Shown here piece after piece: positions 1 to 52,408 of a stretch of 52,408 nucleotides of DNA; within the stretch, counting starts at the first letter, position 1, and every line of letters starts with the position of its first letter. The stretch is from a virus. Under the pieces are notes generated by a model. It ran no database searches. It had not been told where the DNA came from and worked only from the letters and a program-made list of their open reading frames with translations. Where the stretch lies: IMG/VR virus record IMGVR_UViG_3300024259_001058, positions 1-52,408 of that record, one strand, 5' to 3'. A program made the position numbers and the translations under genes.

Positions 1-78
1 CGAAAGGGGGCCCCGGGGGGGCGGGGGGGGCCCCCCCCCCGGGGGGGGGGGGCCCCCCCCCCCGGGGGGGGGGGGGGC
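1..78. other. G/C homopolymer end, probable assembly artefact
   Basis: The first ~78 bases are alternating long runs of G and of C (up to 12 in a row) with almost no A or T. Ordinary mixed sequence starts right after. Such palindromic G/C runs are what an assembler makes from low-quality poly-G reads at a contig end. I would not treat them as real phage sequence. Confidence 0.7.
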
Positions 79-158
79 GGCGCGTCGTGGCGGGCAGTCG
101 CACCCCCGTCCACCCCCACGCGATATCCCCCCGCGCTATATTTAGGTACCCCTGAGCG

Positions 159-212
159 TGACGGTGACGGTACGCGGGCGTGACGGTGACGGCCATTAAT
201 GACGGGTGACGG
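159..212 (+). repeat. Tandem TGACGG repeats in the leader of the plus-strand operon
   Basis: Six TGACGG hexamers lie in 54 bases, as three tandem pairs starting at 159/165, 181/187 and 200/207. The first two pairs are spaced exactly 22 bp. A weak -10-like ATTAAT sits at 194-199, two bases after the second pair. The arrangement resembles the paired repeats in front of the leftward operon at 12935-12970. Probable protein-binding or promoter region for the genes from 459 onward; the function is inferred. Confidence 0.5.
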
Positions 213-273
213 CGTGCCCTTCGCGCGTGCGCTTTCGGTGCGTTCCCTCCGATACCCTATCAATCCTGACGGT

Positions 274-288
274 GGGAAAGACTTTCCC
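274..288. promoter_or_regulatory. Perfect 7-1-7 palindrome, possible operator
   Basis: GGGAAAG-A-CTTTCCC is a perfect inverted repeat in the non-coding leader about 170 bases before the first gene. Two weaker GGRAA/TTCC-like elements follow at about 296-311 and 315-329. It could be an operator for a dimeric regulator. No other sequence supports this. The rest of 213-458 shows no convincing gene. Confidence 0.3.
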
Positions 289-458
289 TTTAGCGGGGGA
301 ATTGTTTTCCGTTGGGGGTATTCCTTTCCTGCTACCGCAGTACTTCGTTCCAGTCCGTGTGCGTAGGAATGCAGTGTTAGTGCGGGTTGTTTCGTTTGGC
401 ACGGGGTATGCAATGGGTCGCGTTGCGTCGAGGTGACGGGCATAGGAAAGGCAGTGCA

Positions 459-809
459 ATGATGGACAGGAGCGAAGCAGCGGACGCACCAGAGCGGGTA
501 GAGGTGTACAGCGTGATAGCGGACCCGGTATTGGAGTCCGGTCGGTTGCTCAGTAGTGAGCGGTACAACTGCGAATTGGAGGGGCAAGAGATTATCGGCT
601 ATCAGCACGCGTTGTGCGTAGAGGACGTATGGCCGTGGGATGCTGGGCGGCCTTGGCACCACTCGGAAGCGGAAGCGCGTTCGATTATGGAGTGCGCGCA
701 GGCGGAAGCGGAGCACGACGGTGCGATAGTGTTCAGGTTAGGTGACGGTACGTTTCGGGCGATAGACGCGGACATTGTGCGGGGCTATCACGAGCGGAAG
801 GCGGGCTAA
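459..809 (+). CDS. Hypothetical early protein, 116 aa
   Basis: First gene of the plus-strand operon. I chose the ATG at 459 (a second ATG follows at 462) because AGGAAAGG lies just upstream. The open frame extends to 387 but lacks a ribosome site there. The protein is acidic, with a middle stretch rich in Trp and His (VWPWDAGRPWHHSEAEA). I recognise no domain. Its stop overlaps the next start as TAATG, so the two are probably translationally coupled. Confidence 0.65.
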   Translation: MMDRSEAADAPERVEVYSVIADPVLESGRLLSSERYNCELEGQEIIGYQHALCVEDVWPWDAGRPWHHSEAEARSIMECAQAEAEHDGAIVFRLGDGTFRAIDADIVRGYHERKAG

Positions 810-1447
810 TGTCGGAAGCGATGGACAGGTACGCGGCGGAACGTGCGGCAAAGACGGCGGAATGGAATACGTGGGCGGCGGGTGTGAGTGAGGCGCTGTC
901 AGAGGTGGACGGTAGGCCGTGGGCGTTGGGTGAAGAGACGTGGGACTATGCGCGGTATTGCGCGATGGCCCCGGTGGACGGGTCATTGCCGGGGTTGTTC
1001 CTGCGTGAGGATTACAGGGGCCGGGTGGAGGTCCACGGGCGTAGCGCGGTAGCGCAAGACGTAGCGCAATGGGTGGACGTGAAGGCCCCGAACGTAACGG
1101 TAGGGTTCGGCCGTGATGCGATGGCGGTGGCAAAGGACTTAGCGCGTCGGATGTTGCCGGGGTATCGTGAAGCGATAGCGGCGCAACGTGCGAAGGCGGG
1201 GCAAATGGACGGGGAACGTGCGAAGCGTGAAGCGGTAGCGGCTCGGTTTGTAGAGGCGGGGGCGAAACTCGACACGTATCCGGGTGAGGGACACGTGCTG
1301 ACCTTGCGTGCGTCCAAGAAGCGGATTGACGACGGGTATAACGCCTATTGCACGGTGGAGGTAACGAACGGCGGGGCCACGGTGAAGGTAAGCGGCGATC
1401 ATGAGACGGGCCTGAAGGTATTGGCGGCGTTTCTGGAGGGCGTGTGA
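809..1447 (+). CDS. Hypothetical early protein, 212 aa
   Basis: Starts at the ATG embedded in the TAATG stop-start overlap with the preceding gene. The N-terminal ~60 residues are helical and rich in Ala, Glu and Trp. Residues ~110-150 are a charged Ala/Lys/Arg/Glu helix (around KDLARRMLPGYREAIAAQ). The last ~60 residues look like an alpha/beta fold. I recognise no catalytic motif. The C-terminal stop overlaps the next start (TGATG). Confidence 0.7.
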   Translation: MSEAMDRYAAERAAKTAEWNTWAAGVSEALSEVDGRPWALGEETWDYARYCAMAPVDGSLPGLFLREDYRGRVEVHGRSAVAQDVAQWVDVKAPNVTVGFGRDAMAVAKDLARRMLPGYREAIAAQRAKAGQMDGERAKREAVAARFVEAGAKLDTYPGEGHVLTLRASKKRIDDGYNAYCTVEVTNGGATVKVSGDHETGLKVLAAFLEGV

Positions 1448-2238
1448 TGGCGGTTGCAGTGCGTGAGGTAACGGGTGAAGGCGTGACGGCTGAGGTAGTG
1501 GCCGGGTCTGTGAGCCTGCGGTATGACTCGGTTAGGTTCGTGTCGGAGAACTTTAACGAGCATAAGGAGTTGAGCCGGGACTATGACCGATGGCTAGCGG
1601 AGTATGCCTCGGTCATGTCCAAGGTGGGGGACATAAGCCCCGTGCCTTGCTTCCTGACGGCGCGCGGGTATTCCGAGGCGGCTAATCAACGGGTGGGCGC
1701 GGACGGGTCGGACAGTTCGTTGACGGTGGACTACGTGTATACGGTGTGGCGACACGTCGACGTAGGCGATGGTGGCTGGCTCAACCTCGACACGTCGGAC
1801 CCGGACGAGGGCGTAGTTACGCTGTCGCGGATTGACGGTGTAACGCCGGACAGGTTTTGGGGGGATAACGGCACGAACTACGCGGTCCCGATGGCGTTTG
1901 CGGTAGTGCCGCGTGCGGTGGCCCTAGTGCCGTCGCTTGTGATGGAGGGCCAGGAGCAATTCGTTGACGTGGACTGGCAGGACGTTGAGCACGATATGCT
2001 GTGCGCGATTGAGGAAAGGTGGGACGGCTCGTATGACGGTGAGGGCCTGTGGCACTTCGATCAGGACGTAGCCACGGTGCACGAGGATACGCTGTGCGTT
2101 GGTGAGGGCGGGTATCCAGAGGTGGAGGTGACGCTAGGGGAACTCGACCGGCTGTCACCTATGAGCCTGTGCCGTGAGCCGATGGAATACAGCGGGAAGC
2201 GTGTACGGGTGGAGTTCCGCCCGCCGCTGAATGACTGA
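1447..2238 (+). CDS. Hypothetical early protein, 263 aa
   Basis: The ATG at 1447 lies in the TGATG overlap; the GTG at 1444 is an alternative. The protein is acidic and largely beta-like, with several Asp/Glu/Trp-rich segments and four cysteines but no zinc-knuckle spacing. No family is recognised. It is the largest product of the plus-strand operon. The position suggests an early host-takeover or accessory role, which is only inference. Confidence 0.7.
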   Translation: MAVAVREVTGEGVTAEVVAGSVSLRYDSVRFVSENFNEHKELSRDYDRWLAEYASVMSKVGDISPVPCFLTARGYSEAANQRVGADGSDSSLTVDYVYTVWRHVDVGDGGWLNLDTSDPDEGVVTLSRIDGVTPDRFWGDNGTNYAVPMAFAVVPRAVALVPSLVMEGQEQFVDVDWQDVEHDMLCAIEERWDGSYDGEGLWHFDQDVATVHEDTLCVGEGGYPEVEVTLGELDRLSPMSLCREPMEYSGKRVRVEFRPPLND

Positions 2239-2521
2239 TGGAGGGGTGACGGTGGAAACGCTCAACGGCGCGCAGGTGTGGGGCGGGTCGCGCAGGTCGC
2301 CCGGTGAGGTGGATTGCCGGGCGACTTGGGAACAGGCAATGACGGACGATTGCGCGGACTCGTTAGAGGCGGACGGGTGGGACCGTCACCTTGAGGAGGT
2401 GGAGTATCCCCCGGACCCGGGGATGGACCCGTTCTACGGTGAGACAGTGCCGGACGGTGAGTCGATGTACGAAGAGGACAGGGCGCGGATGTGGGACGTT
2501 TACTATGGGCGTGACAGGTAG
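2231..2521 (+). CDS. Hypothetical early protein, about 96 aa
   Basis: The frame opens with ATG at 2231, overlapping the previous gene by eight bases. A GTG at 2252 preceded by GGAGG at a good spacing (2240-2244) is a strong alternative start that would remove seven residues. The protein is very acidic and ends in an Asp/Arg/Tyr-rich tail. No domain is recognised. Confidence 0.6.
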   Translation: MTDGGVTVETLNGAQVWGGSRRSPGEVDCRATWEQAMTDDCADSLEADGWDRHLEEVEYPPDPGMDPFYGETVPDGESMYEEDRARMWDVYYGRDR

Positions 2522-2527
2522 GAGGGC

Positions 2528-2947
2528 ATGACGGTGCCGTTTGAAAGGTACGAGGCCACGACAAGGCAGCAGGCCACGACTCCGCAAGTGACGGTGTACC
2601 GTGGCACGGTGGCAAGGGTAAACGCGGCGGGGTGTCGCCGGTGGGGCGACGTGAAGCGGATGCGCCGGGTGATTCTGTTCTACTGCGAGGACTCACAGGA
2701 AATAGGGTTCATGCCGTCCGAGAACGGTGACGGGTTGCTCGTGTCCGACAGTTGCCAGTTCTCGATAGCGGGGCTGTTGAAGGAATACGGAGTGACGGCC
2801 CCAGCCCACCGGACGACTACGGAGTTGCGGCGTAACGGTGACGGGATGCTCGTGTTCTCGGTGGCACGTGAAGGGGATGACGATGCGGTATCGGGTCGAG
2901 ATGAAGAGGCAGCTGGAAGTCCGGTTCATATTCCTGACGGACGCTAG
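2528..2947 (+). CDS. Hypothetical early protein, 139 aa
   Basis: The ATG at 2528 has a strong ribosome site, AGGAGGG, a few bases before it. The first ~80 residues contain a plausible small beta-rich domain (VTVYRGTVARVNAAG then RRVILFYCEDSQEIGF). The last ~25 residues overlap the next gene in another frame. Function unknown. Confidence 0.65.
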   Translation: MTVPFERYEATTRQQATTPQVTVYRGTVARVNAAGCRRWGDVKRMRRVILFYCEDSQEIGFMPSENGDGLLVSDSCQFSIAGLLKEYGVTAPAHRTTTELRRNGDGMLVFSVAREGDDDAVSGRDEEAAGSPVHIPDGR

Positions 2948-3173
2948 CAGCAAAGGGGAAGCGGAGGGGCTAGCACGGACAAGCATGACCGGCCTCGACG
3001 CCGAAACAGTGGGCAAGCTACCAGAGTGCGTGGCCTGGTGGCCGGTGCCAGGGGTAGCGGACTATCTCGTGCGCGTAGAAAGGGATGGCGATGGGCAAGG
3101 CTCAGGCGACACGGACGATGCGGCTAATGGGCAAGAACCTGGCAAAGGAACGCCCGGCGATAGCGTTCAATGA
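2877..3173 (+). CDS. Hypothetical small protein, 98 aa
   Basis: The frame is open from 2838, but ATG 2877 (or ATG 2883) follows GAAGGGG, so I start it there. This gives a 70-base overlap with the upstream gene. The N-terminal half (MRYRVEMKRQLEVRFIF) looks like a beta strand-helix unit. The C-terminal ~30 residues are a disordered Gly/Asp/Glu tail that overlaps the following gene. No family is recognised. Confidence 0.55.
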   Translation: MTMRYRVEMKRQLEVRFIFLTDASSKGEAEGLARTSMTGLDAETVGKLPECVAWWPVPGVADYLVRVERDGDGQGSGDTDDAANGQEPGKGTPGDSVQ

Positions 3174-3333
3174 CGCCCGGAAGATGGCGCTCACTCAGGC
3201 GCGGGCGTATGCGGTGAAGGAACACCTCGACGGTAACAGGGTCGATGTGCCGTCACTCGCGGCCGACTTCCTGAACGGGTTGGAGGACGAGCGCAGGGCG
3301 ATGATAGGTGACGGTGATGAATCAACGTCCTGA
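3091..3333 (+). CDS. Hypothetical small protein, 80 aa
   Basis: ATG 3091 is preceded by GAAAGGG at good spacing; ATG 3085 is the alternative. It is a basic, helical protein (MGKAQATRTMRLMGKNLAKE) with an acidic C-terminus. It overlaps both neighbours in other frames. The short basic helices could bind nucleic acid. This is weak inference. Confidence 0.55.
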   Translation: MGKAQATRTMRLMGKNLAKERPAIAFNDARKMALTQARAYAVKEHLDGNRVDVPSLAADFLNGLEDERRAMIGDGDESTS

Positions 3334-3532
3334 GACTGACTTCGATATGTGGGTGGCCGAGACGCTAGGCAACCTGCAAGCCTCCGTGGAGGAACTGACA
3401 AAGTGCCTGGTGCGGGACCAAGAACTGTTCCGCATCGTGGGGCAACGAATAGTCGCGCTCGAAGCGCGGATGACGGCGCTCGAAGAGAGACGCGGGAACA
3501 TAACGGTCGTGACGGTCGAGGAGGAAGCGTAG
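3317..3532 (+). CDS. Small coiled-coil protein, 71 aa
   Basis: ATG 3317 lies just after the AGGTGACGGTG sequence that can act as a ribosome site; a GTG at 3308 is the alternative. Residues ~12-55 form a clear heptad pattern (LGNLQASVEELTKCL, then IVALEARMTALEERR), so a dimeric coiled coil is likely. Function unknown. Confidence 0.6.
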   Translation: MNQRPETDFDMWVAETLGNLQASVEELTKCLVRDQELFRIVGQRIVALEARMTALEERRGNITVVTVEEEA

Positions 3533-3609
3533 TTGGTCGAAGAGGGCGGGGGGCAGTAAGAGGGTGCCCCCCGCTGCAAAGGAAGGGGTCTGCTGATGAG
3601 GAGTATACC

Positions 3610-3939
3610 ATGACGGCGGTAGGTAAGGTGACGGTGCAACTGGAAGCGGCGGTGCTGGAAGACTTCGCGCGGGTGAAGTGGACGGACGTGCTGGAAGGGT
3701 TCAACTGGGAAGGGGATGACCCGCACATAACCGAGGTGATCGGGCTGGCCTCCGAGGTGTGCCGCGCCGTGTGGAATCAGCTGAACACCCCCTGCATAGA
3801 GCAACGGGCCGGGGAAATAGCCAAGGCGTTGACGGAAGGCAGCGCCACGGCATCACACGACGCCTGCGTAGTGGTGAAGCGCGAAGCGATGGAGATGACG
3901 ATGCGGTTTCTGAAAGACGTGAGCGAAGGGACGAAGTAG
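3610..3939 (+). CDS. Hypothetical protein, 109 aa
   Basis: Last gene of the plus-strand operon. ATG 3610 has GAGGAG seven bases upstream, which decides the start; the frame opens far earlier, at 3349. The protein is helical with an amphipathic N-terminus (VTVQLEAAVLEDFARVKW). No domain is recognised. A strong terminator follows about 45 bases downstream. Confidence 0.7.
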   Translation: MTAVGKVTVQLEAAVLEDFARVKWTDVLEGFNWEGDDPHITEVIGLASEVCRAVWNQLNTPCIEQRAGEIAKALTEGSATASHDACVVVKREAMEMTMRFLKDVSEGTK

Positions 3940-3982
3940 CCCGAAGGGCTGTGTTAGGTAGTCGCGTGAGTCTCACATAACG

Positions 3983-4015
3983 AAAGCCCCGCTGGGTATC
4001 GCCTAGCGGGGCTTT
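3983..4015. terminator. Bidirectional terminator between convergent operons
   Basis: AAAGCCCCGCT (3983-3993) pairs perfectly with AGCGGGGCTTT (4005-4015) around an 11-base loop. A-run and T-run flanks make it work on both strands. It separates the plus-strand genes (end 3939) from the minus-strand operon (end 4073), exactly where both need to stop. Confidence 0.9.
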
Positions 4016-4072
4016 CTTACAGGAATGTATCGCGTGTTCCAACGGGATTACGGTAGCACAGGGCGTGCCAGC

Positions 4073-4366
4073 CTACACCTCGTCGGCGTCCTCTCGTGGG
4101 GGGTCGCCCTTCGGCACGGTTGCTTGGGTGACGGTATCCTGCTGCGCCTGCGCCATGAGGTCGGGGAATGACGCCCACCCCGACTGTGCTTGCGCCACCA
4201 GCAGGGACGCGCACCACGCTTGGAGGCGTAGGTTCTGTACCTGCCAGTTCGTGTTCGCCTGCGTGAGCGCGGCTACCTGCGCTTCGAGTTCCTTGTATGA
4301 CGGCCCCGCCGGGGGCTTGGCTTGCTTGCTGCGTTGCTTGCCTGCGGTCGGCTTGGTGTCAGCCAT
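4073..4366 (-). CDS. Hypothetical coiled-coil protein, 97 aa
   Basis: Last gene of the leftward operon. Its ATG lies inside the end of the Tat-signal gene (8-base overlap). The first ~22 residues are a basic Lys/Pro-rich tail. Residues ~24-60 form a heptad-like helix (YKELEAQVAALTQANTNW). The end is acidic. It has no signal peptide. The pairing with an exported partner could mean a structural or accessory role, but I recognise no family. Confidence 0.65.
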   Translation of the reverse strand: MADTKPTAGKQRSKQAKPPAGPSYKELEAQVAALTQANTNWQVQNLRLQAWCASLLVAQAQSGWASFPDLMAQAQQDTVTQATVPKGDPPREDADEV

Positions 4367-4631
4367 GTGGCTTCCATCCTTCCACTGCGTCGTAGGCGTC
4401 CCGCAGGTTGAATACGTAGGTCTTGTGCGCTTCCAACGTCACCGCCTCGGCGAACTCCCAGCGATTAGTGCCGTCCACGGGGAACAGCTGGGAGACGTTC
4501 CCTGTCTCATCCCGCATGAACATCTCCATGTGCGGCTTGCGGGCCGGTACAGAGAAGGGCTTTGCAGCCAGCACAGCGGCAGGGGCTACGACCAGCGCCG
4601 CCAGGCCCCCAAGGAACCTACGCCTGTTCAT
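4359..4631 (-). CDS. Small exported protein with a twin-arginine signal peptide, 90 aa
   Basis: The N-terminus is a textbook Tat signal: NRRRFLGG, a hydrophobic stretch of Ala, Leu and Val, then an Ala-Lys cleavage-like site around residues 22-24 (VLAAKP). About 65 mature residues follow, with a beta-like pattern and no catalytic motif I recognise. Tat substrates are folded in the cytoplasm before export, so the product probably reaches the periplasm of an infected Gram-negative cell. It overlaps both neighbours, in the same operon as recombination genes. Possible roles are envelope modification or superinfection exclusion; this is speculation. Confidence 0.75.
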   Translation of the reverse strand: MNRRRFLGGLAALVVAPAAVLAAKPFSVPARKPHMEMFMRDETGNVSQLFPVDGTNRWEFAEAVTLEAHKTYVFNLRDAYDAVEGWKPHG

Positions 4632-5103
4632 CTTCGTCCTCGACGTGCGGGCGGTGCAGGATGACGGACAGGTTGGTCACGTCCACGTCCATGCCTGCGA
4701 TCACGTAGCCTTCCGCTCCGAAGTCGGTCAGCACACCGGCAAGCGTGCCACGGTCGATGCGTCCCCAGTGGTACTCGTAGTCCATTGGGAAGTCGTTCGC
4801 CCCGGACACGTCACGCGCCATGATGACGAACAGAAGGCCGTCGACCAGGCGGGTGCCGTTGGGCCGATAGCCCAGCAGGTGCGGCGCTCGGAGCGAACGC
4901 AACACGAGTTCCCGCTTGTTGGCGCTGAGTTCGAGCAGCTGATACTCGTGGTAACGCATCTCCGGTGGGCCTACGGTGTTGAGCATATGGGGGAGCGTTA
5001 GCCCCTCAGCGTCAGCTCGTATGAACAGTTCGGCCGCTTTGCCCACGTCCGCCGATGTGTACTCGACCCCGGTTCCCTCTTCTACGCTCACGTCAGTCTC
5101 CAT
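4618..5103 (-). CDS. Hypothetical protein, 161 aa
   Basis: Starts inside the end of the upstream gene and overlaps the Tat-signal gene by 14 bases, so translation is coupled. The protein is acidic at both ends with a mixed alpha/beta middle. I see no known motif. The very acidic C-terminus (HVEDEDEQA) could be a protein-docking tail. Confidence 0.65.
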   Translation of the reverse strand: METDVSVEEGTGVEYTSADVGKAAELFIRADAEGLTLPHMLNTVGPPEMRYHEYQLLELSANKRELVLRSLRAPHLLGYRPNGTRLVDGLLFVIMARDVSGANDFPMDYEYHWGRIDRGTLAGVLTDFGAEGYVIAGMDVDVTNLSVILHRPHVEDEDEQA

Positions 5104-5347
5104 CGGTCACTCTCTCCCATCTTAGTCCGTGCCTAAGGCCCCACCACCAACGCTTGTGCCACGGCACGTCGAAGGCTACCTCGCACTTGAAGAACCCATA
5201 CTTCCCCGGAATGGCCTCGCCCCAGAAGACGGTCCAAACCGGGCGGTCTACCGACATGACAACGCACCACATCTGACTCGCCGAACTCCTGTCGACCCCA
5301 AGGATGTAATCGGCCAGCGGGTTCGGGGCCACATACTCTTCTGTCAT
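5093..5347 (-). CDS. Hypothetical protein, 84 aa, tryptophan-rich
   Basis: Starts in an ATGA overlap with the RuvC gene. The sequence is unusually rich in Trp, especially near the C-terminus (WHKRWWWGLRHGLRW). LADYILGVDRSSASQ resembles the first strand of an RNase H-like fold, but the other acidic residues are missing, so I do not claim an enzyme. It lies next to RuvC in one transcription unit. Confidence 0.6.
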   Translation of the reverse strand: MTEEYVAPNPLADYILGVDRSSASQMWCVVMSVDRPVWTVFWGEAIPGKYGFFKCEVAFDVPWHKRWWWGLRHGLRWERVTDGD

Positions 5348-5820
5348 CGTCGTGTACTTCCCGCTATGGCGATTCCTAGCCCCTCCGCTGCGTCGTGTGG
5401 GGTAGGAACCTCATCCAGCCCCAGCAACGTCCTGACGGCGATGCCAGCGGCTTCCTTCGTCCCGTTACCGCCAATGCCGAGTGACTTGCGCCACTGTGTG
5501 GGCGTCATTATCTCCACGGTCGTAACGTAGCGCCCGGTTGCGGACAGTATAGCGCCCTGCGCCCGGGCTAGCGCAATGGCGGACATCCCTCCTTTGGCCA
5601 TTGCGAAGTGCGTCTCCTCGAATGCGATGGCATCGCCCACGCTCAGCCTGCCCATGATCGTCTCGATCTCGATGCGTATGAAGTAGAGCCGTTCTTGGAT
5701 GGGCGTGCTGGGCTTGGTCTTGATAACCCCGTGGTCGATATGACGCAGCCGGGGGCCATCTACTTCGATGAGCCCCCAGCCGGTTGCTGCTAACGATGGG
5801 TCGATGCCTAGCCAACGCAT
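5344..5820 (-). CDS. ruvC: RuvC-like Holliday junction resolvase
   Basis: 158 residues, close to the usual RuvC length. The RNase H-fold signatures are in order: LGIDPSLAATGWG (Asp7), AFEE (Glu68/69), then PHDAAEGLGIA (His142, Asp143, Glu146). These supply the metal-binding residues that cut four-way DNA junctions. Phages use such resolvases to debranch replicated DNA before packaging. The start sits in a TGATG overlap with the annealase, which fits a shared recombination role. Confidence 0.9.
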   Translation of the reverse strand: MRWLGIDPSLAATGWGLIEVDGPRLRHIDHGVIKTKPSTPIQERLYFIRIEIETIMGRLSVGDAIAFEETHFAMAKGGMSAIALARAQGAILSATGRYVTTVEIMTPTQWRKSLGIGGNGTKEAAGIAVRTLLGLDEVPTPHDAAEGLGIAIAGSTRR

Positions 5821-6812
5821 CAGAACGGTATGTCCTCCTGCGGGAACTCACTCTCGTCAGCGGGTGGTGGGGGCGTCGGTTCCGGGGCTACCCCGTGGAA
5901 CTCCTTGACCCGGCTGGCGAAGCCCTTCACCTCAGCGTCGATGGGGAAGTCGTCGCCGTCCAGCATCCCCTTCAACCCGTCGATAAGCTGCGACCAGTGC
6001 TTACGCTTCAAATCAGTGCGGCTATCGACCTTCGCCTTGCCGCAGAAGTAGCCCCACACCTCGTCCTCAGTGATGCCGACAGCTGCGAACTCGCTGTCGA
6101 GCTTCCGCATCAACACGAACGCGTAATTCATCTGCTTCTCGGTCGACTCGCCGTTGTCAGCGCCCCCGCGCGAGGGGGGTTGGGGCCTTTCCTCTGGCTG
6201 CGGCCTGCTGCTCTGCTGCCTTGGTGCGGAGGGCGTAGTAGCGGGGGCTTTCGTAGGGGCGCTGCCGCCTCGGTCGGGGACAAGTTCCATCTCCTCGGCC
6301 GGTGTCACTTGCAGGCCGCCCAACGCTGCTACCCATGCGAACATCCCCCGTAGTGCCTTCGCCTGCGCCCTCGTCTGCGCCTTGCTCTGTACCGCGTTCG
6401 CCAGATCACCCGCAGGCCACTTGTCCCACGAGCTTTCATCGTTCATGCAGACAGCCCGCGCACGCCCCTTCTGAATACCGTTCACGTCGACAACGATGGC
6501 CCAGCAGGCGTACCCAACCACAGCCCCGCCCTCGACAAGCTCCTCGACACTCTCCACCGCAGCAGTGCAGGTGAAGAACGCACCGATCATCTGCCACGCC
6601 TCGAACTTCGGATACGGGTTCCCGCGTATGGTCGACAGGAACTTAGGCCCGTGAGCGTCGATCATAGACATCAACGCCTTGCTAGCACGCGTGGCGTTGG
6701 CGACAATCAACTCCGGGTCCGCCATGATCTGTGCCGGTTGCATGTGACCCTCCGGCACTGGCACGGGCATCTCTACCACATCCCTCGCCTCGACTTCCAC
6801 TTCCGGGGCCAT
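5820..6812 (-). CDS. Rad52-like single-strand annealing protein with SSB-like C-terminal tip
   Basis: 330 residues. The N-terminal ~180 match a pattern I know from many phage recombination proteins: NPYPKFEAWQMIG, then RARAVCMNDESSW, then SKAQTRAQAKALRG, then VTPAEEM. I assign it to the Rad52-like annealases with moderate confidence. Residues ~185-225 are a Pro/Ser/Gln-rich linker. A helical domain follows, then an acidic tail ending PQEDIPF. That ending mimics the DDDIPF tip of bacterial SSB, which docks RecO, PriA and other repair proteins. The start has AAGGGA upstream, and a promoter-like sequence lies ~90 bases further up. The next gene is RuvC. Confidence 0.75.
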   Translation of the reverse strand: MAPEVEVEARDVVEMPVPVPEGHMQPAQIMADPELIVANATRASKALMSMIDAHGPKFLSTIRGNPYPKFEAWQMIGAFFTCTAAVESVEELVEGGAVVGYACWAIVVDVNGIQKGRARAVCMNDESSWDKWPAGDLANAVQSKAQTRAQAKALRGMFAWVAALGGLQVTPAEEMELVPDRGGSAPTKAPATTPSAPRQQSSRPQPEERPQPPSRGGADNGESTEKQMNYAFVLMRKLDSEFAAVGITEDEVWGYFCGKAKVDSRTDLKRKHWSQLIDGLKGMLDGDDFPIDAEVKGFASRVKEFHGVAPEPTPPPPADESEFPQEDIPF

Positions 6813-6909
6813 ACGTATCCCTTCCTACATTCCTGCGGGCGTCTCGAACCGAGGCGCATGAGGCTCATTGGGGGAGCCGGTTAAGCAGGTACATGCGCCC
6901 CGCCGAGAC

Positions 6910-6937
6910 ATTCTACCTGACGCAGTTATTATGCCAA
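6910..6937 (-). promoter_or_regulatory. Possible sigma-70 promoter for annealase and RuvC genes
   Basis: On the minus strand, TTGGCA (6937-6932) and TAGAAT (6915-6910) are 16 bases apart, in the 116-base gap between the sigma-factor gene and the annealase gene. The start of transcription would be near 6903, leaving a ~90-base leader. It would let recombination genes be expressed apart from the rest of the operon. Confidence 0.4.
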
Positions 6938-7576
6938 CTGTTCCGCCACCCGGCGGTATTCCTTCTGCAATTCCTGCCGCGCGCGGAATAGGTATACCTT
7001 TGCGGTGTTGTGGGGCATCCCCGTGCGCTTGGAGGTTTCGCTTGGGCCTTCCCCTCGGTCGAAGCGTGCGGAGAATGCTTCCCGATGCTTGGGGCGCATC
7101 CGTGCGGCGGCGGCCTGCATGATCTCTTCGTGGTCCTCGGCGATCAGCGCATCGAGAACGGTGTGGCTGTCGTATATGCCCCCGGCCATGTGGTTGTAGT
7201 CGGCCCGGTACTCTTCGGCGCGTAGCTCCTCGGCGCTTCCTCTGCCGTGTGCTTGTCGCCATCGGTATCGGTCGATGATGCAGTTGGTCACGATGCGCCC
7301 CGTCCACCCCAGGTACGACCCTTTGCAGGGGTCCCAGAGGTGCCGCTTGCACCATATCTTCATGTACACGTCGTTCACAGCTTCCTGGGCGTCTTGGTAG
7401 TGGCCGAGCTTCTTCATGCAGTGGCCCAGCGTGTACGGTCCTTGCCAGGCGTAGAACTCATCGAAGGCGTCCTCGTCACCGCTCTTTATACGGCGTCCAA
7501 GGCTATCCGCTCGTTCGCCTGGTTCCACATCTCGATAGCTGTCGCTCGGTCGTTGCCCTTCAGCACTTCGTCCCAT
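6929..7576 (-). CDS. ECF-type RNA polymerase sigma factor
   Basis: About 215 residues. A sigma region 2 begins around SGDEDAFDEFY and runs through GHYQDAQEAVNDVYMKIW and GRIVTNCIIDRYRWR, which recognises the -10 element. An insert of ~50 residues follows. Region 4 is a helix-turn-helix (RPKHREAFSARFDRG, then PSETSKRTGMPHNTAKVYLFRARQEL), which reads the -35. Regions 1 and 3 are absent, which defines the ECF group. The start is uncertain: ATG 7576, ATG 7597 or a GTG further in. All of these overlap the sulfotransferase gene. It would redirect host RNA polymerase to phage promoters. I see no anti-sigma factor next to it. Confidence 0.88.
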   Translation of the reverse strand: MGRSAEGQRPSDSYRDVEPGERADSLGRRIKSGDEDAFDEFYAWQGPYTLGHCMKKLGHYQDAQEAVNDVYMKIWCKRHLWDPCKGSYLGWTGRIVTNCIIDRYRWRQAHGRGSAEELRAEEYRADYNHMAGGIYDSHTVLDALIAEDHEEIMQAAAARMRPKHREAFSARFDRGEGPSETSKRTGMPHNTAKVYLFRARQELQKEYRRVAEQLA

Positions 7577-8226
7577 ATCCCCACGCGTCCTTTCCATTCG
7601 GAGATGTGATTCCCGTAGTAGTGCGTCTCGTGGTCGAAGCTGTTGTGGCTGTTGTCGACAGTGCGGCCACGCATCACCACCTGCTCTATGTCCGTGGCTG
7701 CCAACAGCCGTACCTCTCTCTCTGCCGAGAGCGGGGACACCTTCGGCATGTAGGCCGGGACGAACCCTTGCAGGAACCCTGCCAGCCGGGAGAGTTCGTC
7801 GGCTGGGGATTCGATCATGTTGGCATAGAGTTGTTCGAGCATCTGGCAGTGGGGCGCGCCGTTGAACCAGTACATCATGCGGACGTGGTTATCGACCACC
7901 TCCTGCATGGACGTGCGCAGCGCAGCGCCTGTCGTCCCCGTGAAGGCTTTCCATGAGGCGGCCACGTCACGTATGTCACGGTGGATGTACAGGAACGCGT
8001 CGTGTGGGTTCTCCACGAGTCTGCGTGAGATGTCGTGCGGGATGTTGTGAACCTTGACGAAGCGCACTGCGAACGCGCTGCGTCTGTCTTGCAGGTCTGC
8101 TTCCTCCACGGTTTCGGGTGGTTCGGGGCGTTTGGCTAGGTCGCTCAGTATGCGGCGTGCTGCGTTGTATTGCCAAGTCGACCCGGAGCGTTTCATCCCG
8201 AGGCACAGTACGTTGATGCCGTCCAT
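7486..8226 (-). CDS. Sulfotransferase (PAPS-dependent), complete copy
   Basis: 246 residues with the three landmarks of the sulfotransferase fold. A 5'-phosphosulfate loop near the N-terminus reads GMKRSGSTWQYN (residues ~10-21). A 3'-phosphate motif LYIHRDIRDVAASW lies at ~78-91. A late GNHISEWKGRVGIWDEV resembles the RKGxxGDWK adenine-side motif. Such enzymes move sulfate from PAPS to a hydroxyl or amine. The acceptor cannot be read from sequence; surface glycans or lipids are possible. It begins in a TAATG overlap and ends inside the sigma-factor gene. A second, related copy lies at the right edge of the window. Confidence 0.85.
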   Translation of the reverse strand: MDGINVLCLGMKRSGSTWQYNAARRILSDLAKRPEPPETVEEADLQDRRSAFAVRFVKVHNIPHDISRRLVENPHDAFLYIHRDIRDVAASWKAFTGTTGAALRTSMQEVVDNHVRMMYWFNGAPHCQMLEQLYANMIESPADELSRLAGFLQGFVPAYMPKVSPLSAEREVRLLAATDIEQVVMRGRTVDNSHNSFDHETHYYGNHISEWKGRVGIWDEVLKGNDRATAIEMWNQANERIALDAV

Positions 8227-8801
8227 TAGCTCTCCGTCCGAATGTCGGCCATCACGGCGCTTTGGAGCGTGCCGTCCACTAGATCAGCGATCAGCGCCAT
8301 CGTGCCGATGGGCAGGTCGTCGTGCATGGTGATGTGCATTTTCCGCCAGGCTATGGTGTCTCGACACGGGTGTTCCCAGCCGATGGAGATAGCGAAGTCG
8401 GGGTAGAGTTCACGCATAATGCGCAGTACGGTGTCGTAGACGCCCGGGACGCAGACCAGCACCGGCGAGTCGCAGTGCGGGTAGCGGAGCAGGAACTGTT
8501 CGAGTACGCCATACGACAGCGACCGTTCCGTCCCGCTGTTGTGGTCGTGGAGGTCAGAACGGGAAGGGGTAAGCACCGCGTAGTGTGCACGACACTTGGC
8601 CTTCCTAACCAGCGTTCGGACGGCCTCTTCGTCTTGGAGAGGCTTCGGCGGGTCCTTCGCGTTGAGCGCCAGTCGGACATACGCCGCCGCCTCGAAGACG
8701 TAGCCGGATACCATGTTCGTGTTCACGACGGGGGCCGAGAGTTCAGCTCTCGCCCCGTCAAGAACCCTCTGCGCTTCTTCCACCAACTGATACCGTGTCA
8801 T
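8226..8801 (-). CDS. Hypothetical protein, 191 aa
   Basis: Starts inside the end of the HTH protein, with GGAGGAAGAGG upstream, and ends in the TAATG overlap with the sulfotransferase. The N-terminal ~100 residues are helical. The middle (DSPVLVCVPGVYDTVLRIM) looks like a strand-turn-helix. His/Asp pairs occur (DLHDHN, and HITMHDD), but not as a motif I can name. The tight coupling to the sulfotransferase suggests a joint function. Confidence 0.65.
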   Translation of the reverse strand: MTRYQLVEEAQRVLDGARAELSAPVVNTNMVSGYVFEAAAYVRLALNAKDPPKPLQDEEAVRTLVRKAKCRAHYAVLTPSRSDLHDHNSGTERSLSYGVLEQFLLRYPHCDSPVLVCVPGVYDTVLRIMRELYPDFAISIGWEHPCRDTIAWRKMHITMHDDLPIGTMALIADLVDGTLQSAVMADIRTES

Positions 8802-9300
8802 CCTCTTCCTCCATCTCCACGTCGATCACAGTGCCGGGGTTGAGAGGCTTGGGGGGTAGCCCGAGTTCGTTATAGGCCTTCTCCAAGACCAAGTGTGCTT
8901 CCTCGGAGGTGACGATGTTCGCGTCCAGCGCCATGTCTACGGTCTTGATGTGCAGTGCTGCCATGCGTTGCTCGTAGTCTCGCGCGTGTCTCATCATCAG
9001 GTCAGCGACTTTGAGCTTGTCGGCGTCCCGGGCTTCGGGGTTGGCCAGCACCTCTGCCATGATGCGGTATGCCTGGTCGACGCCGTGCGTGACATGGACC
9101 ACGCGTTGTGCGGCGAGTACTGCGCGGACTTCTTCGTCGCTGTTGAGCCAGGTGTGTATGGTCTGTCGGCTGACGCCCACGGTATCCGCAATCGACTGCA
9201 CGCCACGTCCGAGCGCGTAGAGCTTGCCGACGTTGGCTTTGACGCTGATCTCAGTGTCGAACTCGGACTTACCGACGCGACTGAACGGTCCTGTGGCCAT
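8758..9300 (-). CDS. Helix-turn-helix protein, probable small terminase subunit
   Basis: 180 residues. Residues ~20-55 form an HTH of the kind found in small terminase subunits and resolvase-type DNA binders (LYALGRGVQSIADTVGVSR, then QTIHTWL). A helical oligomerisation-like region and a very acidic tail (VDVEMEEEDDTV) follow. This layout fits a small terminase that selects the packaging site. It is 38 kb away from the large subunit, which is unusual. A regulator is the alternative. Confidence 0.6.
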   Translation of the reverse strand: MATGPFSRVGKSEFDTEISVKANVGKLYALGRGVQSIADTVGVSRQTIHTWLNSDEEVRAVLAAQRVVHVTHGVDQAYRIMAEVLANPEARDADKLKVADLMMRHARDYEQRMAALHIKTVDMALDANIVTSEEAHLVLEKAYNELGLPPKPLNPGTVIDVEMEEEDDTVSVGGRSAEGS

Positions 9301-9590
9301 TAGACCTTCTCCGCATCGTCTGGCATCTCGGTTGGCGGCTCATACTCTTCCTCGGGGGGGCCTTCCTCCACCTCGCCCATGAGCAGGTGACTCTTGGTGA
9401 GTTCCACTCGGTATCGGATACCGGGGTACAGCACCATCGTTCCTGGGAAGCGATAGGGGTTGCCTTGAAGTTGCAGCACCAGTATCTCGTGCGCGCCGGT
9501 CATCCCGGCGGTGAACTCCACGGACTCCCCGATTTTGAGAGATACCTGCCGCACCGGCATCACGTCCGAGCCTAGCTTGAACTCACGCAT
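9300..9590 (-). CDS. Hypothetical protein, 96 aa
   Basis: ATG 9590 sits in a TGATG overlap, and the stop overlaps the HTH gene start as TAATG. A small beta-rich domain (residues ~8-70, around RQVSLKIGESVEFTA and MVLYPGIRYRVELT) is followed by a disordered acidic Pro/Glu tail. No family is recognised. Confidence 0.65.
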   Translation of the reverse strand: MREFKLGSDVMPVRQVSLKIGESVEFTAGMTGAHEILVLQLQGNPYRFPGTMVLYPGIRYRVELTKSHLLMGEVEEGPPEEEYEPPTEMPDDAEKV

Positions 9591-9844
9591 CACACTTTGG
9601 TCTTCTCAATCTCGGCCACCATGCGGGTAGCAAACGCATCCACCTCGTCATCGGTGAGCCTGTCGTAGGGCCTGCTACGTACTGCGCCTGTCCTCGGGTC
9701 GGTGGCCCCTGTCTCGTAGAATTCGAGCTTAGCCATCTGCCCGTCGGGTCGTAGTTCCAGCAGCGCCATGATGGCCTTCCCCTTGTGCCGGAACTGGAAG
9801 GACCACTGGTTGAACTCACCGCCCCGGGGGTCACTAACCCTCAT
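9590..9844 (-). CDS. Hypothetical protein, 84 aa
   Basis: Starts inside the preceding stop region. The sequence has an antiparallel beta-like first half (NQWSFQFRHKGKAIMALLEL) and a helical C-terminus. There are no cysteines and no catalytic motif. It is one of a run of small coupled genes of unknown role. Confidence 0.6.
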   Translation of the reverse strand: MRVSDPRGGEFNQWSFQFRHKGKAIMALLELRPDGQMAKLEFYETGATDPRTGAVRSRPYDRLTDDEVDAFATRMVAEIEKTKV

Positions 9845-10088
9845 TCTTCATCTCCACCGTCTCCTTAACCATCTGGATGTAGCGTGCGGCCTTCGCCCCG
9901 GGCATCAGGTACGTCCGCACCACGATGTCGTCGCCTACCCCGTGGATGGTGTACCAGTCGCACTCGTCACGGTCTAGGTACAGCCTGCCCCACACATCGT
10001 CACGGGCTTCGTCCTTGGTGTCGGTAACGAAGACCACCTCACGGGTCATCACGCGCACGCTCTCGCCGCTGAACGGGTTAGCTTTCAT
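9834..10088 (-). CDS. Hypothetical protein, 84 aa
   Basis: The ATG overlaps the upstream gene by 11 bases. The protein alternates strands and charged turns (TREVVFVTDTKDEARDD, then YLDRDECDWYTIHGV) and ends in a Met/Lys/Glu helix. No family is recognised. Confidence 0.6.
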   Translation of the reverse strand: MKANPFSGESVRVMTREVVFVTDTKDEARDDVWGRLYLDRDECDWYTIHGVGDDIVVRTYLMPGAKAARYIQMVKETVEMKNEG

Positions 10089-10554
10089 CAGGCACCACCA
10101 TCCAGAAGAAGTTCCCCTCGGGAACGTCGCAGAGTGAAAAGCCCACGACGGTCTGTATGGCTATGGTTCCTATCACCATCTCCACCACCGTCGGGGTGTT
10201 CGTAGATGGATACAGTGGGCGGGAAGCCTTGATGTCTCGTCCCGCCTGCACATACATGGCACGCGCCCCTCGTGGGCTCAGGTACTCGCCGTAGTGACCA
10301 ACCCGCCATTGCGGGGTCTTCCAATTGGAGTGCAGCTCGGGGAACGAGATGGAATGTGGCGTCGGCGCAGGGGCCATGTAACAGTCACGCACCAACACCC
10401 ACGGGTCGAGCTTCTGGCAGTGGCCGTCCTCACGAACGCCGGTGAATAGTCCGCCTCGTCCTTTCGGCAGCCCAATCTTCCACGTCTCCCCGTTGGATTG
10501 CCACTCCTGCCCCACGTCTTCCCACGTCGGCGCGTCCTTGCTATAAGCTCTCAC
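10078..10554 (-). CDS. Hypothetical protein, 158 aa
   Basis: GTG start in a GTGA overlap, preceded by GGGGAG. The protein is rich in Trp, Gly and Pro (WEDVGQEWQSNGETWKIG). A hydrophobic segment near the C-terminus (VVEMVIGTIAIQTVVGFSL) could be a buried strand pair or a weak membrane segment. Function unknown. Confidence 0.6.
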   Translation of the reverse strand: MRAYSKDAPTWEDVGQEWQSNGETWKIGLPKGRGGLFTGVREDGHCQKLDPWVLVRDCYMAPAPTPHSISFPELHSNWKTPQWRVGHYGEYLSPRGARAMYVQAGRDIKASRPLYPSTNTPTVVEMVIGTIAIQTVVGFSLCDVPEGNFFWMVVPDES

Positions 10555-10760
10555 GACACACTCCCCTCACGTAGCTTCCTCCTGTAAACGCGCTTCAACG
10601 CTTCCACCAGCCGCATCTCCAACAGCACCCGGTAGATGCGCTCGAACCCGGCGTCTATCTGCTCCTGCTGCCGACGCCGCGCCTCCGGGGTGTTCAACGA
10701 GCGTAGCATCTCGCGCACGTCGCCAATCCTAATCGGGGGGTTATCCGATGACTGTGACAC
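10551..10760 (-). CDS. Hypothetical basic helical protein, about 69 aa
   Basis: I choose the GTG at 10760 because GGAGG lies seven bases before it; the ATG at 10796 is in frame but has no ribosome site. The product is a highly charged helix (DVREMLRSLNTPEARRRQ, then LVEALKRVYRRKLREG). A nucleic-acid or protein-binding role is plausible but unproven. Confidence 0.55.
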   Translation of the reverse strand: MSQSSDNPPIRIGDVREMLRSLNTPEARRRQQEQIDAGFERIYRVLLEMRLVEALKRVYRRKLREGSVS

Positions 10761-10974
10761 CTGTATGCCTCCGTAGCTTGGTGTTGAAGGCTTCATGCTC
10801 GGGGCGTGCCTTCGCTTCGACTTCGTATGTGCTAGGCCACCCTACGATGGTGTGCATATCCTCCATGAACAGCGGCCTTACGTCACCATAGCCTGGGTTC
10901 AGCTTCTCTCGCCAGCGCCGCTCGTGGATGCTCGGCGGGTGGCCTTTAAGCCTTCGGGATTGCTTCGGCCTCAT
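10741..10974 (-). CDS. Hypothetical protein, 77 aa
   Basis: Starts within the last codons of the upstream gene. The N-terminus is very basic (RPKQSRRLKGHPPSIHERRW). A short alpha/beta stretch follows. No family is recognised. Confidence 0.55.
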   Translation of the reverse strand: MRPKQSRRLKGHPPSIHERRWREKLNPGYGDVRPLFMEDMHTIVGWPSTYEVEAKARPEHEAFNTKLRRHTGVTVIG

Positions 10975-11476
10975 CGACTATCACCCTCAACGTGTTGTCC
11001 CCGTACTCGTTCTCCCATAACGGCTTACGAAACACACGCTCTGCGTTTGGATACGTCGCATCAAACGTGCCACCGTCCATCATCCGAGTGCATTCCCTAC
11101 ACTCGTAGTCCGGCCCCACCACCGCCCACTCTCGACACGCACACGGCTGCTCCACCAACTGCACCGTTGCCCCACGGTCGAACAGTTCGTACTTCATCGC
11201 CCCGTACCGCTTCTGCTCCAAGAACGATGGGCGGCCTTTCCCTATCCACCACTCGTCAAACGCATACGGTGTGAACGCGTAGAACGCCTCCGGGTCATCC
11301 ACCAGCTTGCGGAATAACACCTTCAAGTTCGTATGCACCTGCGACCTGCCGCAATGAGACTCGTCACCGAACCCCCAGTACTGACGCACCCTCCCTGTCC
11401 GCCACACTATCCCACGACCCCACACGAACGACATCGGAGCCTGCTCTACCTCGAATAGCGAAAGCTGCTCACTCAT
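10946..11476 (-). CDS. Cysteine-rich protein with N-terminal beta-clamp-binding-like motif
   Basis: I start at ATG 11476 (ATG 11485 is the alternative), giving 176 residues. The N-terminus reads MSEQLSLFEVE. QLSLF is the consensus pentapeptide by which bacterial polymerases and repair proteins bind the DNA sliding clamp. Further on, CACREW and CREC (residues ~108-130) look like a four-cysteine zinc site. Known: the clamp motif functions in unstructured tails, and here it is at the extreme N-terminus. Inferred: the protein may recruit or block the host clamp. It follows another zinc-ribbon gene. Confidence 0.65.
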   Translation of the reverse strand: MSEQLSLFEVEQAPMSFVWGRGIVWRTGRVRQYWGFGDESHCGRSQVHTNLKVLFRKLVDDPEAFYAFTPYAFDEWWIGKGRPSFLEQKRYGAMKYELFDRGATVQLVEQPCACREWAVVGPDYECRECTRMMDGGTFDATYPNAERVFRKPLWENEYGDNTLRVIVDEAEAIPKA

Positions 11477-11723
11477 CGGAGTCATCGGTATCGTCGGGCT
11501 TACGCTTGTTCACGATGCCCACGTTGAGATACGCCGTCTCATCACACTCCGGGCAAGGCGTCTTGAACGATGCACGCCTACCAAACAGAATCCCCTCCGT
11601 AGCTGCCATAAGCTCAACCGGGTCGCCCTCCTCGACCGCCCATTTACATCCGCAGGAATAGCACCGCACTTCCTGCCCAATACCACCGCCCTTGTTCAGA
11701 CCGCTTGCGATTACCTTAGCCAT
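11469..11723 (-). CDS. Zinc-ribbon protein, 84 aa
   Basis: Two CxxC pairs (CYSCGC at ~21-26 and CPECDE at ~57-62) about 33 residues apart make a treble-clef or zinc-ribbon fold likely. The C-terminus is acidic and disordered. It starts in the overlap with the endolysin stop. Small zinc-ribbon proteins are common in phages, but this one gives no further clue. Confidence 0.7.
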   Translation of the reverse strand: MAKVIASGLNKGGGIGQEVRCYSCGCKWAVEEGDPVELMAATEGILFGRRASFKTPCPECDETAYLNVGIVNKRKPDDTDDSDE

Positions 11724-12511
11724 CAGGAGACTCCCTTGAACGCACGGTTAGCCAGCCAACCACCGAGGTTGCCCGCGTCGGTTTTATCATAGCGTTCCTT
11801 GCTAAGGGCAGCTATGAACTTCTCCATATCTTCGTCTGTATCCCAACCTAGCGGGGAGGCAAACGCCCGAGCTAGGTCACGAATCTCCCCCCTCACCTTC
11901 CCCTGCACGATGCGCGCGTATCTCAAGCACATCGCCTGCGCGATTGCGATGAGTAGTTCGGGCGTGTCCTTGGTCGTGTCGAGCGCCGCATTTGAGTAGG
12001 AGTGGAAGGCGCGCGTGTAGTGGTTGAGGGCGGCCAGCGTATTCGGCCCCAACGCCCCGTCGGCAGTAGCCCCTATCACCTTCTGCACCGCCTTCACGCA
12101 ATGCTTGAGCATCACGCCGCCGCCGTTGATCTTGGCGTCGAACAGCTTCCCCGCCACTGCCTGCGACTCGATCTCCGTCACATGCACAGAGCGCGTCAGT
12201 TGCCCCTGTCGGTGGTAGAAGGCTAGGACTCCCCGCTCGATCAAGTCCACATGTAGAACACGCTCAGCAAGGAGCCGCCCCTGTGACAAGTCGATGGCCT
12301 CATCCCCTGCCCACCCAAACTGGGGGCGAAGGATGTCCACATCAGCCCACCAGGCGAGCTTCGGGTGATGCACACGGCTGACTCCACCGACGGTTTCTCC
12401 GCCCGCATCGCCAGCACGGTTCGTCCACGTCAGCAACCCCCCCTCGGATAGGATGGTGTCCTCGATCATCGCGCCCAGGTCACTGCTTCGCAGCACTTCG
12501 TTCCTCGGCAT
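11723..12511 (-). CDS. Endolysin, GH108-type muramidase with peptidoglycan-binding domain
   Basis: 262 residues. The N-terminal domain carries the glycoside hydrolase 108 signature: a catalytic Glu in LSEGGLL (Glu23), then GDAGGETVGGVSR (residues ~34-46). These enzymes cut the sugar backbone of peptidoglycan to release progeny. A second domain around IGATADGALGPNTLAALN fits the PG_binding_3 helix bundle. No signal peptide or SAR helix is visible, so a holin is expected, but none is adjacent. It overlaps the upstream gene by 32 bases. The lysis gene sits at the head of the leftward operon. Confidence 0.88.
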   Translation of the reverse strand: MPRNEVLRSSDLGAMIEDTILSEGGLLTWTNRAGDAGGETVGGVSRVHHPKLAWWADVDILRPQFGWAGDEAIDLSQGRLLAERVLHVDLIERGVLAFYHRQGQLTRSVHVTEIESQAVAGKLFDAKINGGGVMLKHCVKAVQKVIGATADGALGPNTLAALNHYTRAFHSYSNAALDTTKDTPELLIAIAQAMCLRYARIVQGKVRGEIRDLARAFASPLGWDTDEDMEKFIAALSKERYDKTDAGNLGGWLANRAFKGVS

Positions 12512-12791
12512 CTTCCGACTCCTCCGCTGCCGCCAACATGGCGTTATGGACTTCCTTAGGCGAGTACTTATAAAGCACCGCCAGCACCTTGCGCGCGAAC
12601 TCCCTGTCCTTCTCCTTGTCAGCCTCGGAGAGATCGGCGTAGGGCGTGTCGGCCTGGGCCTCCCATCTATGCCACGATACGAGGGCCGATGGGATGTCCG
12701 CGCAAGGCCACGACTTCCCCAGCATGTGCTTCGCCCACCCCGCCCACTGCTCGTGTTCTAGCGCCGCCAGGTCTTCCAGCAAATCAGACAC
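12480..12791 (-). CDS. RyR-domain-like small phage protein, 103 aa
   Basis: First gene of the leftward operon. GTG 12791 has AAGGGAG at ideal spacing; an in-frame TTG at 12860 is the poorer alternative. The sequence AALEHEQWAGWAKHMLG, then WHRWEAQADTPYADLSE and KEKDREFARKVL, matches a short family frequent in phages, with the HExW...W...EKDR spacing of RyR domains. The ligand is unknown; some RyR-like domains bind nucleotides. Confidence 0.7.
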   Translation of the reverse strand: MSDLLEDLAALEHEQWAGWAKHMLGKSWPCADIPSALVSWHRWEAQADTPYADLSEADKEKDREFARKVLAVLYKYSPKEVHNAMLAAAEESEDAEERSAAKQ

Positions 12792-13260
12792 CGCACACTC
12801 CCTTATACACAACCCGTTGCAGACCGCCAGAACCACGACCGGACGATACGACGACGACAAACACGACCCAAGAGACGCAGGAATGGTGCCAATCGCTTGA
12901 CATAACGCGACATTGGGCGCTTTTCTTCGATTATACCGTCATTGGTGGCACATTTCACCGTCATTGGTGGGGAACAGCGGAGAATCGTGGGGATTCGTTG
13001 CAGCGCCCGCGCGTAGGGGGGGGTTGGGGGACGAATCCGGGCTGCTACTGGGTCTGCGGGGCTGGTGTCCGGGGGGATGCGGGCCTAGTGTCGCATTATG
13101 CGCCGGTCGGGAGGGGGAGGAGAGCCCCCTATGGGGAAGATTTTCGATTTCCGTGTAGGAACTTATTTCCCTACGGGAGTTTCTCTCTTTTGTCTGCCGT
13201 CGGTAACCAGATATGCTACCCGTTTGGTTGCACGTCGTTGGTTACGGGGAGATAATGTGG
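12792..13260. other. Intergenic regulatory region between structural and leftward operons
   Basis: About 470 bases with no convincing gene on either strand. It holds the paired-repeat promoter at 12930-12970, a G-run cluster at 13016-13076, and an imperfect hairpin at about 13153-13178 (CCGTGTAGG pairing CCTACGG). That hairpin is followed by a T-rich stretch only on the plus strand. I do not see a clear minus-strand terminator for the structural operon that ends at 13261, so read-through into the leftward operon is possible. Confidence 0.6.
12930..12970 (-). promoter_or_regulatory. Leftward-operon promoter with two 14-bp direct repeats
   Basis: On the minus strand the 14-mer CCACCAATGACGGT occurs twice (12970-12957 and 12948-12935), spaced exactly 22 bases. 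The second copy runs straight into a perfect TATAAT (12935-12930). The -35 position holds only a weak GTGAAA, so activation by a protein bound at the repeats is likely. Transcription would start near 12923, ahead of the gene at 12791. Confidence 0.65.
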
Positions 13261-16200
13261 CTAGCGTGCGCCTGGTATGTCCAGTCTGCCGGACGGGTCG
13301 CCTTGCTTCCCGGGGCCGAGGATGTTCGCTAGTTCCTCCTCGAAGCTGGTGTCGAGTCCTTCGCGGCGCATCTCCCGTGTGCGTTCCCGCGCGGTGTCTT
13401 TCGGGTAGTCCATCTCGGCTTGGAAGAACGTGTCCAAGCGGTCGGCGTCGTCACGATCTAGCTCGCTGAACTGGAGGCCGAGTACCACCTTCCCTGCGAG
13501 CGTGAACGAGCCCTTCTTAAGGGATGAGGGTTGCAGGAAGTCACGGTCTTCCTCCTGCACGTAGCTCAGGACCTTCCTATACTCAGACCACAGGCGGGTG
13601 AACCCTGGAAGATTGTGGACGAGGTAGGCGTTGTGTGGCTTCTCGGACACGTAGTCCGGCCTGCTCTTTGTCCCCTTGTTCCTGAACTCCACGAAGCGGT
13701 GCATGAACTTGCGGAAGTCGTCTGGCATGAGACGCCCTTCCGGGGTGTCCTCGGCTAGGAAGCGGCCGATGTCAGGGATGCGCACTGAGTCGCGGACGTT
13801 GCGCCCCGAGAAGAAGCGATAGCCTGACCGTAGCTCGAACCAACTCTTGGGGACCGGGTGCAGCTGCTTAAGGAAGCCGAACCCGCCCTCGGTGATAGTG
13901 TCAACGGCCTGCTGTGCCGGGTTGCCTAGCGAGTTCATCCACATGGCCTGCCCATTACGGCCCCGGCTCAGGAGTACTCGCGCGCCGCGTTGCGTGTGCT
14001 CGTAGGTCTTGGCCAACTCCTCTGCGGTCGCTGGTTCTTCCCCGGATAGCTGCTGCACCATGTCTATGAAGTTGGCTTGGACTGCGAACTGCCCCGGTCT
14101 ACGGACGATCATCTCGGCTTGCAGCGCCAGATTCTTACGCGTGAACGTATAGAAGGGGATGAAGCGGCGCAGCACCTTGCGCTCGAAGGCGGTGAGTGCG
14201 CCGTAGTCGAACAGGAACATCTTCACCCGCTCGGCAGCGTTGAGTACATCCCCGCCGTTCTTCATAAGGTTGTGCATGAACAGCAGGCGGCGAGAGTGGT
14301 CCTCGACAAGGTTCGCCATCTTCCGCGCGCCGCGCTGCGGTGCCCCCACCGCCTGCTTCACCGCCCTAAGCACCTCTCCCGGCTTACCTTCGATGCGATT
14401 GGCTGCGTTCATGCGGGACAGGTCGGCGTTGGTGGCGGCTTCGAGGTCAAGAACCCCGTGAGGTATGCCGTTACCTGCCACGTCGTACTGCTTCATCACA
14501 TCGTCAAGCTCGCCGTACAGCCAGGTCTTCCCGTTCACGTCCGTCATTATCGGCTGCTCGCGTAGCAAGCGCAGCGCGACTCGCGCCTCGGAGGCTTCTG
14601 TCGCCACAGCGCTGCGGAGGCCCGGTCCCAGGATGTCGGCCTGGTGAGCCATCCATCCCAGCTGCTGCGACATGCCGTGAAGCGCGGGGTTGAACGCAGC
14701 CGTACCGATGTCCATGTAAGCCAGCCACGTATTGGACAGGTGATTCTGGCCGTGGAACGCGGGGAAGTAAGCGGTCACCGTGGTCTTCCACCACGCGTTG
14801 TAGCCGTCCGTGACCTTGCCTATGGCTGCTCCGATCTCCCACAGCGAGTCGCCGGGGCCACGCCCTCCCTTGAACTCTGGCATGTTGTCGGAGATGAGCC
14901 GGTCGACGGACTTCTGTAGGTAGTACCCTTCGAGGCCAGGGATGCCGTGGTCATCTGGACTTACCCAGTTTCCTTCGGGGGTTCCGGTCTTCGAGCCAGT
15001 CTTCGCCCGCTGGACAAGGGGGTCTACCCCCTCGAAGTCAGTCACCGGCCGAGCAATACCGATGTCCTTAAGCTCTTGCCAGAACTCAGCCTGCGACACC
15101 ATGTAGGCGTGCTGTCGCGCTCGATTAACGGAAGCGCGGATGGCGTTCGGTTCAAACAGACCGCCCAAGACATCGTTGGCTTCGTCCAGCAGCAGCTTCT
15201 CTCGGGAGTAGAACCGGAGGTTCCCGTGGTCGGCTGCCAGGCTAAGCTGCTCCCGTCGAAGCGGGACTCGTCCCCCGTCGTCACCTTCAACCCAAACACG
15301 CAGGTCGGACTTGTTGATGGCGTCCAAGTCCTCGATGGCACCGAGATCAAGCATGTCGTGCGAGCCATCCTCGCCCAAGCGGGAGTGACCGACCACCTTG
15401 AACTTGCCCTGTCCCAACGTCTCCATCTGCTCGGCGGTAAGCTGCGCCGTCTTGGTAAGCACCTCGTCACCGAGGACAGGCAGCCCCTTCTTCCTGGCAC
15501 CGATGCGCCGCACCCATAGCTCATCGTTGTTGGGCGGGACTCGGGAGAGGACATCCGTGATAGCGTCGGCCATACTGAACTCAAGGTCGGCCATACGCTT
15601 CTCTTGCCTCAGGATGAGGTTGCGGAGCTTACCGCCCTTCTTAGCCTGGGTCAGGTCCTTGCCCAACTCATCGACCAGCGAGTCCAATGTCTTGTGCAGC
15701 CCCGCCCGGTCATCCATCCCAGCCTCCTGAGCAGCACTGGCAATGTCCGCTAAGGCACGCTCTCTACCTTGGATGGCGCTCATGTCGGCGTCGGTGGCAC
15801 CGTCCTGAACTAGCTCGCTCAGTTGGCGTCGGTAAGTATCAAGCTCCCCGGTAAGAAGCTCCTGCATCCCCTCGATCTCAAGGTCGGATAGGACTTGGAG
15901 GGTGTCCTCCGTCGTGAGCATCTTGGACTGGATATTCTCGATGGTTACCAGCAGAGAGCGAGTACGGCGGGCTTCCTGCATGGTCTTGTTACCCTGCCGT
16001 AAGAACGCCCGTTGCTGAACTATGGCCTCGGAGAGGCCCTCGGTCCCGTCGAGTGTGGCGTGGAGTTCGTCAAGCTGATGATGCAGTTGCCCTAGCTCAC
16101 GCACCATCGCGTCATCCAAGTCCGCATCGAACGTCAGCTGCTCCCACGGGAGCTTATCTATACGGGCGTTGACAGCATCGACCTGCCGCAGCACTTCGGC

Positions 16201-19200
16201 ACTGGCGTTACGCTCGTTCAGCATCTCACGCAGCACTACCTTCTCTTCGTCCATCGCGGTGCGTATGGCCCCGATGTTCTCGGGGGAACCGGCGGGGCTT
16301 AGGAGCAGGCCCTCGGTCATGGGGGCCGCCGCAGCGTCCGTCTCATTGAAGAGAGTCCCTTGGGCTGCGGACGGGTCATGGGCCGCGCGTGCCCGGGCGG
16401 CGCTAGCATCTTCGAGAGCAGAACTCCCACGAACCGTAGCGCCTGCCGCTGCATTCGTCTGCCGTTCTAACGCCCGCTCCTCCCGAGCCAAGCGCCGCAG
16501 CGTCTTCGTCTTGGAGTTGATCTCCGTGCCTGCGTCGGCGCGAAGGTCTTTGCGCTTAGCCTTGATGCCGGTGATGCGCTCACGGATTTCCTCTGCCGTC
16601 TGCCCCGAGGACCGTGCCAGCAGCCTATCAAGCCGCGAACTCATCCGTTCCGTGCTGCGCTGCGCTGCGACCAGGCGGCCTACGTCCTGCCCCAACTCCT
16701 GATTGAGAAGGCGCTCAACCGTGGTCGGCTTGCCCATGACCTCACGGGGGTTCATCGCAATGCCGTTGCCGTCGGAGTCCCGCATCAGGAACATCGTTCG
16801 GCCAAACTCCGCGCGCTGCTTCCCGGTAGTTCGCGCATACCGACGGGTGGTGTCCTGCAATATCTTCTCGGCAGTGGCCGCCCCCTGCTCGTCCACCAAC
16901 GTCTTTGCGTCCAGCCGGAGCTTAGCCATGCGACGGCTGATTGGCACTCGGGGCATGTAGTTCAGCCCCAGGTTCTCGGAGATGTCGATGCCCGCTGCCT
17001 TCTCCCCCGCCAGGAACTCGTCCATCATCCCGCGAAGTTGGACACGCACACTCTCCGCTACCGGGTCATCGAAGGTCAGCTGGTTGCGGTAGGCGAACAG
17101 TTGCGCAGCGGCCTCGGCCTCGGTCATGCCAATGTCCGAGAACTCGTCCGTTAGGATTACCAACGCGTCACGATAGGCCCCCGCCTCGTCCAGCTTGGCC
17201 ATTAGCTCGGGGTCCGCGTGGATGTCGTCCAACGCTTTCTGCAAGGAGGGGTCAGCAGCACGCACCCCACCGTCCGCTAAGCTCATCACAAACTCAGCCT
17301 GGATGGAGTTGTCTAGGTTCCCCGCGATGTCCTCAATCCGCTTCTGGTATACGTCGTCCAAGAAGGCGAACCTGTTCCGCATCGTAGTGAGCGCACGCAC
17401 CGCCCCATACGGGACACGACCGTAACGATTGAAGTGCTGGCTCACCGACGCGGCGGCACCGCCTAGAACTTCGGCAGGGGGCGGAAGCCCAGCCAGCGGG
17501 CCGGGCGGTACGAGTTCTGCCACCTGCTGACCGAACGTGTAGGCAGCGTCCCGCAGCGGCTTGGTGGTCGCGTCGATCTTGGCCATCGTAGACGACTCAA
17601 GGAGAGCGTCGAACACCGGGCCTAAGTCTAGTATCGTCCGCTCGTGCATCTCCATTACCGCAGGGAACGCTAGCTTCGGGAAGGCACCCGCTCGTGGGAC
17701 TTTGCCCTTGATCGCTGTGCGTGGGACACGCCCCGGCTGCTCGATACCAAAGCCACGCTTCTTACCCTTCGTAATCCCGGGGAAGCGAGCCTTGACCCAG
17801 CCCCGGTCTAGGGCGTGGCGCACGAACTGCTTGGCGTAGGCTTCCTCGGCAGCATCTGCGACGTGCCGTGTCTCGTTGGTCACCGTGTCGACCACCTCAC
17901 CAAGCTCGTTACGTATGCGCTGAGTACTGGTGGTCGTATATTCTCCTGTCCGCGCCACGTCCTGCATCCGCTCCAAGAAGTCGCCGTAGTCCAACTTCAT
18001 AGCGGTCATAACTTGGTTCTTGAGACGGGAGTACTGCGCCCCGCTCGTCCCAGCCAAGCCCTTCGCGGACACGTCAATCAGAAGCTCGTGGGGCAGGGAC
18101 TCCAAGGTTCGGGTGATAGTCTCAACCGATGCGCCGGGCGGGGCCTTGTCCCCGATGCGGAGCACGTCGATAAGGTCATCCCCGGCCATCGCCGCACGCT
18201 CCAAGGCCGAGCCAAGCCTAACGCCTTCACGCGTAAGGTGAAGCGTCTTACCTGACCGCGAAAGCACTCGCCCAAACTTGCCGACACCAATGCCCAAGAG
18301 GTTCGTTGGGTCTGCGAACAGGTCCCACGCCCCGAAGAAGATCGTCTTGGGGATGCTGAGCGGGTTGGACCGCTCGATACGTTCCGAGAGAGTCATCGGA
18401 GTGTGAAGCATACGCTGGTTATGCTCGTAAGGGCTCTCCCCGCTGAAGGCTTCGCGGGCTGTTAGGGGAGGCACCATCAGATACGCACTGAACGGTAGCG
18501 CACTCTCCTTGGGGCCGCCGGGAGCCAGCGCACGAATCGGCCCCTCGACCAAAGCGGAGCCGGAGAAGAACGGTGACGCCATCTTAATCAAGCCAGCTGC
18601 ACCGATCTGCAACGCCGTAGCGTCCGGTCGTATCTGCTCCCCGGTCAGGGCCTCACGCACCATCCCCACCAGGCTGTTCGTTACCTGCTGGCCGCCCTCT
18701 ACCTCTCGAAGCGCAGTCCCAAAACCGAACGCTACGCCCTTGAGAACCACTTGGTCCACCTTAGCCATCGCACGTAACGGAGCAGACAGCATGGTGTTCG
18801 TGAGGTTGGCGTCCAGCACCTCCAAGGCCGAGTCTGCCACCTCCAGTCGCATGAGTGAGTCCGTTAGCTGGCGCTGCTCCAGCCTGACAGACCGCTCCGT
18901 CATCGACCGGGCGATGCGCTGTCCTACCTCCAACGGCCCTTTCAACGCCTCCAGCAGGGACACCCCACTGCGGTTGAACTCGTCCGCCGCTACGATGCCT
19001 ACCTTAGCCCCAGCCGATAGCCCTTGAAGGCCGTGCTCCGGGTGCACCAGCGGAAGCATCGCCCCGCTAGGGCGAACTACAACCGCCGCGCCCTCAGCCT
19101 CTACCAGTTTCTCAATGGAGTTGCTATCGCCCGAAGGCGTGGTCGGTGGCTGCCGCCGCTGAGAAAGACGATCAAGACCGGCCTCGACTACAGACTGCCC

Positions 19201-19515
19201 CGACTGCAACGCACCCCTGCGCTTACGCCCACCCTCTCCTTCTATCGAGCCGTCAGGGCGGACAAACAAGCCGGTGGCAGGGTTGCGTATGCCAACCCCT
19301 AGCTCAGCAGACTTGTCCGCCAACTGTTGGTCGGAAAGGATAGGGAACGCCTCGCCCAGGGCTTCGGGGGGGAGGACTTCCTCTGGCGCTTCGGCAGGGT
19401 CCCCGAACATCGACCGCATGATACGGTCACGGTTGATCGGGGTAGCCCCCCCCTTCTCTTCCTCGTCGTCCTGGGGGAACATCGAGCGCAGGATGCTGTC
19501 CCGGTCGATGGCCAT
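13261..19515 (-). CDS. Giant virion-associated protein, 2084 aa
   Basis: Last gene of the structural operon and the longest protein in the window. The first ~40 residues hold a tandem repeat: IDRDSILRSMF and INRDRIMRSMF. Long helical, Ala/Glu/Arg-rich stretches follow, with coiled coils around residues ~950-1100. Residues ~1766-1795 carry a motif I know from other large phage and polyvalent proteins: LFDYGALTAFERK, then RRFIPFYTFTRKN. I see no clear polymerase, protease or lysozyme motif. Position and size match internal or ejection proteins that pass into the cell ahead of the DNA; this is inference. Confidence 0.75.
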   Translation of the reverse strand: MAIDRDSILRSMFPQDDEEEKGGATPINRDRIMRSMFGDPAEAPEEVLPPEALGEAFPILSDQQLADKSAELGVGIRNPATGLFVRPDGSIEGEGGRKRRGALQSGQSVVEAGLDRLSQRRQPPTTPSGDSNSIEKLVEAEGAAVVVRPSGAMLPLVHPEHGLQGLSAGAKVGIVAADEFNRSGVSLLEALKGPLEVGQRIARSMTERSVRLEQRQLTDSLMRLEVADSALEVLDANLTNTMLSAPLRAMAKVDQVVLKGVAFGFGTALREVEGGQQVTNSLVGMVREALTGEQIRPDATALQIGAAGLIKMASPFFSGSALVEGPIRALAPGGPKESALPFSAYLMVPPLTAREAFSGESPYEHNQRMLHTPMTLSERIERSNPLSIPKTIFFGAWDLFADPTNLLGIGVGKFGRVLSRSGKTLHLTREGVRLGSALERAAMAGDDLIDVLRIGDKAPPGASVETITRTLESLPHELLIDVSAKGLAGTSGAQYSRLKNQVMTAMKLDYGDFLERMQDVARTGEYTTTSTQRIRNELGEVVDTVTNETRHVADAAEEAYAKQFVRHALDRGWVKARFPGITKGKKRGFGIEQPGRVPRTAIKGKVPRAGAFPKLAFPAVMEMHERTILDLGPVFDALLESSTMAKIDATTKPLRDAAYTFGQQVAELVPPGPLAGLPPPAEVLGGAAASVSQHFNRYGRVPYGAVRALTTMRNRFAFLDDVYQKRIEDIAGNLDNSIQAEFVMSLADGGVRAADPSLQKALDDIHADPELMAKLDEAGAYRDALVILTDEFSDIGMTEAEAAAQLFAYRNQLTFDDPVAESVRVQLRGMMDEFLAGEKAAGIDISENLGLNYMPRVPISRRMAKLRLDAKTLVDEQGAATAEKILQDTTRRYARTTGKQRAEFGRTMFLMRDSDGNGIAMNPREVMGKPTTVERLLNQELGQDVGRLVAAQRSTERMSSRLDRLLARSSGQTAEEIRERITGIKAKRKDLRADAGTEINSKTKTLRRLAREERALERQTNAAAGATVRGSSALEDASAARARAAHDPSAAQGTLFNETDAAAAPMTEGLLLSPAGSPENIGAIRTAMDEEKVVLREMLNERNASAEVLRQVDAVNARIDKLPWEQLTFDADLDDAMVRELGQLHHQLDELHATLDGTEGLSEAIVQQRAFLRQGNKTMQEARRTRSLLVTIENIQSKMLTTEDTLQVLSDLEIEGMQELLTGELDTYRRQLSELVQDGATDADMSAIQGRERALADIASAAQEAGMDDRAGLHKTLDSLVDELGKDLTQAKKGGKLRNLILRQEKRMADLEFSMADAITDVLSRVPPNNDELWVRRIGARKKGLPVLGDEVLTKTAQLTAEQMETLGQGKFKVVGHSRLGEDGSHDMLDLGAIEDLDAINKSDLRVWVEGDDGGRVPLRREQLSLAADHGNLRFYSREKLLLDEANDVLGGLFEPNAIRASVNRARQHAYMVSQAEFWQELKDIGIARPVTDFEGVDPLVQRAKTGSKTGTPEGNWVSPDDHGIPGLEGYYLQKSVDRLISDNMPEFKGGRGPGDSLWEIGAAIGKVTDGYNAWWKTTVTAYFPAFHGQNHLSNTWLAYMDIGTAAFNPALHGMSQQLGWMAHQADILGPGLRSAVATEASEARVALRLLREQPIMTDVNGKTWLYGELDDVMKQYDVAGNGIPHGVLDLEAATNADLSRMNAANRIEGKPGEVLRAVKQAVGAPQRGARKMANLVEDHSRRLLFMHNLMKNGGDVLNAAERVKMFLFDYGALTAFERKVLRRFIPFYTFTRKNLALQAEMIVRRPGQFAVQANFIDMVQQLSGEEPATAEELAKTYEHTQRGARVLLSRGRNGQAMWMNSLGNPAQQAVDTITEGGFGFLKQLHPVPKSWFELRSGYRFFSGRNVRDSVRIPDIGRFLAEDTPEGRLMPDDFRKFMHRFVEFRNKGTKSRPDYVSEKPHNAYLVHNLPGFTRLWSEYRKVLSYVQEEDRDFLQPSSLKKGSFTLAGKVVLGLQFSELDRDDADRLDTFFQAEMDYPKDTARERTREMRREGLDTSFEEELANILGPGKQGDPSGRLDIPGAR

Positions 19516-22007
19516 TACGGAGTCCCTAGCAAGGCTTCGATGTTCTGAAGCAACTGCCGCTTCTGCTCAGGCGTCAGGTTCGTATTCGCTTGGATGGACG
19601 CACGCATCTCGGACAACGTGGCCCCATCTGGCGCACGAGGCTCCTCAGCGGCTACGACCGGGGGCGGTGCCGCCTGGATGCTGCTAACCACGCTATCGTG
19701 GAAGGCGGTAATGTCGCTAAGAAGCTCAGCCGATGCTGCGTTGGCTGGGTCTTCGAGCCACGCAATCATCTCTTCCTGGCCCAAGTGAGCCACCCCGAGT
19801 ACCACCCGGGCCTCGGCAAGCCGCGCGCCGACGTTGGCAATGCGCTCGGGAGCAGTCTGCGGCGTAAGTGCCGCCGACGACATCTTCTGCTTCGCGCCGC
19901 TGACCCGCTCGATGTTGTAGCGGTGCTCGCTGTCTTCGTTGGCTGCTGGCGCAGGAGTCGACACCTGCCCAAGGCCGTTGAGTCCTGCGGCCTTGAGTTC
20001 CTTGTCGAACTCGTCCGGGTGAAGCGATGCGTTCCGTAGCTTCGTTACGAACGTGGGATTCGACCTTCCAAGACCAACCTCCTGCTTGAGGAAGTCGATG
20101 GCCGCCTTGCGATAGAACCCAGGCCGTGCGTCATCACCAACCCTCGACCCCGGGGTGTTGTAGCGCATAGTGGCATCCAAGTCCCACTCGACCACCCCGC
20201 CACGGCCTGCGCCCAGTTCGGATAGTCCGTCCTCCGTTCGCGTCCGTAGGAACTGCGCGAACGTGCTAGACAGCGCACCGTCGGCCTGCCTTAGTTGCTG
20301 GTCAGGGGTAAGGGTAGCGTCGCCCTTGCGGGTCACAATCCCTCCGAGACTGCGGCCCTCGATCATTACAGCGGACAACTGCTCCATCGTCTTCGTGAGT
20401 TCCAGAACACGCGGGTAGTTCTCAGCGTGGAACGCCAGCGCCCCCTCCAAGTCCCCTGCCTGTCGACGTTCCAAGACGCCCTGGTTCAACTCACCGATGG
20501 CCGTGGCTAGCTCGACGTTGTAGGCAGAGCTAATGGCCCCGAAGACCCGGCTCTCATCCACCTTGCCGTCGTGAGACGCCGCCATCATCTGAGTTAGTAG
20601 TTCCCGAGCCTCGTCGGGTATCGGGATGTTTAGACCATCCAGGCGCTTATGCACGCGGGCTATAAGCTCGTCCGCGCCTGGCGGGATAACGTCGTCCATG
20701 ACTGACTGCTCAAGGCGCTTCTGCGCCGGTAGGGCCAGACCCTTGTAGTGGTCCGTCTTTCTGAGTTCTTCCAGATTGGCGTCTACCTTGATGGCTTCGG
20801 GTACTTCCATCCCCGCACGCACGTAGGCCGCCTGCCGCTGCCCAGCGTTACCTAGGCCGTTCGTAAACTCCCTCGCCAACTGACGCTGCAACGCCTGGTC
20901 AGCCGCTGCGAAGTCTCCCGTTTCCACAAAGCCGTTCAACGCCAGGGTGTCACGCTCGGTGACCTCGTGGAGCACGGTGTAAGCACCAACCCATGCTCGG
21001 CGCTGCTCCTTGGATATGGCCGTCTCCATCTTGGCCCGATTCCCCAAGAAGCCGTCGAGCGCGTTCGCCCGAAGGATGTCATACCGCAACGCAGCACTCG
21101 ATGCGACGAAGGGCTGCTCCGCTTGGGCTGCCTCCAACGACAGCGCGGCGTTCGCAGCGGAGTCCAGTATGCGCTGCTTCTCCTGCGGCTCCGTCGCCAC
21201 TGCTACACGTTGCCTCACTTCCGCTACGACCGCGTTGGCCTGCACAACCCTAAGCTGCGCCTTCACCGTGTCGATCTCGTCCTGGCGAATGGCTTTGGCT
21301 AGAGCGGCGGCCTCTTCGGCGGACTCGGTGGATGCGATGTCCTGCCGAACGCCTCGGTCAACAAAACCACGCCCCAACTCGGCCGCGCCCTGGATGTTCT
21401 GCAACGCGCCCCTATTAGCACGGAAAGGAATAAGCGCATCGTTGCGTTGGAACTCCTGCTGCGCCTGAAGCTGCCGACCGCCTGCACCACCACGGGTGGG
21501 AATTCCCAACGGCCCGGCAGTACCAGCCGTGGTCGACTCCACACCCAACGGGGACGCCGGTTGGGGAATCTGGTTGGCCAAGCCAACCTGCTGCTGGGGG
21601 CCTTGCACCGCACCGAACTGTTCGGCGGCCTGCAACGACTGGATGTTCTCGGGTTTGTTTAGGTCAACCTTCCCCAGAGCCTGGGAGAAGTCCACCGAGG
21701 AGATGCCAGTCGTAGGGTCGCCTGCCAAAGCGCGGGAGGACCGCTGATCGGCAGTACGCGTCTCCTGCTCCTGGGCAAACTTGGTAGCGTCACGGTCTTC
21801 CTTGGCGTCCAGCCGCCCTTCCGCCTTCTCTGCCTGCGCGAGCTTGATCTGCGCAAGCAACTCGTCAAGCTCGGTTTGCTTACGCTTACGCTCCGAATCC
21901 CCCCGAGCTTGGCCAATCTGAGAGAACGTATCCCCCAGTTGCATGATGAGCGCAAGTGTCCGATCACCGGGGGTTCCGCCGGGTAGAAGGTCGCGTCGGA
22001 ATGCCAT
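19515..22007 (-). CDS. Large helical protein, probable internal virion protein, 830 aa
   Basis: Lies between the two giant proteins and is coupled to both. The N-terminus contains a small helical unit (LLPGGTPGDRTLALIMQLGD). A long charged coiled coil (RGDSERKRKQTELDELLAQ onward, residues ~35-90) is followed by mostly helical sequence to the end. There is no signal peptide, no transmembrane segment and no enzyme motif. The pattern fits phage ejection proteins. Confidence 0.65.
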   Translation of the reverse strand: MAFRRDLLPGGTPGDRTLALIMQLGDTFSQIGQARGDSERKRKQTELDELLAQIKLAQAEKAEGRLDAKEDRDATKFAQEQETRTADQRSSRALAGDPTTGISSVDFSQALGKVDLNKPENIQSLQAAEQFGAVQGPQQQVGLANQIPQPASPLGVESTTAGTAGPLGIPTRGGAGGRQLQAQQEFQRNDALIPFRANRGALQNIQGAAELGRGFVDRGVRQDIASTESAEEAAALAKAIRQDEIDTVKAQLRVVQANAVVAEVRQRVAVATEPQEKQRILDSAANAALSLEAAQAEQPFVASSAALRYDILRANALDGFLGNRAKMETAISKEQRRAWVGAYTVLHEVTERDTLALNGFVETGDFAAADQALQRQLAREFTNGLGNAGQRQAAYVRAGMEVPEAIKVDANLEELRKTDHYKGLALPAQKRLEQSVMDDVIPPGADELIARVHKRLDGLNIPIPDEARELLTQMMAASHDGKVDESRVFGAISSAYNVELATAIGELNQGVLERRQAGDLEGALAFHAENYPRVLELTKTMEQLSAVMIEGRSLGGIVTRKGDATLTPDQQLRQADGALSSTFAQFLRTRTEDGLSELGAGRGGVVEWDLDATMRYNTPGSRVGDDARPGFYRKAAIDFLKQEVGLGRSNPTFVTKLRNASLHPDEFDKELKAAGLNGLGQVSTPAPAANEDSEHRYNIERVSGAKQKMSSAALTPQTAPERIANVGARLAEARVVLGVAHLGQEEMIAWLEDPANAASAELLSDITAFHDSVVSSIQAAPPPVVAAEEPRAPDGATLSEMRASIQANTNLTPEQKRQLLQNIEALLGTP

Positions 22008-22015
22008 GATTCCCC

Positions 22016-25000
22016 CTAACCCGGGATGAACGCACCGGCGACACTTGCCAGCGTGTTGCCCACCGCCAGGATGTTATCGAGTGTACTCGGCCCCGCCACC
22101 TGGGTATCTACCAGCTGCTGGTTCTGAATGGCGGACTGCACGCCCAGCTCGAAGTTACCTAGCGCCTGTATCGCGCCCTGCACCTGGCTACGCGCCTGCT
22201 GCGATAGACCCTCGCGCGTCGACGCCTGCTGGAACATGAACTGCATCGCGGACATCTGCTCGGAGAATCGTCCGCTGCGTACCTGCTCGGTGAAGGTGTC
22301 CGCCGTGATGTCCTGCCGCTGGAACTCGGACGAGAACTGAGCAATCTGATCGCGGGCGATGTTCGTCTGCTGCTGGTTCGCCTGCTCCACGAACTGCCTG
22401 CCCTGCTGAGCCAAGCTCGACATCTGCAAGCTCGCGTCGATGGCCTGCTGCTGCAAGTCCGCACGCCCCTGCAACCCAAACTGCCGTGCCTGCTCCTGCA
22501 ACTGCTGCGCCTGCAACTCGGACTGCTGAACCATGCCCTGCTGGAACTGCTGCGCCTGCTGACCAAGCTGAGTCCGCGCGGTCTGCAAGTCGCCCTGGGC
22601 AATCGCCCGCTGCGTGTTGAGAGACGCCTGCTGCGCCTGCTGACCAAGCAACGCCTGCTGAGACGAGAACCGTTCTTGGAAGCCCTGCTGCTCTCGCTGG
22701 AAGCCTGCGGCGTCGCCAAGCTGCGCCGTCTGCAAGCCGCCCTGCAACGCACCCTGCGTGCCCTGGAACTGCTGGCCGAACTGCTGCGCCTGCTGCTGCA
22801 ACCCAAGCTGCGCGTTCGCCTGCTGGCGCTGGAAGTCCTGCGCCGCAGCGCCCCCTTGGGCCTGTGCTTCAAGCGCGCGGTTTTGCTGCTGCGCTCCTTG
22901 CTGAGCGCCGAACAACGTATTGAACAGGTCTTGCTGCGAGGATAGTTGCTGCCCTTGCTGCTGCTGGCCTAGCTGTGCTTCGAGGTTCGCTGCGCTCTGC
23001 CCGAACCCCGCTTCCTGGCCCGCTGCCCCAAGCACCTCTCCGAACAGGTTCTGCCTTCCCTGCGACTGGGCCTGCGCACGCCCTAGCCCCAGGTTCCCCT
23101 GCGCTATCTGCGCCTGCAAGTCACGCTCTGCCTCGCCTGTTACCAAGCCGCCTACCTGACCAAACAGGTTCTGCTGCGCGTCGATGCCTGCGATCTGTCC
23201 TTGCTGGCCCAACTGTCCACGGGCGATGTCCGCCTGCAACTGCTGCGCAGACTGGTTCTGAGCCGCCCCTGTGAGAGCGCCGAACGCGCCTTGCTGGGCC
23301 TGCGCCTGCCCGATCTGTCCCTGCAACCCTAGCTGCTGAGTCGCCTGGCTAGCGCCTAACTGCCTCTGCAAGTCCTCCGACTGGAAGCCGCCCAGCTGCC
23401 CCAGCAGGCCCTGCAAAGCCGCCGCCTGGCCCTGCTGTGCCTGCAATCCTAGCTGTGCTTCTAGGCCGCCCGCTGTCGCCTGCCTCTGAGCCTGAGCGTC
23501 CGCCGACCCCGCAAGCTGACCAAACAGCCCGGCCGCCCCCGCCGCCTGCGCCTGCTGGGCCTGCTGCTGGAGCGCCTGCTGCTGGCCCTGCTGCTGTGAG
23601 AACTGCGCGCTCATCTGAGGAATCTGCTGGAGCGCCTGCTGCTGTGCAGCGAACCTCTGCTGTGCTACCTGATTCCCTACGCCCTGCAAGAGGCCGCCTG
23701 CCTGCTCGCCAAGAAGCCCGGCAGCAACGCCCGACCCCGAGATTCCACGATCACCTGCTTGGAACGGGTCGGCGCTGTTGATGCGCTGAATCTGACTCTC
23801 AACGTCTTGGAACAGCGCGTTCTCCGCACGCTCGCCAGCCTGCGTCTGCTGCCCCAACGCCTGCGCAATAAGCTCCTGCTGAACCTGCGTGATGCCCGTC
23901 TGCGACAGGTTGCGGAAGAAGTTGGAGTTCTGGGTGTTGAAGTTGCCCTGCGCTGCATTAGCGTCAGCGGCTGCCTGTGCTGCGGACCCGATGTCTTGCC
24001 CAAACGCCTCAGTAGGGGCCTGCCCGACACCGGCCGAAACGCCGGTGATGCCCCGTGCCGCAGACTGTGCCTGCTGGGCTAGACCTGTCCCCAACTCCGT
24101 CGGGCCGAGGCTAACACCAAACTGGGTGCCGCCACGCTGACCCGCCCCCACGGAGCCACCTGCGATGTTACCGGCGCTTGCGGCAAGGTCCCCCGCCAGC
24201 CCTGGCTGACCCGTTTGGTGCCCCAACTGCGCACCCAGGAAGCTGTTCCCGAGCGTGTTGGCTTGGATAGTGGGGGCTCGGGTACCGCCCGCTAACTGCC
24301 GGATGTTTCCGCTGAGTTCCTGTCCGAGGCCCTGCTGACCTTCCCGACTGCCAAGCAGAACGCCGAATCGGCTGTTGTCGAGCGCACCGGCGTTGATAGA
24401 TGTGTCAAGGTTCTGCTGGTTGAACACGTTCTGCGCACCACCAAGCAGGTCCTGCAACGTGCTGCCACCGAACTGCTGGCTAAGCAAGTCCGTTCCGCCC
24501 AACGTCTGACCGTCGACCGAAGGGGCGCTACCCTCTGCACCTAACGCTTCTATCTGCGTTCCCAGCGTATCACGTGCCTTGTCCACCGCCGCCCCGGGCA
24601 ACCCCGCCCCAAGGTTCTGCAAGAACGGCGTCACTGCCTGAGCGGGGGTCTGCCCACGCCGATCTGCGGTGCCTACCAACGAGACAAGCTGATTCATCTC
24701 CTGCTGATTCAGGCTTCGCCCGAGGTCCCGCTCTGCGGCGATCACTGCGCCACTTACATTAACATTGCTGAGCGCCGGAAGACCCGCCTCCTCCAACGCG
24801 GTGTTAACCTGCTGGACGGTGGTATCCGCCTGCGTCTGCTCATCTATAGTGACATCAACAGCGGCAGTGCCTGCGGCCCCCGCCTGCCCAATGTTCCTCA
24901 GATTCTGTGTGTCTAGGGTGGCACCGCTACGCGTTGCGAAGAACTCTGCAAGGCGCTGCGCGCCCCCTGGGTCACCACTCTCGATGAGGTCCAGAACCGC

Positions 25001-27763
25001 CTGCCGTTCTATCTCCGTAACCGGCTCCGTCCTCTCGCCTGCGCCAGTCAGCTGCTGGAACTGGGTGCTAGGCGCACCGCCCGTGGCGGTAGCGCCACGC
25101 TGCAACGCTTGCTGCAATCCTGTTGCCGCCTGCGAGCTATCGCCCGTGGCGAAAGTCGAGCCGAACAGGTCGTCGCTGCTTACCGGGGTATCTAAAGGAG
25201 TCCCGGTCAGGCTCTCAAGCGCCCGCTGCACAGCCGCGTTCTGTTGCGTAGCATCCGGCTGGCTACGTGCAAGCTGGACTACCGAGTTCAACTCCTGCTG
25301 CGACAGTTGCCTGCCCAACTGGTTCTCGGCGCTCTGGATGGCCAACGTGGAGGTGGCAGGCAACCCACGCGTACCTAACAACTCTGGCGGCGCAGGGGGT
25401 GGCTCACCTGCGGCTTCCGCAGCCGCGACCGCTGCTTCGTGAGCAGCTGTTGCTTGCTCGTCCTGCCGTCCTCGGAAGGCAGCTACCCGTTCGTTTATGT
25501 CGGCTATGCTTGTGGACTGGTTACCACCCGCCGCCGCAACGGGGCCTAACCCACCCGTGAGTGTGGGGTCTACGGAAAACGCCTGAGATAAGGTCCCCTG
25601 CCCACGGTCGAATATGGACTGGCCACGCACCTGACTTAGCTGCGCCTCTAAGGCCAGGGCCGCCACCTCGCCTTGTTCAGCGAACACATCCGCCACACGT
25701 CCCGCCTCTTCGAGAGTCAACTCGCGGGTGCCACCGGGCGCTCCCGTAAGGAAGTCCAGCGCCGACGAACCCAGCCCCGCCGCCCCAAGGTCCTGCCCTA
25801 GCTGCCCGCTCTGGTTCGCAGACCCGAAGAACTGCTGGAACAGCTGTTCTAGCTGGCCGGGGACTACCTCGTTCGTCGCTGGGTCTAGCTGCTGCCCCTG
25901 CGTAAGCTGACTGAAAGCCCCCGGGGTGGTGGGGGTCGTCAGGTTCTGCATGTTGGCCAGCGAGCCTTGCTGCGTGATGTCGCCACGCAGATTCCCAAGC
26001 GATTCATCGAACAAGGCCGTATCCCGGGGAGTCCCAAACTGCTGCAAGTCTAGGTTCTGGATGTTCTGGCCGAGAATGCCCCGGATAGACGCACGCCGCG
26101 CCGCGTCGGTTGTGTCATTCCCGACTAACGCCCCTGGGTCGGTTCCTCCACCCCCGATGAGTCCCCCGGTATTGGGGCCGAAGATGTTATCTCCCCCCGT
26201 GGCCCCAGCACCGGCAGTTGGGTTCGCGTTCCTCATGCTCTGGACTGCACGCCGGGCCGCGTCAAACCCCCGGTCAGCAAACACCGCACGCCAGGTACGA
26301 AGTTCCTCATCGGAAATGTCGGGGTATACCGTTCGCGCCTCATCGTCCATCACGCTCGGGTTAACGGGGAGAGGACCGTTCGTACCCGGTGTATCCAAAA
26401 GATTAAGGACATTGAACGCACCTGCCCCACCCCCCTGCGGCTGCTCAAACACCAACATGAACTGGCCGTCGTTTAGCCTGGCGATAGTACTCTGTGCATG
26501 ATTTGCTATGGCCCTAACCACGTCTCCTGTCGTCTGGGCAGTACTCCCGTCCGGCAAAACCCCCCCGTTCCCACTGAGAGCGGGGAACAGGACATCGGCC
26601 ACAAAGCCATTCATTTCGGTTTCGATGGCCAGTCGGTCGGTGTCATCAAACATGCGTTCGCTAGCAAAGAACACCTGGCGCACGAAGTCCGCGACTGGGG
26701 CGGCAATCGGGCGAATGTCAATGCCCTCAACGCCATTTGCATCCACGTATGTAGTTAGCGGCGCGTCCTCAAATCCGAAGTCGCGCTGCGTGTCGAAGTT
26801 AAGCTGAGTACCAGGCTGCACCGAGGCTGTGAGAGACTGCCCCCCGAAGCTCTGCGCAGCACCACCCCCAGCCGCCCGCTCCTGCTGGCCAAGCGCCGCT
26901 ATCTGCCCGCCGAACTGCTCCAACGTGCCGCCCTGGTCCGCGAAGGGGTTGGCCTGTGCTTCGGGCTGGCTCTGCTGCTGCTGCCCGAACTGCTGCGCGA
27001 ACGCGTTGGAGTCGAAGCCTGGTGCGCCCGCTACGGACGTGCCGATGTTCTGCTGCGCGGGGGCAGGAGGAAGCGTCTGCTGCGGAGCTTGCTGTTGAGC
27101 TAGGAACTGCTGGAACTGCTGGAACATCTCCTGCTGCGGGTCAGCCTGCTGGGCCTGCTGAGGCTCAAAGAACTGCCCGGACTGTCCGAAGCCGCCCGCG
27201 CGCGAGGGGGCCGGGGCTTGCTGCTGCTGCCCAAACTGAGGCACCTGCTGCGGCTGGAACGCGAACTGTCCCTGCTGTTGCTGCTGCTGAGCCTGCTGCT
27301 GGAAGGGGTTCGCCTGTTGCTGCTGTTGCTGCTGCCCTTGCTGCTGCTGCGGATTCTGAATTAGGTTGCGGAACAGGTCGATGATCTGGTTCGGCTGGCC
27401 ACCTATGCGGACGTTGTTGCCGAAGCCACCGAAACCACCGCCCTGCTGGCCGAAGCCCCCCTGGAACCTGGCCTGACGCGCACCGCCGACGCCCTGCTGC
27501 TGCCTCTGCGACGGCTGGCCCTGGAACTGCTGGAAGCCCTGCTGTTGCCCAAACTGCTGCTGGAACTGCTGCGGCCCCTGCCGTCCTTGCTGTGGCTGGA
27601 AGGGCTGGATTTGGAACGGACTCGTCCCTTGCCCCCCTTGGATACCGGGCTGCGTTGCCATCTGGCCGAGCGGACTACGGGTAGGGTTGATGGGCGACTG
27701 AACCTGCCCCTGGCTCTGGCTGGCGTTCTGTCGCGGCTGGTTCCCAGTGCTGAACGTGGGCAT
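22016..27763 (-). CDS. Giant glutamine-rich repeat protein, 1915 aa
   Basis: Starts at ATG 27763 with GGAGG upstream. The first ~350 residues are dominated by Gln, Gly, Phe and Pro, with up to seven Gln in a row, like prion-type low-complexity domains. The middle (~370-1100) is more complex and holds two copies of a short helical unit (NQLGRQLSQQELNSVVQLA near 808 and DLGRSLNQQEMNQLVSLVG near 1006). Residues 1412-1611 are five tandem repeats of exactly 40 residues, each opening with LFG or a variant. A long Gln-rich coiled coil follows. The last ~15 residues are hydrophobic (TLASVAGAFIPG). It lies among virion genes; an internal or ejection role is inferred. Confidence 0.75.
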   Translation of the reverse strand: MPTFSTGNQPRQNASQSQGQVQSPINPTRSPLGQMATQPGIQGGQGTSPFQIQPFQPQQGRQGPQQFQQQFGQQQGFQQFQGQPSQRQQQGVGGARQARFQGGFGQQGGGFGGFGNNVRIGGQPNQIIDLFRNLIQNPQQQQGQQQQQQQANPFQQQAQQQQQQGQFAFQPQQVPQFGQQQQAPAPSRAGGFGQSGQFFEPQQAQQADPQQEMFQQFQQFLAQQQAPQQTLPPAPAQQNIGTSVAGAPGFDSNAFAQQFGQQQQSQPEAQANPFADQGGTLEQFGGQIAALGQQERAAGGGAAQSFGGQSLTASVQPGTQLNFDTQRDFGFEDAPLTTYVDANGVEGIDIRPIAAPVADFVRQVFFASERMFDDTDRLAIETEMNGFVADVLFPALSGNGGVLPDGSTAQTTGDVVRAIANHAQSTIARLNDGQFMLVFEQPQGGGAGAFNVLNLLDTPGTNGPLPVNPSVMDDEARTVYPDISDEELRTWRAVFADRGFDAARRAVQSMRNANPTAGAGATGGDNIFGPNTGGLIGGGGTDPGALVGNDTTDAARRASIRGILGQNIQNLDLQQFGTPRDTALFDESLGNLRGDITQQGSLANMQNLTTPTTPGAFSQLTQGQQLDPATNEVVPGQLEQLFQQFFGSANQSGQLGQDLGAAGLGSSALDFLTGAPGGTRELTLEEAGRVADVFAEQGEVAALALEAQLSQVRGQSIFDRGQGTLSQAFSVDPTLTGGLGPVAAAGGNQSTSIADINERVAAFRGRQDEQATAAHEAAVAAAEAAGEPPPAPPELLGTRGLPATSTLAIQSAENQLGRQLSQQELNSVVQLARSQPDATQQNAAVQRALESLTGTPLDTPVSSDDLFGSTFATGDSSQAATGLQQALQRGATATGGAPSTQFQQLTGAGERTEPVTEIERQAVLDLIESGDPGGAQRLAEFFATRSGATLDTQNLRNIGQAGAAGTAAVDVTIDEQTQADTTVQQVNTALEEAGLPALSNVNVSGAVIAAERDLGRSLNQQEMNQLVSLVGTADRRGQTPAQAVTPFLQNLGAGLPGAAVDKARDTLGTQIEALGAEGSAPSVDGQTLGGTDLLSQQFGGSTLQDLLGGAQNVFNQQNLDTSINAGALDNSRFGVLLGSREGQQGLGQELSGNIRQLAGGTRAPTIQANTLGNSFLGAQLGHQTGQPGLAGDLAASAGNIAGGSVGAGQRGGTQFGVSLGPTELGTGLAQQAQSAARGITGVSAGVGQAPTEAFGQDIGSAAQAAADANAAQGNFNTQNSNFFRNLSQTGITQVQQELIAQALGQQTQAGERAENALFQDVESQIQRINSADPFQAGDRGISGSGVAAGLLGEQAGGLLQGVGNQVAQQRFAAQQQALQQIPQMSAQFSQQQGQQQALQQQAQQAQAAGAAGLFGQLAGSADAQAQRQATAGGLEAQLGLQAQQGQAAALQGLLGQLGGFQSEDLQRQLGASQATQQLGLQGQIGQAQAQQGAFGALTGAAQNQSAQQLQADIARGQLGQQGQIAGIDAQQNLFGQVGGLVTGEAERDLQAQIAQGNLGLGRAQAQSQGRQNLFGEVLGAAGQEAGFGQSAANLEAQLGQQQQGQQLSSQQDLFNTLFGAQQGAQQQNRALEAQAQGGAAAQDFQRQQANAQLGLQQQAQQFGQQFQGTQGALQGGLQTAQLGDAAGFQREQQGFQERFSSQQALLGQQAQQASLNTQRAIAQGDLQTARTQLGQQAQQFQQGMVQQSELQAQQLQEQARQFGLQGRADLQQQAIDASLQMSSLAQQGRQFVEQANQQQTNIARDQIAQFSSEFQRQDITADTFTEQVRSGRFSEQMSAMQFMFQQASTREGLSQQARSQVQGAIQALGNFELGVQSAIQNQQLVDTQVAGPSTLDNILAVGNTLASVAGAFIPG
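22931..23530 (-). repeat. Five 120-bp (40-residue) tandem repeats in the Gln-rich protein
   Basis: Reading the minus strand, units start at 23530, 23410, 23290, 23170 and 23050. Each is exactly 120 bp with no insertion or deletion. Units begin GLFGQLAG, GLLGQLGG, GAFGALTG, NLFGQVGG and NLFGEVLG, and most carry a Leu-Gly pair near residues 27-28. A degenerate sixth start (DLFNTLFG) follows. DNA identity is low, so selection holds the length and protein pattern rather than recent duplication. Confidence 0.8.
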
Positions 27764-27815
27764 CGCGCTCCTCCGTCCCTACGAGTATCGCTCAAACAAA
27801 CGCTGCAAGCAACCT

Positions 27816-28133
27816 TTATCCGCCCCCGAACAGCTTCCCAAGGAAGTCGAACACCACGTCCAGCTGACCGGCCCCTAGCCCAACCGCGCCGACGCCGCCC
27901 AGGGCAGCTACCTGTCGCTTCTTGGTGCCGCCGTGGTGATCGGAGACTGTCTCTATGGCCTCCTCCAGCTTCACCATGCGGTCGTGCATCTCCTCAACCG
28001 TGTTGGACAGCACCGGCAGGATTGCTAGCGCCTGGTCGTTCCTCGTGTGGTGCGCCTTGCAGTCCGCGGCGTCCCCCAGAATCTTGAGCTTGTGTGCGTT
28101 CCAGTCCTGGGCCATCTCTTCCGTGCTTGCCAT
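27816..28133 (-). CDS. Small protein with helix and hydrophobic tail, possible holin-like
   Basis: ATG 28133 has GGAGG six bases before it; the frame extends to 28160. Residues ~10-70 are helical with a coiled-coil pattern (NTVEEMHDRMVKLEEAIE). The C-terminal ~30 residues are hydrophobic and Gly-rich (VAALGGVGAVGLGAGQLD). An amphipathic helix followed by one membrane segment is the plan of XhlA-type holin-associated proteins, but the hydrophobic part here is weak. It could equally be a small virion protein. Confidence 0.6.
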   Translation of the reverse strand: MASTEEMAQDWNAHKLKILGDAADCKAHHTRNDQALAILPVLSNTVEEMHDRMVKLEEAIETVSDHHGGTKKRQVAALGGVGAVGLGAGQLDVVFDFLGKLFGGG

Positions 28134-28263
28134 GCGTTTCCTCCAACCCCGATTCGGCAATCATACGCTTGAGCATATCAAGATTATCCGACTGCCGAAC
28201 AACCGGCGGTGCTTTCGGAACCGGATGTACCAAGACCGCCACTGCGTTAAGTAGCCTTCTCAC
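27994..28263 (-). CDS. Small overlapping protein, 89 aa
   Basis: GTG 28263 follows AAGGAG at ideal spacing, right after the fibre gene stop. The first ~40 residues look natural (RLLNAVAVLVHPVPKAPP, then LDMLKRMIAESGLEE). The rest overlaps the next gene in a different frame and looks like low-complexity Gly/Gln/Arg sequence. Either a genuine overlapping pair or a frame that hands over to the neighbour. Confidence 0.45.
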   Translation of the reverse strand: MRRLLNAVAVLVHPVPKAPPVVRQSDNLDMLKRMIAESGLEETHGKHGRDGPGLERTQAQDSGGRRGLQGAPHEERPGASNPAGAVQHG

Positions 28264-28283
28264 CGCGCAACTCCTTCACGCGC

Positions 28284-31200
28284 CTAGTCCATGTCCTCAA
28301 CTAAGGACACCGGCATCGGGACACTACGCTCCTTGGCCACGATATGGGTAGCCATCAAGCGCACATCGGCTAGCTCGCCGTCCAACTCTTCGTACATGTC
28401 TTCCATATCCCGAGGATACTTAGCCTCTAGCATCCGAAGGATACGCTCTAGATGCCACACCCGAGTCTTGTTCGTATGGGTGCTATACTCGTGCAGCCAT
28501 CGCTCCCCTGTCAACGGGTTGTGCGGGCTGATCTGGCTAGCCGTGCCGCCTTCGTCCATCACGAAGACTTCCGCGCTTGCGCTTACATCCTTCGAGTAGA
28601 TCGCAGAACGGTTTCCACTCGCCGCAGGGTCGCCGGTGCGCCGGGTGAAGTAGATAGCATCATCGAATCGGCTGAACCCCGCGTCCACGAACAAGGAGTA
28701 GTTCACACCGCCCTCGGTCGGCGCTCTCTGGATATATACCGTCGTAGCCGTCGTAGCAGAACCACTCGTCTCGGTGATTACCGGCTCATCTACGTAGAGC
28801 GACGAGACGTGTGAGTGGGCGTTCCCACTGTTGATGACCGATGAGTCTGGGTCAATCAGGACGTGCGTGATGTTCCCTGTCCCGCTCGTGGCCGTCACGA
28901 TTCCTCGAACCCGAATCTGAGACGCGCCGCCCGTGGCATTGAAGTCCCTGTCCACGAGCCATGTCGAGTTGGCCGACAGGGCCGAGCCGTTACCAATAGC
29001 CCCGTAGCCTTCAATGTCTGCGTTCCCCGTGGCGGTGATGCTAACCCACGTCGGGCTATCCCCCGTGCCAAGGCCCATACTCGTAGCCGCCGTGGCAGCG
29101 TTCTCCCACGCCAACGCTCCGGCACCAGTCCCCACTAGGAACTCCGAGTCGCCGGAGTTCGCGCCAAGCGTATTGAGGTCGTCCAGCACGTCGCCCTGAG
29201 CCTGCGCCCCAAGGCTCGTCAGTGCAGTTGCCCCCGACTCATAGGCAAAAGCCCCCGCGCCCGTGGCGACGATGATCTGCCCGTCACTTGCAGCAGCCCC
29301 AAGTGTGTCGAGGTCTTCCAATACCCCGTCCACTGCGAATGAGCGGGTGGCTGAGATGTCCCCGCCACCCGTAAGCCCAGTCCCCGCAGTGAGAGTTACG
29401 GCGGTGTGGTCGATGTGCTCGTTCGCCACAAAACCCGACAGGTTGTCGTGGACAATTGCCCCGTCGTTGGTAGTCAGGTTGGTCGTAGTGAGGGACAGCC
29501 CCGTTGAGACGGTGAGCCACTGCATGATGCTCGACCCATCATCCCAGAACAGGAGACGGTCAGCCCCAGGGTCTGTGAGGTCGGATATGTCATCAAGGAG
29601 CGCATCGAACGCCGTGACCGCCGTGTAGTCCACGTTGAACGTGCGCGTAGCTGCGATTGTCCCACCGCCTGTGAGGCCCGCCCCGGCGGTCATCGTGACC
29701 CCGCCGTGCGCCACATGCTCGTCAGCCACGAAGTCGGAGAAGCCGTCGTGGTAAGCGCCCCCTGCGTAGACAATCTCCTGATCGGTTCCTGCGTCGTTCG
29801 TGAACCACAACTGGTTGGGAGTAGCGGTCTTCACCCATATCTGACCCTCGCCCGTCGAGTCGATTTCCGCCGCCGCCTGCTCTCGTAGGAACATCACGCC
29901 GATGTCGTCAATATCCCCACCGTTCATGTCAAGCAGGCCCGTGAGAATCAACCCTGTGAACTGTGGCGTGTCCCCCGTCCCGACGCCGAGGCTACTCCGG
30001 GCCGTAGTCCCCGTCTCCCAAGCCAACGCCCCGGCCCCTGTACCGACCAAGAACTCGGAGTCCGCGCTATTGACCCCAGCCGTAACGATGTCTTCCAGCA
30101 CCCCCGTTACCGCAAACGAACGGTTGCCAGAGATGTCGCCTCCCCCAGTGAGCCCGGTGCTAGCCGTTAACGTGACGCTCGTGTGGTCTATGTGCTCGTT
30201 AGCGGCGAAGTCCGACATGCCATCGTGGTAGGCCCCGCCCGCATACACGATCTCTTGGTCAGTGCCAGCGTCGTTCGTGAACCAGAGTTGGTTCGGGGTC
30301 GCGGTCTTAACCCATATCTGACCCTCCCCTGTGATGTCTCCATCAGCGGTAGCCTGCTCCCGCATGAAGATCACGCCACCGTCGATGATGTTCGCCCCGT
30401 TCAGATCGAGGGTCGAGGTGAGGATTAGCCCTGTGAACTGTGGCGTGTTGCCGGTGCCTAGTCCCAAGCTCGTGCGGACGGTAGTACCAGATTCCCAGGC
30501 CAACGCCCCGGCCCCAGTTCCCACCATAAACTCTGAGTCTGCCGAGTTCGCCCCGAGGGTATTAAGGTCATCCAACAACGCCCCGAACGCCTGTACGTCC
30601 GTGCCGATCACTACCCCGAGGGATGTCCTGGCAGTAGCCCCACTCTCCCAAGCTAGCGCACCCGCGCCAGTGCCCACCAGAAACTCTGAGTCGGCTGAGT
30701 TCGCTCCGAGGGTGTCAAGGTCTTCCAGGACTCCGGTAACTGCGAAAGATCGGGAGGCCGCAATCGTGCCACCCCCGGTGAGCCCAGTTCCAGCGGTAAG
30801 GGTGACGCCGCTGTGTGCCACATGCTCGTCTGCAACAAAGCCCGTAAGCGCGTCGTGGTCGTGTCCATGGAGCGTGGTGTCCCCCGAGTCGGTGAGGTCT
30901 ACCCAACTCGTGTTGGCCGTCGTGATGATCGTACCGTCTTCGTCCGGTATCGTCAGCGTGCGCGTCGTCGCGGTAGTTAGCCCACTTACCTCGAAAGCCA
31001 GTATCTTAGATGAATCGCCATCATCGAAGACACGGAAGGCGTTATCCGCAAACGAAGTCACGAGGAGCCCGCCAGCACCACCAGCCGACACGGAGGGCTT
31101 CTGGTCGCGCAGGTCTTCGTTCTGTGTGACCGTCCACGTCCCGCCGCCGCCCATGTTGTGCTTCATCGTAAGGCGCGCGATGAGGAACCCGCAGCCGCGG

Positions 31201-32882
31201 AACACGGACGGGATATCGAACACGTCGTAGTTCGCCGTGTCAGCGATAGCCGAGGACGAGTTGTTGTACGACCCGTTGGGAAGGTTCGCCATCAGCTTGC
31301 AGTCGCCGGAGGCTTCGCTAACTACGCCCCATATGACCAGGGAGTAGTGCTTCCCAGACATCGACACACCAAGTGCGTCCGTGAGATTCCCCGTGAGTGT
31401 CGCAACAGGGTCATACGCGGCCACAGAGTCGTTGACCACGTAGACCAGCCCCGAGGCAGCGGTGTCAATGGCTGGGAACGCGTGCGGGTGTAGTTGGAGC
31501 ACGACGCCCGAGGTCGTAGCCACTTCGAACGCGCCCGCCGCAACGTCTGGCGTGAGGACAACGCCGGAGGCCCAGGTGGCGTGCTGCTGGCGTATCCAGT
31601 AGTTGATGTTGGCCAGGTGGCCCATCGAGTTCGAGTCGGATATGTGGTCTGTCCACGCATGGAACTTGTAGGCCCCCTGCGCCTGCAACGACGCCGCGCT
31701 CTGGCACACCACGGTAGCCAAGGGCGCGTGCTCAGCCGAGGGCCACCCCGTCGTGTTAGCGGTGAGTGTCTTGTTGGACTGGAGGAGGTAGACGTAGTTC
31801 TCGGTGGGGGATGTATCACTCCCCGCTGTAAGACTCACCGTATCCGCCGGAGAAGTGTCCCAGTCGTAGAAGCCGTCGGAGAACACCGGGGTCATATCCC
31901 CACCGCCCGATTGCTCGGCGCTGAACGTGATCGTCGCCCCATCGCTCGCGGCAGATACCGCAGCGGACTCTAGGATGGCCCCCTGGAAGAAGGCGGTAAG
32001 CCCATCGTAGTCCGTGTCGAAGGAGAGGGTTATCGTCCCATCGGAATCGTCGGTCACATCTATCTGCTCAGCCGTCCCGGCAATCCAAGCCGTCAGGTCC
32101 GATACTGAGGACGTTAGCTTCGACCCGTCGCTCGCCATCAGACGGGAGGCCGTCAGCCCAGAGAACGTAGCAGCGACCAAGGTAGGGGAGGCCGTCGTGT
32201 CGATGTCCTGAATCGTGTTGATCTCGTTCGCCGTGAACTGCAAGTTCGTCGTATTGAGATCGGCGGCTAGCGTTAGCGTCCCGTCACCGTCGCTGGTCGA
32301 GGTCATCCCGTCGCCGCCTGCAATCCAGGCCGTTAGGTCTGACACAGAGGACAGCGCCTTGCTGCCGTCAGTCTGCGTCAAGCGGGAGGCGGTCAGCCCG
32401 GATAGCGTTATGGACGGAGTGGAGATCGAGCCGCCCACGGTCAGTATGTTCGTGCTGTCATCGAAGTTCAGGTTCGTGTTGTCCTGAGCCATCTGGCCCT
32501 GGGCATCCACGAACAGAATCGAGTTCTGCGTCAACTCCTCTATAGGAGACGACAGCCGCTCGACCCACTTCACGTCTTCCGACGTGTCCATCAGCTTCTC
32601 GAACGTGCGGAGCTTCGTCCCGTCCGTGTAGACTCGGCGCTCTCCGAACACACCGTCCTCAGTCTGCGTATCGGTGTCCGGTGCAGCATCCACCACGAAG
32701 GGCGTATGCTCGTCGTCCAGCCGAGTCACCGCCTGCTGCGTCGCTAGCACCACATCTCTGATGGCTGTCTCAGTGCGCTCCGCGAGAGAGTCGAACTCAT
32801 ACCCTACCGCCCGCGCTAGCCCGTCAAGACCTTCGATGGTCCCAACGCCAAGCTGTGTTACGAACGCAGGGTTGACTGCCAT
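28284..32882 (-). CDS. Long tail-fibre-like protein with modular repeats, 1532 aa
   Basis: The N-terminal ~120 residues contain a helix (YEFDSLAERTETAIRDVVLA) and probably attach to the tail. Residues ~150-330 repeat SGLTASRL and SVSDLTAWIAG units. The C-terminal half carries four copies of a VADEHVAHxxVTLTAGTGL unit and several GANSADSEFLVGTGAGAL units. These are typical of trimeric fibres in environmental phages. The last ~70 residues form a charged coiled coil (VWHLERILRMLEAKYPRD). It starts in a TAATG-type junction with the tail-nozzle gene. It likely recognises the host surface. No chaperone gene is visible. Confidence 0.8.
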   Translation of the reverse strand: MAVNPAFVTQLGVGTIEGLDGLARAVGYEFDSLAERTETAIRDVVLATQQAVTRLDDEHTPFVVDAAPDTDTQTEDGVFGERRVYTDGTKLRTFEKLMDTSEDVKWVERLSSPIEELTQNSILFVDAQGQMAQDNTNLNFDDSTNILTVGGSISTPSITLSGLTASRLTQTDGSKALSSVSDLTAWIAGGDGMTSTSDGDGTLTLAADLNTTNLQFTANEINTIQDIDTTASPTLVAATFSGLTASRLMASDGSKLTSSVSDLTAWIAGTAEQIDVTDDSDGTITLSFDTDYDGLTAFFQGAILESAAVSAASDGATITFSAEQSGGGDMTPVFSDGFYDWDTSPADTVSLTAGSDTSPTENYVYLLQSNKTLTANTTGWPSAEHAPLATVVCQSAASLQAQGAYKFHAWTDHISDSNSMGHLANINYWIRQQHATWASGVVLTPDVAAGAFEVATTSGVVLQLHPHAFPAIDTAASGLVYVVNDSVAAYDPVATLTGNLTDALGVSMSGKHYSLVIWGVVSEASGDCKLMANLPNGSYNNSSSAIADTANYDVFDIPSVFRGCGFLIARLTMKHNMGGGGTWTVTQNEDLRDQKPSVSAGGAGGLLVTSFADNAFRVFDDGDSSKILAFEVSGLTTATTRTLTIPDEDGTIITTANTSWVDLTDSGDTTLHGHDHDALTGFVADEHVAHSGVTLTAGTGLTGGGTIAASRSFAVTGVLEDLDTLGANSADSEFLVGTGAGALAWESGATARTSLGVVIGTDVQAFGALLDDLNTLGANSADSEFMVGTGAGALAWESGTTVRTSLGLGTGNTPQFTGLILTSTLDLNGANIIDGGVIFMREQATADGDITGEGQIWVKTATPNQLWFTNDAGTDQEIVYAGGAYHDGMSDFAANEHIDHTSVTLTASTGLTGGGDISGNRSFAVTGVLEDIVTAGVNSADSEFLVGTGAGALAWETGTTARSSLGVGTGDTPQFTGLILTGLLDMNGGDIDDIGVMFLREQAAAEIDSTGEGQIWVKTATPNQLWFTNDAGTDQEIVYAGGAYHDGFSDFVADEHVAHGGVTMTAGAGLTGGGTIAATRTFNVDYTAVTAFDALLDDISDLTDPGADRLLFWDDGSSIMQWLTVSTGLSLTTTNLTTNDGAIVHDNLSGFVANEHIDHTAVTLTAGTGLTGGGDISATRSFAVDGVLEDLDTLGAAASDGQIIVATGAGAFAYESGATALTSLGAQAQGDVLDDLNTLGANSGDSEFLVGTGAGALAWENAATAATSMGLGTGDSPTWVSITATGNADIEGYGAIGNGSALSANSTWLVDRDFNATGGASQIRVRGIVTATSGTGNITHVLIDPDSSVINSGNAHSHVSSLYVDEPVITETSGSATTATTVYIQRAPTEGGVNYSLFVDAGFSRFDDAIYFTRRTGDPAASGNRSAIYSKDVSASAEVFVMDEGGTASQISPHNPLTGERWLHEYSTHTNKTRVWHLERILRMLEAKYPRDMEDMYEELDGELADVRLMATHIVAKERSVPMPVSLVEDMD
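29041..30870 (-). repeat. Tandem fibre modules of up to ~480 bp
   Basis: Two long modules, about 480 bp apart (for example near 29742-29850 and 30221-30330), encode near-identical segments: GQIWVKTATPNQLWFTNDAG then DQEIVYAGGAYHDG. Shorter sub-units (ADEH, GTGAGAL) recur on both sides. These repeats could recombine, which is a known route to change fibre length. Confidence 0.75.
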
Positions 32883-35047
32883 TACACGTCCACCGTCTCA
32901 TACTCTAGGATGATCGCCACGATGGTCCCCATCGCCGTGCCTTCCACCGTGACCTGACAGGCGTATCCCGAGGCATCGGAGAAGCCGTACCAGTACTGGT
33001 CGTCCGACCCTGGAGCGCCCGCTGCGGGCAACTGTGTCGCGGTACTGCTATGGTTGATGAAGCCCTTTACCGTCAGCGAGGACTCCACACCGCCAATCTG
33101 AAGCACCCGAAGCCCGTGGAACTGCGCCCGCACAGGCAACGTCACCAAGGGGGACTTCCAAAGCGACGTTATGGCGGCGCTAGCGAAGTCCGTAGCATCG
33201 GTCGTGTCCGCCTCGATAACGAAGCCGTTGCCGAAGAGTCCCGCGTAGAACTCCCGTGACCGTGGGTAGTCCCAGGAGTAACAGAAGACCGAGCGCCCGC
33301 GCTGCCCACGCCAGAGATTCAGAAGCGTGTCGAAGACCACCTCGCGGTCGTTGCGGTAGATAGAATACGCATACACGGTCGATGCCGCATCCGTTCCTTG
33401 TTCCCACGTTATCCTATCGTTAGCGTCATCGACGGTAGTGACTACCCCGTGATACTGCTCGGGCAGCGTGTTCTGGATATGGTCGCCGATGGCCACTCCC
33501 GACAAATCCCAAGCGGTGCCGTCGCTCACTGCGAGTGGCGTCCCCGTCCCGAATACCCGGGTCCCCGCGCTGCCGGTAGTCAGTGTCCCCGTCGTCGTGG
33601 TGATAGCCGTTCCAGACGGATAAGCCAGCCAGTACTCGTTGCCCTTTACCCCCGCCACCGGCATCCGCGCCCAGTACAGCTTGATGTCCTTAAGCGACTC
33701 GTTCACGGGGAGCGACACGGGCTGTGCCTGCGCACCATCGAACTTGTAGACTTGGTTGTCCTGTGCCAGGAAGTAGATCGCGTTGCCTAGCTTCTGAATC
33801 GTCCTCGGGTAAGGGCAGCCTATCCCGGCCAGTGCAGTGTCGACACGAATCGTCTGCCGGTCACTTCCCGTTATACGGAAGACATCGGTGTTCGTGAAGA
33901 CGATGAGTGCGTTCCCGGACGGCCCCTCCACAATCCCCGTAATATGCGAGTCGCCGCTACCGATGTCCACGTAGTCGTTCGTTCGGAACCAATCGGGCAG
34001 CACCGCCGTCGACGTGCGGTGCGAGAACCTAACTCTGCGTGGGAGAACCACACACCACAGCCGGTTCTTCCACGACTCGAAGTACGCCACCGGGTCGCTT
34101 AGAACAGCATGGCTCGTGGTGTTGTTCGCGGAGCCTATGGTGTAGGCAGTCGCCCCCGCCGCGTTCAGATTATGCTCGGTGGCGTCGATGTCCACGAACT
34201 CTGTGCTGGTGGCACTGTCCTTCGTTAGCGCCGCGACAAACAGCAACGAGGCGGCGGCGGCCGCACCAGTCGACGCCTGGCCGGTCGTTCGATAGACACG
34301 ATATTGGTCGAATCCCTCGTCCACCGTCTCCGTGAGAGTAATACGGACAGTCCGGTTCGTCCCGTCTGTCTGAACGGTATCTCGGATGATGTCCGTCTCG
34401 ATGCCGTAGGTGCTGTTGTAGTAGGTGTAGCCTGCGCCGTACCAGCTGGACGCGTCCAAATCGGTCCCGGTGGCGTTGTTGTTGACCGCTAGCGTGATCG
34501 CAGCAGGGGCAGCGGAGCCTACTTGATAGACCTTCGACGGCCCGGTCAACGCAGAGGCGCTGTCCCCCCACATCATCCCGAAGCCGCTGATCGACGCGTT
34601 CATAAATATGCGCTGGTTGAACACCAACGCCTTCATGTTCAGCTGCTCCAAGCCCCACGGCGGGATGCTGCTGTCCGCGTTGGTACTGGCGTTCTTGACC
34701 TCTTCGATGGTGTTGTTGCTGTTCCGCGCGCCTGCGCCGTCAGGGACGGCCTGAAGGCGGGAGAGCCCCGCTGCGTTCAGTTGCATCGCTACACGGTTAG
34801 AACGGACTGATGGGTTTGAGGCCGTAGTGCCATCAGTAACCACCGCGCTGATGGCGGTGACAGGGCCGGACTCTTCGGTCACGGCGTTGAACTTGAAAGA
34901 CCCGCCCCGAGGGGCGAGCCTTCCATGCCGGTCTACCTTGAAGTTCCGCAGCTCCTCAGAGACGCCCTCGATGCGGCCTCCTCGAAACCCGTAGAACTCG
35001 TCCATGCCCTGGGCGAAGTTCGACCAGACCACACGTTGGCGTGCCAC
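32882..35047 (-). CDS. Probable tail hub or nozzle protein, 721 aa
   Basis: Starts MARQRVVWSNFAQGMDEFYG, a basic N-terminal arm, followed by repeating beta-rich segments through to the end. Examples are RLAPRGGSFKFNAVTEE, VAYFESWKNRLWCVVLPRR and TGIVEGPSGNALIVFTNTD. The pattern of short repeated blades is what beta-propeller tail nozzles of short-tailed phages show (T7 gp12 or P22 gp10 type). The gene lies between the adaptor region and the fibre, where such proteins are found. The assignment is by pattern and position, not a specific motif. Confidence 0.65.
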   Translation of the reverse strand: MARQRVVWSNFAQGMDEFYGFRGGRIEGVSEELRNFKVDRHGRLAPRGGSFKFNAVTEESGPVTAISAVVTDGTTASNPSVRSNRVAMQLNAAGLSRLQAVPDGAGARNSNNTIEEVKNASTNADSSIPPWGLEQLNMKALVFNQRIFMNASISGFGMMWGDSASALTGPSKVYQVGSAAPAAITLAVNNNATGTDLDASSWYGAGYTYYNSTYGIETDIIRDTVQTDGTNRTVRITLTETVDEGFDQYRVYRTTGQASTGAAAAASLLFVAALTKDSATSTEFVDIDATEHNLNAAGATAYTIGSANNTTSHAVLSDPVAYFESWKNRLWCVVLPRRVRFSHRTSTAVLPDWFRTNDYVDIGSGDSHITGIVEGPSGNALIVFTNTDVFRITGSDRQTIRVDTALAGIGCPYPRTIQKLGNAIYFLAQDNQVYKFDGAQAQPVSLPVNESLKDIKLYWARMPVAGVKGNEYWLAYPSGTAITTTTGTLTTGSAGTRVFGTGTPLAVSDGTAWDLSGVAIGDHIQNTLPEQYHGVVTTVDDANDRITWEQGTDAASTVYAYSIYRNDREVVFDTLLNLWRGQRGRSVFCYSWDYPRSREFYAGLFGNGFVIEADTTDATDFASAAITSLWKSPLVTLPVRAQFHGLRVLQIGGVESSLTVKGFINHSSTATQLPAAGAPGSDDQYWYGFSDASGYACQVTVEGTAMGTIVAIILEYETVDV

Positions 35048-35415
35048 TAGTCGCTCCCAGCTGCTGCCGCTCCAACACCGCTGTCCTCGACATCTTCGCC
35101 CTCGTCCTCATCCTCGTCGTCCTCGTCCTCTTCGACCGGCGGCGGTTCGCCTACCACCGGGTCGTCGGGGCCGCCCTCCATGAAGTAGTACTTATCCCCT
35201 CGGGCCTCGAACCTGATGTTTCGCCCGGCGAGCTTCATCTCAACGCCAATCTCATTGATGAGCGTATTGAGATCGGCCTGTGCCCGCTCGAACATCTGGT
35301 ACTCGACGCACGCGGCCACTTCCTCCTGGCGCTTGGCCACCGTCGCCTGTGCGAAGTTGATGGCCCCACACCGCTCTTTGGAGATCGGGTACTGCCCCGG
35401 CTTCGTCCTCGGCAT
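35047..35415 (-). CDS. Hypothetical protein with very acidic tail, 122 aa
   Basis: I start at ATG 35415 in the TGATG overlap. The first ~85 residues are helix plus strand (AQATVAKRQEEVAACVEYQM, then MKLAGRNIRFEARGDKYYF). The last ~35 are a run of Glu and Asp ending in Ala and Gly. The position in the head-tail gene cluster suggests a minor virion or assembly role. Confidence 0.6.
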   Translation of the reverse strand: MPRTKPGQYPISKERCGAINFAQATVAKRQEEVAACVEYQMFERAQADLNTLINEIGVEMKLAGRNIRFEARGDKYYFMEGGPDDPVVGEPPPVEEDEDDEDEDEGEDVEDSGVGAAAAGSD

Positions 35416-35606
35416 CACTTCTTCCTCGCAGGTTTCGGCTCCCCCAACAAAGCCTCAAACCGTTGCTGCATCGCCTTACGCTCGTTGAGACGTTCCATGT
35501 CCCACTTGTCGAGCAGAGGCGTAGCGAAATCCTTCACGCCCGTGGGCTTCCGGCTCCCGTGCTTCTTCCGATAGGCCGCTTCCATCGGCCCGCGCTTACG
35601 AGGCAC
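35415..35606 (-). CDS. Small basic protein, 63 aa
   Basis: Overlaps both neighbours. Very rich in Lys and Arg (KRGPMEAAYRKKHGSRKP), with a helical second half (LNERKAMQQRFEALLG). It could bind DNA or the acidic tail of the next protein. No family is recognised. Confidence 0.6.
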   Translation of the reverse strand: MPRKRGPMEAAYRKKHGSRKPTGVKDFATPLLDKWDMERLNERKAMQQRFEALLGEPKPARKK

Positions 35607-36033
35607 TTGTCATTACCGTAGCCACTGTGCCAGCAGCCACGGTCCCCGCTACGGTGAATGCTGCGGTGAGCCTTAGCTGGCTCCCGATGGCTCGCGCAGC
35701 CGTCGCATCGTCCGCTAGCGTAAGCGCGGGCGTATACGCGGCGTTGGCCATTGTGCTGCCGTTGAGCACCACCTGCCGGGTGGGCGCTGACGCGTTATCT
35801 GCATTGTCCCAGTGGATGTTGCAGAGCGCCTGCCACGTCCGCCCGTCGTCATACGTAGTCTGAAGGGTGAAGTCTACCTCGTTGGTAGCCGCCAAGGTCA
35901 GATTAGCGGTGTTCTGAATCGTAAGCACCGCCAGCGTATGACCCTGGGGCACCATCACCGGGACAGTCTCCTGCGCCGTCGTAAACGCCGAGGCAGTCAA
36001 CCCCAGGTCCTGAACGCGCCTTGCGTTCTTCAT
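35596..36033 (-). CDS. Beta-rich small virion protein candidate, 145 aa
   Basis: Alternating hydrophobic and Thr/Ala residues through most of the length (PQGHTLAVLTIQNTANLTL, then FTLQTTYDDGRTWQAL) suggest a beta sandwich. Similar small proteins of structural operons decorate capsids or tails. It lies two genes before the tail hub, five bases after the adaptor gene. Role inferred from position. Confidence 0.65.
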   Translation of the reverse strand: MKNARRVQDLGLTASAFTTAQETVPVMVPQGHTLAVLTIQNTANLTLAATNEVDFTLQTTYDDGRTWQALCNIHWDNADNASAPTRQVVLNGSTMANAAYTPALTLADDATAARAIGSQLRLTAAFTVAGTVAAGTVATVMTSAS

Positions 36034-36037
36034 TCAT

Positions 36038-37648
36038 CTACTCCCAGCTGTTGCTGTCTTCAAAGTACAGCCGAGGGTTGCCCGGCCCCCACGTCCTATT
36101 GATTCTGATGTCTGAGGGCCACGGTGTCAAGTCTCCTATGCTACCGTAGCCGTCTTTCTGTCTCTGACGTAGCATGTCCATCACGCGGTTCACCTGAACC
36201 TGATACCGAGCCTCATACTGAGCCGCATCGTCCAACGAGTTCTGGCGCTTACCGAGGCATATTGCTACCGTCTTGAACCGAATCGCCGAGATGGCCGCCG
36301 TCGGGAACGGGACCACGTTGGAGTCGTCCACAAACGCGGGTATCGTTACCGCAGCACGCACCCGGAACGCCTCGGTGCGGTTATACGCATGGACCTTGAA
36401 CAGCATGTCGTTCGTGCCTGCTGTCCACGACGAGCCGTTGTGCGTGGCGTCGTTGCCGTTGTCATAGCCACCGTCGTCGTCATACTGCCACGTGTAGTGG
36501 TTGTCGATGTCGTCGGTTGCGCCGTAGTAGGCGCTCTGCGTCGGTATCTCGGCAGTTAGCCAATAGGCCGTGTTCGCCGCCAGCATGAACGGCTCTTCAA
36601 AATAGAACTCAGCCCACCCGTTCTCACCCGGCGTAGCGTTGGCTGCCTTCGCCCGGAACGACGCCAGCGTGCCAGACGGGACGGAAGCGGAGTCCGTCTC
36701 AATCCGAACCACCATCGCACCGATTGGCCCGTCCGTAGGCGCGTCCGTTATCGTCTTCGTAGACGCCCCCAGCCTGATAGACACGCCCGAAATAACCGTA
36801 TCGCGCCGAAGCAGGAACTTCTGCCCGGCCTTCTGGTTCGTGTCTGAGACGTTCCCGATTCCGTGGGTTCCGTCCGACGCGGACGTATGCTCGATAACAG
36901 CCGTCTGATCGGTCGAAGATGGCGCGTTGCGTAGAACCACATCTTTACGTGTGTACTCCCTCGCGCGTATCTCGTACACATCGCCAAGCTCGAAGTTGTT
37001 ACGCCCGCCGCCCTGCAACCCCGCACCGGCCGTCTGCGCCGGGAACGTCAAAGTCGTGGCGGCTATCCCGCTGGCGTCGATGGTCGCTTCGCCGTTGTCG
37101 GTCACGTTCAGGACTGCATCGCTGTTCCCGTCCGTCGTCAGGTCCCGCAACGCGGCACCCTTCTCGTTCACGACGTTCGTGCCGTCCACGAAGGACTCTT
37201 CGGTAGCGAAGGGACTACCACGGTCTGCATCTACCACCGTCGTAGCGGACCCGCTGGTGACAATGCCCCGAGTCATCAGCTTCCGTGCGTCGCGCACGGC
37301 AAAGGTGCCGGGGTTGTCGCTCGTGTTGTCCGTGTCCCGATACGCCTCTACCGAGTCCTGCGTAATCTGGTCTAGCGGCGTGTACTGGCCCGCGTCAAGC
37401 CAGTCGACCGCTAGCACCTCGATCACTTCCTTCGGCATCTGATACCGGCGCTTACCCGCCACCGGATGGAAGACGAAGTAGTTCTCAAGGAGCGCGAAGG
37501 CGTCGTGAGAGACGCAATCCTCGCACGTCTCATCCACCGCCTGCTGAAGGGCGGCGTTGATCTCGGCGTCCGTGTGCTGCCCGGCGGTAAGCTCTCCGAG
37601 TAAGCGCCGGACCTCTGTGAGCATTTCGCTGCGTATTAGCGTCGGCAT
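36038..37648 (-). CDS. Head-tail adaptor with inserted beta-sandwich domain, 536 aa
   Basis: The N-terminal ~95 residues (LIRSEMLTEVRRLLGELTAG, then QQAVDETCEDC) and the C-terminal ~80 (AICLGKRQNSLDDAAQYEAR, then DMLRQRQKDGYG) match the helical adaptor that fits between portal and tail in short-tailed phages. Between them, residues ~100-440 are beta-rich. Part of this, around AGQKFLLRRDTVISGVSIRLG, resembles the choice-of-anchor type adhesive sandwich. Such an insertion would project from the neck. ATG 37648 has GGAG upstream, and a strong UUCG-loop hairpin lies before it. Confidence 0.65.
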   Translation of the reverse strand: MPTLIRSEMLTEVRRLLGELTAGQHTDAEINAALQQAVDETCEDCVSHDAFALLENYFVFHPVAGKRRYQMPKEVIEVLAVDWLDAGQYTPLDQITQDSVEAYRDTDNTSDNPGTFAVRDARKLMTRGIVTSGSATTVVDADRGSPFATEESFVDGTNVVNEKGAALRDLTTDGNSDAVLNVTDNGEATIDASGIAATTLTFPAQTAGAGLQGGGRNNFELGDVYEIRAREYTRKDVVLRNAPSSTDQTAVIEHTSASDGTHGIGNVSDTNQKAGQKFLLRRDTVISGVSIRLGASTKTITDAPTDGPIGAMVVRIETDSASVPSGTLASFRAKAANATPGENGWAEFYFEEPFMLAANTAYWLTAEIPTQSAYYGATDDIDNHYTWQYDDDGGYDNGNDATHNGSSWTAGTNDMLFKVHAYNRTEAFRVRAAVTIPAFVDDSNVVPFPTAAISAIRFKTVAICLGKRQNSLDDAAQYEARYQVQVNRVMDMLRQRQKDGYGSIGDLTPWPSDIRINRTWGPGNPRLYFEDSNSWE

Positions 37649-37670
37649 CTACTCACTCCGAGAAGGAGGT

Positions 37671-37690
37671 GCGGGGGCCGAAGCCCCCGC
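37671..37690 (-). terminator. Stable hairpin with UUCG tetraloop before the adaptor gene
   Basis: On the minus strand GCGGGGGC and GCCCCCGC pair perfectly around TTCG. There is no T-run after it, so complete termination is unlikely. An RNA-processing, attenuation or mRNA-protection element fits better. Confidence 0.45.
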
Positions 37691-37701
37691 CGGTTGCGTC
37701 C

Positions 37702-37917
37702 CTACGCCAGGTGTGCGAGCGTGTTCGGGAGATTCGCCGTGGCCCGCCACTCCTTATACGCGGCCACGTCCCGAACGTGTGCCATCTTCGCACCCTTCTT
37801 CCCACCCTTGCCCGTCCTGCGGACAGACTCGGAGAGAAGGTCCTCGGGGATGAGTTCCTTCACCTCCTCGACACTCCGGTTCACGTCCTCTGCGATGCGC
37901 GCCAGTGTAAGCGCCAT
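37702..37917 (-). CDS. Small helical protein, 71 aa
   Basis: ATG 37917 has AAGGAG at good spacing; the frame opens further upstream without a ribosome site. The sequence TLARIAEDVNRSVEEVKELI resembles an HTH-like first helix pair. A basic Gly/Lys linker and a second helix follow. It may be a small DNA-binding or assembly protein. Confidence 0.6.
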   Translation of the reverse strand: MALTLARIAEDVNRSVEEVKELIPEDLLSESVRRTGKGGKKGAKMAHVRDVAAYKEWRATANLPNTLAHLA

Positions 37918-37928
37918 GTCTCGTCTCC

Positions 37929-38174
37929 TTAGATGCGCCCGGCGGCGCGTTGTGAGGTACGCCACGCAACGTATTCAGGACGCTGGACGATGTAGCAATC
38001 CACGCCGTCATGCTCCCGCATCGTGTGCGGTATGCCGTCCGGCGCTGTGAGCAGTTCCTCAGCCCGTTCCGGGGAGCAGGCCAGGTCGGAACATATCTCG
38101 TAGATAGCCATGTCGTCCGCCTCCATCTGCGACAGAGGTATCAGCGTCTGATATGCGGTGCGTGGCTGACTCAT
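37929..38174 (-). CDS. Small hypothetical protein, 81 aa
   Basis: Starts in a direct overlap with the head-fibre stop. The helical N-terminus (QMEADDMAIYEICSDLACSP) and following residues resemble a winged-helix fragment. It is paired with the next 71-aa gene. Function unknown. Confidence 0.6.
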   Translation of the reverse strand: MSQPRTAYQTLIPLSQMEADDMAIYEICSDLACSPERAEELLTAPDGIPHTMREHDGVDCYIVQRPEYVAWRTSQRAAGRI

Positions 38175-39340
38175 TACACCCCGCCCGTTAGGACATCGGT
38201 GGTTCCCGCCTGAAGGCGCGCGATCTCGGCTTCCATGCCCGCGACCATGCCACGCACTTCATCGTAGTTCGCGTCCACCTTGTCGTTCAGCTGACCGATG
38301 GCTCCCAAAGCGAACAGGTCGGCCTTTTGGAGGTTCCACATGAACCCGGAGCCGCCCTGCTCAGGCGTCTTGCGAGACACCACGCCGATGCGCTCCATCT
38401 CCCCGAGCCACAGAACCTGGCTAGCCTCCGTCTCGTCAAGCAGAGCGTTGATGCCGATGTCATCGTGTTCATCGAAGACCGTCACGCTCCCCGCGCCGCC
38501 GCCGAGGTCAGCGTGAATCTGCCCCACGTGGTCGATTCTGACCGCAAGGTTCGCCGCCGCAGACGTTGATGTGGTGAACTGGAACTCCGAGCCATAGGAT
38601 ACCGCTGTCGCGTCTATCCACAGCACGTCGATCTGCCCGATGGTGGTGTTGGTCGGCGTGGTTTCCTCATCATCCGCCTTGAAGATGATGCGGCCCGCCA
38701 CGTCGTTATCTGCCGCCGACGCTGACTGCTGGTTGAGTTCGATGACCGCACCAACCGCGCCCGCAGCGTTGCTGAGAGCCTGGAAGGCCGCCCCGGTCGA
38801 GTCGTTCTCTGAGATGATTCCGATGGCGTTCACCGCGTCCACGTGGTCGATCTTGACGTGGATGCAGTCCCAAGCACCCGTGTCAGCCGAGGCTGCCAGG
38901 ATGTTGAGGCCCGAACCCGTGGTCATAGCCGACGGGACGAGGTTGATGGTGTTCCCGGTGGTGTTGGTAGCCGCGATGGTGATGCCGTTACCAGTCGTCA
39001 GGGCCGACATCGAGATGTTCAGCCCGTCACCCGTGGTAAGCGAATCCCAGTCCCAGTCTCCGACCACACCGGTCGTGGTATCGGCAATCCACTGGAACGA
39101 GTCGGCCGTTGTACCGTCCGTGTCCAGCAACAGCCCCACGCCGTTGTAGTCGTGGTTGATGTTCAGCAGCGGGTTCGTCGTATCCGATGCGACGAACTGG
39201 AACTGCACCGGGAACTTGAACCGGAGGTTGTAGTTGGTCGAGTCGAGGTCCGCGCCCAGAACCATGTGGCGGTCGAGGTTGTACCCCGTGCCACGCTTTC
39301 CGCCCGTAGCAGCCCAGCTGGCTGTGTGCGTTGCCTGCAT
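38174..39340 (-). CDS. Probable head fibre or decoration protein, 388 aa
   Basis: ATG 39340 has GTGGAGAAG upstream; an in-frame GTG lies at 39364. Residues ~75-140 repeat a LTTGDGLNI / LTTGNGITI / MTTGSGLNI unit, which fits beta-helix fibres. Later, VFDEHDDIGINALLDETEAS and a C-terminal coiled coil (YDEVRGMVAGMEAEIARLQ) would trimerise it. It lies one gene after the capsid, so I favour a head fibre over a tail fibre. Confidence 0.6.
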   Translation of the reverse strand: MQATHTASWAATGGKRGTGYNLDRHMVLGADLDSTNYNLRFKFPVQFQFVASDTTNPLLNINHDYNGVGLLLDTDGTTADSFQWIADTTTGVVGDWDWDSLTTGDGLNISMSALTTGNGITIAATNTTGNTINLVPSAMTTGSGLNILAASADTGAWDCIHVKIDHVDAVNAIGIISENDSTGAAFQALSNAAGAVGAVIELNQQSASAADNDVAGRIIFKADDEETTPTNTTIGQIDVLWIDATAVSYGSEFQFTTSTSAAANLAVRIDHVGQIHADLGGGAGSVTVFDEHDDIGINALLDETEASQVLWLGEMERIGVVSRKTPEQGGSGFMWNLQKADLFALGAIGQLNDKVDANYDEVRGMVAGMEAEIARLQAGTTDVLTGGV

Positions 39341-39341
39341 T

Positions 39342-39403
39342 GTCTTCTCCACTGAGTCCCCCACGGCGCGGACGGCCCGGATGCCGCCGCCCGTGGAGAA
39401 GAC
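39342..39403 (-). promoter_or_regulatory. Hairpin that would sequester the ribosome site of the head-fibre gene
   Basis: On the minus strand, GTCTTCTCCAC (39403-39393) is a perfect 11-base complement of GTGGAGAAGAC (39352-39342). The second arm contains the Shine-Dalgarno sequence right before ATG 39340. The ~40-base loop can form a further stem. It should lower translation of the head fibre unless opened. Confidence 0.55.
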
Positions 39404-39411
39404 TGTTTGGG

Positions 39412-40263
39412 TTACTGTCCGAACTGAGCCGGGAAGCCGAGCGTGTTGCCACGGCCCGCGAACGGGAAGCCCGGGCCACCGCCGACACCGTAGGTGTAGT
39501 TCATGTTGCCGCAGGTGAGGTCAATCAAGACCAACCCGTCAGCGTCCTGATCGACACCCACCGCGCGACCGATAGCCGAGGCAAGCTCGGTCGTGGTCGA
39601 CGTAGCGGTTTCGCCCTCTGCATACCCATCCGTCGTGTCCGACGGGATGAGCAGCATGTTGTCGTCGGAGATGGCCGTGTCGTCCGTATCGAGCAGGACC
39701 ATCGTCCGCCCGGTCAGCTGCATCCAGAACCAGCCGTTGTCAGCCGGAGCGGCGTTACACACGCCCACAGCCTTGTCGTCTGGGTCCGTCGTCAGGACCA
39801 CGCGCGTCGGACAGGAGACCACGAAGTCACTGGCAGTCGTCAGCGCGGTGGCGATTGCGCCATCGTCGCTATTCCACCAGTAAACGTCCACGAGGCTGTC
39901 CGTCACGCGCTGGATGATCGGCCCGCCCTGCCCCTGGGCAGCGCCAGCGTTAATCCAGAGGAAGTAGATGTGGCCGTTGCGCGTGTCACCACGGATGTCC
40001 TGAAGGATGGCCGACGTGAAGTCGTCCGTCCCGGTCACCCGAATGGTGTCCGCCGCCGCCGCCGCATCCACGTCCGCGTCACGGATTACCCCGTTGTTCC
40101 CCGTCAGCTTCAGCACGTTGCCCTTGGCAAGCGCCGCGCCTTGGTGGTTCTGCACGCAGATGAACTGACGCCCGGAGGGCGTAGTGATGCGTTTCCCCGC
40201 CTGGTCGGGAGGCCCCTCCGTCTGCGTGAACACCTGATCGAGTCCGCCGAAATACATATCCAT
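39412..40263 (-). CDS. Hypothetical head protein, 283 aa
   Basis: Immediately downstream of the capsid gene, with AAGGAA before ATG 40263. Mostly beta-rich (QFICVQNHQGAALAKGNVLK, then VVLTTDPDDKAVGVCNAA), with a Gly-rich C-terminus. Position and composition suggest a capsid decoration or stabilising protein. No motif proves it. Confidence 0.6.
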   Translation of the reverse strand: MDMYFGGLDQVFTQTEGPPDQAGKRITTPSGRQFICVQNHQGAALAKGNVLKLTGNNGVIRDADVDAAAAADTIRVTGTDDFTSAILQDIRGDTRNGHIYFLWINAGAAQGQGGPIIQRVTDSLVDVYWWNSDDGAIATALTTASDFVVSCPTRVVLTTDPDDKAVGVCNAAPADNGWFWMQLTGRTMVLLDTDDTAISDDNMLLIPSDTTDGYAEGETATSTTTELASAIGRAVGVDQDADGLVLIDLTCGNMNYTYGVGGGPGFPFAGRGNTLGFPAQFGQ

Positions 40264-40281
40264 GTCAGGGTTCCTTCCCGG

Positions 40282-41301
40282 TTATATGGTGGAGATGTCT
40301 TCGATACGCCCCTGCCGGTGCCGGTCGGAGCATATCAAGGCGAGGTCGGAAATCACGTGACCGACCACGGAGTCGTCTTCCTGCTGGAACCCGAGGAAGT
40401 CGAAGTCCGCAGAGTTGCGGATTCCCAGCCAGAAGGAGTTGTGGTTGATGAAGACCATCTGGTTCGCCGGGGCCATCTCGTCACGGACGAATGTGGCGAA
40501 GTCGTATTCCACATTCTTGAAGCCCAGCTTCGCCAGATTCTCGTTGGTCTGCGGGTGCTGACCTTCGAGCAGGAGGTTGAAGGTGTTGAACACCTTGTTG
40601 TTCATGTAGACCATGATGTCTTCGGGGTCGTCCTCGCCGGTCCCTCGTCGGAGGTTGGCGAGCATGGCCGAGACATCTTCGAGGCCGATGCTGCGGTTCG
40701 TGCCGCTGTTCGTGTCGACGTGACCCGACCAGCGATTCAGACCGTCCACATCGTCCGTGCCGACATCGCCCACCGCGAGGCCCGCGTAGGACGCCGTGGT
40801 GTCGATGATGGTCTTCTGGCCTTGGAGCGTTTCGCCGTCAGCGCCATCGCCTGTGCCGTAGATGTCCGTGCCGATCTCGAAGACCAGCGACGAAATCGCC
40901 TCTTCCATCTGCTCGTCAATGAAGGAGAACAGGGTGTTCGCCTTGTTGCGGCCGAGCGATTTCAGAGAGTCCTGGCGCAGGAGTGCGCCGATGCCCACGT
41001 CGATGTTCCCACGGAGAGTGGGACCGTCGATCTGGACGGCGCTCGCGTAGTGCTTCCAGCCGATGGAGCCGCGCTTGACGGCCTTGCGACGGACACGCGG
41101 GAGCCGACCGTAGGACGAGTAAGTCCCGGCGGGCTGGCGTTCCGTCCAGATGCCGAACTTGACCACATCGCCTTCCCCGTAGTGGACGGCTTTGCGAATC
41201 AGGTTCGCAGCAAAGACATGCGACCTCTTGATGACCTGCTTATCGAGGCCACCCCAGGTGTAGCGTACACCCAGTTCCAGTTCCGTAAGAATCGCGGACA
41301 T
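40282..41301 (-). CDS. Major capsid protein
   Basis: 339 residues from ATG 41301, with GAGGGAAA upstream; the frame starts earlier without a ribosome site. Features fit an HK97-fold capsid. An N-terminal arm is followed by a basic loop (YGRLPRVRRKAVKRGSIGW), a long spine-like helix (NKANTLFSFIDEQMEEAISS), and a late domain with DIMVYMNNKVFNTFNLLL and MVFINHNSFWLGIRN. It follows the scaffold gene, the standard order. A 108-base gap upstream with small hairpins may tune its expression. Confidence 0.8.
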   Translation of the reverse strand: MSAILTELELGVRYTWGGLDKQVIKRSHVFAANLIRKAVHYGEGDVVKFGIWTERQPAGTYSSYGRLPRVRRKAVKRGSIGWKHYASAVQIDGPTLRGNIDVGIGALLRQDSLKSLGRNKANTLFSFIDEQMEEAISSLVFEIGTDIYGTGDGADGETLQGQKTIIDTTASYAGLAVGDVGTDDVDGLNRWSGHVDTNSGTNRSIGLEDVSAMLANLRRGTGEDDPEDIMVYMNNKVFNTFNLLLEGQHPQTNENLAKLGFKNVEYDFATFVRDEMAPANQMVFINHNSFWLGIRNSADFDFLGFQQEDDSVVGHVISDLALICSDRHRQGRIEDISTI

Positions 41302-41408
41302 TGGTTTCCCTCTCGGGTGAGCCAACTCCGCTACAGGATAACACCCCCACTATGGGGATGCGGGGCGCGTGGCCTATCCTGCTACCGCGCGCCCTAGCAT
41401 CGTCGTCG

Positions 41409-42458
41409 TTAGTCGCTGAATCCCGTCACTTCCGCCCATTTCGCCTGTCGCAACGAATCCTGCTGTGGCTTGCTCAGCCCAGCGAAGTCTTCCTCGCCCA
41501 GAGGAGCTACGTTGTCCAAGGTATCGGACACAGTGCGCGTCCGCCCGGTGCTTCGGCTGCCGGAGGAGACTGCCTCTTCCGCCTGCTGAGCATCCTGCCT
41601 TGTGGCTATACGAGAGCGTACTCTCCGCGAACGAGCCGTGGAGAGCATGTCTGCGTAAGCGTCCACATTGCCCTGATGCCGCAAGACTACGGCCGTCTCG
41701 GCCTCCTGCGTGGTCATGTGCTCCTGGGTGACAAGTTGGTCCCTAAGAGCAAATGCCGCCTGCCGCACCGCAGCGTTCTGCTGCGCTTGCGTGTCCTGTT
41801 GCTTGGCTACCTCCTGGGCAGCGACCCGTTCTCGAAGGACTTTCAACTCAGCGGCGATGGCCGGGTCACTGTGCGGTTGTACCGTTGGGGACGCGGTTGG
41901 GGTAGCTTGCGCATTGTCATACAGATCATCGTCGTAGTACCCCGAGCCGTTGTTGGCAGCGGGCTGTTGGGCCTGCGCCTGCGGCTGAGGGTTAGAGACG
42001 GTGTGCTGTAACGCAGCTACCTGCGTCCTCAATGACTCGATCTCCTGCCGGTCATGAGCGGCTCTCCGGTCTGCAAAGGACTGGAGTTCCGAATAGTCCG
42101 TGGTCGCTTGGGCAGTCTCTTGCTGTGACTGCTCGACTTGTGCGTTGCTGTCGGCTAACGCCGAGACGTAGGAGGCCATCCGATCTTCGGCGGCCTTCTG
42201 CTCCTCGGACGTGTAGGCGTTTGCAGGTTCATGGTCGACGTTGGCGGTATCCGCCGTTTCGACTGTACCTTCCGACTCTCCCGCGTCCGTGCTTTCTTCG
42301 GCTTCCGTAGGCGCTGCCTCGTCAACAACCTCCGAGAGGGGTAGATCGTTGTCGAAGTCGGACCCTACGGCGGCCTCCAGCCGGTCGGCGGGCTCCGAGC
42401 CCTGGGGCTCGGGGGAGTCAGGTTGGCCCTGGTCGTCCAGGCGCTTACTCTCCCTCAT
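41409..42458 (-). CDS. Scaffolding protein
   Basis: 349 residues, very acidic in the first ~110 and coiled coil from ~110 to ~270 (SALADSNAQVEQSQQETAQA, then LKVLRERVAAQEVAKQQDTQ). The C-terminus is basic and helical and could touch the capsid. Order portal-scaffold-capsid is the classical arrangement. A small CCCGTG hairpin (42469-42484) lies just upstream of its ribosome site. Confidence 0.75.
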   Translation of the reverse strand: MRESKRLDDQGQPDSPEPQGSEPADRLEAAVGSDFDNDLPLSEVVDEAAPTEAEESTDAGESEGTVETADTANVDHEPANAYTSEEQKAAEDRMASYVSALADSNAQVEQSQQETAQATTDYSELQSFADRRAAHDRQEIESLRTQVAALQHTVSNPQPQAQAQQPAANNGSGYYDDDLYDNAQATPTASPTVQPHSDPAIAAELKVLRERVAAQEVAKQQDTQAQQNAAVRQAAFALRDQLVTQEHMTTQEAETAVVLRHQGNVDAYADMLSTARSRRVRSRIATRQDAQQAEEAVSSGSRSTGRTRTVSDTLDNVAPLGEEDFAGLSKPQQDSLRQAKWAEVTGFSD

Positions 42459-42506
42459 GTCGTTCCTTCCCGTGTCTTCACGGGCTGCGCGCAGCTACCT
42501 GCTAAG

Positions 42507-44570
42507 CTACGCGAATTGAGGCTGCCCCTGGGGTCCTCCCGGGGGCGGTGCCTGCACTGGTGGTATACCAGCACTTTCTGGGGGAAGCAAGCCCGACTGT
42601 TCCTGACCCGGCGGTAACGCCGGTTGCTCGCCACCCGGTAACTGTTGCTGAGGCGCGGGCTGCGGCTGCTCCAACTGCGCAATCGCTTGGTCCAGCTGCA
42701 ACTCTTGGAAGCGGTTGTTCTTGATCTCCAACCGCCGCCGCATCTCCAACGCCTCTCGGAACTCTTCCTCGATCTCAAGGTCAGCCGTATTCACAAAGCC
42801 CAAAGCATCCACCGCACCGACGTTCATCAACTCGATAGCCCGCTGGAACTTCTCGTCAGGCGTCGTAGCTTCGTCCGCACGGGAGCGAATACGCGCGTCG
42901 CCTTTGAGCCGACGGATACGCTCATCGAACTGCAACCACTCTCCGTCGGCCATGTGGTCCAAGAACTCTTCCAGCGTGTGGAACTGCTGGACGTTCCCGA
43001 CTTCCTGCTTGAAGCGCGAGTGCAGGCCCTGGTCGGAGTTGCGGAGCTTCTGCCGCATACGCTTGAACGCCGCGTCCTGCAACTGCTGGATGTGCCTGCC
43101 GGAAGCGTGCGAGCCGGGGGACTCGCCTTCTAGCGCGGGGTTGATGTTCGTCTGCTGCTCTACGTTGTCTTCGAGCATCCCGATCAGGTTGTAGAAGTCC
43201 TGCGATACACGCATCGGCTCAAGCCGCTGGATGCGGTCTATCATCCCACGCGGCACCTCGATAGCCAACCCCGGCTTGTTGGTCAGCCACTCGGTCTTCA
43301 ACGCGCCCTCTTCGTAGAGCCACTGCGGGTTCCCGGTGAGCGCCGCGCCCTGCATCAGGAACGACCACAGCACGTTGATGGCCTGCTGATTCCCCTTCAT
43401 CGGGGTGATGTCGCCGAATCCATAAGGGTCGCGCGGGTTGCCGTAATTCCGATACAACGCGAACGGAATCATCCCGTGGCCGCCTACCTCATCGCCCTCC
43501 TCGGACTTCCGAGCGTAGGGGTTGGCAACGTCGTGGAGGACATCCTCACCTGCGAACGTGATGACACGGCCGTCGGGATATTTCCGGGTAGCCACGTCAC
43601 CGTGCTCGTGGCCGAAGATCGTCTCCTCGTGGAACCACAAGTGGTACACGTCGACCATAATGCGTTTCAGGTCGGACGATTCTAGGTCCGTGTCTCGGAA
43701 GATTTCACCGTAGTTGACCCGCCGGAACAAGCCGCCCTTGTCGTGCAGCTTCATTTCCTCATGGCGGCCGCCCTTCTCGACAATCTTGGCTACCTGCTGC
43801 GCCGACAGACCGTAGCGCCAGCGCATGTCGTCCGCGTCCATCCGCGTGCGGAAGACTACGTACTTCGCTGTCTCCAGCCTGCGGTCGGAGCACTTCGGGT
43901 CGATAAGGAAGTCGCGTGGGTCCACCTGCGTAACGCCGGGGCGGTTGCGCTTACGGTCCCAGAACGTCTTCTCGACACCGAGGCCACCCACGGTCATGTC
44001 CGTGTAGATGCCCTCCATGCGGGTATGCTCACTGCGGCGCTCATACTCGGCATGAATCATGTTGGTGAGGTCGGTCGCCAGATCGTTGTCGGTCTTCTGC
44101 CCTGGGGAGGTGGGCATCGGCGGAAGGCCGTGCTTCGCCAGGAACTTGTTGGCCTCGTCCCCACCGTCGGGGTTATCGGCTGCCCAGTACGGCGTCGAGC
44201 GCATGTCCATCATCAGCGAGACGATGGCTTCGACCATGCCGAACGTGATGTTCCGGTTCATGCGGTAGCGCCACGATGGCGCTTCGCTCCGGGTGCCGTC
44301 CTCGTTAATCCACTGGTCGCCCTCGAAGAGTGAGTACGACTCATCGAACTGGCGAACGAACCGCTGCCGGTCCTCACCGTTGAGCGCCTGGTCGATGGCT
44401 GCACGGCCAACTCTCGATAGCCGCTTAGGCGACGTTATGCGCCCGAGGTTGCTAATGTCGTTTTCCAAGCTGAACTTGGACGACTTGACACTCGCAATCC
44501 GACGACCCGAGGAAGCATCCTTCCGGGCCTTCGGCTCTCGATTACTGACCGTGCGTGCCTGGTTAGCCAC
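42507..44570 (-). CDS. Portal protein
   Basis: 687 residues from a GTG start. The sequence VDPRDFLIDPKCSDRRLETA, the SYSLFEGDQWINEDG segment and the SWRYRMNRNITFGMVEAIV helix match portal proteins of P22-like short-tailed phages. The C-terminal ~100 residues are helix followed by a Gln/Pro-rich tail (QPAPQQQLPGG). It forms the twelve-fold ring through which DNA enters and leaves the capsid. It overlaps the upstream gene end. Confidence 0.8.
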   Translation of the reverse strand: MANQARTVSNREPKARKDASSGRRIASVKSSKFSLENDISNLGRITSPKRLSRVGRAAIDQALNGEDRQRFVRQFDESYSLFEGDQWINEDGTRSEAPSWRYRMNRNITFGMVEAIVSLMMDMRSTPYWAADNPDGGDEANKFLAKHGLPPMPTSPGQKTDNDLATDLTNMIHAEYERRSEHTRMEGIYTDMTVGGLGVEKTFWDRKRNRPGVTQVDPRDFLIDPKCSDRRLETAKYVVFRTRMDADDMRWRYGLSAQQVAKIVEKGGRHEEMKLHDKGGLFRRVNYGEIFRDTDLESSDLKRIMVDVYHLWFHEETIFGHEHGDVATRKYPDGRVITFAGEDVLHDVANPYARKSEEGDEVGGHGMIPFALYRNYGNPRDPYGFGDITPMKGNQQAINVLWSFLMQGAALTGNPQWLYEEGALKTEWLTNKPGLAIEVPRGMIDRIQRLEPMRVSQDFYNLIGMLEDNVEQQTNINPALEGESPGSHASGRHIQQLQDAAFKRMRQKLRNSDQGLHSRFKQEVGNVQQFHTLEEFLDHMADGEWLQFDERIRRLKGDARIRSRADEATTPDEKFQRAIELMNVGAVDALGFVNTADLEIEEEFREALEMRRRLEIKNNRFQELQLDQAIAQLEQPQPAPQQQLPGGEQPALPPGQEQSGLLPPESAGIPPVQAPPPGGPQGQPQFA

Positions 44571-45237
44571 TCACGCTGACTCCCTCGAAGTGGGTTGCGA
44601 GCCACGGGAGTACATCCGGCGTGTCGCCGATGTAACGGTTGCGGTTGGTGCGCGGGTCCGGCTCCAACTCAAACGGCCAGTCGTCGGCCTTCTTGAGCTT
44701 GCGGCTGCTTACGCGGTTCTGGAACGCGGCGTGCTCCATACCGAGCATGGCAGAGGCGTCTCGGAGCGTCATCTCCTCGGGGACCTCATCCTCATCATCG
44801 ACCTCATCGTCCGTGGGACGGACCTCCCGCTGCGTGCCGCCATTCTCCTGCGCCAGCAGCATAGCAGCCAGCTGCTCCTCAGCGGAGCGCGGGTCTTCTG
44901 CGATACGCGCCATCATTTCCTGCTGCTTGAGCATCTTCTGCCGCGTTGCTTCTGCCTTGGCAGCTACCTTCGCCTGGAACTCCTCGGACTGGGGGCCAGC
45001 CTCGGCTTCTACCTTGGCCAGCGCCGGAAGCTCCTCGCCGTCGGCAATCTCGCGCTCCATCCAGAACTCGTAGTGCATCCCCGCACGCTGGCCTACGACC
45101 TCGGACACGTGGGCGATACGAAAGCCACTGCGAGATAGCTGGTTGACCTTCGCTGCCTGTTCCGCCGCTGCGCCGCGAAGGGCCTTGTCACCGGGGAGTT
45201 TGGGGATGAGAAGCCGCCGGACTTCATAGGCTGGCAT
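44563..45237 (-). CDS. Possible DNA-binding protein between terminase and portal, 224 aa
   Basis: ATG 45237 lies in a TAATG overlap. A long coiled coil occupies residues ~75-135 (KVAAKAEATRQKMLKQQEMM), followed by an acidic stretch. The C-terminal ~60 residues resemble an excisionase-type winged helix (MTLRDASAMLGMEHAAFQNR). DNA binding plus coiled coil next to the large terminase would also suit a small terminase. Confidence 0.6.
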   Translation of the reverse strand: MPAYEVRRLLIPKLPGDKALRGAAAEQAAKVNQLSRSGFRIAHVSEVVGQRAGMHYEFWMEREIADGEELPALAKVEAEAGPQSEEFQAKVAAKAEATRQKMLKQQEMMARIAEDPRSAEEQLAAMLLAQENGGTQREVRPTDDEVDDEDEVPEEMTLRDASAMLGMEHAAFQNRVSSRKLKKADDWPFELEPDPRTNRNRYIGDTPDVLPWLATHFEGVSVSG

Positions 45238-45527
45238 TACGCGGCCTCCTCGTCCTGCGCCATGCGCTCCGCTAGCTGCTCGCGCTGCCACGCCTTGGCC
45301 GGTTCGTTGTTGAAGTTAACCCACGCCTTGACGTGCTCAGACCCGGCGATGAGACGCCGCGCTGACACCTTCCACTCGAACACCTCGCCTGCGGGAAGCG
45401 GTGCCTCGGGGCGCTCAGGATGGCAGACGATGGTATCGCCACGCGCAGGCAAACAGGGCAGTTCTGCGTTAGCCAGCAGCACCTGCCCGTGGTTCTTCAA
45501 GTCGATCACCAGTTGGACTCTTACCAT
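45237..45527 (-). CDS. Hypothetical protein, 96 aa
   Basis: Overlaps both neighbours by a few bases. A beta-rich core (VRVQLVIDLKNHGQVLLAN, then VFEWKVSARRLIAGS) and a charged helical tail. No family is recognised. Confidence 0.65.
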   Translation of the reverse strand: MVRVQLVIDLKNHGQVLLANAELPCLPARGDTIVCHPERPEAPLPAGEVFEWKVSARRLIAGSEHVKAWVNFNNEPAKAWQREQLAERMAQDEEAA

Positions 45528-45793
45528 GCCGGTAGCTCCGGTTCCTGGCCCCCCCTGGCCACTTCCGCTAGGTCTGCCTGCTCCAGCCTGTACGCTTCTG
45601 CATCACTCAAGGCCGACGCCATCTCCGTTGGACTCTCCGGCATCTCGACCTCAATGGTGAAATACCCAAGCTGCCGTGTCAAGTCGTCATGCCGCGCTGC
45701 CGCCTTCTCGTCCAGCCAGCCGCTCTCTCGGGCGGCCTGCAAGTCCATCCACTCCGGCAAGATGTCCGCGAGTGACACGGTGTAGCTGGCCAT
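45521..45793 (-). CDS. Hypothetical protein, 90 aa
   Basis: ATG 45793 sits just after the terminase stop, with GGGAG upstream; ATG 45811 has no ribosome site. Short helices (LADILPEWMDLQAARESGWL) and an acidic C-terminus. Function unknown. Confidence 0.6.
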   Translation of the reverse strand: MASYTVSLADILPEWMDLQAARESGWLDEKAAARHDDLTRQLGYFTIEVEMPESPTEMASALSDAEAYRLEQADLAEVARGGQEPELPAW

Positions 45794-45794
45794 G

Positions 45795-47759
45795 TCAGAC
45801 TCCCAGGTCATCGTAATTCATACCACCGCCACCGCCAGAACGCAAGTGCGGCGGGATGACCTGCGAACTCACTCGCTTGCGCTCTCGGATGTCGTGCCGT
45901 CGACGGTTCTCTGCCTCGCTGCGAGGAACGCCGAGGACACGGTGCGCCCAGTATCCGATTGCCGCTGCCAACGCCAGATCGTCGTAGAAGCCCTGCTCCG
46001 GGTCGCCGTCGCCTCGGGGCTGACCCTTCTGCGGCGCTGCCACCTTCCCGTGCCGGTCGACCGTCTGCAACGCCTGGCACTCTCGCAGAAACGTCGAGTC
46101 CGGCAACTCCACCTCACCGCTTTCCACCACCTCGCGGAGATGGTCAATCATCACGCGGCGGATGTTCGCCGTGCTGTTCAGGCCGTACCGACCATCGCTA
46201 CGCCCGAGCATCGGGAACAGATCGGACTCCAACACCAGCCGAGGATACTGCGTGTAGAACCGATGCGGGCTTAGCAGGTCGTCAATCACGCGCTGTCCAA
46301 TGCCGTTCCGTTCCACGAGGATATGAGCATCGTTGTAGTAACGCCCAAGAGCATACAACTGGTCACAGAAATCGTCACTATCGGGCTTACGCCACGAGTC
46401 CCCACGGAGCCTAGCGACGTACTCCTCCGGCAGCCGCTGCCACACGACCGCAGCGCCGTAGTCCCCGGAGTTGGGCAGGTTGTGCGACGGGTCTACCCCG
46501 ATCACGTACTCCGTGTGCGGTCGCGGTGGAGCCCACACCTGCACGAAGCCGTCACCCGGCTTGTCGACAGCATCTTCCAGCCGCTGCATCCCAGCGCCGC
46601 GTTCTTCGAGATCGAAGTCGCCGATGATCGAGGGCGGCTCTGCTCGGTTCAGGTGGAAGATAACGCGAGCGGCGTTGATGTAGTTCCCGCCCGCTCCCTG
46701 GAACGCTTCCTCGGGATTCGACGGATACTCGCGCTTGAACCAAACCTTGTCGCCCCGAGCTTCCAGCAGCTTGAAGCGACGCCACAGCATCTGCTCGGCG
46801 GTGCAGCCGTATTGCTCGACCAGTTCCGCCTCAGCGCCGAACTCGTCCTGCTCCCCCTGATGCAGGTTGCGGATGAACTCGTCACGCTGGTCCGGGTCAT
46901 CGAAGCCCATGTTCGTCGCCATCGGAGAACCGAAGTCCAACTGGTATTTCGGCTCCTCCCACCACGCCACGAAGACCGCCTCGTAGCCGCCTTTCTGGTC
47001 CACGTAAGCCTGGTCCCAGTCCTTGTGGAACTCGTTCCCGTAAGGACCTGCGGACGATTCTTTGATGATCTTCGTGAAGACTTCGTTCGGGACACAAGGG
47101 CGTAGCGAGCGCATCATCCCGCCCGCGTTCGTCACGTGAGCGAACTCGGACAGATGCAGGTCGTGAATCGTCATCGACCGGCCCGACGCGCCCACTTGGT
47201 CGCCGCCCGATTCGTTGGGCAGCATTACCTCGATGGACGATTCGAGCGGGGCCGCGAACTTGATGCTCTGAGACTTCCGGTTACCGCTCCCGAGCTTCGG
47301 TTTGAACTCCTCCGGCAGGTAGCGATAGAACCGCTCGTACATCTCGAAAAGTCGTTTGAGCGAGTCGTCCTTGTGCGCTACGACACGGCAGTTCAGCCCG
47401 TGCGTGGTGAGCGCGTCGAATATGAAATCGGCGGCCGTTTTCGTTGAGCCGCCGAACTGTCGCGCTTTGAGCAAGATAAGCCGGATGGGCAAACCAGCCG
47501 CCGTCTGGCGGTCTGCTGCCGCTTGCATCTTGATTTGGCCGACGTTTGGCCGGTAGCGGCGAAGGTCGAGCCGGTCGTCCTGAATCCACAGGATGCTCGA
47601 CATGATGACTTGTCGATGCTGCCTTAACCACGCCTGGGCGGCGTTGGCGGCGTCCGAGCCACGTGTGCTGTCGTAAAGCTGGCGGAATTGCTCCCCGATG
47701 AGCGCAAGCATCTGCTCACTCGCGGGGTAGCGGAAAGGGTCGTGTTCCTGATCGAGCAT
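45795..47759 (-). CDS. terL: Terminase large subunit
   Basis: 654 residues. The ATPase half carries the terminase Walker A variant KARQFGGST (98-106) and the Walker B-like SMTIHDLHLSEFA with Glu205. The nuclease half has an RNase H-like triad: GVDPS (Asp423), HILVERNG (Glu483) and GFYDDLALA (Asp593/594). It cuts concatemeric DNA and pumps it through the portal ring. First gene of the structural operon, ~25 bases after a sigma-70-like promoter. Confidence 0.93.
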   Translation of the reverse strand: MLDQEHDPFRYPASEQMLALIGEQFRQLYDSTRGSDAANAAQAWLRQHRQVIMSSILWIQDDRLDLRRYRPNVGQIKMQAAADRQTAAGLPIRLILLKARQFGGSTKTAADFIFDALTTHGLNCRVVAHKDDSLKRLFEMYERFYRYLPEEFKPKLGSGNRKSQSIKFAAPLESSIEVMLPNESGGDQVGASGRSMTIHDLHLSEFAHVTNAGGMMRSLRPCVPNEVFTKIIKESSAGPYGNEFHKDWDQAYVDQKGGYEAVFVAWWEEPKYQLDFGSPMATNMGFDDPDQRDEFIRNLHQGEQDEFGAEAELVEQYGCTAEQMLWRRFKLLEARGDKVWFKREYPSNPEEAFQGAGGNYINAARVIFHLNRAEPPSIIGDFDLEERGAGMQRLEDAVDKPGDGFVQVWAPPRPHTEYVIGVDPSHNLPNSGDYGAAVVWQRLPEEYVARLRGDSWRKPDSDDFCDQLYALGRYYNDAHILVERNGIGQRVIDDLLSPHRFYTQYPRLVLESDLFPMLGRSDGRYGLNSTANIRRVMIDHLREVVESGEVELPDSTFLRECQALQTVDRHGKVAAPQKGQPRGDGDPEQGFYDDLALAAAIGYWAHRVLGVPRSEAENRRRHDIRERKRVSSQVIPPHLRSGGGGGMNYDDLGV

Positions 47760-47790
47760 AGAATCCCCGACAGAATCAGCTTACGCCAGG

Positions 47791-47820
47791 AGTCTAATTC
47801 GTGAGGGATGGGCGTGTCAA
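47791..47820 (-). promoter_or_regulatory. Sigma-70-type promoter for the terminase and structural operon
   Basis: On the minus strand, TTGACA (47820-47815, a perfect -35) and TAGACT (47796-47791) are 18 bases apart. Transcription would start near 47784, ~25 bases before the terminase ATG. The terminator of the replication operon lies immediately upstream, so this is a real transcription boundary. Confidence 0.7.
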
Positions 47821-47843
47821 GATTTTGTTTCGGGCGTGAAAAC

Positions 47844-47873
47844 GGGCCGCCCCGACTACGTGAGAGGCGGCCC
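47844..47873 (-). terminator. Rho-independent terminator of the replication operon
   Basis: GGGCCGCC and GGCGGCCC pair perfectly around a 14-base loop. On the minus strand the stem is followed by GTTTTC, a short T-run. It sits between the last replication-operon gene (ends 48058) and the terminase promoter. The rest of the ~300-base gap 47760-48057 shows no gene. Confidence 0.75.
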
Positions 47874-48057
47874 GCCTGTGTACTTTCCCGTCGAGCGATT
47901 GCCCGTTCACTGGCCCCTCTCACAGCCACGGGCAAGGCTGCTGTCCGAAGGATGGCGGGTTGCCGGTGGTCGCTTTCGCGCCCGCCAAGTTGGTGAGGGC
48001 CTGGGCTCAGGCAAAACCGAACTGTACCCACCACAGGACAGTCAGGCCCTCGCAAGA

Positions 48058-48405
48058 TCAGTGCACGCCGCCGGAAGCCCGCGTGAGTTCGCCGACGATG
48101 TTGGGCTTCCCTACCTCGCCCGTCTCCGCGTCGAACAGCGCCAGCTGCGGGATGCGCCCGGCGGCGGCGTGAGCGAACACGCCACGGCACGCGTCCAACG
48201 CGGCTTCGACCTCACGTGGGTCCACATCGGAATCCCTGTCGCTGGCGAGAACCGCCGTGAGCGTCAGCTTGCCCTTGCCGAGCTTAACCTCAGCGCCCCA
48301 CTTCGTCCGCATCTCGTGGACCACCGATTCGATTACCGTGCCGTCGCTCACGTCGCTCACGTCGAACGTCGCGCTCACCGTCGCCTTGTGCGAAATCGGT
48401 TCCAT
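48058..48405 (-). CDS. Hypothetical replication-operon protein with clamp-binding-like motif, 115 aa
   Basis: Starts one base after the upstream stop. The first ~60 residues are a small alpha/beta domain (TVSATFDVSDVSDGTVIES). The C-terminal region carries IPQLALFDAETGEV: QLALF fits the QLxLF sliding-clamp consensus and is followed by acidic residues, as in many clamp binders. It is in the same operon as the initiator and DnaB. A role in recruiting the host polymerase clamp is plausible but inferred. Confidence 0.65.
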   Translation of the reverse strand: MEPISHKATVSATFDVSDVSDGTVIESVVHEMRTKWGAEVKLGKGKLTLTAVLASDRDSDVDPREVEAALDACRGVFAHAAAGRIPQLALFDAETGEVGKPNIVGELTRASGGVH

Positions 48406-48406
48406 G

Positions 48407-48637
48407 CTAGCCCTTTCGGAGTGGCCCTGCTGCGCGCCCTAAGTGCGCTGGGAGGAGTCCATTCAACGCCGCAACTGCGCTAGCCCTGATCTTAACCTCG
48501 TCCTGCGGGCGCTTGTGCTTCCGACGCTTCGCCCAATGCCAGGCGTGAGTGAAAGTGATGAAGTCGATATACACGCCCGGGACGTTCTCGACATGCCAGC
48601 TTCCGTCCGGGGCTTGAAACACGACTACTCGCGCCAT
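48407..48637 (-). CDS. Hypothetical basic protein, 76 aa
   Basis: Starts one base after the DnaB stop (TAGCATG). Rich in aromatic and basic residues (FTHAWHWAKRRKHKRPQDE). The charge suggests nucleic-acid contact. No family is recognised. Confidence 0.6.
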   Translation of the reverse strand: MARVVVFQAPDGSWHVENVPGVYIDFITFTHAWHWAKRRKHKRPQDEVKIRASAVAALNGLLPAHLGRAAGPLRKG

Positions 48638-48638
48638 G

Positions 48639-49940
48639 CTAGTCCCACCTCATCACGTTGGGGCGGAAGGTCATCTCGACCGCGCCGACCTCGCCCTGCC
48701 TGTTCTTCCGCACGTGGACGGTCATGTCCCGTTCGCCGTAGCCGTCGTCATCGTCCAGGCTAGGCTTCTCAATCATCACCACCACGTCGGCGTCCTGCTC
48801 GATGCTACCAGAGTCCCGCAAGTGCGACAACTCCGGCTTTCCGCTGGCGCTCGCTTGCCGATTCAACTGCGACACGCCCATCACCGTGGTATGCAACAAG
48901 CCTGCCAATTGCTTCAACCTGACCGAGTATTTCGCCACCTCCTCGTTTCGGCTCTCGCTCGTGTCGGCGCGCATGTATTGCAGGTAGTCGAGCACCACCA
49001 CCCCGAGCTTCCCGTAGCGGTTGTGATAAAGCCGCGCCGTGTTCATCGCCTCGTCAATCGTCATCATCGGGGAGTGAATCACGTGGAACGGCTGTGCCTC
49101 AATCTCAGATGCCACGCCCGCGACGCCATCCCAGTGCGACTGAACCATCGTCTCGGGGTTCGTGATCTTGCTCAGCGACACGCCGGAGAGCATCGCCGTC
49201 ACACGCTGGGCGACCTGCTCCTCGGTCATCTCCAAGCTCAGGTACACCACCGGGAGCTTTTCCTCCCAGCACGACTTCCATGCCAGGTTCATCGCCAGCG
49301 CGGACTTCCCAACACTGGTTTCGCCCGCCACAACCACGAGGTCCCCCGGATGGAACGCCGGGACTTTCTTGGCCAACGACTCGGGCTTAACCGGGACCCG
49401 CTCGGATAGCTCCGGGTTCTGCATCCGCTCGTACATCGCGGAGTAGTGCGCTTCCAAGCGGCTGTCATGGCCACCGCCCGTCTCGGTCGCCTCAGCGATG
49501 CCGTCGTTGAGCAAACCCAGCAGGTAGTCCAACGGCCTGCCTGACCCTGCGTCAGCGGCGGCAGCTAAGCCAACCTGCTGGAGTCCCCGAACACGCGCGG
49601 CGTCCCGAACCACCTCTGCGTAATACTGCGCGTTCGCTGCGCTCGGGACACTCTCCCGAATTGAGAGCAGGTAGTCAGGCCCACCGACGCGGCCCAAGTC
49701 CCCCGCCGCCCGAAGCTCTGATGCGAGCGTGTAGACATCCACCGGCGTAGTCTTGTCCGAGAGCCGCAGGACTGCGCCGTAGATCAGCTGATTCGCCTGC
49801 GCGTGGAACGCCCCGACGCGCTCCCCCAACGTCAGGATTGTCTCGGGAATGCTGGTTTCCTTGTGCAGCATTGCGCCGAGGACATGCCGCTCCGCGTCGA
49901 TGTCGTACAGTTCCTTCGAGGTCCCCGCCTCAACCTGCAT
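48639..49940 (-). CDS. dnaB: Replicative DNA helicase, DnaB family
   Basis: 433 residues from ATG 49940, chosen because AGGAG lies seven bases before it; the frame opens at 49985. The N-terminal helical domain (DIDAERHVLGAML) is followed by the RecA-like motor: Walker A GETSVGKS (206-213), VYLSLEMT, Walker B VVVLDYLQ (314-321) and the DnaB signature LRDSGSIEQDAD (374-385). It unwinds the fork ahead of the polymerase. It overlaps the initiator gene by 11 bases, as in lambda O/P-like pairs, and is probably loaded by that initiator. Confidence 0.93.
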   Translation of the reverse strand: MQVEAGTSKELYDIDAERHVLGAMLHKETSIPETILTLGERVGAFHAQANQLIYGAVLRLSDKTTPVDVYTLASELRAAGDLGRVGGPDYLLSIRESVPSAANAQYYAEVVRDAARVRGLQQVGLAAAADAGSGRPLDYLLGLLNDGIAEATETGGGHDSRLEAHYSAMYERMQNPELSERVPVKPESLAKKVPAFHPGDLVVVAGETSVGKSALAMNLAWKSCWEEKLPVVYLSLEMTEEQVAQRVTAMLSGVSLSKITNPETMVQSHWDGVAGVASEIEAQPFHVIHSPMMTIDEAMNTARLYHNRYGKLGVVVLDYLQYMRADTSESRNEEVAKYSVRLKQLAGLLHTTVMGVSQLNRQASASGKPELSHLRDSGSIEQDADVVVMIEKPSLDDDDGYGERDMTVHVRKNRQGEVGAVEMTFRPNVMRWD

Positions 49941-50931
49941 GTGCCGTCTCCTGCTTCCGCAAGTAACTCTTCCGCGCCCGACCAATCTCGTAAGCCACGT
50001 CCGACATCTCCGGGGTCCTCGGCCAGCGTTTCACCAACGCGGCCTGCAACTCCCCCGCCCGCCCATCGTCGTACATCTCGACCTCATCACGCTGCTTGAT
50101 ATAGGCCCACACGTCCTTCATCGTCGGGGGGCCAGCTGTCCCGAGGGCGTCGATCACGGCGCGCATCCCGCCGCCATTCGCTCGCTCGGAAACCATTCGT
50201 GACAACACACGGGCCGCATGGCCCGGGGCGGACCCAATCTCAGCCCAACCCCCCTCCTTGGCCACCGCCTTCTCTTGCTCCACGCGAAAGTCGGAGAAGG
50301 TAACCCCGGCTTCGACACAAGCGCGAAGGGCATCCCCAAACTTCGGGTTGCGGTCAAAGCGGTGCAGCGGGGTCTTCGATTCGAGCGTGAGGTAGTTCAC
50401 GACACTTTCCGATAATCCACTCCGGCGCGCGCGTATGTGCTCGCGCGCGCGCGCGTCCGTGGGTGGGGAAGAACCGTTAGGTTCTATAGGGGCAACTGTA
50501 TCTGACTCATCTGCTGACACATCCGCCTTATGTGTCAGTTGTATCTGACTCATCCCTGTCGATGTGTCAGTTGTATCTGACCGATTGGGGGCATATGCGT
50601 CAGGTGTATCTGACACATCGGTGCAGAGTAGGACTTCCAGATTGACAAGATAGGTGGGCGCGATGGCCTTGGAGCCGGGCGTAATTGATACCAGTTTGGT
50701 TGCAGATAGCGCACGTTTTACGTTGTCAAGTCCCTGCCTTGACTGGAGCCTGAGCCAGCCCATGGCCTCCGTGTTAGGGATGCTCAGGGGTACTTCCCAG
50801 CCCAACTCGTCTGCCTTCCTGAGCAGCTTCACGAACAGGTACCTGGCGGCCACCGGAAGACCGTCTTCCCACCGCTTCTCAAACTCCCGTAACGCATCGA
50901 AAAACGTAGTGGCGGAGTGTGAGCGTGTCAC
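49930..50931 (-). CDS. Winged-helix replication initiator with internal origin
   Basis: 333 residues from a GTG start in a GTGA overlap with a zinc miniprotein. The N-terminal ~100 residues form a winged-helix pattern of phage replisome organisers (ARYLFVKLLRKADELGW, then LRLQSRQGLDNVKRALSAT). The middle (~100-165) is low complexity, with repeated SDTxD-like segments that come from the DNA iterons described separately. The C-terminal ~150 residues are helical and may contact DnaB. Gene order and internal iterons match the lambda O plan. Confidence 0.8.
   Translation of the reverse strand: MTRSHSATTFFDALREFEKRWEDGLPVAARYLFVKLLRKADELGWEVPLSIPNTEAMGWLRLQSRQGLDNVKRALSATKLVSITPGSKAIAPTYLVNLEVLLCTDVSDTPDAYAPNRSDTTDTSTGMSQIQLTHKADVSADESDTVAPIEPNGSSPPTDARAREHIRARRSGLSESVVNYLTLESKTPLHRFDRNPKFGDALRACVEAGVTFSDFRVEQEKAVAKEGGWAEIGSAPGHAARVLSRMVSERANGGGMRAVIDALGTAGPPTMKDVWAYIKQRDEVEMYDDGRAGELQAALVKRWPRTPEMSDVAYEIGRARKSYLRKQETAHAG
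50442..50455. repeat. (CG)7 alternating tract next to the iterons
   Basis: Fourteen bases of perfect CG alternation, with more CG-rich sequence at 50424-50433. Such tracts can adopt left-handed DNA under negative supercoiling. It lies ~40 bases from the first iteron. Confidence 0.5.
50491..50619. repeat. Iterons: putative replication origin inside the initiator gene
   Basis: The core GTATCTGAC occurs four times, at 50498, 50541, 50573 and 50606. Spacings are 43, 32 and 33 bases, close to whole helical turns. In the last three copies the core is part of an imperfect dyad GTCAG-N6-CTGAC. The first has only the right half, but GCTGACACATC follows. Lambda has four dyad iterons in gene O at its origin, so I infer an origin here. 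Confidence 0.75.
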
Positions 50932-51020
50932 CGGGCAAGCTCCCGCTGGCTATGGAAGGTCGAGTGGCAGGGCTTGCAGAGCGCAATTCGCCCAGCAGGG
51001 GTTAGTTCTTCGTCGCTCAT
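50928..51020 (-). CDS. Zinc-knuckle-like miniprotein, 30 aa
   Basis: ATG 51020 has TTGGAG eight bases before it. The sequence runs from MSDEELTPAGRIALC through KPCHSTFHSQRELAR, and its TGA overlaps the initiator GTG. CKPCH and the His four residues on form a CxxCH...H arrangement that could bind zinc, like a fragment of an HNH or zinc-knuckle protein. It is the first gene after a strong promoter. It may instead be a leader peptide that couples translation of the initiator. Confidence 0.65.
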   Translation of the reverse strand: MSDEELTPAGRIALCKPCHSTFHSQRELAR

Positions 51021-51062
51021 GGTAGGCTCCAAAGCGTCGGTTAGGGGTGTTGACTTGTGCCC

Positions 51063-51091
51063 AGTTTAGCCGTGCAGCGAACCCTTGTCAA
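51063..51091 (-). promoter_or_regulatory. Near-consensus sigma-70 promoter of the replication operon
   Basis: On the minus strand, TTGACA (51091-51086, perfect) and TAAACT (51068-51063) are exactly 17 bases apart. Transcription would start near 51056, with a ~36-base leader before the zinc miniprotein. This is the strongest promoter match in the window and suggests early expression by unmodified host polymerase. Confidence 0.8.
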
Positions 51092-51137
51092 GAGCCGCTT
51101 GGTAGTCTATACTCAGAGCACCAAAGCGACTTGTTGA

Positions 51138-51554
51138 CTACAGCGACACAGGCCCCCGGCTCCCACCGGGGGCCTCGCTGTGCTCACTTGTCTTCCTCGC
51201 CTCCGCAACTGCGAACTCTAGGTCTTCCAGAGCATGTCGGAGCTCGATGTTCGTCAGGTCGATCAGCGCCCCCTTGCCCTTCGCATCCAGGCTATCAAGC
51301 CCTTCCAGCGTTTGCAGGACCGCCGCCGAGGGAAGCCCGTTTGCCTCCAATTCGTAGTCCGTAATCAGAGCCACTGACAGCCACTCTTTGTCGCCAACGT
51401 GCGTCGACCACTCGCCCACGAGAATGTCGTATTCGTCCTTGACACCGACCACCTCGCCATCGTCGTCATGCTCGTAGATGACAACGTGATCGAGCTTCCA
51501 GCCGGAGAACTCCGGGTCACGCCGCTTCGTCTTGCCGGGCCATGCTACGCTCAC
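51138..51554 (-). CDS. Hypothetical protein, 138 aa
   Basis: GTG start in a GTGA overlap, with GAGGAG upstream. The N-terminal ~70 residues are a small alpha/beta domain (GWKLDHVVIYEHDDDGEVV) and the rest is helical and acidic (LDSLDAKGKGALIDLTNIE). Its last 14 codons lie in a strong hairpin. No family is recognised. Confidence 0.65.
   Translation of the reverse strand: MSVAWPGKTKRRDPEFSGWKLDHVVIYEHDDDGEVVGVKDEYDILVGEWSTHVGDKEWLSVALITDYELEANGLPSAAVLQTLEGLDSLDAKGKGALIDLTNIELRHALEDLEFAVAEARKTSEHSEAPGGSRGPVSL
51140..51182 (-). terminator. Long hairpin at the gene end, possible terminator
   Basis: GGCCCCCGG and CCGGGGGCC pair with a six-base loop. Outer arms ACAGCGA and TCGCTGT extend the stem past a four-base bulge. 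It overlaps the end of the upstream gene and precedes the replication promoter. No T-run follows, so termination may be partial. Confidence 0.45.
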
Positions 51555-51862
51555 GCGTTGATCTCCTCAGTCGCCATCGCTACAAAGCTCACGGTGCGCT
51601 TCCCCGTCGACGGCGATACGTACTCTCCCAGGACACACGTATCCGTCGCCATCGCGTTCGCCCGGAATCGTGTACTCCCCAGCGGGTTTACGTGCCCTTT
51701 GAGCATTTCCGTGGCTGCGAAGGCCAGCAGGGCTTCATAGGCCCTCGGGCTAATCAGATACCCTTCGAGAACCCAGTCTGACGGGTCCCTGGGCAGAAGT
51801 ATTGGCACGGGCTCCCCATGTTGCACGCCAAGCACCGCTTTGGCCGCTTGTGCGAGAGTCAT
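51551..51862 (-). CDS. Hypothetical protein, 103 aa
   Basis: ATG 51862 lies in an ATGA overlap with the sulfotransferase stop and has GAGGAG at good spacing; the open frame begins at a GTG further up. The protein looks alpha/beta (PILLPRDPSDWVLEGYLISP) and ends TEEINA, the same ending as the sulfotransferase, because the gene junction sequence is duplicated. Function unknown. Confidence 0.65.
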   Translation of the reverse strand: MTLAQAAKAVLGVQHGEPVPILLPRDPSDWVLEGYLISPRAYEALLAFAATEMLKGHVNPLGSTRFRANAMATDTCVLGEYVSPSTGKRTVSFVAMATEEINA

Positions 51863-52408
51863 GCGTTGATCTCCTCCCACGCCCAGTCGATTATGACCCT
51901 CGCCATCGTGCCTTCCTTAACTCGTTTGTAGCGCCCGATTTCGCCTTCGAGGCGGCTGATGTGGTGGCCTGTCACCTTGGTCACGGGGTCGGCGCTTTGG
52001 GCGAAGAAATCGCGCCTGTTAGGTTCCACGAGCCCTAACACCTCGTTGGGGTGTGCACCTCTCTCGGCCATCCGTTTCTGTACCTCGGGGATTGACCACC
52101 GATCTGCAATTTGTGGAAGGTGCGGGAGCACTTCTAGGAAGAGGCCGCTGGTGGTGTCAGGATAAGGTACACACAAGAACTCGGCGGTGGCTTCTACCCA
52201 GAATAGCGGAGATTCCACCATCTCGGTGTACTCCATGTAGAACAGGCGTTCCGCGTCAGTCTCAGTAAGTCTCATCACCTCCCGATGGTGGACTATCGCC
52301 AGTGAGGCCCTGTGTTTCAGCGACTGTTCGTCGCCGGTCCCGTAGTGTTCCCAGTAGCTGGCCAGCGCGTCCCTTATGTCTCGGTGGATGTACATTATTA
52401 GGTTCTCG
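51859..52408 (-). CDS. Second sulfotransferase, cut by the window edge
   Basis: The frame is open through the right end (ENLIMYIHRDIRD), so the N-terminus with the 5'-phosphosulfate loop is missing. The 3'-phosphate motif MYIHRDIRDALASYW and the late GHHISRLEGEIGRYKRV segment align with the complete copy at 7486-8226 (LYIHRDIRDVAASW and GNHISEWKGRVGIW). The two are paralogues, though diverged. It starts a small operon of three genes read toward the replication operon. Confidence 0.8.
   Translation of the reverse strand, partial: ENLIMYIHRDIRDALASYWEHYGTGDEQSLKHRASLAIVHHREVMRLTETDAERLFYMEYTEMVESPLFWVEATAEFLCVPYPDTTSGLFLEVLPHLPQIADRWSIPEVQKRMAERGAHPNEVLGLVEPNRRDFFAQSADPVTKVTGHHISRLEGEIGRYKRVKEGTMARVIIDWAWEEINA

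Follow-up and report, generated by a model that had tools for sequence, protein, structure and literature searches.

The window analysed here comprises a single virus record of 52,408 bases, to which all coordinates refer. On its minus strand, positions 22016 to 27763 form an uninterrupted open reading frame of 1915 codons, which begins with an ATG at 27763 and has a GGAGG-like site upstream; the extent given in the preliminary description was confirmed exactly. The encoded protein (P0001) consists of 19% Gln, 14% Ala and 14% Gly and contains one Lys, one Trp and no Cys. The genes on the minus strand follow the order helicase, terminase, portal, scaffold-like, head, smaller proteins, adaptor-like, nozzle-like and fibre-like, after which come the genes for proteins of 1915, 830 and 2084 aa (Table 1). 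The first two of these three are separated by 8 nt and the last two overlap by 1 nt, and an endolysin-like GH108 gene is located further along the strand, past the 2084-aa gene.

Table 1. Features of the P0001 gene and of the surrounding genome (residue numbers are those of P0001).
Feature	Position	Strand	Remark
DnaB-like helicase	48639-49985	-	
Terminase large subunit	45795..47759	-	phrog_2, E 2e-23
Portal, P22/SU10 type	42507..44570	-	PF16510, E 8e-25; PF23899, E 4e-21
Scaffold-like protein, 10.6% Gln	41409-42458	-	between portal and head protein genes
Major head protein	40282..41325	-	phrog_9953, E 1e-17
Adaptor-like protein	36038..37648	-	SU10_adaptor, E 1.8e-5, just below curated cut-off
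Nozzle/gp10-like protein (stabilisation-protein class), 721 aa	32882..35047	-	hhalign 96.7% against profile of relatives' proteins
Fibre/appendage-like protein, 1532 aa	28284..32882	-	composition nearest to SU10/P22 fibre and spike proteins; putative function
P0001, Gln/Ala/Gly-rich, 1915 aa	22016..27763	-	opens putative ejection cassette
Low-complexity Gln/Gly/Phe/Pro region, residues 1-300	26864..27763	-	33% Gln
Duplicated segment, first copy, residues 808-858	25190..25342	-	internal alignment
Duplicated segment, second copy, residues 1006-1061	24581..24748	-	internal alignment
Three looser [F/L]GxxxG-headed units, residues 1130-1250	24014..24376	-	motifs at 1133, 1176, 1215
RGISGSG, residues 1339-1345	23729..23749	-	break separating two predicted helices
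Five clear 40-residue units and a degenerate sixth, residues 1412-1651	22811..23530	-	lag-40 autocorrelation
Hydrophobic segment LDNILAVGNTLASVAGAFI, residues 1895-1915, C-terminus	22019..22081	-	sole hydrophobic segment
Second cassette gene, 830 aa	19515..22007	-	ejection-like composition (p = 7e-5)
Giant, last cassette gene, 2084 aa	13261..19515	-	C-terminal domain LTxFERKVxRRxxPFY common to other phage contigs

Because the portal matches the P22/SU10 type and the adaptor that of SU10, the virus is recognised as a short-tailed, P22/SU10-like phage. Its late operon has the layout of such a phage and ends in a putative ejection cassette, and the position of the P0001 gene agrees well with the earlier view that it belongs to a virion operon.

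Several other features were noted in the window. Palindromic poly-G and poly-C blocks at the start of the contig (18-76) are probably an assembly or sequencing artefact. Four 26-nt direct repeats of the TATGTGTCAGTTGTATCTGACTCATC type with spacings of 43, 32 and 33 (50486-50619) lie within the ORF 49930-50931, near the replication genes, and may be iteron- or operator-like. A sulfotransferase-like gene (Sulfotransfer_3, above the curated cut-off) was found at 7486-8226. Within the P0001 gene, a tRNA-Arg (CCG) was called antisense by ARAGORN at 25386-25455; the call received no confirmation from Rfam and is probably spurious.

The sequence collections contain one relative of P0001, the contig IMGVR_UViG_3300040985_001306, from which its conservation cannot be read because the DNA is 100% identical over the shared part. 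This contig stops at window position 13081 and extends about 6 kb beyond position 52408, so that the window is probably an incomplete genome. Scans with the portal, giant, nozzle-like and terminase sequences returned only the identical contig and one relative, 4.5 kb long and 71% identical in the portal, that stops short of the P0001 gene. No match to P0001 was found by tblastn, a negative result weakened by the low-complexity filter, and the protein has no Pfam or PHROG match and no relative in the PDB.

The first 300 residues form a long Q/N-rich low-complexity segment as in prion-like domain proteins. The comparison with prion domains made in the preliminary description holds as a statement on composition, but it is no special clue, since such domains have been reported to be widespread among podophage proteins, those for penetration and DNA injection among them (PMC5694896). 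At the other end of the protein lies its one weak hydrophobic segment, corresponding to a single 19-residue stretch above a KD value of 1.2.

A strong periodicity was detected in the C-terminal third. The BLOSUM62 autocorrelation of residues 1400-1620 has a peak at lag 40 with z = 11.1 (95% of shuffle maxima: 3.3) and harmonics at 80 and 120, and the identity at lag 40 is 36% vs 15 ± 3% at other lags. Elsewhere in P0001 no signal of this type was seen by autocorrelation, the best lag being near the shuffle limit. The units start at residues 1412, 1452, 1492, 1532 and 1572, and the degenerate sixth, at 1612, retains mainly an LF..xxxG head. Pairwise identities among the five clear units (1412-1611) amount to 12-21 of 40 residues (30-53%) at the protein level and 38-55% at the DNA level, different codons often encode identical residues, and no 120-bp array was reported in the repeat region by Tandem Repeats Finder. 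The LFG start given for them is recognisable, but the head motif is more exactly [L/A][F/L]GxxxG, in which G4 and G8 are invariant in units 1-5.

Furthermore, two internal similarities had been overlooked. The three looser units upstream are headed by motifs with spacings of 43 and 39, and a possible fourth motif follows 39 residues further on, at 1254; their pairwise z values are 7.3 (A-B), 4.0 (A-C) and 3.3 (B-C). Five repeats of exactly 40 residues are thus present at 1412-1611, but because of the upstream spacings the fixed length applies to the 1412-1651 set only. In total, 13 [FLY]GxxxG motifs occur in residues 1101-1660, compared with 2.1 expected. The second similarity is a duplicated segment of about 55 residues, which aligns with a score of 71 (shuffle maximum 46). 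Among the ejection-type proteins examined, the 40-residue repeat was seen in no other, and the sole other strong periodicity is an 8-residue Pro/Gly linker (L046).

Structure prediction over the repeats, which had been proposed with the preliminary description, yielded low-confidence helices and no periodic fold. In the AlphaFold2 single-sequence model, residues 1290-1915 are nearly all helical at low confidence (mean pLDDT 57), with a break at RGISGSG and otherwise irregular breaks; no regular 40-residue break pattern appeared in this region. An uninterrupted straight helix making 11 turns in 40 residues is not supported, since the spectrum has no power at a period of 3.64 and lines at 4.0 and 3.33. 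Likewise, the hydrophobicity spectrum of residues 1412-1651 shows no peak at 3.5-3.67 of the kind expected for a heptad or hendecad stripe (phiX174 H type), and a weak line at 3.7 is present only in residues 1612-1830. The structural constraint previously deduced from the fixed repeat length is plausible for the 1412-1651 set, which has kept its length free of indels despite sequence and codon drift; the upstream set, however, has indels, and neither a periodic fold nor a 40/11 helical stripe was predicted. Motifs similar to RGISGSG (RG[ML]xxSG) occur in the Gln-rich proteins of several of the relatives described below. A shared RG[MLI]xxSG hinge, though suggestive, was not retained: there are six matches vs 0.5 expected for a pattern that was picked post hoc, and one of the six falls inside a peptidoglycan-binding domain.

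The composition of P0001 was compared with those of 37 late genes of P22, SU10 and T7. The nearest eight of the 37 are all ejection proteins, namely SU10 gp22 and gp21, P22 gp20 and gp7, SU10 gp20 and gp23, P22 gp16 and T7 gp14. When each set was centred on its mean composition, only two of 16 window proteins were strongly ejection-like, P0001 (p = 3e-4) and the 830-aa protein, where the p-values assume independent reference genes and these are not quite independent. The scaffold-like protein (p = 0.009) and a 242-aa ORF (p = 0.02) followed at a distance, and the 2084-aa giant is not ejection-like by the same measure.

For the giant, relatives could be found via its C-terminal domain. A search with the degenerate pattern ERKVxRRxxPFY returned 12 viral contigs, including the identical one, and relatives of the domain comprise ten further viral contigs, Cellulosimicrobium phage DS1 and podovirus ctEqG8. 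The ORF layout was compared in 11 phages (G001, G002, G004, G005, G007-G010, DS1, ctEqG8 and podovirus ctuNt529, whose giant was assigned from position only); G006, which starts within the giant, and G011, in which the giant precedes the scaffold and head genes, were left out. All 11 carry an ORF with 7.3-12.7% Gln no more than two ORFs ahead of the giant; if the scaffold is set aside, it is usually the ORF richest in Gln. The encoded proteins are 195-560 aa long, except in G001 (locus L045), where proteins of 1207 and 1726 aa precede a 1999-aa giant. The layout of the cassette, if not its sequence, is common to these phages. The Gln-rich region of P0001 does not align with their Gln-rich proteins above shuffled controls, apart from one borderline exception (L042 13295, z 3.2).

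Further observations concern these relatives. The 1726-aa protein adjoining the giant of G001 has a metallo-endopeptidase domain (L045 8483-13663; phrog_7767, E 3e-13), which would fit a wall-degrading role of the cassette. Intein-like insertions were found right after PFY|C in the giant of G002 (L013 at ~1450; L013 and L038 belong to one record) and just ahead of T-AFERKV in a contig from a Paceibacterota bin (L052:3189-4448), the latter with a weak LAGLIDADG_3 match below the curated cut-off. Since the two insertion points differ and both fall at ERKVxRRxxPFY, this site of the giant ejection-like protein is suggested to be functionally important. A fold search with the C-terminal domain of the giant, based on a low-confidence model (pLDDT 52), returned no PDB match; the model has weak viral matches to giants termed 'large polyvalent protein', and those to N4-type virion RNA polymerases are below significance.

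Taken together, P0001 is best read as an enlarged DNA-ejection (pilot or internal virion) protein of a P22/SU10-type short-tailed phage, the first and gp7/gp14-like of three, with a probability of roughly 0.7; that it belongs to the ejection class as such is a somewhat safer statement. It has the position of this class, in the late operon of a short-tailed phage and adjoining a gp15-like and then a larger gp16-like gene. An order of the ejection genes with the largest last has been described (PMC8954989) and is likewise found in SU10 (gp20-24), P22 (7-20-16) and T7 (14-15-16). The protein also carries the composition of podophage ejection proteins, which is an empirical mark and not a formal definition. 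Against the ejection reading speak the length of the protein, its lack of matches to named ejection proteins, the absence of a periodic or confident predicted fold, and the giant, whose composition is not ejection-like and whose modelled domain matched no solved structure. Homology to P22 gp7/gp20, SU10 gp21/22/23 and T7 gp14 was not found (z ≤ 1.1 against locally shuffled controls), and P0001 does not match the P22 gp7/SU10 gp21-22 sequence family (z 0.5-1.0 against shuffled controls). Because local alignments do not exceed the controls, it is assigned to a functional class, from its position and composition, and not to a sequence family. It also differs from the T7 gp14-like family in size and in having one hydrophobic stretch instead of 2-5 membrane helices.

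That P0001 instead acts externally in the tail or in adsorption, as a fibre-associated, adhesin-like protein whose Gln/Gly-rich repeats form a flexible surface appendage, is unlikely. Among the large genes, that of P0001 comes directly after the fibre-like one, and prion-like Q/N-rich domains have been reported chiefly from tail and fibre proteins of phages (PMC5694896). However, the composition of P0001 is nearest to that of ejection proteins and remote from that of the fibre and spike proteins of P22, SU10 and T7, it is predicted to be helical with no beta structure, and its gene abuts those for the 830- and 2084-aa proteins and is about 520 nt away from the fibre-like gene. Quite unlikely, too, is a scaffold or core protein inside the head that organises DNA or internal proteins and does not enter the cell. 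Scaffolds can be Gln-rich and helical, as the scaffold-like protein of the window illustrates by its Gln content, but this separate gene already occupies the usual site, and composition and position of P0001 fit ejection genes better.

The size of P0001 could also reflect neutral low-complexity expansion of a small gp7/gp14-like ancestor by slippage and duplication, in which case the extra 1500 residues would have no selected function. Such an origin would account for the internal duplication, the poly-Q runs and the restriction of close relatives to one lineage. It is nevertheless very unlikely, as the 40-residue register of 1412-1651 has been kept free of indels in a far-drifted protein and DNA sequence, CAG and CAA codons are mixed in the poly-Q runs of residues 1-300, and the persistence of an unbroken 5.7-kb frame in a phage genome points to selection. 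A role as the tape-measure protein of a long-tailed phage, for which the great length, helicity and late-operon position might speak, is extremely improbable, since no tail-tube or baseplate genes were recognised in the window and its portal, adaptor and nozzle-like genes are of the short-tailed type.

As an enlarged ejection protein, P0001 would be packaged in the head and expelled via the portal together with the 830- and 2084-aa proteins. Its flexible, nearly uncharged Gln-rich N-terminus would thread through the tail, and the helical, Gln/Ala/Gly-rich C-terminal third could self-assemble in the envelope of the host, where the FGxxxG-headed units may provide regularly spaced close helix-helix contacts and the short hydrophobic C-terminus may serve as an anchor. 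The DNA would slide through a conduit lined by Gln amides, as it does in the tube formed by phiX174 H (PMC7354561). As a specific mechanism, this Gln-lined helical conduit remains doubtful. More speculative, and something of a long shot, is the idea that the [F/L]GxxxG motifs, recurring about every 40 residues over about 480 residues (1133-1614, interrupted midway), represent a new repeat module from which a long, modular DNA conduit across the envelope would be built. The number of units would set its reach, and the prion-like N-terminus of the protein would serve threading or condensation in the head.

Few virion proteins of phages are as poorly conserved and as poorly understood as the ejection proteins, which are often assigned from size and gene order. 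P0001 suggests that the first member of the cassette, normally about 200 aa long, can grow about tenfold, and its repeat system would be compatible with a DNA channel that is modular and lined by Gln. In addition, a Gln/Ala/Gly-rich, Lys-poor protein encoded directly before a giant late gene that carries FERKVxRRxxPFY may serve as a marker for ejection genes that have escaped annotation. The preliminary description knew of no characterised phage protein with this plan. This applies to the size and the 40-residue repeats, which are what is new and of interest in P0001, but not to the class, which is already known and ordinary: P22 gp7/gp20 and SU10 gp21/gp22 share its kind of gene position and its Gln/Ala/Gly-rich, Lys-poor composition.

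The closest counterparts in composition among the 37 reference proteins are gp21 and gp22 of SU10 (Kuravirus; r 0.84-0.88), with 14-15% Gln, 13% Ala, 14-15.5% Gly and 1.6-2.6% Lys. They precede larger ejection genes in a phage of the same portal/adaptor class, and SU10 gp20-24 are present in the virion and gone upon genome release (PMC9509320). Unlike P0001, they have 322-350 aa, no 40-residue repeats (best lag z 3.6) and no detectable homology to it. In P22, gp7, gp20 and gp16 are likewise encoded after the tail genes with the largest last, gp7 and gp20 are Gln/Ala/Gly-rich and the C-terminus of gp7 is Gly-rich and hydrophobic, whereas these proteins have 229-609 aa and neither a poly-Q N-terminus nor repeats, and no homology to P0001 was found. 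The cassette of T7 also consists of three adjacent genes after the nozzle gene, and its gp15 (747 aa) and gp16 (1318 aa) compare with the neighbours of 830 and 2084 aa found here. T7 gp14, however, has 196 aa and several predicted membrane helices, where P0001 has one weak hydrophobic segment; known gp14-like proteins comprise 181-240 aa (PMC8954989), so that P0001 is about 8-10 times longer. Finally, the DNA pilot protein H of phiX174 shares with P0001 a Gln-rich helical region and regular repeat lengths, in H hendecads and heptads (PMC7354561). It belongs to an unrelated ssDNA virus, is unrelated in sequence and is built from 11- and 7-residue instead of 40-residue units. Its conduit is lined mainly by Gln, Asn and Arg, and alteration of the lining Gln residues affects genome delivery (PMC7354561); as a Gln-lined DNA conduit, H would resemble P0001 by an unproven analogy of working only.
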